NCBI GenBank assembly: GCA_018968925.1
Contig: JAGWZI010000005.1
Span: forward strand, 1 to 35,522
DNA: 35,522 bases
Reading direction: 5' to 3'
Source: Patescibacteria group bacterium
GTDB taxonomy: Bacteria; Patescibacteriota; Minisyncoccia; Phycocordibacterales; GWA1-40-21
Within the stretch, counting starts at the first letter, position 1. Each line of letters begins with the position of its first letter. The notes under the pieces are model-generated. The model was not told the origin of the DNA. It did no database searches and worked only from the letters and a program-made list of their open reading frames with translations. The position numbers and the translations under genes are program-made. Below, piece after piece: positions 1 to 35,522 of this stretch.

Positions 1-939
1 AACGGAGAAGCTTCAATTACTGTTGAGACAGCTTTACTGTTAGAAAATGCTTTAGGTGGTTCCGCATCATTTTGGATTAATCTAGAGAAGAACCATCAGG
101 AGACAAAAGCTCGAATCGAACGCCTTTCTTTTCTTAAAGAAGAATTACCGCTTCTACCAAAATTTCCATACCCTGAATTAGTGAAAAGAGGCTGTGTTGA
201 GGCGGCAACAGATTTAAAGAAGAAGGTGGAAAATCTTTGGAAATTTTTTGGGGTTAATTCCTTGCAGAATGTTTGCAAAACGGAAGAAGTTGCATTTAGA
301 GCAAGATCTGGCGATACAATAAAAAGCGAATCAATTGCAGCATGGCTGAGATGTGGAGAGCTTGATGCCAAAAAACAAACTCTTAGCAAGTTTTCAGAAT
401 TAAATCTAAAGAATTCATTATCTGAACTCAGGTCGCTTACTATCAAGCCGGCTAATGAATTTTCTGGGAAAGTGAGAGAAATTCTAAATAAGGCGGGGGT
501 TGCGTTAGTTTATACCCAACACTTTTCCGGCACAGGCGTTAGTGGAGCAGTCCGATGGATTGGGGAGAATCCCGTTATGCAATTAAGCGTACTTGGTTCG
601 TATGCCGATATGTTTTGGTTTAATCTTTTTCATGAGATTGGGCATCTTGTTTTGCATGGTAAAAAAGATAAGTTTATCGAATTTGATAAGCGTGATCTTT
701 CTATTGTTCAAGAGAAAGAAAGAGAGGCCGATAAGTTTGCTACAGATCAACTTATTAATGCAAAAGATTATTTTGATTTTATTAACAAGGAAGAACTTTC
801 CAAACAATCAATTCAAAATTTTGCGAAACAAATAGGTATTGATGCTGGTATCGTCGCGGGTAGATTATGCCACGATAAACAAATTGACTGGCGTTCAGTT
901 TCTTCGTTGCGTCAAAGATTAAAAATTGTCAGAGATTAA
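1..939 (+). CDS. HigA-like antitoxin fused to ImmA/IrrE-type metallopeptidase (5' end missing)
   Basis: The frame is open from the first base, so the start lies outside the window; 312 residues remain. The first ~35 visible residues (TVETALLLENALGGSASFWINL) are cut here to the key part: TALLLENALGG followed by FWINLEK, typical of the end of a HigA-type XRE helix-turn-helix domain. Residues 211-215 read HEIGH, the HExxH zinc motif of the M78/ImmA-IrrE family, followed by an acidic-helix segment with EREADKFA, which supplies the third ligand in this family. Such fusions act as addiction-module antitoxins or as stress and phage repressors with a regulatory protease; which role applies here is not shown. 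The gene is clearly AT-richer than its neighbours (codons such as aaa, tta, gat), which suggests recent acquisition. A HigB-like toxin, if present, would lie upstream. It converges with ruvB and leaves a 14-base gap with no clear terminator. Confidence -1.
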   Translation, partial: NGEASITVETALLLENALGGSASFWINLEKNHQETKARIERLSFLKEELPLLPKFPYPELVKRGCVEAATDLKKKVENLWKFFGVNSLQNVCKTEEVAFRARSGDTIKSESIAAWLRCGELDAKKQTLSKFSELNLKNSLSELRSLTIKPANEFSGKVREILNKAGVALVYTQHFSGTGVSGAVRWIGENPVMQLSVLGSYADMFWFNLFHEIGHLVLHGKKDKFIEFDKRDLSIVQEKEREADKFATDQLINAKDYFDFINKEELSKQSIQNFAKQIGIDAGIVAGRLCHDKQIDWRSVSSLRQRLKIVRD

Positions 940-953
940 TTCAGAATAATAGC

Positions 954-1994
954 TTAAATTCCCAGCCCTTTCATATTCTTTCCCAAATGCTTTCTTGCCC
1001 GGTCGGTCGTCACGCGGCCGCGGGGAGTGCGTTCGATGAAGCCGAGCTGGAGGAGATACGGCTCGTAGACGTCCTCGATCGTCGCCTGTTCCTCGGAAAG
1101 CGCTGCGGCGAGCGTGTTGAGACCGACGGGGCCGCCCGCGAATTTGTCCTCGATGATGGAAAGCACGGCGCGGTCCTCGGGATTGAGGCCCGCTTCGTCG
1201 ATATTGAGCATGCGGAGCGCTTCCTCGACGATCGGAGCGGTCAATTTCTCGTTTTTCACCTGGGCAAGGTCGCGGGCGCGCTTCAAGAGATAGTTTGCGG
1301 TGCGCGGCGTACTGCGGCTTCTCTTACCGATTTCCTTTTTCGCTGCCGGCTCGATCTCGACGCCGAGGATGTTCGCCGAGCGTTCGATGATCCTTTCGAT
1401 CTCGTCGTCCGTGTAGAACTCAAGTTTGTACACGCCGCCCGAAAAGCGCGAGCGAAGCGGCGCGGAGAGCATGGCGATGCGCGTTGTCGCGGCGATGAGG
1501 GTGAAGGGCGGCAGATCGAGCTGGATCGTGCGCGCAGACGGCCCTTTGCCGATGATGATGTCGAGATGTCCCGATTCCATGGCGGGGTAGAGGACTTCCT
1601 CGATCGTCTTGTTGAGTCGGTGAATTTCGTCGATGAAGAGGATGTCGCCGGGCGAGAGGTTTGTCAGGATCGAAGCGAGGTCGCCGACTTTTTCGATCGC
1701 CGGACCGGAGGTCGATTTCATCTGGGCGCCGGTTTCGCGGGCGATGAGGTGGGCGAGCGTCGTCTTGCCGAGTCCGGGCGGACCGTAAAAGAGAAGATGC
1801 TCCGGCGGATGGCCGCGTTCGGCGGCGGCCTTCAGGAGGACTTTCAGGTTTTCCTTGATATTCTTCTGGCCGATATATTCGGTCCAAGAGGCGGGACGCA
1901 AGGTCTGGTCGAGGAAGGCGGCGTCGCCCGTTTTTTGGCTTCTCTCCTTGGTATTTTCGGAATCCTGGCTTTTTTGAGCGGTTTTCCTTGACAT
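954..1994 (-). CDS. ruvB: Holliday junction branch migration ATPase RuvB
   Basis: 346 residues, the usual RuvB length. This AAA+ motor forms a hexameric ring on DNA and, with RuvA, drives Holliday junction branch migration during recombinational repair. Visible motifs are Walker A GPPGLGKT (71-78), Walker B IDEIH (121-125), the sensor segment AATTR, and a C-terminal winged helix with [10 protein letters not shown]. The N-terminal ~25 residues are a charged extension before the conserved [13 protein letters not shown] block. The ATG at 1994 begins MSRKTAQ; no Shine-Dalgarno is seen. On the minus strand a TAGCAT box lies 11 bases before the ATG. pilB lies upstream on the same strand but 319 bases away, across a structured spacer, so co-transcription is uncertain. 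ruvA and ruvC are not in the window. Identification is secure. Confidence -1.
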
Positions 1995-2015
1995 GAAAAG
2001 GTTTTATGCTACACT
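1988..2015 (+). promoter_or_regulatory. Plus-strand promoter overlapping the ruvB start
   Basis: TTGACA (1988-1993), a 16-base spacer and TACACT (2010-2015) preceded by TGC (extended -10) give a near-consensus sigma70-type promoter pointing away from ruvB. The expected start, near 2022, falls just before a terminator-like hairpin. The -35 is the complement of the ruvB start codon region (ATGTCAA). No convincing plus-strand gene follows, so it would make either a short RNA or a longer structured RNA across the spacer. Confidence -1.
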
Positions 2016-2153
2016 GTTCCCAGAGCCTTCTCGAGGGGCTTTTTTCTTCGCCCGCGGAACGAAATGCGGGCCGGTTCTGTTCTCGATATAAATCTCTAAA
2101 CAATTACGCCCGCAAGGACGTACGAGTTTTTCTTCAAGGACGCGTTGGTTCAT
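2004..2153 (-). CDS. Possible 49-residue protein upstream of ruvB (doubtful)
   Basis: A minus-strand frame starts at ATG 2153 and ends 9 bases before the ruvB ATG. It encodes a basic peptide starting MNQRVLEEKLVRPCGRN and containing RAKKKAPRE near its end. The frame stays open 16 codons further upstream (to a TGA) without a standard start codon. A 9-codon mini-frame ends in a TGA that overlaps the ATG as ATGA, which could couple translation. There is no good Shine-Dalgarno and codon use is unlike the neighbours. The stretch is also strongly structured as RNA, so this may be a chance frame. No family was recognised. Confidence -1.
   Translation of the reverse strand: MNQRVLEEKLVRPCGRNCLEIYIENRTGPHFVPRAKKKAPREGSGNSVA
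2024..2045 (+). terminator. Intrinsic terminator-like hairpin in the ruvB-pilB spacer
   Basis: AGCCTT (2024-2029), loop CTCGA, then GGGGCT (2035-2040) form a short GC stem with two wobble pairs, followed directly by six T residues on the plus strand. On the minus strand no T-run follows, so it would act only on plus-strand transcripts, such as one from the promoter at 1988-2015. No plus-strand coding gene ends here. Confidence -1.
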
Positions 2154-2235
2154 TCCTTCGGGAATGTTGCTGCCGTCATCCTCAAAGGCTAATTTAACTT
2201 TTCACCGCCAGGTTTAAAGTATTGTTTAGAGATTT
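2090..2235. repeat. 15-base perfect inverted repeat, 116-base interior
   Basis: Left arm 2090-2104 and right arm 2221-2235 are exact reverse complements (AAATCTCTAAACAAT / ATTGTTTAGAGATTT). The arms are AT-rich in a GC-rich genome. No target-site duplication is visible on the flanks, so a miniature transposable element is not supported. Pairing as an RNA stem seems more likely. Confidence -1.
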
Positions 2236-2313
2236 CTGTTGGGAACAGCATCTCTTGTCTGCATGCTAGCTCGCTTTCGGATTTTTGCAAGTGCAGTTTT
2301 CGTTATGACACGT

Positions 2314-3996
<1,683 letters not shown>

Positions 3997-4004
3997 ACGG
4001 GAAC

Positions 4005-4010
4005 ATCATA
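4005..4010 (-). promoter_or_regulatory. -10 box of the 3996 pilB
   Basis: On the minus strand TATGAT preceded by TGG (extended -10) lies 8 bases before the pilB ATG, so the message would have almost no leader. No clear -35 is seen. Confidence -1.
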
Positions 4011-4078
4011 CCATGCCAGGGAAAAAAGCCATATTTCAAGCCCTGAAATCGCACCCGGCGGGAGACGGGGAAAAGTAC

Positions 4079-4106
4079 TTGACTTTTTTATTGTTTAATA
4101 TATAAT
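4079..4106 (+). promoter_or_regulatory. Promoter of the YTGTGYTD repeat-protein gene
   Basis: TTGACT (4079-4084), 16-base spacer, TATAAT (4101-4106) in an AT-rich tract. The expected start near 4113 gives a leader of about 20 bases before ATG 4135. It diverges from the pilB promoter. Confidence -1.
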
Positions 4107-4134
4107 ATCGCAGTTCGTCAATTTTTCTGAAATT

Positions 4135-5310
4135 ATGAAAAACATGAAAAATACAACCAAATATCTCGCGGTCGCAGGAATCATTTTTGCGGCGGTCTTT
4201 GCTGTTGCCATGCCGAATGCGGCATTTGCGCAGGATTATACCGGTACCGGCTATACGGATTATACTGGCACAGGTTACACTGACAATACAGGCTACACCA
4301 ACTATACCGGAACTGGATATACCGATTATACTGGCACCGGATATACTGATTATACCGGTACGGGCTACACCGACTATACCGGTACCGGCTATACAAATAC
4401 CACGGCCGGCGGTGTTTCCACTACCTATTATCCTTCCTATTCTTATGATGGCGGATATTATGGCGGCAGTTATGCCGCGTACCCGTCCCTTTCCGGCGGT
4501 GTCATCTATCCTGGCACCACGATCATTTCTCCGACGATCGGCAGCATTACTGCCAATCCGGGCGTGTCGGGCGGGGTTCTCTACGGATATGGTTCGAACG
4601 GATACTACGGATACAACTATGGTCCGCTTGACGGTTCCTGCTCCGGTTCGCTCAACACAGCGGTGAACGGCGGCACGCAGGTCACGTGGACCGGTCGCGC
4701 GACGGGCGGTAGCGGCGTCTACACCTATTACTGGAACGGTTCGAACGGTCTGCTTTCCACCGGCCAGTATGCGAGCCAGACGTATCTTTCGGGCGGCGTC
4801 GCAAGCGCGAATCTCACGATCACGTCGTCCGACGGCCAGACCGTGACGCGCAGCTGCTCGGCGACGCTCGGCAACCAGGTGCTCGCGTACAGCGCGGCGA
4901 ATCCGGGTCTTCAGTCGGTGTATCTTTCCAATATTCCGGCGACTGGCATCGGCGACGTTGCGACCGTCATCGCGTTTCTCTCGGGACTTCTGCTCTGGAG
5001 CGCGGGTCTCGCGTACGTTTTCATGAAGCGCAAACAATCGGTTGAGCCGGTTGCGATTGCGGCGACAGCGTCCGTGAAGACGAATGACCCGATCGGTTAT
5101 GTGACTGCGCAGGCATTTGCCGATGCACAGGCGATCACAGAGATCGAATCCTATGCGCGAATGAACAAGGTCATTCTCTCGAGCGATGCGACGAAAGAGA
5201 TCGCCAAGCTTGCGCGCCTCGGCAAAGCGAATGCGAAAGCGACGATCGCCAAGATGGCGTCCGACGAATGGACCGCTGTCGGCGAGAAGGATATCGAAAA
5301 ATATCTCTAA
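4135..5310 (+). CDS. Secreted surface protein with YTGTGYTD repeats, Ig-like domain and membrane anchor
   Basis: 391 residues. Residues 1-33 are a signal peptide ending AAFAQ. Residues 34-88 are an octad repeat of the type D-YTGTGYT: six full copies and one shortened copy. A Tyr/Gly/Ser-rich stretch follows, then an Ig/PKD-like beta domain (about 169-250) with a Cys pair. Near 267 comes IPATG, then a hydrophobic segment (about 272-294) and MKRKQ, the layout of a sortase sorting signal; but a further ~90-residue hydrophilic tail follows, unlike standard sortase substrates. The repeats use varied synonymous codons, so the peptide repeat is old or selected. Likely a cell-surface protein; function unknown. 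Its own promoter and terminator make it monocistronic. Confidence -1.
   Translation: MKNMKNTTKYLAVAGIIFAAVFAVAMPNAAFAQDYTGTGYTDYTGTGYTDNTGYTNYTGTGYTDYTGTGYTDYTGTGYTDYTGTGYTNTTAGGVSTTYYPSYSYDGGYYGGSYAAYPSLSGGVIYPGTTIISPTIGSITANPGVSGGVLYGYGSNGYYGYNYGPLDGSCSGSLNTAVNGGTQVTWTGRATGGSGVYTYYWNGSNGLLSTGQYASQTYLSGGVASANLTITSSDGQTVTRSCSATLGNQVLAYSAANPGLQSVYLSNIPATGIGDVATVIAFLSGLLLWSAGLAYVFMKRKQSVEPVAIAATASVKTNDPIGYVTAQAFADAQAITEIESYARMNKVILSSDATKEIAKLARLGKANAKATIAKMASDEWTAVGEKDIEKYL
4234..4398 (+). repeat. In-gene octapeptide repeat (YTGTGYTD type)
   Basis: 55 codons made of six full octads and one six-residue degenerate unit. Thr and Gly codons vary between copies, so the repeat is conserved better in protein than in DNA. 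Confidence -1.
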
Positions 5311-5318
5311 AAAGTTCG

Positions 5319-5347
5319 GAAAAAGCCCCTGAAACGGGGGCTTTTTC
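5319..5347 (+). terminator. Intrinsic terminator after the repeat-protein gene
   Basis: AAAAAGCCCC, loop TGAAAC, GGGGCTTTTT form a strong stem followed by T residues, 9 bases after the stop codon. Confidence -1.
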
Positions 5348-5352
5348 AATGC

Positions 5353-5380
5353 TTGACAGAACTGTTGTTTCGTGTATAAT
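5353..5380 (+). promoter_or_regulatory. Promoter for the two-TM membrane protein gene
   Basis: TTGACA (5353-5358), 16-base spacer, TATAAT (5375-5380), a near-perfect consensus promoter. It excludes the upstream in-frame codon at 5372 as start, because that lies inside the -10 region. Confidence -1.
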
Positions 5381-5446
5381 ATTTTCAGAGTCCGAAAGGA
5401 CGAAATTGAGATGGTCCCCGAATCGGGGAAGAAAGGGAGTCCATCA

Positions 5447-6082
5447 ATGGATTTCTTCTTTAACTTCAAGCTGAACGCGGGCAGTGCGTTCCTGTTCTGG
5501 CTCGGTCTCTTTCTGGTCGCTGCCGCGGTGGTCTACCTTGTGTGGAACCGCTACGACAACTATACGATCAGCGCGTCTGATCAAGTCCAGGATAAGAAGG
5601 TGACGGCGCGTCTCAAACACGCGTTCAAACCGCTCGGTTACTTCATGCTCTCGATTATTTTTATCTTGGGCATTATCGCCCTTTTCCAATTGATTTTTGG
5701 AGAGGGAATGAGGATCGGGTCGGGGGCGGGGACGGTCAATGTTCCCACTCCGGTTCCGACGGAAGCTCCGGCGATCCAGCCGCAAGCGTTTCAGCCGCCA
5801 GTTCCGCAAGTTGACGATTACCGCAGTAAGCACTACTGCGGCGTCGTCCTGTCGAACGTCGGCCGTCCGGCCTGCACGATCGAGGAATTGTCGAAAACGG
5901 GAAGCGTGGTCAATACGTTCCCCGTTGAAGCGAACGCTCCGAAGGTAGTGATCGGATTCAACAATCCGATCTCGGGTGCCATCCTGTCCTGCAACGGACG
6001 GGTAACAGATTTTCGTTTTGAAGGAAAGAAAGTCTGGTTCCGGTGGGATCCGATGAATAACAGGAGCAGTTCGATTGATTGA
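5447..6082 (+). CDS. Two-TM membrane protein with proline-rich linker and extracytoplasmic domain
   Basis: 211 residues, not recognised as a known family. ATG 5447 is chosen because GGGAG lies about 8 bases upstream and the alternative start overlaps the promoter. Residues ~10-35 (AFLFWLGLFLVAAAVVYLVW) and ~62-85 (FMLSIIFILGIIALFQLIF) are membrane segments. A Pro/Val-rich linker (PTPVPTEAPA, then QPPVPQ) leads to a C-terminal domain of about 90 residues with three Cys (HYCGVV, PACTIEE, LSCNG), probably outside the membrane. Strong promoter and terminator on both sides make it a single-gene unit. An envelope role is likely; nothing more specific can be supported. Confidence -1.
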   Translation: MDFFFNFKLNAGSAFLFWLGLFLVAAAVVYLVWNRYDNYTISASDQVQDKKVTARLKHAFKPLGYFMLSIIFILGIIALFQLIFGEGMRIGSGAGTVNVPTPVPTEAPAIQPQAFQPPVPQVDDYRSKHYCGVVLSNVGRPACTIEELSKTGSVVNTFPVEANAPKVVIGFNNPISGAILSCNGRVTDFRFEGKKVWFRWDPMNNRSSSID

Positions 6083-6100
6083 GAAGATTCGTGCTGTTCA

Positions 6101-6129
6101 AGCCTGCAAACATTGTTTGCAGGCTTTTA
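6101..6129 (+). terminator. Intrinsic terminator before tsaE
   Basis: AGCCTGCAAAC, loop ATT, GTTTGCAGGCT is a perfect 11-base stem followed by a T-rich run. It ends the transcript of the upstream membrane-protein gene. Confidence -1.
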
Positions 6130-6149
6130 TTTTTCCTGTTTTCATATGC

Positions 6150-6155
6150 TACAAT
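6150..6155 (+). promoter_or_regulatory. Extended -10 box of tsaE (leaderless)
   Basis: TACAAT preceded by TGC, exactly 6 bases before ATG 6162. With usual spacing, transcription would start on the A of the ATG. Confidence -1.
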
Positions 6156-6161
6156 CGCCCC

Positions 6162-6596
6162 ATGAAAATGCTGAGCGGGAGTTTGGACGAAACGGAAAAG
6201 ATCGCCGCGAAAGCGGCAAAAATTTTTCGTGAAAGGAAGCGCGCTGGCGCGCTCATTGTCGGACTCGCGGGAGACCTCGGCAGCGGCAAGACGACGTTCA
6301 CGCAGGCGCTCGCCCGAGAATTCGGCGTCGTTGACGACATCACGTCTCCCACCTACGTCATCATGAAAAAGTATGCCACCGCCGACAAAAAATATCCGAA
6401 TCTCATCCATATCGACGCGTATCGGCTGAACAAAAGCGCGGAGCTTGCCTCGCTCGGCTGGCGCAATATCGCGAACGATCCGAACAATCTGATTCTTCTC
6501 GAATGGCCGGAGCGCGTGGCGGATATCTTGCCAAAGGATCGCGTGACGATTCGCTTCTCGTTTATTTCGGAAACCGAGCGCGAGATTGATATATAA
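6162..6596 (+). CDS. tsaE: tRNA threonylcarbamoyladenosine biosynthesis ATPase TsaE
   Basis: 144 residues. TsaE hydrolyses ATP to support the TsaB-TsaD complex that makes the t6A37 modification of ANN-decoding tRNAs. Visible are Walker A GDLGSGKTT (37-45), the switch-like segment TSPTYVIM, HIDAYRL and the Walker-B-like LLEWPER, all typical of the family. An upstream in-frame start at 6075 is rejected because a terminator and the -10 box lie between it and the conserved protein; ATG 6162 gives the usual length. polA follows after 7 bases but has its own -10 box inside the end of tsaE. tsaB and tsaD are not in the window. Confidence -1.
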   Translation: MKMLSGSLDETEKIAAKAAKIFRERKRAGALIVGLAGDLGSGKTTFTQALAREFGVVDDITSPTYVIMKKYATADKKYPNLIHIDAYRLNKSAELASLGWRNIANDPNNLILLEWPERVADILPKDRVTIRFSFISETEREIDI

Positions 6597-6597
6597 T
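6592..6597 (+). promoter_or_regulatory. -10 box of polA (leaderless)
   Basis: TATAAT overlaps the tsaE stop codon and lies exactly 6 bases before ATG 6604. polA can therefore be transcribed separately from tsaE. Confidence -1.
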
Positions 6598-6603
6598 AGA
6601 CGC

Positions 6604-9018
6604 ATGGCGAAACCGGCCGAAACGAAAACGCTCGTGCTTCTCGACGTTCACGCGATCATCCACCGCGCCTATCACGCCTTGCCGGAATTCGCGACATCGA
6701 CCGGCATTCCGACGGGCGCGCTCTACGGCCTCTCGACGATGCTTCTGAAGATCATCGCCGACATAAAGCCCGATTACATCGCTGCCTGCTACGATTTGCC
6801 AAAGCCGACGTACCGCCATGAAGCCTACAAGGACTACAAGGCCGGCCGCGCGAAGACGGACGAGGCTTTGATCGAGCAGATCAAGAAATCCTACGAGATT
6901 TTCACGGCGTTCGGCATTCCGGTCTATGCGAAGGAAGGATACGAGGCGGACGACATGATCGGCACGATCGCCGAGGAATCGAAGAAAAACAAGAATCTGA
7001 ACATCGTCATCGCGTCGGGCGACATGGACACGCTCCAGCTCGTCTCGGGCGAAAAGATCCGCGTCTACACCTTGAAAAAGGGGATCAAGGACACGATCAT
7101 TTACGATGAGAAAGGCGTGAATGCCCGGTACGGCTTCGGCCCGGAACGCATTCCCGATTTCAAAGGTTTGCGCGGCGATCCGTCGGACAACATTCCGGGC
7201 ATCAAAGGCATCGGCGAGAAGACGGCGACCGAGCTCATCGAGAAGTTCGGCTCGATCGAGGACATCTACAGGAAATTGAAGAAAGACAAAGCGGCGTTCG
7301 CGAAGGCCGGCGTGAAGGATCGGATCATCGGCCTACTCGAAGCGGGCGAAGAGGAAGCGGCGTTCTCGAAGATGCTCGGCACGATCAATCGGCACGCGCC
7401 GATCGCATTTTCCTTGCCGGAAAAGACCTGGCGGGAAAACATCGACCTTGAAAAAACCGATGCCGTCTTTCGGGAATTCGAATTCCGCACCCTCGGCGCG
7501 CGGTTGAGGGAAATGCTCGGCTCGAAATCGAAAGCGGAATCGAAAAGATCGGGGACGGAAACAGCGGAGGATTTCTCGACCATGACGAAGATGGACGAAA
7601 CCGTCGCCTTCAGCTATCCCAATCTCGACCGGCTCTCCGTCATGCTCTGGCTCGTCAACTCGAACATCGCAGCGCCGACAGGCGAGGACGTGTTCCAATT
7701 CACGAAGACAAAAGACGCGACCGAAGCGGAAAAAATTCTCTTCGCCGAGCTCGAGAAGCGCGACCTCATGCGCGTCTGGCAGTGGATCGAGGAGCCGCTC
7801 ATTCCGATCGTGAAACAAATGGAAGAAAATGGCATCAAGGTCGACAAGGCGGAACTTGCGCGGCTTTCGGCGGAATACCACGAGAAACTTTCCGCGATCG
7901 AGAAAAAGATCTGGAAGCTCGCCGGAGCAGAATTCAACGTGAATTCGCCGAAACAGCTCGGCGAAGTGCTCTTTACCAAGCTCGGCCTTGCGCCGAAGAA
8001 CCAGAAGAAGACCGGTTCGGGCGCGCTTTCGACGAAAGAATCCGAGCTCGAGAAAATGCGAGACATGCACCCCGTCGTGCCGCTCATTTTCGAATACCGC
8101 GAGTACCAGAAACTCTTATCGACCTACATTGACGCCATTCCGCCCATGCTCGATGTCGGCTCGCGCCTCCATGCCAGATTCCTTCAGGCGGGAACGACGA
8201 CCGGCCGCATGTCATCCGCCGAGCCGAACCTGCAGAACATTCCGAACTCGACCGATCTCGGTCGCGCCATCCGCGCGGCGTTCGTGCCGGAGAAAGGCGC
8301 GAAGCTGCTCGCCCTCGACTATTCGCAGGCGGAGCTCCGCATCGCGGCGTTCCTCTCGGGCGACGAGAAAATGATCGGGATCTTCAAGAAGGGCGAGGAC
8401 GTGCACAGCGCGGTCGCGGCGGCGGTCTTCAACGTGCCCTTGGACAAAGTCGACCACGAAATGCGGCGCCGGGCGAAAGTCATAAATTTCGGCATCATGT
8501 ACGGCATGGGCGTGAACGCGCTCAAATCGAATCTGAACTCGACCCGCGAAGAAGCGCAGCGGTATCTGAACGATTATTTCGCGACATTCTCGACGCTCGC
8601 CGGCTATCTCGACCGGTTGAAAATCGAAGCGAAAGAAAAAGGCTACACGACGACGCTTTTCGGCCGGCGCAGATATTTTGAAGGACTGCGGAGCAAGATC
8701 CCGTACATCCGCGCGATGGCGGAGCGCATGGCGGTGAACGCGCCGATCCAGGGGACGGAAGCGGATTTCACGAAGCTTGCCATGGTGAAGATCGACGGAT
8801 TTTTGAAGAAAGAAAAATTGGAAGAAAAAGTGAAACTGATCCTCCAGGTGCACGACGAGCTCGTCTTCGAAGCGGATGAAAAAGTCATTGACGCCGTCGC
8901 GCCGAAAATAAAGAAGATCATGGAAACGCTCGTGCCAGCGGACGCGACGAAAGGTGTCGTCCTCAAGGCCGAGGCATCGGAAGGGAAGAACTGGAAGGAG
9001 ATGAAAAAGCTCACCTGA
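6604..9018 (+). CDS. polA: DNA polymerase I without a 3'-5' proofreading domain
   Basis: 804 residues, well below the ~930 of the E. coli enzyme. It fills gaps and removes primers in repair and lagging-strand synthesis. Residues 1-~290 form the 5' nuclease domain (YEADDMIG, GDMDTLQLV, and a helix-hairpin-helix GLRGDPSDNIPGIKGIGEKTA, quoted here as its key parts GDPSDNIPGIKG). The middle ~100-150 residues are short and lack the DxE and other exonuclease motifs. The polymerase domain has motif A DYSQAELR (572-579), motif B RRRAKVINFG (from 621) and motif C QVHDELV (748-754). ATG 6604 (MAKPAE) fits the -10 box; an in-frame codon at 6586 lies within tsaE and the promoter. The stop overlaps the convergent trigger factor gene by 8 bases. 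Confidence -1.
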   Translation: MAKPAETKTLVLLDVHAIIHRAYHALPEFATSTGIPTGALYGLSTMLLKIIADIKPDYIAACYDLPKPTYRHEAYKDYKAGRAKTDEALIEQIKKSYEIFTAFGIPVYAKEGYEADDMIGTIAEESKKNKNLNIVIASGDMDTLQLVSGEKIRVYTLKKGIKDTIIYDEKGVNARYGFGPERIPDFKGLRGDPSDNIPGIKGIGEKTATELIEKFGSIEDIYRKLKKDKAAFAKAGVKDRIIGLLEAGEEEAAFSKMLGTINRHAPIAFSLPEKTWRENIDLEKTDAVFREFEFRTLGARLREMLGSKSKAESKRSGTETAEDFSTMTKMDETVAFSYPNLDRLSVMLWLVNSNIAAPTGEDVFQFTKTKDATEAEKILFAELEKRDLMRVWQWIEEPLIPIVKQMEENGIKVDKAELARLSAEYHEKLSAIEKKIWKLAGAEFNVNSPKQLGEVLFTKLGLAPKNQKKTGSGALSTKESELEKMRDMHPVVPLIFEYREYQKLLSTYIDAIPPMLDVGSRLHARFLQAGTTTGRMSSAEPNLQNIPNSTDLGRAIRAAFVPEKGAKLLALDYSQAELRIAAFLSGDEKMIGIFKKGEDVHSAVAAAVFNVPLDKVDHEMRRRAKVINFGIMYGMGVNALKSNLNSTREEAQRYLNDYFATFSTLAGYLDRLKIEAKEKGYTTTLFGRRRYFEGLRSKIPYIRAMAERMAVNAPIQGTEADFTKLAMVKIDGFLKKEKLEEKVKLILQVHDELVFEADEKVIDAVAPKIKKIMETLVPADATKGVVLKAEASEGKNWKEMKKLT

Positions 9019-10069
9019 TCTCTTCAAGGAATTTGATCACCGCTTCATTCACGAGGATCATTTCGACGTAGGCGCGGACGCGGTCTTCGCTTGCATCCTT
9101 GTAGGTTTCCATGAGGTGTTTCACTTCGCGTTCCATCTCTTCCTTGTTCGGCTCGATCTTTTCGGCGATGGCGATCTTTTGCAGGAGGATCTCGGTCTTG
9201 GCGCGCTTCTCGGCGTCGGGACGCCATTCCTTCTTCAGATCGTCCCATGATTTCTTGATGTGCTTCAGATATTCCTCCGGCTGAAGGCCCATGCGCGCGA
9301 TGTCGGCCTTGAACTGACCTTCCATTTTGGCGAGCTCGCTCTCGATGAGCATTGCCGGCATGTCCGCTTTCGTTTCGGCGACGAGCTTTTCGAGGATCTC
9401 GCCGCGGCGGCGGTCCTTCGCCCGCATCTCTTTTTCCTTTGCGATATTGTCTTTGAGCTTCATGCGAAAATCGGCGACGTCTTTGAAATCGCCCAATTTC
9501 TTCACGAACGCATCCGTGATCTCCGGCAATTCCTGCTTTTCGTCCGCGGAATGCTTCTCGCCGTCTTTATGCGAATGGTTCTGGTTCGCGTACATGCGGC
9601 GGATTTCCTCGATTGTGTCGTCCACCTGTTTGTCCGTCACCGCTTCGATTTCGAGCTTTTTCGCGTTCTCTTTTTTCGCGATTTTTTTGTAGTCGGGAAG
9701 TTTCGCCTCCGGCATGACGGTGAGCGTGATCGAAAATTCGACCGGAGTGCCCGGCGCGATTTTGGTGACGCGGATCTCGGGCCGGCCGAGGAAATTCGCC
9801 TTCGCTTCAAGGACGATCTCCGGCGTGAATTCGTGGATCGCTTCGTCCGCCGCTTCTTCGAGGAGGCCAAGCTCGCCGATCTTTTCGCGCAGGATCGAAT
9901 CCGGCACGTTGCCTTTGCGGAAACCCGGCAATTCGGCCGCATCTTTTATTTTCCTGAAGGCTTTTTCCTTGAACGGCTCGAGTGCCTCGGCGGCGACGGA
10001 CGCGCGGATCTCAAGGAGGGAATCGGGGAGCTTTTTAGTGCCGAGGATCTTGTACGGTTTTGCTTGCAT
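9011..10069 (-). CDS. tig: Trigger factor lacking the PPIase domain
   Basis: 352 residues against ~430 in typical trigger factors. This ribosome-bound chaperone meets nascent chains at the exit tunnel. Residues 1-~115 carry the ribosome-binding domain with signature GFRKGNVP. The chain then passes through VTDKQVDDTIEEIRRMYA to a short His/Asp/Glu-rich linker (HSHKDGEKHSADEK) and on to the C-terminal helical arms (DAFVKKLGDFKDVADFR onward), so the FKBP-type isomerase domain is missing. It should still be a chaperone, as the known activity resides mainly in the N and C domains. It is the last gene of the minus-strand nusA group, 16 bases after the small membrane-protein gene. No clear terminator follows; its stop lies inside the end of polA. 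Confidence -1.
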   Translation of the reverse strand: MQAKPYKILGTKKLPDSLLEIRASVAAEALEPFKEKAFRKIKDAAELPGFRKGNVPDSILREKIGELGLLEEAADEAIHEFTPEIVLEAKANFLGRPEIRVTKIAPGTPVEFSITLTVMPEAKLPDYKKIAKKENAKKLEIEAVTDKQVDDTIEEIRRMYANQNHSHKDGEKHSADEKQELPEITDAFVKKLGDFKDVADFRMKLKDNIAKEKEMRAKDRRRGEILEKLVAETKADMPAMLIESELAKMEGQFKADIARMGLQPEEYLKHIKKSWDDLKKEWRPDAEKRAKTEILLQKIAIAEKIEPNKEEMEREVKHLMETYKDASEDRVRAYVEMILVNEAVIKFLEEIR

Positions 10070-10085
10070 GGCGTGCGCTTTTTCT

Positions 10086-10322
10086 TTATTTCAAATTCTT
10101 GACGCCGCTGTCGAGGTTCGTGAAATCGAGACTCGTCGCTTCATTCTGGATATTGTTCAGGTCCTGGCTCGACGAGGCGAGCGACGCACGGAGCGCGGCG
10201 ATCTGGTTCTGCTTCGCGATGCGCGCCTTGAAAAAGTAGAACGCGCCGACAACAAGGACGAGGATCACGATGATGATCCCGATCGTGGTCATGATGTCGC
10301 TTGTTTCTTTTTCTTCGCTCAT
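10086..10322 (-). CDS. Small single-pass membrane protein
   Basis: 78 residues, unrecognised. Layout: short acidic N-terminus (MSEEKETSD), one membrane segment (about 10-31, TTIGIIIVILVLVVGAFYFF), then a basic-to-neutral helical tail ending SGVKNLK. The likely topology is a short N-terminus and an exposed ~45-residue tail. It sits between a secreted Ala/Ser-rich protein gene (14 bases upstream) and trigger factor (16 bases downstream), so these probably share a transcript. A GTATAG box lies about 6 bases before the ATG on the minus strand, so it could also have its own leaderless start. Clean start, stop and hydrophobic profile support a real gene. Confidence -1.
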   Translation of the reverse strand: MSEEKETSDIMTTIGIIIVILVLVVGAFYFFKARIAKQNQIAALRASLASSSQDLNNIQNEATSLDFTNLDSGVKNLK

Positions 10323-10336
10323 CGTTTTCTATACTA

Positions 10337-10975
10337 TCACATGCTCGAGCTCGATGCCGATTGATCGGTGCTTGTTGCCGAGTCGGTCGTCATGCCGGAT
10401 GCCTGCTTGAGCGCCATGATGACGGCGATGATGTCCTTTTGCGCCGTCTCGAGGGCGGTTTTTGCGGCGGTGCTTGCCGCGCGGATGGCGTCGAACGAGG
10501 CGTTTTTGGTCGCGACGGATGTCGTCGCGGCCAGCAGTTCTTCAAGAGCGGTCACGTCGGACGATGCCGCTCCGACATCGGCTTGCACGGTGGTGAAAAG
10601 CGCGCTCGACGAGGCGGTGTCGATGCCGGCCGCCTGCATGTCGCTCAGGCGCGAGGAAAGGCGGGACGCGATGTTTTCGAGACTCGCGACGGCATTCTCG
10701 AAGCCAGCGGCGATGTCCATACGCGGCGCGGGAAGCGCATGCCCGAGCTTGCGTTCGATGGCAAGTCGGAGCATGAGATCACGCGACGAGGAAGATGCCG
10801 TGCCGGTCGATGTCGAGAACCGCGCTTTCTCCGCGGCGATCGCCGACTGGGCGGCGGCCTTTTCCTGGTTCGCGAGATCGATCGCGGTGCCGACCGCGGA
10901 AAAGTCCTGCGCGGAAGCGGCGGACGGCAGGATGGCAAGAACAAGCGCGATGAATGTCGGAATGAATTTTTTCAT
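10337..10975 (-). CDS. Secreted Ala/Ser-rich helical protein
   Basis: 212 residues, unrecognised family. Residues 1-~22 form a signal peptide (MKKFIPTFIALVLAILPSAASA), followed by a low-complexity, mostly helical mature chain rich in Ala, Ser and Thr with few Cys or aromatic residues. Segments such as LENIASRLSSRLSDMQAAGID look like amphipathic or coiled-coil helices; the C-terminus ends in Ser/Thr-rich residues. ATG 10975 is chosen over ATG 10981, because the TATAAT box on the minus strand (10986-10991) would put the start of the message at about 10979. It follows nusA by 31 bases. Likely an exported envelope protein; nothing more specific is supported. Confidence -1.
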   Translation of the reverse strand: MKKFIPTFIALVLAILPSAASAQDFSAVGTAIDLANQEKAAAQSAIAAEKARFSTSTGTASSSSRDLMLRLAIERKLGHALPAPRMDIAAGFENAVASLENIASRLSSRLSDMQAAGIDTASSSALFTTVQADVGAASSDVTALEELLAATTSVATKNASFDAIRAASTAAKTALETAQKDIIAVIMALKQASGMTTDSATSTDQSASSSSM

Positions 10976-10985
10976 ATGCATACGT

Positions 10986-10991
10986 ATTATA
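10986..10991 (-). promoter_or_regulatory. -10 box of the secreted Ala/Ser-rich protein gene
   Basis: On the minus strand TATAAT lies 10 bases before ATG 10975, in the gap after nusA. It gives the downstream genes a promoter separate from nusA. Confidence -1.
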
Positions 10992-11006
10992 CTGCAACGG
11001 ACGGAA

Positions 11007-12224
11007 TTACTCCATTTCGCCGTCGTCAGCGGACCCGTCGGGATTCTCGCTGCCTTCCACGAATTCGCCGCCGGACGAGACGATGTCGATCTTCCAGCCG
11101 GTGAGCTTCGCCGCGAGGCGGACGTTCTGGCCGCCCTTGCCGATGGCGAGCGATTGCTGATCTTCGGAAACCTCGACGGTCGCTTTCTTATCCGTTTCAT
11201 CCGTCGTGATCGAGATGATGCGGGCGGGGGAGAGCGCTTCCTCGATGAATTTTTTCGGATCGGCCGACCATTCGATGATGTCGATCTTTTCGCCGGCAAG
11301 TTCCGACATGACGGTCGAGACGCGCACGCCGCGCTGGCCGACGAGCGAACCGACCGGATCGATGTGACCGTCGTTTGAGGCGACGGCGATCTTCGAGCGC
11401 GAGCCGGCTTCGCGGGCGACGGCCTTCACTTCGACGGTGCCCGAACCGAGCTCGGGAGACTCCGACTTGAAAAGCTCCTCGAGGAATTTCGGATGCGACC
11501 GCGAGAGGCGCAGGAAGATGCCCCGCGGCGTCTCTTCGACGCGGTAGAGGTAGGCGCGGATGCGCTCGCCCGGTTTGTAGCGCTCGCCCGGGATCTGCTC
11601 TTCGTACGGAAGGATGGCCGTGGCGCGGCCCATGTCGACGTAGAGATTGCCGCGTTCCATGCGCTGAACGGCACCCGAGACGATCGAGCCTTCCTTCTCG
11701 CCGTATTCATTGAAGACGGAGACGCGCTCGGCTTCGCGGATCTTCTGGACGATGACCTGCTTCGCGGTCTGCGCGGCGATGCGGCCGTAGTCCGATTTCT
11801 CTTCGAGCGGAAAGACGATCTCGTCGCCGACCTTTGCGTCGCGCTTGATCCTCTTCGCGTCTTCGAGGAAGATGTGGTGCTCGGGATTGTAGTAGGTGAT
11901 CTTCTCGCCTTTTTCGTTCACCTCCTCGATCTTTTCCTCTTCCGGGCGGCGCGAATGGCGGAAGCGCTCCTCGGCTTCCTTGTCCTCCTTCTCTTCGCGG
12001 ATGACGACGGCGTCCTTGTCGACGACGGTCTTCACCTGTTCGAACTGCATGGTGCCGGTCGAGAGGTCGATCTTCGAGCGGATGACTTGTCCGCGCTTGC
12101 CGTACTCTTTTTTATAGGCGGTGGCGAGCGCCGATTCGATGGCGTCGATCATTTTCGCGCGCGGGATGCCTTTCTCGGCCTCCATCTGCTCGATGACCGA
12201 ATTGATGACTTTGAGATCTATCAT
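11007..12224 (-). CDS. nusA: Transcription termination/antitermination factor NusA
   Basis: 405 residues. NusA binds RNA polymerase and promotes pausing and intrinsic or factor-dependent termination. Order seen: N-terminal polymerase-binding domain (about 1-150) with a charged insertion (EEKEDKEAEERFRHSRRPEEE) of which the key part is EEKEDKEAEERF; an S1 domain (around GSIVSGAVQRMERGNLYVDMG; key part GAVQRMERGNLYVDMG); KH1 with VGQRGVRVSTV; KH2 with LAIGKGGQNVRLAAKLTGW. It ends in an acidic tail. No E. coli-type C-terminal repeats are present, as is usual outside proteobacteria. Its start ATG 12224 (MIDLKVINSVIEQME) is standard. A promoter at 12294-12321 and a hairpin with T-run in the leader suggest self-regulated attenuation. 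infB and rimP, its common partners, are not next to it. Confidence -1.
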   Translation of the reverse strand: MIDLKVINSVIEQMEAEKGIPRAKMIDAIESALATAYKKEYGKRGQVIRSKIDLSTGTMQFEQVKTVVDKDAVVIREEKEDKEAEERFRHSRRPEEEKIEEVNEKGEKITYYNPEHHIFLEDAKRIKRDAKVGDEIVFPLEEKSDYGRIAAQTAKQVIVQKIREAERVSVFNEYGEKEGSIVSGAVQRMERGNLYVDMGRATAILPYEEQIPGERYKPGERIRAYLYRVEETPRGIFLRLSRSHPKFLEELFKSESPELGSGTVEVKAVAREAGSRSKIAVASNDGHIDPVGSLVGQRGVRVSTVMSELAGEKIDIIEWSADPKKFIEEALSPARIISITTDETDKKATVEVSEDQQSLAIGKGGQNVRLAAKLTGWKIDIVSSGGEFVEGSENPDGSADDGEME

Positions 12225-12254
12225 TGATTTGCTTGGTTTATTGGCTGCGTATCT

Positions 12255-12282
12255 AAAAAAACGAGTCCGCCGCGAGGCGAAC
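12255..12282 (-). terminator. Terminator hairpin in the nusA leader (candidate attenuator)
   Basis: On the minus strand GTTCGCC-TCGC-GGCGGAC (12282-12265) is a complete 7-base stem with one wobble pair, followed within three bases by seven T residues (12261-12255). It lies between the nusA promoter and the nusA ATG, so it would stop nusA transcription unless bypassed. Confidence -1.
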
Positions 12283-12293
12283 TTGACCTCCGC

Positions 12294-12321
12294 ATGATAG
12301 CAGATTGTTTTTCCTTGTCAA
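12294..12321 (-). promoter_or_regulatory. nusA promoter
   Basis: On the minus strand TTGACA (12321-12316), 16-base spacer, TATCAT (12299-12294). The expected start is near 12287, giving a ~62-base leader that contains the terminator hairpin. Confidence -1.
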
Positions 12322-12334
12322 TCTATAGTATACT
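12305..12334 (+). promoter_or_regulatory. Possible promoter of the NHL-protein gene
   Basis: TTGTTT (12305-12310), 18-base spacer, TATACT (12329-12334). It overlaps the divergent nusA promoter, so the two could interfere. The leader would be about 40 bases. Confidence -1.
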
Positions 12335-12379
12335 AGCGTCAGGTTCGGTATCCTTTTATATGCGCATTCATTTAAAAGC

Positions 12380-15300
12380 ATGATGAAAAAAACATTCGCG
12401 TATCTCATTGTCGCGCTCGCTTGCGCCGCGCCGTCCGCGGCGGCCGTCGCCCAGTCGGCGCCGACGCTCGCGACGCCGCATACGGCCCAGGCGTCGCTCG
12501 CTACGTCAACGTCGGCCATTTTGCCTGCGGCCTCCGGACCGGTTTCAATACAGAACGCGAAGATAACGGACCAGAACGGCCGGACATTTTCTTTGTCGTT
12601 CGATGTGGTCAATGCGTCCGCCGCCGTCCAGCCCGAAGTTTCGTACGTTCTCCACTTGCGGCAGGTCGTTTCGTCGACGTCGGCGTATATCATCGACGAG
12701 AAGACGTACGCGGATTCGTTCACGCTCACCGGTAACGGCCGCGTGACGAAGACCGTATCCTACACTGCGCCGGATGCCGTTGCGGCGGGACGATACCTCA
12801 TTTCCATCGAGGTTGGCAATACGAGCGGTCTCAATCTCGCGACGTTCGATCTCGGTCCGGTGACGCTCCAAGCGTCATCCGCGAACGCCGCCCTCATCAT
12901 GCATGAGACCTGCCGCGCCTCGATCGCCGGCAGCCGGGCCGGCGGATTCCCGGTCGCATCGACGTCGGACGCGATCAACGAAACATGCCAGGTGCGGAGC
13001 ACGTTCCCAGGTGCCGTGGCGGTCGTTCCGTATTTCGAGGTCCATTATCTGAGCCCGTACGGCGCCGTCGCCGCGACAAGCACCGGTGCGGCGATGAATC
13101 TTGCAAGCGGGACGAATGCGGTGACCGTGCCGGTGCCGAAAGGGCCGGTTCCGCAATACTATTATGTGCTGTTCTCGTTCAAGACAACGGACGGCGCGAC
13201 GGTATCGAACACCAATTCGTTCATGTATGCGGTCGCCGGACTGACGGGTTCGATCCAGAATGCCACGTTCGACAAGCCGTATTACGCGAGCGGCGATACG
13301 GCGAAGATAACCGTCTTTGCGCCGCTCTATGAATATCCGAAGCAGTCCGCGGCTCCTTCCGGCGTGCTTGCCGCCGCCCTCTATGACGGAAACGGCCGGC
13401 AGTGCGCCGCCACGACCACCGTTTCTCTCGGCGGCATAAATGATGCGCTCTCGTTTCCCGTTTCCTCCGCATGTGTCAATCCCACCGTGCACCTCGTCCT
13501 GTCCGCGACGGACGCCGCGGGAGCCCAGGTCGTTCTGGATACGAAAGATTTCAAAGTCATCACTCCGGCGGCCGCTCTGCCCCAGCCGAACGTCGTGCTT
13601 ATCGCCGTGATCATTCTCCTTCTCATCATCGTTTTTCTTTTCTTGTTCGTTCGTTCGTTCGGCAGGAGAAAACCGGCGATGCCCGCGATGATGATAATTC
13701 TCCTTGTCGTTACGACGTTCGCCCTGTTCGGCATTCAGGCCAAGCCGGCCGCGGCCATCAGCTGCTTCCCGAACGCGAACGATGCGAATAGCGACGGCTA
13801 TACCGGCTACTTCTTCTGCGAAAGCACGCAGGATCCGATCGTCTGTTCGGCAAACTGGACCGGCGGCTGTCCGATGAACTGGACCGGCAGGAACGTTTCC
13901 TATTACGGTTACGGCGGCGGTTTCGTCGGCTGGCCGAACACGAATTCGCTCGCCTACGGCAATTACCTGCAGGTCTGCGATGACAACGGCGCGTATTGCC
14001 AGAATGTCTATTTCCAGAATAGCGGCAGCCAGTTCCAAACGCAAACCTTCATTACTTCCGCGCCGAGCACGGTAAATTACGGCGCGACGGCAAGCATTTC
14101 GTGGAATTCCCGCGGTGCGAGCCAATGCAATATTTGGGAGGACGGATCGTGGCTCGCGCCGAACGCCGGTACGTGGGGAACGGTAACGACCCGCGCGATC
14201 ACGGCGACGTCGACAGTGACCATCACCTGCGACGATGCGTGGACGCCTAACGACAGCAAGGGAACGGCGACCGCGACGATCGTACCGCTCGCCCAACCGA
14301 CGGCATCCATCTCGTCCAATCCCGCGAGCGTTCCGGCGGGGACCGGCTCGACGCTGTCCTGGAACTCGACAAATGTGAACGCATGCGCGATCACGGCGAA
14401 CGGCGCGCCATGGAACGGAGCGACCGGCACGCCGAGCTACGCCCTGCAATTCGGCTCCGCGGGATCCGGCAACGGGCAGTTCAACGCCCCGTCCGACGCC
14501 GCCGTCGATCCGTCATCGGGCAACGTCTATGTCATGGATACCGGCAATCATCGCGTCGAGAAATTCAATTCCTCCGGCACCTATCTTTCCCAATTCGGTT
14601 CCTCGGGCAACGGCGGCAACGGTCAGTTCTTCACCATGTATCGCGGCATTGCGGTCGATTCGTCCGGAAACGTCTATGTCGCCGACAACGTCTACGCCCG
14701 CATCGAGAAATTCAATTCTTCCGGTTCCTATGTTTCGCAGATCGGCATCAGTCCCATCTTCTACGATTTTGCCAGGGATGCATCGGGGAATTTCTACGTG
14801 CTCGAATACAGCGGCAGCCCGGGCGGCGCGCAGGTGGAAAAGCTGAATTCCTCCGGTTCCCACGTTTCAACCTTCGGATCTTCCGCCGGCGGTTTGGCTC
14901 TGCATAACGCGAACGGCATATCCGTCGATTCGTCCGGAAACGTCTATGTCGCCGACAGCGGCAACAATCGCATCGTGAAATTCAATTCCTCCGGCACCTA
15001 TCTTTTGTCATTCGGCTCCGCGGGATCCGGCAACGGGCAGTTTTCCTATCCTGTCGGCCTTGCCGTTGACCCGCTTGGAAACGTCTATGTCGCCGATGCG
15101 AACCACAACCGCGTTGAAGAGTTCGATGCAAACGGCAATTATTTGACGCAATTCGGCTCCGCGGGATCCGGCAACGGGCAGTTCAATACCCCCTACGGAT
15201 TGGCCATGAATCCGGTCGGCAGCCTCTTGTACGTCGCCGATTACTCGAACAACCGGGTCGAGCAGTTCACGGTTCCGAGCGTCGGCATTTCCGGCAGCGC

Positions 15301-16042
15301 ATTTTCCGGCAACCTGGCCTCGACGACCGTGTTCGCCATTTCCTGCACCGGATCGAACGGTTCGGCCGGCGCCTCGACGACCGTGACGGTCACCGGCGGC
15401 AAGCCGAAACCGCACGCGCCGATCGTTCCGTGGAGCGGCGCGTATGCCACGTCGACCGGCTGCGGAGCGTCGCAGGGCATCGCCTTCTCCTGGGAGATCG
15501 GCGATCCGACGGACACCGTGACGGAATACGACATATTCCGGAACAGCGCCTTCCTCGCCTCGACGACTTCGACCACGTATCTCGATACCGGTCTTGCGAC
15601 GGGCACGTACGCCTATGCGGTCGACGCGTGCAACGGCGCGGGCAATTGCTCGACGCAGGTATCCCTCGGTTCCGTCTCGTATGTCCCGGCAGCATGCCAG
15701 CCGCCTGCACCGCAGACCCAGGGCACGACCTGCAGCCTTTCCGTCTCGCCGCTCGCCACCTCGTCAAGCCCGAGCAGGATCTTCGTGAACCGGCAAGTGA
15801 CGTGGACTGTCGTCCCAAATGCGACGGGCACTATCACGAGCGCCATAATTGATTGGAGCGGAACAGATATACCGACGCAAAGATTCTTTCAGTTGAGTCC
15901 GTATGCTAAAATTTATACAACTATTGGTCCAAAAATCATCAATGCTTCCTCCACTGTTACCGCTGGCGGAACTATCTACACGGCAAACTGTACCGCAAGC
16001 ACCACCTCAATTCTTGATCAGGGAACAAACCAGGAGATTTAA
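12380..16042 (+). CDS. Giant surface protein with six-bladed NHL propeller, Ig-like and FN3 domains
   Basis: 1220 residues. Residues 1-~26 are a signal peptide. Beta-rich domains run to ~400. Two membrane segments follow (about 404-425 and 437-455), separated by VRSFGRRKPAMPAM; the second looks like another signal peptide ending KPAAA. After a Cys-rich stretch (ISCFPN, FFCEST) comes an Ig-like domain (about 555-630), then a second Ig-like domain starting ~640 that is interrupted by six NHL blades (about 685-963, each with GNVYVAD-type and R-V-E-K-F-type strands) and resumes at ~965-1010. An FN3-like domain (about 1014-1103) and a beta-type C-terminus follow. Probably an anchored adhesin or carbohydrate/protein-binding surface factor. 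The last ~65 codons are AT-richer than the rest. Function is inferred from domains only. Confidence -1.
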   Translation: MMKKTFAYLIVALACAAPSAAAVAQSAPTLATPHTAQASLATSTSAILPAASGPVSIQNAKITDQNGRTFSLSFDVVNASAAVQPEVSYVLHLRQVVSSTSAYIIDEKTYADSFTLTGNGRVTKTVSYTAPDAVAAGRYLISIEVGNTSGLNLATFDLGPVTLQASSANAALIMHETCRASIAGSRAGGFPVASTSDAINETCQVRSTFPGAVAVVPYFEVHYLSPYGAVAATSTGAAMNLASGTNAVTVPVPKGPVPQYYYVLFSFKTTDGATVSNTNSFMYAVAGLTGSIQNATFDKPYYASGDTAKITVFAPLYEYPKQSAAPSGVLAAALYDGNGRQCAATTTVSLGGINDALSFPVSSACVNPTVHLVLSATDAAGAQVVLDTKDFKVITPAAALPQPNVVLIAVIILLLIIVFLFLFVRSFGRRKPAMPAMMIILLVVTTFALFGIQAKPAAAISCFPNANDANSDGYTGYFFCESTQDPIVCSANWTGGCPMNWTGRNVSYYGYGGGFVGWPNTNSLAYGNYLQVCDDNGAYCQNVYFQNSGSQFQTQTFITSAPSTVNYGATASISWNSRGASQCNIWEDGSWLAPNAGTWGTVTTRAITATSTVTITCDDAWTPNDSKGTATATIVPLAQPTASISSNPASVPAGTGSTLSWNSTNVNACAITANGAPWNGATGTPSYALQFGSAGSGNGQFNAPSDAAVDPSSGNVYVMDTGNHRVEKFNSSGTYLSQFGSSGNGGNGQFFTMYRGIAVDSSGNVYVADNVYARIEKFNSSGSYVSQIGISPIFYDFARDASGNFYVLEYSGSPGGAQVEKLNSSGSHVSTFGSSAGGLALHNANGISVDSSGNVYVADSGNNRIVKFNSSGTYLLSFGSAGSGNGQFSYPVGLAVDPLGNVYVADANHNRVEEFDANGNYLTQFGSAGSGNGQFNTPYGLAMNPVGSLLYVADYSNNRVEQFTVPSVGISGSAFSGNLASTTVFAISCTGSNGSAGASTTVTVTGGKPKPHAPIVPWSGAYATSTGCGASQGIAFSWEIGDPTDTVTEYDIFRNSAFLASTTSTTYLDTGLATGTYAYAVDACNGAGNCSTQVSLGSVSYVPAACQPPAPQTQGTTCSLSVSPLATSSSPSRIFVNRQVTWTVVPNATGTITSAIIDWSGTDIPTQRFFQLSPYAKIYTTIGPKIINASSTVTAGGTIYTANCTASTTSILDQGTNQEI
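14450..15183 (+). repeat. Near-exact DNA repeats inside the NHL propeller
   Basis: A 32-base unit encoding FGSAGSGNGQF occurs identically at 14450-14481, 15011-15042 and 15152-15183. A second block around GATTCGTCCGGAAACGTCTA (20 bases shown) recurs near 14657 and 14929. DNA-level identity implies recent blade duplication or gene conversion. Confidence -1.
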
Positions 16043-16064
16043 GGTTTGATATCATTGGTTAAAT

Positions 16065-16098
16065 AAAAAATCGCTTGCAATTTTCATTGCAAGCGATT
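16065..16098 (-). terminator. Terminator of the 16110-16658 lipoprotein gene
   Basis: AATCGCTTGCAA (16069-16080), loop TTTTCA, TTGCAAGCGATT (16087-16098) is a perfect 12-base stem. On the minus strand TTTTTTATTT follows it. On the plus strand it lies 26 bases after the NHL gene stop and may also work there, though its T-run is weaker. Confidence -1.
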
Positions 16099-16109
16099 GG
16101 TAATGATTT

Positions 16110-16658
16110 TTATGGATTTGGCATTTGTATAGCCGCCGCCATATCATTACTAGTTAATGTTGATGGGTTTGCATACGTACTATTTGTGAACATGATCTGA
16201 TCCGGATTCGTCCACGATACCGTTACGGTTCCAGACGCGGTGTTGATCACATCCATCCGTACCCAGTCACCCGACCCCGACGTAAGCGTTACCTGGTAAG
16301 GCAAGCTCGCGTTCAGTGTCGTTACCGGCGTTGAACCATCACCAAGATCGGTAATGATTTTATCAACGCTTGATAAGGTTGGACTCGTGACTTTCCAACC
16401 GATTGTATGTGGTACAGGCGTCACGGTCACCGTCGGCGTCGCGCTCGCAGTGCCTGTCGGCGTTCCGCTCGGCGTACTCGACGGCGTGGCCGACGGAGTC
16501 ACCGTAGCGGCGATCGTCGGCGAAGACAACGTGCTCGTCGGCGTCGCTACCACGGTGGACGAGTTCGGATTCGGACTGGCCGGACCTTGCTGTCCGCAGG
16601 AGCTCAAAAAGAGAGCGCCTGCCCCCAACAACATCATCATAACAAAGAACTTTTTCAT
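16110..16658 (-). CDS. S/T/P-rich lipoprotein A
   Basis: 182 residues. Residues 1-21 are a lipoprotein signal with lipobox LSSC (Cys21), so the mature protein should be lipid-anchored. A long Thr/Pro/Ser/Ala linker (about 30-90, of the type PSATPSSTPSGTPT) leads to a C-terminal beta-like domain of ~90 residues (HTIGWKVTS onward, VRMDVINTASGTVTVSW). The linker should hold the domain away from the cell and could be glycosylated; that is inference. Start ATG 16658 is preceded by AGGAGGG at good spacing. The gene resembles the lipoprotein at 21616 in signal, linker, ribosome-binding region and start (ATGAAAAAGTT). It has a strong promoter, a ~54-base leader and a terminator. Function unknown. Confidence -1.
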   Translation of the reverse strand: MKKFFVMMMLLGAGALFLSSCGQQGPASPNPNSSTVVATPTSTLSSPTIAATVTPSATPSSTPSGTPTGTASATPTVTVTPVPHTIGWKVTSPTLSSVDKIITDLGDGSTPVTTLNASLPYQVTLTSGSGDWVRMDVINTASGTVTVSWTNPDQIMFTNSTYANPSTLTSNDMAAAIQMPNP

Positions 16659-16718
16659 GGCACCCTCCTGGATGCATATATATCGGCGAGCCTCGCGGCC
16701 CTGCCGTACTCCGCCAAC

Positions 16719-16748
16719 ATTCTATCACATATTATTGAAAATTGTCAA
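16719..16748 (-). promoter_or_regulatory. Promoter of lipoprotein A
   Basis: On the minus strand TTGACA (16748-16743), 18-base spacer, TAGAAT (16724-16719). A ~54-base leader with a strong AGGAGGG site precedes ATG 16658. Confidence -1.
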
Positions 16749-16810
16749 TAGTTATCCACTAAGGCGGTTTTTAAGGCCAGGAATAAGGGGATATTAAAAG
16801 TCAAAAAGTG

Positions 16811-16842
16811 TTGACAAAAACATTGTTTTTATTCTGTATAGT
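16811..16842 (+). promoter_or_regulatory. Promoter of the TraB/ChaN-like gene
   Basis: TTGACA (16811-16816) with TATAGT (16837-16842) at 20 bases, or TGTATA (16835-16840) at 18 bases. The nearest upstream start, ATG 16845, is too close to be transcribed; ATG 16866 is therefore preferred. Confidence -1.
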
Positions 16843-16865
16843 ATATGTGTCTGCTGCCAGCTTGT

Positions 16866-17654
16866 ATGGCTTCAAGCGATAATTTTAATTCCATCTTAGT
16901 CCGGTACGGAGCACAAGCCAATCTGCTCTGCTTTTTCGGCGCGCTTCACTCGAATGATCCGAAGCACCCCCAATTTAGCCTGCTGAAAAATACATGGAAT
17001 TTTTTTGAACAAGGACCTGGCAATAAGGTTGTCGTGATAGAAAGCACTCGGAATGCGCAAAATAATTTTGAAATTTTTGAAAATTTTGAAGAAGCGGTAA
17101 AACAGTGTGGCGAACCGGGAGGAATGTATGTCCTTTCGCGCACAGCCGGCATCGAAGTGATTTTTGGAGAAATTGATGCCGACGAACAGAGGAAAATGCT
17201 TTTAACGGAATTTGACGCCGAAAATGTCGCATATGCATGTCTGATGCAGAGTGCCGCTGTCTGGTTTCGTGCCAAACGAAAATTGTCATTCACTGAAGCA
17301 CTGGTAAATTATGTGAAAAAGGAAACCATGTTTTCTTCCATATACGGCTTTGAACCGACCATGGATTGGCTGTACGAAAAACACAAAGAACTTTTTGGCA
17401 ATCAGCCGATTGACGACGAAAGATTTGTCCTGTCGATCTGCGATCCTCGCAAAAAAGATACCTTGATCAATAAAATTGTTTCTAAAAGGACTGAGATTCG
17501 GAATGAACACCTTCTCGCAATCATCAATGATAATATGCATGTAGGGAGGAATATTTTTGTCATGTACGGCCGAGGCCATCTTGATATGCTGTATGATGAG
17601 TTGATAAAGTCTACCTTTGCTCATGATCCCCATATTCATAAAACTACAGAGTGA
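16866..17654 (+). CDS. TraB/ChaN-like protein (tentative)
   Basis: 262 residues; recognition is tentative. The N-terminal part has VVVIESTRNAQ, then EEAVKQCGEPGGMYVLSR and GIEVIFGE; near the C-terminus HLLAIINDNMH-GRNIFVMYGRGHLDML resembles the TraB/PrgY/ChaN pattern, in which an R-x3-hydrophobic helix precedes a GxGH motif. Members of that fold include peptide-pheromone inhibitors, haem-binding ChaN and possible metalloproteases, so no reaction can be assigned. No signal peptide or membrane segment is visible, so it should be cytoplasmic. It is AT-richer than the surrounding genes. The SAM methyltransferase gene starts inside its 3' end (32-base overlap), implying translational coupling. Confidence -1.
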   Translation: MASSDNFNSILVRYGAQANLLCFFGALHSNDPKHPQFSLLKNTWNFFEQGPGNKVVVIESTRNAQNNFEIFENFEEAVKQCGEPGGMYVLSRTAGIEVIFGEIDADEQRKMLLTEFDAENVAYACLMQSAAVWFRAKRKLSFTEALVNYVKKETMFSSIYGFEPTMDWLYEKHKELFGNQPIDDERFVLSICDPRKKDTLINKIVSKRTEIRNEHLLAIINDNMHVGRNIFVMYGRGHLDMLYDELIKSTFAHDPHIHKTTE

Positions 17655-18171
17655 GAAGCTACTTAAGCCGGCTGGTTCGATTCTTGATCTCGGCTCTGGA
17701 GCAGGGAAGTTGAGCGAACCATTTTTGAAAGCGGGGTATCACGCAACGCTGGTCGATACCGATGCGGGCGCTCTTGCAAAGGCAAAGGAGAATTTCCGGA
17801 CATATCATGCGAACAGCTTTGCTTTATTGCATGAGCCGATCGAAAAATTCGCTTTTCACGATCCATATGACGGGATTCTTGCGGTGAACGTGCTTTCATT
17901 TCAGAAAGATAAGATGGAAATCTCCCGGATTGTTCAGGACGCGTTCAGTCATGTGAAAACGGGCGGATTTTTCTACTTCACGCTGTTCGGCACGAAAGAC
18001 GATTGGGCGAACAGTCACGCTGACAGGATGAGTTTTTATGAAAAAGACGAGGCACTCTCTATTCTTGATCAGAAACCGTATTTTCTTTCCGAGGATTATG
18101 GCACAGGTTCAACGATGAAAGGGGATCTCAAAACATGGCACGTATTTCACTTGCTCTATGTGAAAGATTGA
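17623..18171 (+). CDS. Class I SAM-dependent methyltransferase
   Basis: 182 residues. Motif I ILDLGSGAGKLSEPF (about 20-34) and the acidic end of beta 2, ATLVDTDAGAL, identify a class I (Rossmann) methyltransferase; the DGILAVNVLSF segment matches motif IV and GGFFYFTLFG a later strand. The compact form without accessory domains resembles TehB/UbiE-like small-molecule methyltransferases. The substrate is unknown. ATG 17623 is chosen; a TTG codon 6 bases upstream is possible. It overlaps the preceding TraB-like gene by 32 bases. A possible small minus-strand gene begins its stop codon 3 bases further on. Confidence -1.
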   Translation: MIPIFIKLQSEKLLKPAGSILDLGSGAGKLSEPFLKAGYHATLVDTDAGALAKAKENFRTYHANSFALLHEPIEKFAFHDPYDGILAVNVLSFQKDKMEISRIVQDAFSHVKTGGFFYFTLFGTKDDWANSHADRMSFYEKDEALSILDQKPYFLSEDYGTGSTMKGDLKTWHVFHLLYVKD

Positions 18172-18173
18172 CG

Positions 18174-18326
18174 TTACAACATTTTTCCGATACCATTCCC
18201 GTCAAAGATCCATTTCTCCTCACCAGAAGTATAAGATCCAATACGATCATGATTCAAGAATAGAGATTCAAAGCCGCTTGGAAAACATCGTCGGGATTTT
18301 CCGGCGATCGGCGGCTGATTTATCAT
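18174..18326 (-). CDS. Possible 50-residue protein between methyltransferase and ABC exporter
   Basis: A minus-strand frame fills the 170-base gap. ATG 18326 has GGAG 7 bases upstream; a second in-frame ATG is at 18338. The product (MINQPPIAGKSRRCFPSGF at the start, EEKWIFDGNGIGKML at the end) has a varied, protein-like composition with an aromatic and Gly-rich tail, one Cys and no membrane segment. Codon use is ordinary. No family was recognised, and a remnant of a larger gene is possible. If real it is convergent with the methyltransferase and divergent from the exporter. Confidence -1.
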   Translation of the reverse strand: MINQPPIAGKSRRCFPSGFESLFLNHDRIGSYTSGEEKWIFDGNGIGKML

Positions 18327-18341
18327 TCGTATCTCCATTTT

Positions 18342-20126
18342 ATGCAATCAAAAGAACAGAACAGTAACATCAAGACCGGCATGCGGGCGATCATGCGCCA
18401 TGCGCGGGCATTCAAGAGGCAACTTATCTTCCTCGGCGTGTTCGGCTTCATTTCCGCGATCGCGAACGGTTCGGTGCCGTACATTACCGGCCGGTTCTTC
18501 GATTCGCTTATCGCGGTATCGAAACATGAAAACGTTATGGCGGCCGGCATGCCGCGCTGGGCGTTTTTGCTCGGCCTTTGGGCGTTGATCGAGCTTGTTG
18601 CGTACAATATAGACTGGTTTTCCGACCGTTTCCGGCGGGGAATTGACACGGACATTCATTTGAAAATCCAAGCCGACGGCTTCAAGCATCTGCTCAAGCT
18701 GCCGCTTTCGTACCACAAGAACGCGCACGTCAACGGCGACCTGCAGAAGTTGAGCTCTGCCGGATGGCGTGTTTCTTCCATTATACGGACGGTCATCAGC
18801 ATCGTGCCCCAATTTTTGAGTATTCTCATTGGCATCATTCTCGCTGCGACCATCAGCCCGTTCCTCGCCGGCATTCTGGTGCTCGGTGTTGTCCTCTATT
18901 GTTTTTTGCTCTCGAGAATTCTCAAGCCGGCGGCGGCGATGGATATGCGCGCTCACGAAGCATGGAACGGCGGCTGGGACGATGCGGCGCAAGCGGTGCA
19001 CAACGTCGAAAGCGTCAAGCAGTCGGTGGCCGAAGACTATGAAACGAAGAAAATCGACGCAAATCTGATGGGAAAAGCGTCGGCATTGTGGGCCAAGGTG
19101 GAGATGATATGGAGCAACGTCGGATTTTTCCAGCGGATGATCGTGTTTTGCGTCCAACTGCTCATCTTTTTCTTTTCTGTGAGCATGGTCGCGGCCGGTA
19201 CGCTGTCAATCGGTGATCTTATTGCGTTGAACGGCTACTCGGGAATGTTTTTCGGACCGTTTGTCATGCTCGGCTACAATTGGCAGATTATTCAAAATGG
19301 CATCGTTTCCGCCGCGAAAGCAGAAGAGATTTTCCGCGAGCCTGAAGAAACATATGCACCGAACGCATCTGTATCAAAAGACCGTCTTGCCGGCGATATC
19401 GTGTTTGATGATGTGTGCTTCAGGTACGGCGCCGGCCAGCCAGAAGTGCTTTCCCATATCGCATTTTCCGCGAAACCTGGCCAGATTATCGCGCTCGTCG
19501 GGGAATCGGGCGTGGGGAAAAGTACGCTTGTCCACCTTATTTCCGGTTATTATTTTCCGACGATTGGCCAGGTGCTCGTTGACGGAATCGCGACAAAAGA
19601 TTGGAATCTTTCGTCGCTCCGCAGGAACATCGCCGTCGTACCACAGGAAGTCGCGTTGTTCAATGACACGCTTCGCGCAAATATTGCGTACGGTTCGTTC
19701 AATGTATCCGATGCCGACATCGAACGGGTTGCGCACGACGCGCATCTCGGAGAATTCATCGATACGCTGCCGGATAAATATGCGAGCATTGTCGGCGAGC
19801 GCGGTATCAAACTTTCCGTCGGACAAAAACAGCGCGTGTCCATCGCCCGTGCGATGCTGCGCGATCCTGCCGTTCTGATCCTTGACGAGCCGACAAGCGC
19901 ACTCGATGCTCACACGGAAAAAATCATAACCGGATCGCTCGAGAAACTCATGGAAGGACGCACGACGTTCGTTATCGCCCACCGTCTGTCGACGGTTCGG
20001 ACAGCTGACATCATTATTGTGCTCGAGAAAGGACGCATCGCCGAAACGGGAACACATGCGGAACTTATCCAAAAGGGCAACGGCGTTTACCGGCGGCTGT
20101 ACGAGTACCAGATCGGTCTGCATTAG
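18342..20126 (+). CDS. ABC exporter (fused membrane and ATPase domains)
   Basis: 594 residues, the size of a half-transporter that works as a dimer. Residues ~1-330 form the six-helix type-1 exporter domain; ~355-594 form the ATPase. Visible: Walker A GESGVGKST (387-395), Q-loop VVPQEVALFND, signature LSVGQKQR (from 491), Walker B VLILDEPTSALD and the H-loop VIAHRLSTV. The signature has Val where LSGGQ has the second Gly, a tolerated but uncommon change. The family exports lipids, peptides or drugs; the substrate is unknown. TATCTC 6 bases before the ATG may be its -10 box. The M16 peptidase gene follows 47 bases later, which would fit peptide export with processing, but that is inference. 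Confidence -1.
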   Translation: MQSKEQNSNIKTGMRAIMRHARAFKRQLIFLGVFGFISAIANGSVPYITGRFFDSLIAVSKHENVMAAGMPRWAFLLGLWALIELVAYNIDWFSDRFRRGIDTDIHLKIQADGFKHLLKLPLSYHKNAHVNGDLQKLSSAGWRVSSIIRTVISIVPQFLSILIGIILAATISPFLAGILVLGVVLYCFLLSRILKPAAAMDMRAHEAWNGGWDDAAQAVHNVESVKQSVAEDYETKKIDANLMGKASALWAKVEMIWSNVGFFQRMIVFCVQLLIFFFSVSMVAAGTLSIGDLIALNGYSGMFFGPFVMLGYNWQIIQNGIVSAAKAEEIFREPEETYAPNASVSKDRLAGDIVFDDVCFRYGAGQPEVLSHIAFSAKPGQIIALVGESGVGKSTLVHLISGYYFPTIGQVLVDGIATKDWNLSSLRRNIAVVPQEVALFNDTLRANIAYGSFNVSDADIERVAHDAHLGEFIDTLPDKYASIVGERGIKLSVGQKQRVSIARAMLRDPAVLILDEPTSALDAHTEKIITGSLEKLMEGRTTFVIAHRLSTVRTADIIIVLEKGRIAETGTHAELIQKGNGVYRRLYEYQIGLH

Positions 20127-20137
20127 GTGTCGGCTGA

Positions 20138-20146
20138 TGCTATACT
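20138..20146 (+). promoter_or_regulatory. Extended -10 box of the M16 peptidase gene
   Basis: TGC-TATACT directly abuts ATG 20147, so that codon would not be transcribed; ATG 20174 is the better start, with a leader of about 20 bases. Confidence -1.
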
Positions 20147-20173
20147 ATGAGCACGGCTTATTTTACCGAACCT

Positions 20174-21445
20174 ATGCATCTCAAAAACTTCGATCCGTAT
20201 GATTTCGAGAAACACGATGTGCACGGCGTGCCGGTGTATGTGAAGAATTTGCCGTGGGCGCCGTGCATCCATGTCCGCATCGTGTTCGGGACGGGTGCGT
20301 TTGACGATCCGGCCGGCAAGGAAGGCTTGTCGCACTTTTTCGAGCATCTCGCCTTTAACGGTTCCTCGCCAAAGTTTTCAGACCGGAAAGTTATCAAGGA
20401 ATGGTCGAAGACGTACACGCTCGGTTCATGGAATGCGGCGACAAATTTTTATCAGGTTTTTTATCTGTTCAGGTGTTTGCCCGAGCATTATGAAACCGTT
20501 CTTGATGGCGTAAAAGATTTGATATTTCACAACGATCTTTCAGCGGAAGATATCGAACATGAACGCAAAGTTATTCTGCAGGAAGCATGGAAGAATTTTC
20601 AAAACGAGAAATTTCTCGAATATAGTAAAAAAGTTTCCACGATTCTTTTTCATGGACATGAACACGAGCGATTCGTTAGGCCCCTCGGTTGGCCCGACAC
20701 GATCCAAAATATATCACGGGACGATATTGTTACGTGGCACCGGGCTTATTACGGCATCGGAAATTTTTTCATCGTGCTTGCCGGAGCGGTCGAACCGTAT
20801 CATATTGAGGCGCTTGAAAAATTTCTTGACGATTTGCCAAAAGTCAGGCCGGCACACAACCAACGTACGATGGTTAGCAGGCCAAAACAGAACAGGCTTG
20901 TCAGTATCGCCGACGACATTGGCCAAATTCAGGAACAGGTAGAAATTGAGATGATGCGCATACTACCGGCGATTTCTGCCGAGAAAAATCAAATCGTTTC
21001 GTTGTTCAGTCGGTTGTTCCAGGACATCCTGCACGAACGCCTTCGGCTCGAACGAGGTCTCTGTTACAGTGTTTCTGCCGGTGTCGATCTTAGCAAAACA
21101 TATAGTACGGCATATGTAAGCGTAAAAACGGAAGAAAAGAATATCGATATTGTTGAAAAGGAAGTGCGAGCTATACTGCAAGAAATCCAGGGAAAGCAGC
21201 ATGCCGATCGTTTTGAGAAAATCAAGATTTTGTATAAAGAACAAGTGGAATCACGCGAAGACATGTCATCAGGCGTTGTTGACACTGTTCTTCGCGATAT
21301 TTCAAGGTTCGGTCGCGTCATCACCGACGCAGAAGACATCCGTCTGATCGAGCAAGCGACCTATGCGGATATCGCCGAATTTGCCCGCCATGCGTTCGAT
21401 CCTGAATACGTGTTTACCGACATTGTTCTGCCATCAAAGAAATAG
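20174..21445 (+). CDS. M16-family (inverzincin) metallopeptidase
   Basis: 423 residues, one M16 unit (N- and C-half, as in processing-peptidase subunits). The inverted zinc motif HFFEH lies at 54-58, with the downstream Glu in ERKVILQE (130-137) as the expected third ligand. The C-terminal half carries the RLRLERGLCYSVSAG segment typical of the second domain, the R/Y pair of active forms. There is no signal peptide, so the enzyme is likely cytoplasmic. M16 enzymes degrade or trim peptides. ATG 20174 is chosen because an in-frame ATG at 20147 touches the -10 box. The gene is AT-richer in its second half. The ABC exporter lies directly upstream. Whether the two act together is not shown. Confidence -1.
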   Translation: MHLKNFDPYDFEKHDVHGVPVYVKNLPWAPCIHVRIVFGTGAFDDPAGKEGLSHFFEHLAFNGSSPKFSDRKVIKEWSKTYTLGSWNAATNFYQVFYLFRCLPEHYETVLDGVKDLIFHNDLSAEDIEHERKVILQEAWKNFQNEKFLEYSKKVSTILFHGHEHERFVRPLGWPDTIQNISRDDIVTWHRAYYGIGNFFIVLAGAVEPYHIEALEKFLDDLPKVRPAHNQRTMVSRPKQNRLVSIADDIGQIQEQVEIEMMRILPAISAEKNQIVSLFSRLFQDILHERLRLERGLCYSVSAGVDLSKTYSTAYVSVKTEEKNIDIVEKEVRAILQEIQGKQHADRFEKIKILYKEQVESREDMSSGVVDTVLRDISRFGRVITDAEDIRLIEQATYADIAEFARHAFDPEYVFTDIVLPSKK

Positions 21446-21480
21446 CATTTTTATGCGAGGATTATAGTTTGCGGTACATC

Positions 21481-21509
21481 TTGACATTCAAGAGGAAGTT
21501 TTTTACAAT
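21481..21509 (+). promoter_or_regulatory. Promoter of lipoprotein B, with flanking inverted repeat
   Basis: TTGACA (21481-21486), 17-base spacer, TACAAT (21504-21509). An 8-base inverted repeat CTTGACAT (21480-21487) / ATGTCAAG (21527-21534) spans the promoter and start site and could be an operator, or chance. The leader is about 100 bases. Confidence -1.
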
Positions 21510-21615
21510 GTAATCGGATTCGGAGTATGTCAAGTCGCGTTCGCGGCGGGCAGCTTCGTCGGAATTCAAAGAAGAAATAACGAAACACCCATCACGTTCA
21601 TCCAAGGAGGATGCC

Positions 21616-22197
21616 ATGAAAAAGTTTCTCTTCGCGTTGTGCGCGATCACGGTACTCGGTGCCGGAATCACGATGACCACTGCCGGTTGCGGTTCGCCGC
21701 CGACGGCAGCGGCGCAAACGGTGCCGACGCCGACGAACACGTTTTCGTCTCCGCTCACGCCGCCGACGATCGCCAATACGGCGACTCCGTCGGCCACGCC
21801 GTCGAGTACGCCGACAGCGACCGCCACGAGTACGGCAAGCGCCACGGCGACCTCGACCGCGACGCCCACCGCCACGGCGACGCCGCAGACGTTTTATTAC
21901 GTCTTCACGACGACGGGAGGAGGGGGAATCGACATCGATTGGGAAGAATATCGCGGAGTAACCATGATCAACAGTGGTTCCAACACGATGCCATATGACC
22001 AGTCGACGGTGTATTATTATCTTCCCATAATTTCCGGGGAGACGTACAGTATCGTATTCAACGTCGACATAAACACGCCGCTTCCCGCGAGCGCGATCGT
22101 CGTCGGGTCGTTGTATCAGACGGGGGTCGGCATTCCTCTGAAAAGCATCACTATTTCGGGGACGCAGACGGGCACGCTTACGTGGACGTGGCCGTGA
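21616..22197 (+). CDS. S/T/P-rich lipoprotein B
   Basis: 193 residues. The signal peptide ends in a lipobox TAGC (Cys25), so lipid anchoring is expected. A long linker of Thr/Ala/Pro/Ser (about 30-93, TPSATPSSTPTATATST type) precedes a ~100-residue beta-like domain starting QTFYYVFTTTGGG and ending TGTLTWTWP. A strong AAGGAGG site sits 8 bases before ATG 21616. Paralogous in layout to the lipoprotein at 16110-16658: same signal-linker-domain order, similar linker (TIA-x-T-x-TPSATPSSTP) and similar ribosome-binding region; the C-terminal domains differ. It has its own promoter and terminator. Likely exposed on the surface; function unknown. Confidence -1.
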   Translation: MKKFLFALCAITVLGAGITMTTAGCGSPPTAAAQTVPTPTNTFSSPLTPPTIANTATPSATPSSTPTATATSTASATATSTATPTATATPQTFYYVFTTTGGGGIDIDWEEYRGVTMINSGSNTMPYDQSTVYYYLPIISGETYSIVFNVDINTPLPASAIVVGSLYQTGVGIPLKSITISGTQTGTLTWTWP

Positions 22198-22211
22198 AGA
22201 AGCATCATCGA

Positions 22212-22242
22212 AGCCCGGTCGGATTCTCGACCGGGCTTTTTT
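22212..22242 (+). terminator. Intrinsic terminator after lipoprotein B
   Basis: AGCCCGGTCG, loop GATTCT, CGACCGGGCT followed by TTTTT; a strong 10-base stem, 15 bases after the stop. It separates the lipoprotein from the pilus operon. Confidence -1.
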
Positions 22243-22261
22243 CTGCATCAAATCGCCGTGC

Positions 22262-22267
22262 TACAAT
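22262..22267 (+). promoter_or_regulatory. Extended -10 box of the pilus operon
   Basis: TGC-TACAAT exactly 6 bases before ATG 22274; the operon message should be leaderless. Confidence -1.
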
Positions 22268-22273
22268 AGCGGC

Positions 22274-22924
22274 ATGAATAGAGCCGTCCGTTCGGTCAAA
22301 AAAAAAGGAGGTTTCACGCTCGTCGAGCTGCTTGTCACCATTTCCATTTTCGTTGTCATTACCGGCGTCGTCCTCTTCAGCCAGAACGGTTTCAATAATA
22401 ATATCCTCTTGCAGAACCTCGCTTACGATATCTCGCTTTCTATCCGGCAGGCGCAGTATTACGGCGTTGACGTGAACGAGTCGCAGTCGGCGCCGAATTC
22501 CCAGTCCTCGTTTTCCCCGTACGGCATTTATTTTAATCTCAGCTCGAGCAATCAGAGTTACATTTTTTTCAACGATATCAGCGGACCTGCCGGCGGACCC
22601 GACGGAAAATACAATAACGGCCAGGTCACTTCATGCCCTACGGCAAATTATTCCGAATGCGTCAAGAGATACGTCGTCGGCAACGGCAATTCCATCCAGG
22701 GCATCTATGCGAGCCAAAGCGGCCAGTGCGTCGTGGGCGGTGCGCCGGCATGCGCGCAGATCACTGGTGGATTCACCATCCTCTTCAAGCGGCCGAACCC
22801 GAATGCCATCATGACGGACGACAGCGGCGCGACGTACAACTATGCCGATATCCGCGTTGCATCGCCTGCAGGCGCCACGCGCGACGTGATCGTCACCGCC
22901 ATCGGCCAGATCTACGTGCAGTAG
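22274..22924 (+). CDS. Type IV prepilin (GspH/FimT-like)
   Basis: 216 residues. The leader MNRAVRSVKKKGG is followed by FTLVELLVTISIFVV: cleavage after Gly13, Glu at +5 and a hydrophobic N-terminal helix, the class III prepilin signal. The globular part is ~170 residues with four Cys (CPTANYSEC, GQCV, PACAQ) that may form disulfides, and an ADIRVASPAGATRDV-type strand common in pseudopilins. It is first in the pilus operon and has its own leaderless -10. The leader codons contain nine A residues followed by GGAGG, a possible slippage or pausing site. It could be the major pilin or a minor one; order and size do not decide this. Confidence -1.
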   Translation: MNRAVRSVKKKGGFTLVELLVTISIFVVITGVVLFSQNGFNNNILLQNLAYDISLSIRQAQYYGVDVNESQSAPNSQSSFSPYGIYFNLSSSNQSYIFFNDISGPAGGPDGKYNNGQVTSCPTANYSECVKRYVVGNGNSIQGIYASQSGQCVVGGAPACAQITGGFTILFKRPNPNAIMTDDSGATYNYADIRVASPAGATRDVIVTAIGQIYVQ

Positions 22925-22939
22925 CGGGGTGTTTTCTGG

Positions 22940-22945
22940 TATACT
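22940..22945 (+). promoter_or_regulatory. Extended -10 box before the second pilB
   Basis: TGG-TATACT, 7 bases before ATG 22953. It allows pilB and the genes behind it to be transcribed separately from the first pilin. Confidence -1.
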
Positions 22946-22952
22946 AATGCCG

Positions 22953-24704
22953 ATGCACGTTGAGGGCAAACAACTCAAGGATTTCCTTGTCGACGCCGGG
23001 CTTGTTTCGCGCGCCGAATACGACGATCTGGAAAGCCGGATCAAGAAAGGCGCGCTCAAGGAGTCCGTGGAAAAGACGCTCGTCTCGGCGGGCAAGATCA
23101 CCGAAGACGATCTGCGCCGGGCACAGGCGTACGTTCTCGGCATTCCGTTCGTCGATCTGAAAGGCCAGAAGATAGAGCCGGCCGTGTTGTCGCTCATTCC
23201 CGAGCCGGTCGCCCGCAAGAACAACATCATCGCGTTCAAGAAGAACGAGGATTCGCTCGAAGTGGCGATGCTCGACGTGAACGATCTCGCCGCGATCGAA
23301 TTCATCCGGAAAAAAGTCGGGCAGAAGATCCTGCCGCGCCTCACCGACGCCGAATCGATCAAGAACGCGCTCCTCCAGTACCAGAAGAGCCTGAAAGCCG
23401 AGTTCGGCGACCTCATCCAGAAGGACATCCTGGCGCTCAAGCCGATGGGCGCGGGCAGCGACCTCGGCGAGGGATCGCTCAAGAAGATCGCCGAAGATCT
23501 GCCGGTCGTCCGCATCGTCGAGACGCTCTTGAAGCATGCCATCCTCCAGAACGCGTCCGACATCCACCTCGAGGTTTCGGAGGATGCGATGCTCGTGCGC
23601 TACCGCATCGACGGCATTCTCCACGACGCGATGGCCCTGCCGAAATCCGCGGCGACGTCCATCACCGCGCGCATCAAGGTGCTCGCGAACCTGAAGCTCG
23701 ACGAGAAGCGCCTGCCGCAGGACGGCCGGTTCAACATAGAATTGAACGGAGAAAAGGTCTCCTTCCGCGTTTCGATCATTCCGACGTATTTCGGCGAGAA
23801 GACGGTCATGCGCGTCCTGCGCGAGAGCGTCGGCGGCTGGTCATTGGAGTCCATGGGCTTTCACGGCGTCAATCTCGAGCGCATCCACGAAGGCATGCGC
23901 CGGGCGAACGGCATGATCCTCACGACGGGGCCTACCGGTTCCGGCAAGACGACGACGCTCTACACCATTTTGGAAATTTTGAACACGCCGAACGTCAACA
24001 TCGCGACGATCGAGGACCCGATCGAGTACCAGATGGCGCGCGTGAACCAGACGCAGGTGCGGCCGGACATCGGCTTTACATTCTCGAACGGCCTCCGCTC
24101 GCTCGTCCGCCAGGATCCGGACATCATCATGGTCGGCGAGATCCGCGACAATGAGACCGCGTCCCTCGCCGTGAACGCCGCGCTCACCGGTCACCTCGTC
24201 CTTTCGACACTCCACACCAATTCGGCCGCCGGCTGCGTGCCGCGTCTCATCGACATGAAGATCGAGCCGTTCCTCGTCGTCTCGACGATCAACGTGGTCA
24301 TGGGCCAGCGCCTTGTCCGCAAACTTGCGAAGTCGAAGGAAAAATATTTCCTCTCGAAGACCGAACTCGAATCGCTCGGCAAGATCGTCGATCTCGACCG
24401 CGTCATGCAAATCCTCAAGTCGGAGCATATCGTCGCTCCTGACGCGACATGGGAGAAGACGGCTTTCTACAAAGCCGTCGAATCCGCGGACGCGAAAGAC
24501 GGTTACGCCGGCCGCATCGGCATTCACGAGGTGATGACCATGTCATCGGCCATCCAAGATCTCGTCATGAAGGGCGCGACGTCGCAGGAGATCGAAACGC
24601 AGGCGCGCAAAGAAGGAATGATTACCATGGTCGAGGACGGCATCTTCAAGTGCGTCGAAGGACTGACCACGATCGAGGAGGTCCTCCGCGTCGTGACGGA
24701 ATAA
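22953..24704 (+). CDS. pilB: Type IV pilus assembly ATPase PilB (form without zinc cysteines)
   Basis: 583 residues from ATG 22953. The start is chosen because the -10 box at 22940-22945 excludes the in-frame ATGs at 22929 and 22947. Residues 1-~150 are an MshEN-type domain (LVDAGLVSRAEYDDL, AYVLGIPFVDL). The core has Walker A GPTGSGKTT (326-334), IATIEDPIEY, DIIMVGEIRDNE and GHLVLSTLHTN. The C-terminal insert (KLAKSKEKYFLSKTEL to KDGYAGRIGIHEVM) contains no cysteine, unlike the PilB at 2314. It drives pilus extension from the cytoplasm together with the PilC platform encoded 3 bases downstream. Confidence -1.
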   Translation: MHVEGKQLKDFLVDAGLVSRAEYDDLESRIKKGALKESVEKTLVSAGKITEDDLRRAQAYVLGIPFVDLKGQKIEPAVLSLIPEPVARKNNIIAFKKNEDSLEVAMLDVNDLAAIEFIRKKVGQKILPRLTDAESIKNALLQYQKSLKAEFGDLIQKDILALKPMGAGSDLGEGSLKKIAEDLPVVRIVETLLKHAILQNASDIHLEVSEDAMLVRYRIDGILHDAMALPKSAATSITARIKVLANLKLDEKRLPQDGRFNIELNGEKVSFRVSIIPTYFGEKTVMRVLRESVGGWSLESMGFHGVNLERIHEGMRRANGMILTTGPTGSGKTTTLYTILEILNTPNVNIATIEDPIEYQMARVNQTQVRPDIGFTFSNGLRSLVRQDPDIIMVGEIRDNETASLAVNAALTGHLVLSTLHTNSAAGCVPRLIDMKIEPFLVVSTINVVMGQRLVRKLAKSKEKYFLSKTELESLGKIVDLDRVMQILKSEHIVAPDATWEKTAFYKAVESADAKDGYAGRIGIHEVMTMSSAIQDLVMKGATSQEIETQARKEGMITMVEDGIFKCVEGLTTIEEVLRVVTE

Positions 24705-24707
24705 ATT

Positions 24708-25925
24708 ATGGAAAAATTCAATTTTCAGGCGATCGGCAAGGACGGCGAGGCGTACGAAGGCGTCCGCGAATCGGCGGATAAGTTTTCCCTCTACAACGAG
24801 CTTCGGACGGAAGGCAGCACGCTCGTCACCGCCGCGTCGGTGCACGAAAAGCGGCATTGGATCGATTCGGTCACGGCGCTCTTCGGCGGCGTGCCGGAAT
24901 CGGAGAAGATCATCTTCACGAAGAACCTCGGCTACATGATCGACGCGGGGCTCCCGGTCGCGAAGAGCCTCTCGGTGCTCGAGCGGCAGGCGCGCAACGC
25001 GCGGTTCAAGAAGGTCATCTCTGCGCTCGAGGCGGAGATCAGGAAAGGCGAGACGCTCTCCGATGCCGCCGCGCAGTATCCGGAAGTCTTTTCGCACGTC
25101 TTCATTTCCATGGTGCGCGCCGGCGAGGAATCGGGCAAGCTCGCCGAATCGCTCGCCATCACGGGCGAGCAAATGGACGGCACGCACAAGCTCAAAAAAA
25201 AGATCATCGGCGCGATGATCTATCCGTCCATCATCATCGCGCTCATGGCGGCGATCGGCGTGCTCATGCTCGTCTACGTCGTGCCATCCATCACCACAAC
25301 CTTCCAAAGTTTGCATGAAACGCTTCCGTTCTACACCCAGCTTCTGATCGGTGCGAGCAGTTTCCTCAAGAACAACATCCTGCTCGTCCTCGGCGCTGTT
25401 GTCGCCGTGGCGGCCGGCATCTACGGCATGGCCATGTCGAAAAAAGGGAAGCGGGTGATCGATTTCGTATCGCTCAGACTGCCGGTCGTGGGCGATCTCG
25501 TCAAAGAGACGAATTCGGCGCGCGTTGCCCGGACGCTCTCATCGCTGCTTTCGTCGGGCGTCGCCTTCGACAAGGCGATCATCATCACGTCGGACGTCGT
25601 CGGCAACGGCTACTTCCGCGACATTCTCGCCGAGGCCGGAACGCGCGTCGAGAAAGGCGAGACGATCTCGAGCGTTTTCCTCGAACATACGAAGATCGTG
25701 CCGGATTTCGTCGGCGAGATGATGTCGGTCGGCGAGGAAACCGGCCGCCTGCCGGCCATGCTCATGGAAACGGCGACGTATTACGAGAACTCCGTCGACC
25801 AGAAGACGAAGGACATGTCGACGATCATCGAGCCGGTCCTCATGATCGCGATCGGCGTCGCCGTCGGCTTTTTCGCCCTCGCCATCATCAAGCCGATCTA
25901 TTCGGTGATGGATAACATTTCATGA
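24708..25925 (+). CDS. pilC: Type IV pilus inner-membrane platform protein PilC
   Basis: 405 residues, the normal length. Two T2SSF domains are seen, one starting near FTKNLGYMIDAGLPVAKSL and one near ETNSARVARTLSSLLSSGV, each with the conserved G-x-P/V core and GEESGKL or GEETGRL motifs. Three membrane segments are visible (about 165-190, 215-240 and 375-400). PilC is the platform that couples PilB to pilin insertion and removal. Its ATG follows the pilB stop by 3 bases, so the two are translationally linked. Recognition is secure. Confidence -1.
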   Translation: MEKFNFQAIGKDGEAYEGVRESADKFSLYNELRTEGSTLVTAASVHEKRHWIDSVTALFGGVPESEKIIFTKNLGYMIDAGLPVAKSLSVLERQARNARFKKVISALEAEIRKGETLSDAAAQYPEVFSHVFISMVRAGEESGKLAESLAITGEQMDGTHKLKKKIIGAMIYPSIIIALMAAIGVLMLVYVVPSITTTFQSLHETLPFYTQLLIGASSFLKNNILLVLGAVVAVAAGIYGMAMSKKGKRVIDFVSLRLPVVGDLVKETNSARVARTLSSLLSSGVAFDKAIIITSDVVGNGYFRDILAEAGTRVEKGETISSVFLEHTKIVPDFVGEMMSVGEETGRLPAMLMETATYYENSVDQKTKDMSTIIEPVLMIAIGVAVGFFALAIIKPIYSVMDNIS

Positions 25926-25926
25926 T

Positions 25927-26364
25927 ATGCGCCGCGGCTTCTCATTCGTCGAATTCCTGGTCGTCCTCGCCATCATCTCCGTCGTCGCGGCGGCGGCGAG
26001 CTTCTCGTTTTCGAATTTGAACGGCGGGCAGGTCGTCGACAAAGCGGCGCTCGCCGTCTTTTCCGTCCTTGCCGGCGCGCATTCGTCCGCCGTTTCGTCC
26101 AAGGACGCGGCGAATGTCGGCGTGCGCATCCTGCAAGGAGCCGTCGTCTCGTTTGAGAACAGTTACGGAACGTCGGATGCGACCTACACGCTTTCGAACC
26201 TCGCCGGCATCAGCACGTCGAGCGGCATCGGCACAGATATCATTTTTTCTGACCTTTACGGCACGACGACGGCGAGCGGAACCGTGACCGTTTATCTGCT
26301 TTCGAATCCGCAAGTCTCGAGCACGATCCAGGTTTTTTCTACCGGCATCATCCAGCGCAATTAA
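25927..26364 (+). CDS. Minor prepilin-like protein
   Basis: 145 residues. Very short leader MRRG, then FSFVEFLVVLAIISVV with Glu at +5: a prepilin signal. The globular part is small, rich in Ser/Thr/Val, without Cys. Starts 1 base after the pilC stop and is followed directly by the next prepilin gene. Likely a minor pilin that helps prime the pilus. Confidence -1.
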   Translation: MRRGFSFVEFLVVLAIISVVAAAASFSFSNLNGGQVVDKAALAVFSVLAGAHSSAVSSKDAANVGVRILQGAVVSFENSYGTSDATYTLSNLAGISTSSGIGTDIIFSDLYGTTTASGTVTVYLLSNPQVSSTIQVFSTGIIQRN

Positions 26365-26856
26365 ATGAAAACGCAGAGGAACAAAGGCATGACGCTCGTG
26401 GAAATGCTCGTCGGCATGGCGATTTTTTCGGTGACGCTTTCCGCCCTCGTCATTGCGGCGAATCTCTACATTTCGAACGCCGGCGAGAGCCTCAAATCGG
26501 CCAAAGCCGCGTATCTTGCGGAAGAGGGAATCGAAGCGGTCGAGACGATCCGCGACAACGGTTGGTCCGAGATAAGCGCGCTGTCGACGTCGACGTCGTA
26601 TTACCTTTCCTGGAGCATCGCGTCATCGACATCCGGCGTCTGGGGCACGACGACCGCGGCGACATCGACCGACGGTTTCGCACGGACATTCCGGCTCGGC
26701 GCGGTGAACCGCGATTCGACGGGGCATATCGTGACGATCGGCGGCACGGCCGATGCGAACACGCGTCTCGTGACGGTGTCGGTCGCGTGGCTTGCCAAGA
26801 CCGGCACGACGACCAAGAGCCTTTCGGCGTACATTACGAACGTCTTCGGAAACTGA
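26365..26856 (+). CDS. Minor prepilin PilV-like
   Basis: 163 residues. Leader MKTQRNKG, then MTLVEMLVGMAIFSV; cleavage after Gly8, Met at +1 and Glu at +5. The segment AYLAEEGIEAVETIRDNGW matches the PilV-type region after the N-terminal helix, which is the basis for the name. Its ATG follows the previous stop with no gap and its TGA overlaps the next ATG. Confidence -1.
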   Translation: MKTQRNKGMTLVEMLVGMAIFSVTLSALVIAANLYISNAGESLKSAKAAYLAEEGIEAVETIRDNGWSEISALSTSTSYYLSWSIASSTSGVWGTTTAATSTDGFARTFRLGAVNRDSTGHIVTIGGTADANTRLVTVSVAWLAKTGTTTKSLSAYITNVFGN

Positions 26857-27392
26857 TGAAAAAATTTTTCAAACAAAAGCATAGCGGCTTCACGCTCGTC
26901 GAGATGGTCATCTACCTCGCCCTCATGACGGCGATCTCGATCGTGCTCGTCCGGTCGCTTGTTCTCGTGTTCAATTCGAACCGCGCCGCCTTCGCCGAGA
27001 TGAACCTCCGCAACGCCGCCTACTCGGCGATGGAGAACATGGTCCGCGAAATCCGCGGCTCGATCAGCATCGATTCGGCGGACAGTACGCTCTATCCGTC
27101 GCAGGCCGGCATCCTTGCGCTCAATCAGACGGACGGGAACGGAAACCCGATCGTCGTCGAATTTGCGACGTCCTCTTCCGGCGCGCTCGACATCTCCCGC
27201 GGCGCGGCGCCGCCCGCTCTCGTCGGTCCGGTCACCGGCAACGGTGCGCAGGTCGCGGCGCTCGTCTTCACGCCGATCACGACGAAAAATTCGACGGCGG
27301 TGCGCATCGCCCTGGAACTGTCGGCATCGGTGAACGGCGCGACGCAGACGCAGTGGTTTTACGATACGGCGATCCTGCGCAATTCATACTGA
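26856..27392 (+). CDS. Minor prepilin PilW-like
   Basis: 178 residues from ATG 26856, which overlaps the previous TGA. Leader MKKFFKQKHSG, then FTLVEMVIYLALMTAISIV, Glu at +5. The following region (NLRNAAYSAMENMVREIRGS) is typical of PilW/GspJ-type minor pilins. An apparent longer frame upstream lies inside the previous gene and is not used. Probably part of the tip-priming complex with the PilV- and PilX-like proteins. Confidence -1.
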   Translation: MKKFFKQKHSGFTLVEMVIYLALMTAISIVLVRSLVLVFNSNRAAFAEMNLRNAAYSAMENMVREIRGSISIDSADSTLYPSQAGILALNQTDGNGNPIVVEFATSSSGALDISRGAAPPALVGPVTGNGAQVAALVFTPITTKNSTAVRIALELSASVNGATQTQWFYDTAILRNSY

Positions 27393-27393
27393 T

Positions 27394-29196
27394 ATGAAAA
27401 TCCCACGGCACACACGCGGCGGCTATGCGATGATCGTGACGGCGATCATGTTCATGGCCGTATCTCTTGTCATCGCGCTCGGCCTGACGACGCCGATCAT
27501 CCGGCAGATCGCCGAGACGACGGATATCTGGAACGCGAAGCAGAGCTATTATGTCTCGCAGTCCGGCGTCGAGGACGTTCTCTACCGCCTCGAGAGCGCG
27601 AGCTTCAGCCAGTACATCGGTTCCGCGGAAGGCATCACTCTAAACGGCGCGGGTGCCACGACGACGTTTTCCGGATCGCTCTCGAGCCAGAACGGCTTGA
27701 CCCTCTCGACCCTCTCGAACGAGAGCGGCTATGACAAGACGGTGAAAGCGACGGTCAAACAGGGCGCCGGCGTGGCGTTCACCTACGGCGTGCAGGTCGG
27801 CACGGGCGGCATCACTTTGGCCTCCGGCCAGGTGAACGGCAACGTCTTTTCGAACGGCAACATCAGCGCGACGAACGAGACCGCAAAAATCACCGGTTCG
27901 GCGATCGTTGCGAACGGTGCCGGCATGACCGAAGACCAGTCGAACGATTCGCCGTCCTCGCCGCCGGACTCGATCACCTTCGGCAATGCCGCATCGACGC
28001 AGGACGCCGCACAGAGCTTCCAGGTTTCGACCACGTCGTCCGTCACCCAAGTGTCCGTCAATCTGAAAAAAACCGGCAATCCGGCGAACCTGACGCTCAA
28101 GATCGTGAAGGACAAAAGCGGTTCGCCGTCGACTTCCGGTAGCGACGTGATCGCGTCGGGGGCGCTGTCGTCATCGCTCGTGACGACAAGCTACGGCTGG
28201 ATCGATGTCGCCCTGTCGCCGAATCCGGCGCTTGTACCGGGCACGAGCTATTGGATCGTTCTGGACGGCACGAATAACGCGAGCAACTATTACGTGATCG
28301 GCGCGAATCTCGACACGAGCTATGCTTCGGGCACGGCGAAGACCGGAACGCTTGGCGGATCGTGGTCGAATGCGGGCTATGACGCCTACTTCCGCGTCTA
28401 TCTCGGCGGATTTTTCGGACAGATCACGGGCATCAGCCAGTACAATCCGATCTATGTCGGCACGACCGCGTCCGATACGGCGTGGGCGCACGGCGCCTCG
28501 TATGTGCAGGCGGCCGGAACGCTTCGCTGCCAGGACCAGCTGTTGAACAATAAGGCGTGCGACCAGTCCTATCCGGATCCGTCCCAGGCGAACTGGCCGG
28601 TTTCGAACGGCAACATCAGCGACTGGGAGGCCGCCGCGGCGGCTGGCGGCGTCATAAGCGGAAACGACACGATATCCGGCGGCACCACGGTCACGCTCGG
28701 TCCGAAGAAGATCAACGGAAATCTCGACGTGACTGGCGGTTCGACGCTCGTCGTGTCCGGCACGCTCTATGTGACAGGCACCGTGACGATCGACGGCGGC
28801 TCGACGGTGAAACTTTCGTCTGCTTACGGCACGAATGACGGCGTCATCGTTGCGGACGGCATCGTGTCCATCTCGGGCGGCGGCGATGCGACGGGCGACG
28901 GGCAATCCGGAAGCTATATCATGATCCTCACGACGTCGAATTGCGCCGGCGGTTCCACCTGCAGCGGCAATTATGCGGTTTCCATCTCCGGCGGCTCGGG
29001 CGCGGTCATTCTGAACGCCCAGAACGGCTGGATTCACGTGACTGGCGGCTCGAACCTGAACGAAGCGACGGCGAACGGCATGCTCATCGACGGCGGCTCG
29101 GCCGTCACTTACCAGAGCGGCCTGGCAAACATGAACTTTTCGTCCGGCCCGTCCGGCGGCTACAACATCACGAGCTGGAACGAGGCGGGGAATTGA
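27394..29196 (+). CDS. Large PilX-like pilus protein with beta-rich adhesin region
   Basis: 600 residues. The N-terminus (MKIPRHTRGGYAMIVTAIMF) has a membrane helix but no Glu at +5, typical of PilX-like proteins; ETTDIWNAKQSYYVSQSG fits the helix that follows. Residues ~192-340 form a beta-sandwich-like domain (AQSFQVSTTSSVTQVSVNLKK; key part SFQVSTTSSVTQVSVNL), similar in pattern to carbohydrate-binding folds. Residues ~425-590 are Gly/Ser/Thr-rich parallel-beta repeats (NGNLDVTGGSTLVVSG, GTVTIDGGSTVKLSS), resembling bactofilin-like or DUF7305-type C-termini of pilus proteins. Last gene of the tight operon, so it may sit at the pilus tip as an adhesin; this is inference from size, place and domains. 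Confidence -1.
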   Translation: MKIPRHTRGGYAMIVTAIMFMAVSLVIALGLTTPIIRQIAETTDIWNAKQSYYVSQSGVEDVLYRLESASFSQYIGSAEGITLNGAGATTTFSGSLSSQNGLTLSTLSNESGYDKTVKATVKQGAGVAFTYGVQVGTGGITLASGQVNGNVFSNGNISATNETAKITGSAIVANGAGMTEDQSNDSPSSPPDSITFGNAASTQDAAQSFQVSTTSSVTQVSVNLKKTGNPANLTLKIVKDKSGSPSTSGSDVIASGALSSSLVTTSYGWIDVALSPNPALVPGTSYWIVLDGTNNASNYYVIGANLDTSYASGTAKTGTLGGSWSNAGYDAYFRVYLGGFFGQITGISQYNPIYVGTTASDTAWAHGASYVQAAGTLRCQDQLLNNKACDQSYPDPSQANWPVSNGNISDWEAAAAAGGVISGNDTISGGTTVTLGPKKINGNLDVTGGSTLVVSGTLYVTGTVTIDGGSTVKLSSAYGTNDGVIVADGIVSISGGGDATGDGQSGSYIMILTTSNCAGGSTCSGNYAVSISGGSGAVILNAQNGWIHVTGGSNLNEATANGMLIDGGSAVTYQSGLANMNFSSGPSGGYNITSWNEAGN

Positions 29197-29214
29197 AAAA
29201 TCCGCGCCGCGTGG

Positions 29215-29220
29215 TATCAT
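29215..29220 (+). promoter_or_regulatory. Extended -10 box of the AI-2E transporter gene (leaderless)
   Basis: TGG-TATCAT exactly 6 bases before ATG 29227. Confidence -1.
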
Positions 29221-29226
29221 CGGGGT

Positions 29227-30393
29227 ATGGACAGCGACAAGCGGACACTCTCCGTCACCATCACGCCGAGCTCGATATTCAAGGGCATTTTGCTCGTACT
29301 GCTCGTTTGGTTCCTTTTTTACATCAAGGATATCGTTCTCGTCGTCCTGACCGCCGTCGTCCTCGCGTCCGGCATCGAGCCGGTCATCCAGTGGTTGTCG
29401 CGTTTCAAGCTCCGCCGCGTCGTCGCGGCCATCGTCTCATATCTCTGCCTCATTGCCGTTTTCAGCGGACTCATGTATTTCTTCGTGCCGGCGGTGCTCG
29501 ACGAGACGTCGTCGTTCCTGACCGAATTGCCGAACTATCTCGATTCGACGACTCTCTGGAATCCGCTCAACATTCCGACATCCGACGTGACCGCGTCGCA
29601 AAAAGTGGTGAGCACCGTTTCGCAAGGCCTCAATAATCCGTCCGCGCTCGTGAAGACCGCCGCAGCGAAAGCCGGCTCGTCCGCTTCGTCCGGCACGTTC
29701 GGCATCGGCGATCTCATCGAAGGCGTGCAGAATCTCACCTCGAGCACGTCCGGCAGCTTCTTTACCATCGTGTCGTCGGTGTTCGGCGGCCTCCTGTCGT
29801 TCATCCTCATCATCGTGCTGTCGTTCTATCTCGCCGTGCAGGAAGACGGCGTGGCGAAATTCCTCGACCTGGTCACGCCGGTCAAGCATGAAAAATATGT
29901 CGTCGACTTGTGGAAACGCTCGCAGAAGAAGATCGGCCAGTGGATGCAGGGGCAACTGCTCCTCGGCGTGCTTGTCGGCGTCCTTCTCTACCTCGGCCTC
30001 ATGATCCTCGGCGTGAAGAACGCGCTGCTCCTCGCCCTCATTTCCGGCGCGCTCGAGATCATTCCGGTCTTCGGTCCGATCATCGCTTCGATCCCGTCGA
30101 TCATCATGGGCTTCACGGGCGGCGGCGTGACGCTCGCGCTTCTCGTCATCGGTCTTTACGTCATCGTCCAGCAGTTCGAGAGCCATCTCATCTATCCCTT
30201 GGTAGTGCGCAAGATCATCGGCGTTTCGCCGATCCTCGTCATCCTTTCGCTCATCATCGGGGCGAAGCTCGCCGGATTCCTCGGCATCGTGCTTGCCGTG
30301 CCGCTCATCTCGATCCTCATGGAGTTCATGGAAGACGTCGAGAAGCGCAAGGTCCTCTTCTGGAAGAAGGCGAGCGAGCTCGAGCACCTCTGA
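29227..30393 (+). CDS. AI-2E family transporter
   Basis: 388 residues with about seven or eight hydrophobic segments. The first two (about 17-35 and 38-60) hold the KGILLVLLVWFLFYIKDIV and LTAVVLASGIEPVIQWL blocks; the conserved PF01594 pattern continues with LISGALEIIPVFGPIIASIP and the C-terminal VQQFESHLIYPLVVRKIIGVSPILV (key part QQFESHLIYPLVVRK). The middle soluble loop (about 115-175) is Ser/Thr-rich. Members of this family include AI-2 exporters, Na+/H+ antiporters and others, so no substrate is claimed. metG starts 3 bases after the stop. Confidence -1.
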   Translation: MDSDKRTLSVTITPSSIFKGILLVLLVWFLFYIKDIVLVVLTAVVLASGIEPVIQWLSRFKLRRVVAAIVSYLCLIAVFSGLMYFFVPAVLDETSSFLTELPNYLDSTTLWNPLNIPTSDVTASQKVVSTVSQGLNNPSALVKTAAAKAGSSASSGTFGIGDLIEGVQNLTSSTSGSFFTIVSSVFGGLLSFILIIVLSFYLAVQEDGVAKFLDLVTPVKHEKYVVDLWKRSQKKIGQWMQGQLLLGVLVGVLLYLGLMILGVKNALLLALISGALEIIPVFGPIIASIPSIIMGFTGGGVTLALLVIGLYVIVQQFESHLIYPLVVRKIIGVSPILVILSLIIGAKLAGFLGIVLAVPLISILMEFMEDVEKRKVLFWKKASELEHL

Positions 30394-30395
30394 TC

Positions 30396-31841
30396 ATGTC
30401 CGCAAAACCGCCATTCTACATCACGACGACCCTGCCGTACGTCAATTCCGATCCGCATATCGGCTTTGCGCTCGAGATCATCCGGGCCGACGCCGTTGCG
30501 CGCTTCAAGGAATCGCAAGGCTTTGACGTCTTTTTCAATACCGGCACGGACGAGCACGGCGCGAAGATCTTCCAGCGGGCGAAGGAAGAGGGGATCGATC
30601 CGCAGGCCTTCGTCGACCGCGCGGCGAAGCAGTACACGGATCTCTTGCCGCGGCTCGGCATCCTGCCGGAGGTCAACTTCATCAGGACGACGGACGGTCA
30701 TCACGTGAAGGCGGCTCAGGAATTCTGGAAGCGTTGCGATGCGAACGGTTTCATCTACAAGAAGGATTACGAGATCAAATATTGCGTCGGCTGCGAGCTT
30801 GAGAAGACCGAGTCCGAGCTCGTCGACGGCAAGTGTCCGCTCCACCCGAATCTGACGATCGAGATCATCAAGGAGCAGAACTATTTCTTCAAATTCTCCG
30901 AATTCCAGCACAAGCTCCTCGAGTTCTACGACAAGCGCCGCGATTTCGTCATACCCGATTTCCGCTACAACGAGATCCGCTCGTTCGTCTCGCGCGGTCT
31001 CGCCGATTTTTCCATCTCGCGCCTGAAGGAGAAAATGCCCTGGGGCATCGAGGTGCCCGGCGATCCCGAGCAGGTCATGTACGTCTGGTTCGACGCGCTC
31101 GTCAATTACATTTCCGCGATCGGCTGGCCGGACGAGATCGAGCGGTTCGAACGCTGGCAGAAGCGGACCGGGGGCATGGTGCAGTACTGCGGCAAGGACA
31201 ACCTCCGCCAGCAGGCGGCCATGTGGCAGGCCATGCTCATGGCGGCGGGGCTGCCGAACTCGCAGACGATCGTCATCGACGGCTTCGTCACGGGCGCGGG
31301 CGGCATCAAGATGTCGAAATCCCTCGGCAATACGATCGATCCGGTGGAACTGGTGAACGAATACGGCACGGACGCCCTGCGCTATTACGTCCTGCGGGAG
31401 GCGTCACCGTTCGAGGACTCGCCGTTCACGAAGGAATCGTTCAAAGAAGCGTACAATGCCGGCCTTGCGAACGGGCTCGGAAATCTCGTCTCGCGCGTGA
31501 TGACGATGGCGGAAAACAATCTTGATAAGCCGGTGGACACGTCAACTTTTTCTCAAAGTGAATATGAACATGCCTTTGAAAAGTTTAACCTGCAAGAAGC
31601 CACGAATGTCATCTGGCAGAAAATCGCCGTCATGGACGCAAAGATCCAGAATAGCCAGCCGTTCAAGCTTGTAAAAACAGACAAGACAAAGGCGATCGTT
31701 ATCATCGAGGATCTGGTCAAAGATTTGTCGGCGATCGGCCAATTGCTTCAGCCGCTTCTTCCCGAAACATCGGAAAAAATTCTCGCCCTCATCAAGACAA
31801 ACAAGAAACCGGCAACGCCGCTCTTCGTCCGCAAAGACTAG
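30396..31841 (+). CDS. metG: Methionyl-tRNA synthetase
   Basis: 481 residues. It joins methionine to initiator and elongator tRNA-Met. The class I HIGH box is HIGF (21-24) and the KMSKS loop is K305-S309. The zinc knuckle has C130, C133, C147 and H150 (CVGC, CPLH), the Cys3-His arrangement seen in Thermus-type MetRS. It has no C-terminal tRNA-binding (Trbp111-like) domain, which gives the short form. ATG 30396 is the first one matching the conserved start (MSAKPPFYITTTLPYVNSD; key part FYITTTLPYVNSD). The last ~300 bases are AT-richer. It lies 3 bases after the AI-2E gene and is probably co-transcribed. Confidence -1.
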   Translation: MSAKPPFYITTTLPYVNSDPHIGFALEIIRADAVARFKESQGFDVFFNTGTDEHGAKIFQRAKEEGIDPQAFVDRAAKQYTDLLPRLGILPEVNFIRTTDGHHVKAAQEFWKRCDANGFIYKKDYEIKYCVGCELEKTESELVDGKCPLHPNLTIEIIKEQNYFFKFSEFQHKLLEFYDKRRDFVIPDFRYNEIRSFVSRGLADFSISRLKEKMPWGIEVPGDPEQVMYVWFDALVNYISAIGWPDEIERFERWQKRTGGMVQYCGKDNLRQQAAMWQAMLMAAGLPNSQTIVIDGFVTGAGGIKMSKSLGNTIDPVELVNEYGTDALRYYVLREASPFEDSPFTKESFKEAYNAGLANGLGNLVSRVMTMAENNLDKPVDTSTFSQSEYEHAFEKFNLQEATNVIWQKIAVMDAKIQNSQPFKLVKTDKTKAIVIIEDLVKDLSAIGQLLQPLLPETSEKILALIKTNKKPATPLFVRKD

Positions 31842-31853
31842 ATTGTCCACAGA

Positions 31854-31881
31854 TTGACTCTCTCCGCGCATTTGGTATTAC
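31854..31881 (+). promoter_or_regulatory. Promoter of the 111-residue orphan gene
   Basis: TTGACT (31854-31859), 16-base spacer, TATTAC (31876-31881). The message should begin near 31888, leaving a ~40-base leader with GAGGAGG before ATG 31929. Confidence -1.
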
Positions 31882-31928
31882 TAATGCGAAAGGTCTTTGG
31901 TTTTGACCAAAAAATTGAGGAGGAAGGA

Positions 31929-32264
31929 ATGGAACAAGTACCGTTGCTTTCCGGCATTGTTCCCGTCGGCGATACGGGAGCGAGGGTTTTTTCGCCGGAT
32001 CGGGATCTTTCCTCCGAGGATGTTTGGGGGAAAAGGCCGAAAAAAGCTGACGCCTGGACGAAAGATGACATCGATGAGTTCGTCAGGCGATACGATGCAT
32101 GCATCGATGCCGAAAACAGTTTCGTGTTTCTGTGCAACGACAATGATGATCTGTATATCTGCGTCGCGCATCGGAACGGCTCGGGCGTCCATGTCATGCA
32201 GTCGGTGTGGTCAAGCCAGGCGCAACTGTTCGCGCCGCGGGACAAGGCCGTCCTGCGCACCTGA
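31929..32264 (+). CDS. Small acidic hypothetical protein
   Basis: 111 residues, unrecognised. ATG 31929 is chosen because GAGGAGG lies about 6 bases upstream; earlier in-frame ATGs at 31854 and 31884 sit in or beside the promoter. The product has no signal peptide or membrane segment; it has a charged middle (KDDIDEFVRRYDACIDAEN) and a beta-like C-terminal half (FVFLCNDNDDLYICVAHRNG). Two Cys lie in LCND and ICVA. Own promoter and strong terminator make it monocistronic, which suggests independent regulation. No function can be assigned. Confidence -1.
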   Translation: MEQVPLLSGIVPVGDTGARVFSPDRDLSSEDVWGKRPKKADAWTKDDIDEFVRRYDACIDAENSFVFLCNDNDDLYICVAHRNGSGVHVMQSVWSSQAQLFAPRDKAVLRT

Positions 32265-32293
32265 CCCTTCGGATATTTCCGGAGGGTCTTTTT
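32263..32293 (+). terminator. Intrinsic terminator after the small acidic protein gene
   Basis: GACCCTTCGG, loop ATATTT, CCGGAGGGTC followed by TTTTT: a 10-base stem with one wobble pair, overlapping the stop codon. Confidence -1.
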
Positions 32294-32317
32294 GTTTGCA
32301 TTTTTTCCCGTCCGCCG

Positions 32318-32323
32318 TATGCT
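32318..32323 (+). promoter_or_regulatory. -10 box of tatD (leaderless)
   Basis: TATGCT exactly 6 bases before ATG 32330; no TG extension and no clear -35. Confidence -1.
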
Positions 32324-32329
32324 TGTCGC

Positions 32330-33112
32330 ATGGAAATGAAATTCATCGATATCCATTCGCATCTCTCGTTCGCCGATTACGGCGGCGACCGTGACGCGCT
32401 GCTTGCGCGCATGCGTGCGGCTGGCGTTGGCACGATCACGGTCGGCACGGATCTTGCAAGTTCGATCGAGGCGGTGCGGCTTGCGGAGAAGCATGACGGC
32501 ATATGGGCGTCGATAGGCGTGCACCCGAAGGACAATCCGTCGCTTCCGTTCGCGGAGCATGATTTCGCCGAGCTCGCGAAACATCCGAAGGTCGTCGCGA
32601 TCGGCGAATGCGGACTCGACTATTTTTCACCGAAAGGCAAAGAGCCGGTCTCAGAGGCGGAAAAATCGCGGCAGAAAAAGGAGTTCATCAAACAAATCGA
32701 ATTTTCCGTGAAATACGGCAAACCGCTCATGCTCCACATCCGCGACGCGCACGACGACGCATACGAGATTTTGAAAAAATATCCGAAAGCCCGAGGGAAC
32801 CTCCATTTTTTTACCGCAAGCTCTGAAGTCGCGAAGAAATTCATCGATCTCGGTTTTACCGTATCATTTCCCGGCGTGATTACTTTTGCTAAGGAAACGC
32901 AGGAAGCGGTGAAGAATATCCCGCTCGATAAAATGCACGCCGAGACGGATTCGCCGTTTGCCGCACCGGTGCCGTACCGCGGCAAGCGCAACGAGCCGAC
33001 CTACGTCATCGAAATCGTCAAAAAGATCGCCGAACTCCGCGGCGAGGATTTCGAGAAAGTGAGGGAACAATTGCTTGAAAATGCGAGAAAAACATTTACT
33101 ATAGGCATATGA
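32330..33112 (+). CDS. tatD: TatD-family metal-dependent DNase
   Basis: 260 residues. TatD is a TIM-barrel metal-dependent hydrolase with 3'-5' exonuclease and possibly D-aminoacyl-tRNA deacylase roles in related forms. Metal-binding motifs in order: HSH (H9, H11), AIGECGLDYF with the bridging Glu, MLHIRDA, NLHFFTAS and HAETDSPF with the final Asp. ATG 32330 is set by the -10 box; a longer upstream frame runs through the previous gene and terminator. Its last four bases ATGA overlap the start of the methyltransferase gene, so the two are coupled. Confidence -1.
   Translation: MEMKFIDIHSHLSFADYGGDRDALLARMRAAGVGTITVGTDLASSIEAVRLAEKHDGIWASIGVHPKDNPSLPFAEHDFAELAKHPKVVAIGECGLDYFSPKGKEPVSEAEKSRQKKEFIKQIEFSVKYGKPLMLHIRDAHDDAYEILKKYPKARGNLHFFTASSEVAKKFIDLGFTVSFPGVITFAKETQEAVKNIPLDKMHAETDSPFAAPVPYRGKRNEPTYVIEIVKKIAELRGEDFEKVREQLLENARKTFTIGI
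33097..33102 (+). promoter_or_regulatory. -10 box inside the end of tatD (leaderless methyltransferase start)
   Basis: TACTAT exactly 6 bases before ATG 33109, within the AT-rich tail of tatD. Confidence -1.
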
Positions 33113-33978
33113 TCGAACCGAAAACCCTCATCACCAAACCTTCGCGCGATTACGAGCTCCTCGATTCCGGGAACGGAGAGAAGCTCGAGCGGTGGGGAAA
33201 ATATGTCCTGCGGCGGCCGGATCCGCAGGCGCTGTGGAACAAGAATCTGCCGGAAAGCGAATGGAAAAGCGCGGATGCGGTTTTTGATGCAAATAAAAAA
33301 GTCTGGAAAAAGAAAAATGAGAGCATGCGGAACGAGTGGCAGGTTTCGTTCGGCGATGTGAAGTTCAACGTGAAGCCGACGGCGTTCAAGCACACCGGCG
33401 TCTTTCCCGAGCAGGAGCCGAACTGGCAATGGACTGCGGAGAAAATACAAAATGCCGGCCGGCCGGTGAAAGTTTTGAATCTTTTCGGCTACACGGGCGG
33501 GGCGACGCTTGCCGCGCTTTCCGCCGGAGCGGACGTGACGCACGTGGACGGATCGAAAGCGGCGGTGAATTGGGCAAAGGAAAACGCCGCGATTTCGGAT
33601 CTCGATAAGAAACCGGTGCGCTGGCTCGTGGACGATGCGCGCAAATTCGTCATGCGCGAGATCAAGCGCGGAGGGAAGTATGATGCGATCGTCATGGATC
33701 CGCCGGCGTTCGGCCGCGGCGGCAAGGGCGAGATCTGGAAGATCGAAACCGACCTGCTCAAACTCCTCGAGGATTGCGCGAAGATCCTTTCGGATGATCC
33801 GCTCTTTTTCATCGTGAACGGCTACGCGTCCGGTTATTCCGCGACGGCGTATGTTAATGCGCTCGAACCGATCATGAAAACGTATGGCGGCGCGTTCGAA
33901 CACGGCGAACTCGCGATACAGGAATCGAAATCGGAGAGGCTTTTGCCGGCAGGAATCTTTGTTCGATTCAGCAAATGA
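33109..33978 (+). CDS. RlmI-like SAM-dependent RNA methyltransferase
   Basis: 289 residues. Motif I VLNLFGYTGGATLAALSAGA, then HVDGSKAAVNWAKENA (motif II) and the catalytic-site motif DPPAFGRGGKGEIW mark the PF10672/RlmI-RlmK-type group, which methylates 23S rRNA. The usual N-terminal PUA domain is not clear; the first ~90 residues are a charged region with RWGKYVLRRPDPQALW. The exact rRNA target is not known. It overlaps tatD by four bases and is followed by folD 1 base after the stop, so the three are probably one transcript. Confidence -1.
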   Translation: MIEPKTLITKPSRDYELLDSGNGEKLERWGKYVLRRPDPQALWNKNLPESEWKSADAVFDANKKVWKKKNESMRNEWQVSFGDVKFNVKPTAFKHTGVFPEQEPNWQWTAEKIQNAGRPVKVLNLFGYTGGATLAALSAGADVTHVDGSKAAVNWAKENAAISDLDKKPVRWLVDDARKFVMREIKRGGKYDAIVMDPPAFGRGGKGEIWKIETDLLKLLEDCAKILSDDPLFFIVNGYASGYSATAYVNALEPIMKTYGGAFEHGELAIQESKSERLLPAGIFVRFSK

Positions 33979-33979
33979 C

Positions 33980-34825
33980 ATGGAGGTGCTTTTGGACGGG
34001 AAAGTCGTGCGCAATGCGATCGCCGCAAAATTGTCGGCGGAAATAGCGAAGCTCGGCAAAAAGCCGACGCTTGCCATCATCCAGGTCGGCGATGACGAGC
34101 GTTCATCGGTCTATATTGGGCAAAAGAAGATCTTCGGCGAGAAGATCGGTTGTTCGGTTGACCATGTCCGTTTCGCGTCATCGGTTCCCGAAAACGAAAT
34201 CGTCGGAAAAATAACGGAACTCAATCGGGACGAACGAGTGCACGGGATCATCGTGCAGCTGCCGTTGCCGTCCGGCTTCGATGAAAAGAAGATCACCGAA
34301 GCGATCGATCCGAAAAAGGACGTCGACGGATTGCATTCCGAAAATATGAGACGTCTCGAGGAAGATCGTGGCGGAGGATTCGTTCCGGCGACGGCGAAGG
34401 GCGTGCTTTCGCTCCTTGATTTTTATAAAATTTCGATCAAAGGAAAAAAGGCGGCAGTGATCGGCCGTTCGCGTCTTGTCGGCCGTCCGGTCGCTCTTTT
34501 GCTCGCGCATCGGGGAGCGTCCGTCACCGTCTGCCACCGCGGCACGAAGGATGTTCCCGCGGAAACGAGGAAAGCGGATATCTTCGTTGCCGCGGCCGGA
34601 CATCCGGCGCTCGTCACGAACGACTTTGTCCGTCCCGGCCAGGTGGTCATCGATGTCGGCATTACGAAAAGAGGCGACAAAATCGTCGGCGATGTCGATT
34701 TTGAGGCCGTATCCGGGGTTGTTTCGGCGATTACGCCCGTCCCCGGCGGCATCGGTCCTCTGACCGTCGTTTCGCTTTTTGAGAATCTTCTGATAGCATA
34801 CCAAGAAGAGAAAGGTCTGAAATAA
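33980..34825 (+). CDS. folD: Bifunctional methylenetetrahydrofolate dehydrogenase/cyclohydrolase FolD
   Basis: 281 residues, the normal length. FolD converts 5,10-methylene-THF to 10-formyl-THF by way of methenyl-THF, using NADP. Catalytic residues Y45 and K49 (YIGQK), the VQLPLP motif, the DVDGLH Asp region, the dinucleotide-binding IGRSRLVGRPVA and the C-terminal PVPGGIGPLTV are all present. ATG 33980 follows the methyltransferase stop by 1 base, and the alternative upstream start lies inside that gene. It shows that folate one-carbon metabolism is at least partly kept. Confidence -1.
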   Translation: MEVLLDGKVVRNAIAAKLSAEIAKLGKKPTLAIIQVGDDERSSVYIGQKKIFGEKIGCSVDHVRFASSVPENEIVGKITELNRDERVHGIIVQLPLPSGFDEKKITEAIDPKKDVDGLHSENMRRLEEDRGGGFVPATAKGVLSLLDFYKISIKGKKAAVIGRSRLVGRPVALLLAHRGASVTVCHRGTKDVPAETRKADIFVAAAGHPALVTNDFVRPGQVVIDVGITKRGDKIVGDVDFEAVSGVVSAITPVPGGIGPLTVVSLFENLLIAYQEEKGLK

Positions 34826-34851
34826 TTTATCAGCGAATAGCAATAACGCAT

Positions 34852-35522
34852 ATGGAAAACAATACGAACAACGGCATGCATTGGTGTTCGGGTCGGCGCG
34901 CATGGAGGATCCTCTGGGTCGTCATCATTGCGGTGATCGTCGGATCGGCGGTCGCGAGCGGTTTCGGTTGGAGGGGCCACAAGAATGACCAGCAGGACAC
35001 GATCGTCATTTCCGGCACCGGTAAGGTGGTGGTGAAGCCGGACATGGCCACGGTCTCGTTCTCGGTCATGCAGGAGAACATGGATGTCTCGAAGGCGTCC
35101 GATGCGGTGAATACGAAGATCGCGGCGATCACGAAAGCGCTCGCCGCGGACGGCGTCGCGGATGCGGATATCACGACGACCGATTACAGCGTCTATCCGC
35201 GCTACAACTACGTCAACACGACCGTTCCGAACGGATCGATGATGCCGATCCCGGTCGGCGGTACGCAGGTGCTCGCCGGTTATGACGTGACGCAGTCGAT
35301 CGAAGTGAAGATCCGCGACCTCTCGAAAGCAGGCAATGTCGTCACCGACCTCACCGGTCTTGGCGTGACGAACATGAGCGGTCTCAATTTCACCGAGGAC
35401 AAGTATGACGACCTCGTGAAGCAGGCGCGCGACCAGGCGATCGCCGACGCGAGGAGCCAGGCCGATTCGCTCGCCAAATCGCTCGGCGTGCGGCTCGACA
35501 AGATCGTCGGCTATTCCGACAA
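34852..35522 (+). CDS. SIMPL-domain (DUF541) protein, 3' end outside window
   Basis: The first ~223 residues are visible. A short cytoplasmic N-terminus (MENNTNNGMHWCSGRRAWR) precedes one membrane segment (about 19-38, ILWVVIIAVIVGSAVASGFG), which acts as a membrane anchor or uncleaved signal. The SIMPL domain follows: ISGTGKVVVKPDMATVSFSV, then KALAADGVADADITTTDYSVYPRYNY and the GYDVTQSIEVKIRDLSKAG strand-helix unit (key part DVTQSIEVKIRDL). SIMPL proteins are envelope-exposed and poorly understood; some affect oxidative stress or signalling. No clear -10 at the 6-base distance is seen. It lies 26 bases after folD and may be in the same transcript. Confidence -1.
   Translation, partial: MENNTNNGMHWCSGRRAWRILWVVIIAVIVGSAVASGFGWRGHKNDQQDTIVISGTGKVVVKPDMATVSFSVMQENMDVSKASDAVNTKIAAITKALAADGVADADITTTDYSVYPRYNYVNTTVPNGSMMPIPVGGTQVLAGYDVTQSIEVKIRDLSKAGNVVTDLTGLGVTNMSGLNFTEDKYDDLVKQARDQAIADARSQADSLAKSLGVRLDKIVGYSD

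Follow-up and report, generated by a model that had tools for sequence, protein, structure and literature searches.

The window is the whole 35,522-nucleotide stretch of DNA analysed here. Its genes run in the order polA, trigger factor and nusA (the last two on the minus strand), a large surface-protein gene and a small lipoprotein-like gene on the minus strand. Further genes follow, including a methyltransferase, an ABC exporter and an M16 peptidase, and then a type IV pilus locus with a pilin-like gene, pilB, pilC and two more pilin-like genes. An AI-2E-type transporter and methionyl-tRNA synthetase are encoded downstream of the pilins. The small lipoprotein-like protein (16110-16658, minus strand), just after the surface-protein gene, has a long T/P/S linker. 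The 269-aa protein encoded at 16845-17654 on the plus strand shows no Pfam match; by eye, its GALHSND and GRGHL motifs recall TraB/TIKI-type proteins. Coordinates of the features are summarized in Table 1.

Table 1. Features of the surface-protein gene and of the pilus locus in the window
Feature	Position	Strand	Basis
Gene of the 1220-aa surface protein with nested domains	12380..16042	+	Single open frame over the whole protein
Signal-peptide-like N-terminus, residues 1-26	12380..12457	+	Read from sequence
Hydrophobic segments, residues about 404-424 and 436-455	13589..13744	+	Sequence; relatives alike in layout
Preceding Ig-like domain, uninterrupted	14051..14239	+	Profile A2, model positions 2-61, E 4e-7
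Split Ig-like domain, N-terminal half (strands A, A', B and C), residues 639-683	14294..14428	+	Profile A2 and modelled strands
Inserted six-bladed NHL propeller, residues 687-964	14438..15271	+	Pfam, BLAST, AlphaFold and structure matches
Split Ig-like domain, C-terminal half (three strands), residues 966-1005	15275..15394	+	Profile A2 and model
FN3-like stretch behind the host domain, residues about 1014-1103	15419..15688	+	By eye, and resemblance to a G005 protein (query 969-1119, 41%)
Conserved C-terminal domain, PKD-like by eye, residues 1127-1220 (NKIYTTVGxK...C.TTT...EI)	15758..16039	+	E 1e-30
Pilin-like	22274-22924	+	N_methyl/T2SSE/T2SSF Pfam matches across 22274..26856
pilB	22929-24704	+	Type IV pilus locus
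pilC	24708-25925	+	Type IV pilus locus
Pilin-like, two genes	25927-26364, 26365-26856	+	Type IV pilus locus

After its signal-peptide-like start, the surface protein reads as an extracellular part of about 380 residues followed by the hydrophobic pair. The second half of this pair (the pair lies at window 13589-13760) resembles a signal peptide with the cleavage motif AKPAAA/ISC, and relatives retain such a segment (KVFADT, NVKADT). Judging from this internal signal-peptide-like segment, the protein may be cut in two there after export. The middle part of the protein is the variable one in this gene family, with high divergence among relatives. The FN3-like stretch has no Pfam match. The C-terminal domain, with its NKIYTTVGxK motif, Cys, TTT and final EI or EF, is without a Pfam name and is common to the surface proteins of the genus that adjoin pilB. 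It finds matches in 22 of 197 genomes of the order, and the strong ones are in its own genus only.

The preliminary description of this DNA proposed that a six-bladed NHL propeller fills the loop of one Ig-like domain, and both its positions and its gap of about 280 residues are correct: QPTASISS begins at residue 639 (base 14294), WNGATG at 678, VPSVGISG at 965 and VTVTGG at 1002. The inserted part is a complete propeller. Pfam PF01436 (NHL) matches it with 113.6 bits in five stretches, above the curated cut-off, and the remaining third blade is degenerate; the model has 24 strands in a ring of six four-stranded blades. The 840-base stretch between the Ig halves can be aligned over its full length with free-standing NHL propellers. 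In BLAST, residues 1-4 to 280-282 of 283 are aligned with stand-alone NHL proteins of archaea, Nitrospirota and others (49.8% for an NHL protein of a Nitrososphaeraceae archaeon), and alignments to unrelated proteins mostly end at the start of the Ig halves. Structure-search matches concern this propeller part of the model. VIA-align superposes model residues 48-331 on the NHL domain of TRIM3 (PDB entry 7qrw) with Z 38 and an rmsd of 2.2 over 273 residues, and the best matches are the non-enzymatic NHL domains of TRIM3 and Thin.

The two flanks of the propeller are complementary halves of a single Ig-like domain. Profile A2, built from 12 uninterrupted Ig-like domains of other genomes and run over the whole 579 kb genome of the window, matches exactly three places: the two halves and the intact preceding domain. 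The N-terminal half (14306-14428) covers model positions 1-38 with E 9e-9 and the C-terminal half (15284-15385) covers positions 38-71 with E 4e-5. The break falls at a single model position, and no position is lost or doubled between the halves. A second profile of 25 domains, from which loci of the same genus were excluded apart from the congener fragment L010, gives 32.4 bits for the N-terminal half (positions 1-43) and 20.2 bits for the C-terminal half (32-72). When the flanks are joined by script, the joined sequence matches intact Ig domains across the junction with 9e-13 and 33 hits. One tryptophan and two cysteines are invariant in the 12 intact domains, and W25, C33 and C353 of the host (numbered in the 374-aa segment) align with these columns. 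The two cysteines, residues 669 and 989, flank the propeller one on each side and so could hold the halves together; a C669-C989 disulfide probably clamps them, as judged from these conserved columns. The propeller enters after strand C, ahead of the strands bearing the second cysteine. Duplicated bases were sought at both ends of the insertion, and CCGAGC alone is in common, which is not meaningful. No Pfam Ig-like model matches the 1220-aa protein up to E 1, and among the 12 intact relatives one touches Pfam aBig_2, at 0.035. The family has no Pfam model and no sequence-level match among solved structures, so the assignment of an Ig-like fold rests on the sequence pattern and one model.

The model agrees with the profiles. 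In a single-sequence AlphaFold run on residues 553-1107, only the propeller (685-966) is confident and the Ig flanks are below 50; an alignment was therefore needed. With alignment A4, which holds Ig rows only, drawn from viral contigs, residues 637-1010 are modelled with pLDDT 81 and pTM 0.73, and the Ig halves are mostly at 80-92. Four Ig strands (641-647, 650-652, 658-664 and 668-673) are followed by the 24 propeller strands (687-964) and three Ig strands (971-975, 983-991 and 994-1005). Alignments that combined NHL with Ig rows, or complete with half Ig rows, put the Ig halves in wrong positions and were discarded. The NHL loci from genome contigs hold no copy of the Ig-like family of the host. 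The rows of A4, in which the short D strand is misplaced, already joined the Ig halves before modelling, and the model therefore depends in part on the sequence argument. Since the halves were joined beforehand and the structure matches concern the propeller, the case for nesting rests first on the sequence profiles.

Two other accounts of this arrangement have to be weighed. The flanks could be two separate degenerate or partial domains with the propeller merely in tandem between them, and the low score of the C-terminal half in the congener G004 (4.6 bits) would fit this. However, the halves in the window are complementary at one model position without overlap or loss, neither is a complete sandwich in the model, and joined they match intact domains at 9e-13, making separate flanks very improbable. 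Two separate complete domains are seen neither in the profiles nor in the model. The genome is a draft of 31 contigs, which leaves room for an assembly chimera of an NHL gene and an Ig gene. Such a fusion is extremely improbable: the frame of 1220 codons is unbroken, both Ig halves are complete, GC3 is alike in the propeller (0.73) and neighboring parts of the gene (0.69-0.84), and the same arrangement exists in the independent genome G004. This base composition also gives no sign of recent import of the propeller. One domain interrupts another and both are complete, as in domain insertion elsewhere, and we hold with high confidence that the propeller is nested inside one Ig-like domain.

The geometry of the fold suggests how the host could accommodate such an insert. 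In a closed propeller both ends lie within one blade, a few angstroms apart, and for this reason a propeller can take the place of a loop without forcing the host open. The first propeller strand stands before the first full blade, as it would if it closed the last blade, which it probably does. Closed on itself in this way, the propeller would bring its ends side by side, and adjacent ends would let it be grafted into a single loop without preventing the host from folding. In the standard Ig fold, the C-to-D or C'-to-E loop points towards the C-terminal side and adjoins the following domain. The preliminary description placed the propeller at the tip of the stalk, and this is not supported. 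Since the FN3-like stretch and the C-terminal domain (1127-1220) come after the host, the propeller is a lateral branch in mid-chain.

The nesting is not unique to this protein. In G004, one of the 12 genomes of the family, an Ig domain of this kind carries an NHL propeller in the corresponding loop (residues 607-1002, locus L009). The second profile gives 19.6 bits for its N-terminal half beside the low C-terminal score given above, and its junction match is 1.6e-6. In G001, another congener, a short Cys-rich insert breaks up an Ig domain of this kind; the split domain lies in L011 (85-2790, minus strand) at residues about 595-737, and the insert has about 60 residues (SGCTNLFGSWNSASSTCRV...KYYCTIP) and shows no Pfam match. 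A 437-aa protein of G003 was considered as the empty-site counterpart of the G004 protein and rejected, as its Ig domain better matches the third Ig domain of that protein. The tree of NHL propellers is compatible with one insertion or with two; a grouping of the window and G004 propellers is not rejected and even has a higher likelihood (p-AU 0.787). NHL propellers are uncommon in these genomes. The Ig-plus-NHL segment finds matches in 48 of 397 sampled genomes of the order, many by the Ig part alone, and in 20 of 384 genomes of the class at E 1e-6. G004 alone, the window aside, gives a single alignment across both Ig halves and the propeller.

A junction test on 99 propeller-bearing frames, whose candidates were inspected by eye, pointed to other hosts. 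It supports nesting of a propeller within a G004 domain of the AWSxNIGW type (1.2e-12) and of propellers within FN3-like domains of Candidatus Formimonas warabiya, a Bacillota (5e-25 and 4e-16). A separate check gave FN3-like hosts of propellers in two proteins of G243, a genome of the same order (3e-20 and 9e-13). In these FN3-like hosts the propeller looks to occupy the corresponding loop, under putative strand names; unlike in the window, the host there is FN3-like and not of this Ig-like family. The G243 propellers lie in L043 (6540-9764) and L046 (1491-4727); L046 seems to hold two such nests and L044 one further. The Formimonas frame (L074, 1-9468) is open over 3156 aa and has several NHL propellers, at least two of them nested in FN3-like copies, and the FN3-like host domain is also present intact in the same protein. 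The 2188-aa protein of L056 in G004 (3765-10328, plus strand) is another member of the surface-protein set encoded at the pilus locus; a subtilase domain lies close to its N-terminus, and an AWSDxIGWISF-type domain in it hosts a Vgb-lyase-like propeller. In a 1509-aa protein of G001 (L060, 12949-17475, minus strand), a propeller of MTSSDGINWT repeats at residues about 988-1272 lies apparently within a GWVCDPDDYS...CGGFPNHSYVF domain; no intact copy of this host was found.

The surface-protein family is present at the pilB-pilC-pilin locus in five congeneric genomes. Immediately before pilB, G001, G003, G004 and G005 encode large surface proteins that share this C-terminal domain. The type IV pilus locus would thus have a slot for variable surface proteins, to which the gene in the window seems to belong. 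The window keeps the order nusA, surface protein, pilB, pilC and pilins, with about 6.9 kb of other genes between the surface-protein gene and pilB. In G003 and G004, lnt is found just upstream of the surface-protein/pilB block. In G005 (L010/L238, 1-1023), on a contig cut at its start, Kelch repeats stand ahead of Ig, FN3-like and C-terminal domains of the same kinds, and pilB comes directly after them.

These features suggest a role in binding. NHL propellers mostly bind proteins or RNA, and NHL and related propellers elsewhere also act as enzymes. Given the binding habit of NHL propellers and the position at a pilus locus, an adhesin or receptor is the best guess, with chances that are even or slightly better for this role taken alone. 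The whole reading, that of a pilus-locus surface protein in which an Ig-like stalk domain hosts a complete NHL propeller and this propeller gives an adhesin or receptor its ligand-binding face, is the one we favor, with some reserve. The protein would be secreted or held in the membrane at the cell surface, and the complete six-bladed propeller would sit in the loop after strand C of the stalk domain. The host would stay a stalk unit, with the propeller as a side branch presenting its ring face outward, most likely to a ligand, and perhaps contributing to attachment. Ig-like-fold surface proteins and type IV pili have been proposed to attach Patescibacteria to their hosts (PMC10936435). The small genome suggests that the organism of the window is a member of this phylum, as the preliminary description also supposed.

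Alternatively, the propeller could be a passive spacer or shield: without a specific ligand, it would give the stalk width or protection and be tolerated because its loop is permissive. The host loop does accept differing inserts in congeners (NHL in G004, Cys-rich in G001) and the gene family varies strongly in its middle part. Decay would be expected of a spacer, though, whereas this propeller retains all six blades, modelled as a complete ring, and we regard a passive part as rather unlikely. The propeller could also be an enzyme or cofactor-binding module on the stalk, like peptidyl-alpha-hydroxyglycine lyase or virginiamycin B lyase. At the level of the fold, the lyase PAL is among the matches (3fvz, Z 28), and the neighboring protein of a congener has a Vgb-lyase-like propeller. 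An enzyme is nevertheless quite improbable, with non-enzymatic NHL domains as top matches, no catalytic residues identified and NCBIfam matches far below cut-offs.

The favored adhesin or receptor resembles several known systems in part. The NHL propellers of TRIM2/3/71, Thin, Brat and the PknD sensor domain have the same six-bladed fold, aligned over the whole length of the insert. Going by their titles, the solved NHL chains among the matches listed have NHL alone or in tandem (filamin-NHL in TRIM71), and no title describes nesting in the loop of an Ig-like domain. In integrins the beta-I domain is inserted in the Ig-like hybrid domain. The alpha-I domain is inserted in the alpha subunit (PMC12422189). 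As in integrins, a whole binding domain would be grafted into another surface domain here; the insert in integrins is a vWA-type domain, whereas in the window protein it is a propeller and the host is Ig-like. PilY1 is a propeller-bearing tip adhesin of type IV pili. PilY1 and PilC tip adhesins share with the window protein a propeller and a type IV pilus system, but the propeller is of a different type, no vWA domain is seen, and a Pfam scan of the window protein (13 families up to E 1) has no match to the PilY1/PilC family. Fibrillar adhesins consist of a stalk and an adhesive domain (PMC9210967). The window protein likewise has a predicted stalk, Ig-like and FN3-like, with possible membrane segments and a candidate binding domain, but here this domain is nested within a mid-chain stalk domain. 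Domain insertion as such is common, being reported for 20% of multidomain proteins in a survey whose main text is silent on propellers and immunoglobulin domains (PMC13114784). The literature searched, which covered few subscription papers, yielded no account of an Ig-like domain with an NHL propeller nested in it. The nesting seen here is a variant of this common arrangement.

A broader and more tentative idea, which we consider unlikely, is that the Ig-like or FN3-like loop is a socket for swappable whole domains (the NHL propeller, the Cys-rich module and perhaps other propellers) that changes cell recognition, carried by fast-changing stalk proteins encoded at the type IV pilus locus of the lineage. 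Two such nested-propeller surface proteins are found at the pilus locus, where the proteins of partner recognition are mostly unknown. A whole propeller can ride in the loop of a stalk domain, and among the surface proteins of small-genome bacteria this came about on more than one occasion. Were the loop indeed such a socket, with binding domains exchanged in it, its inserts would give a concrete list of candidate recognition modules.
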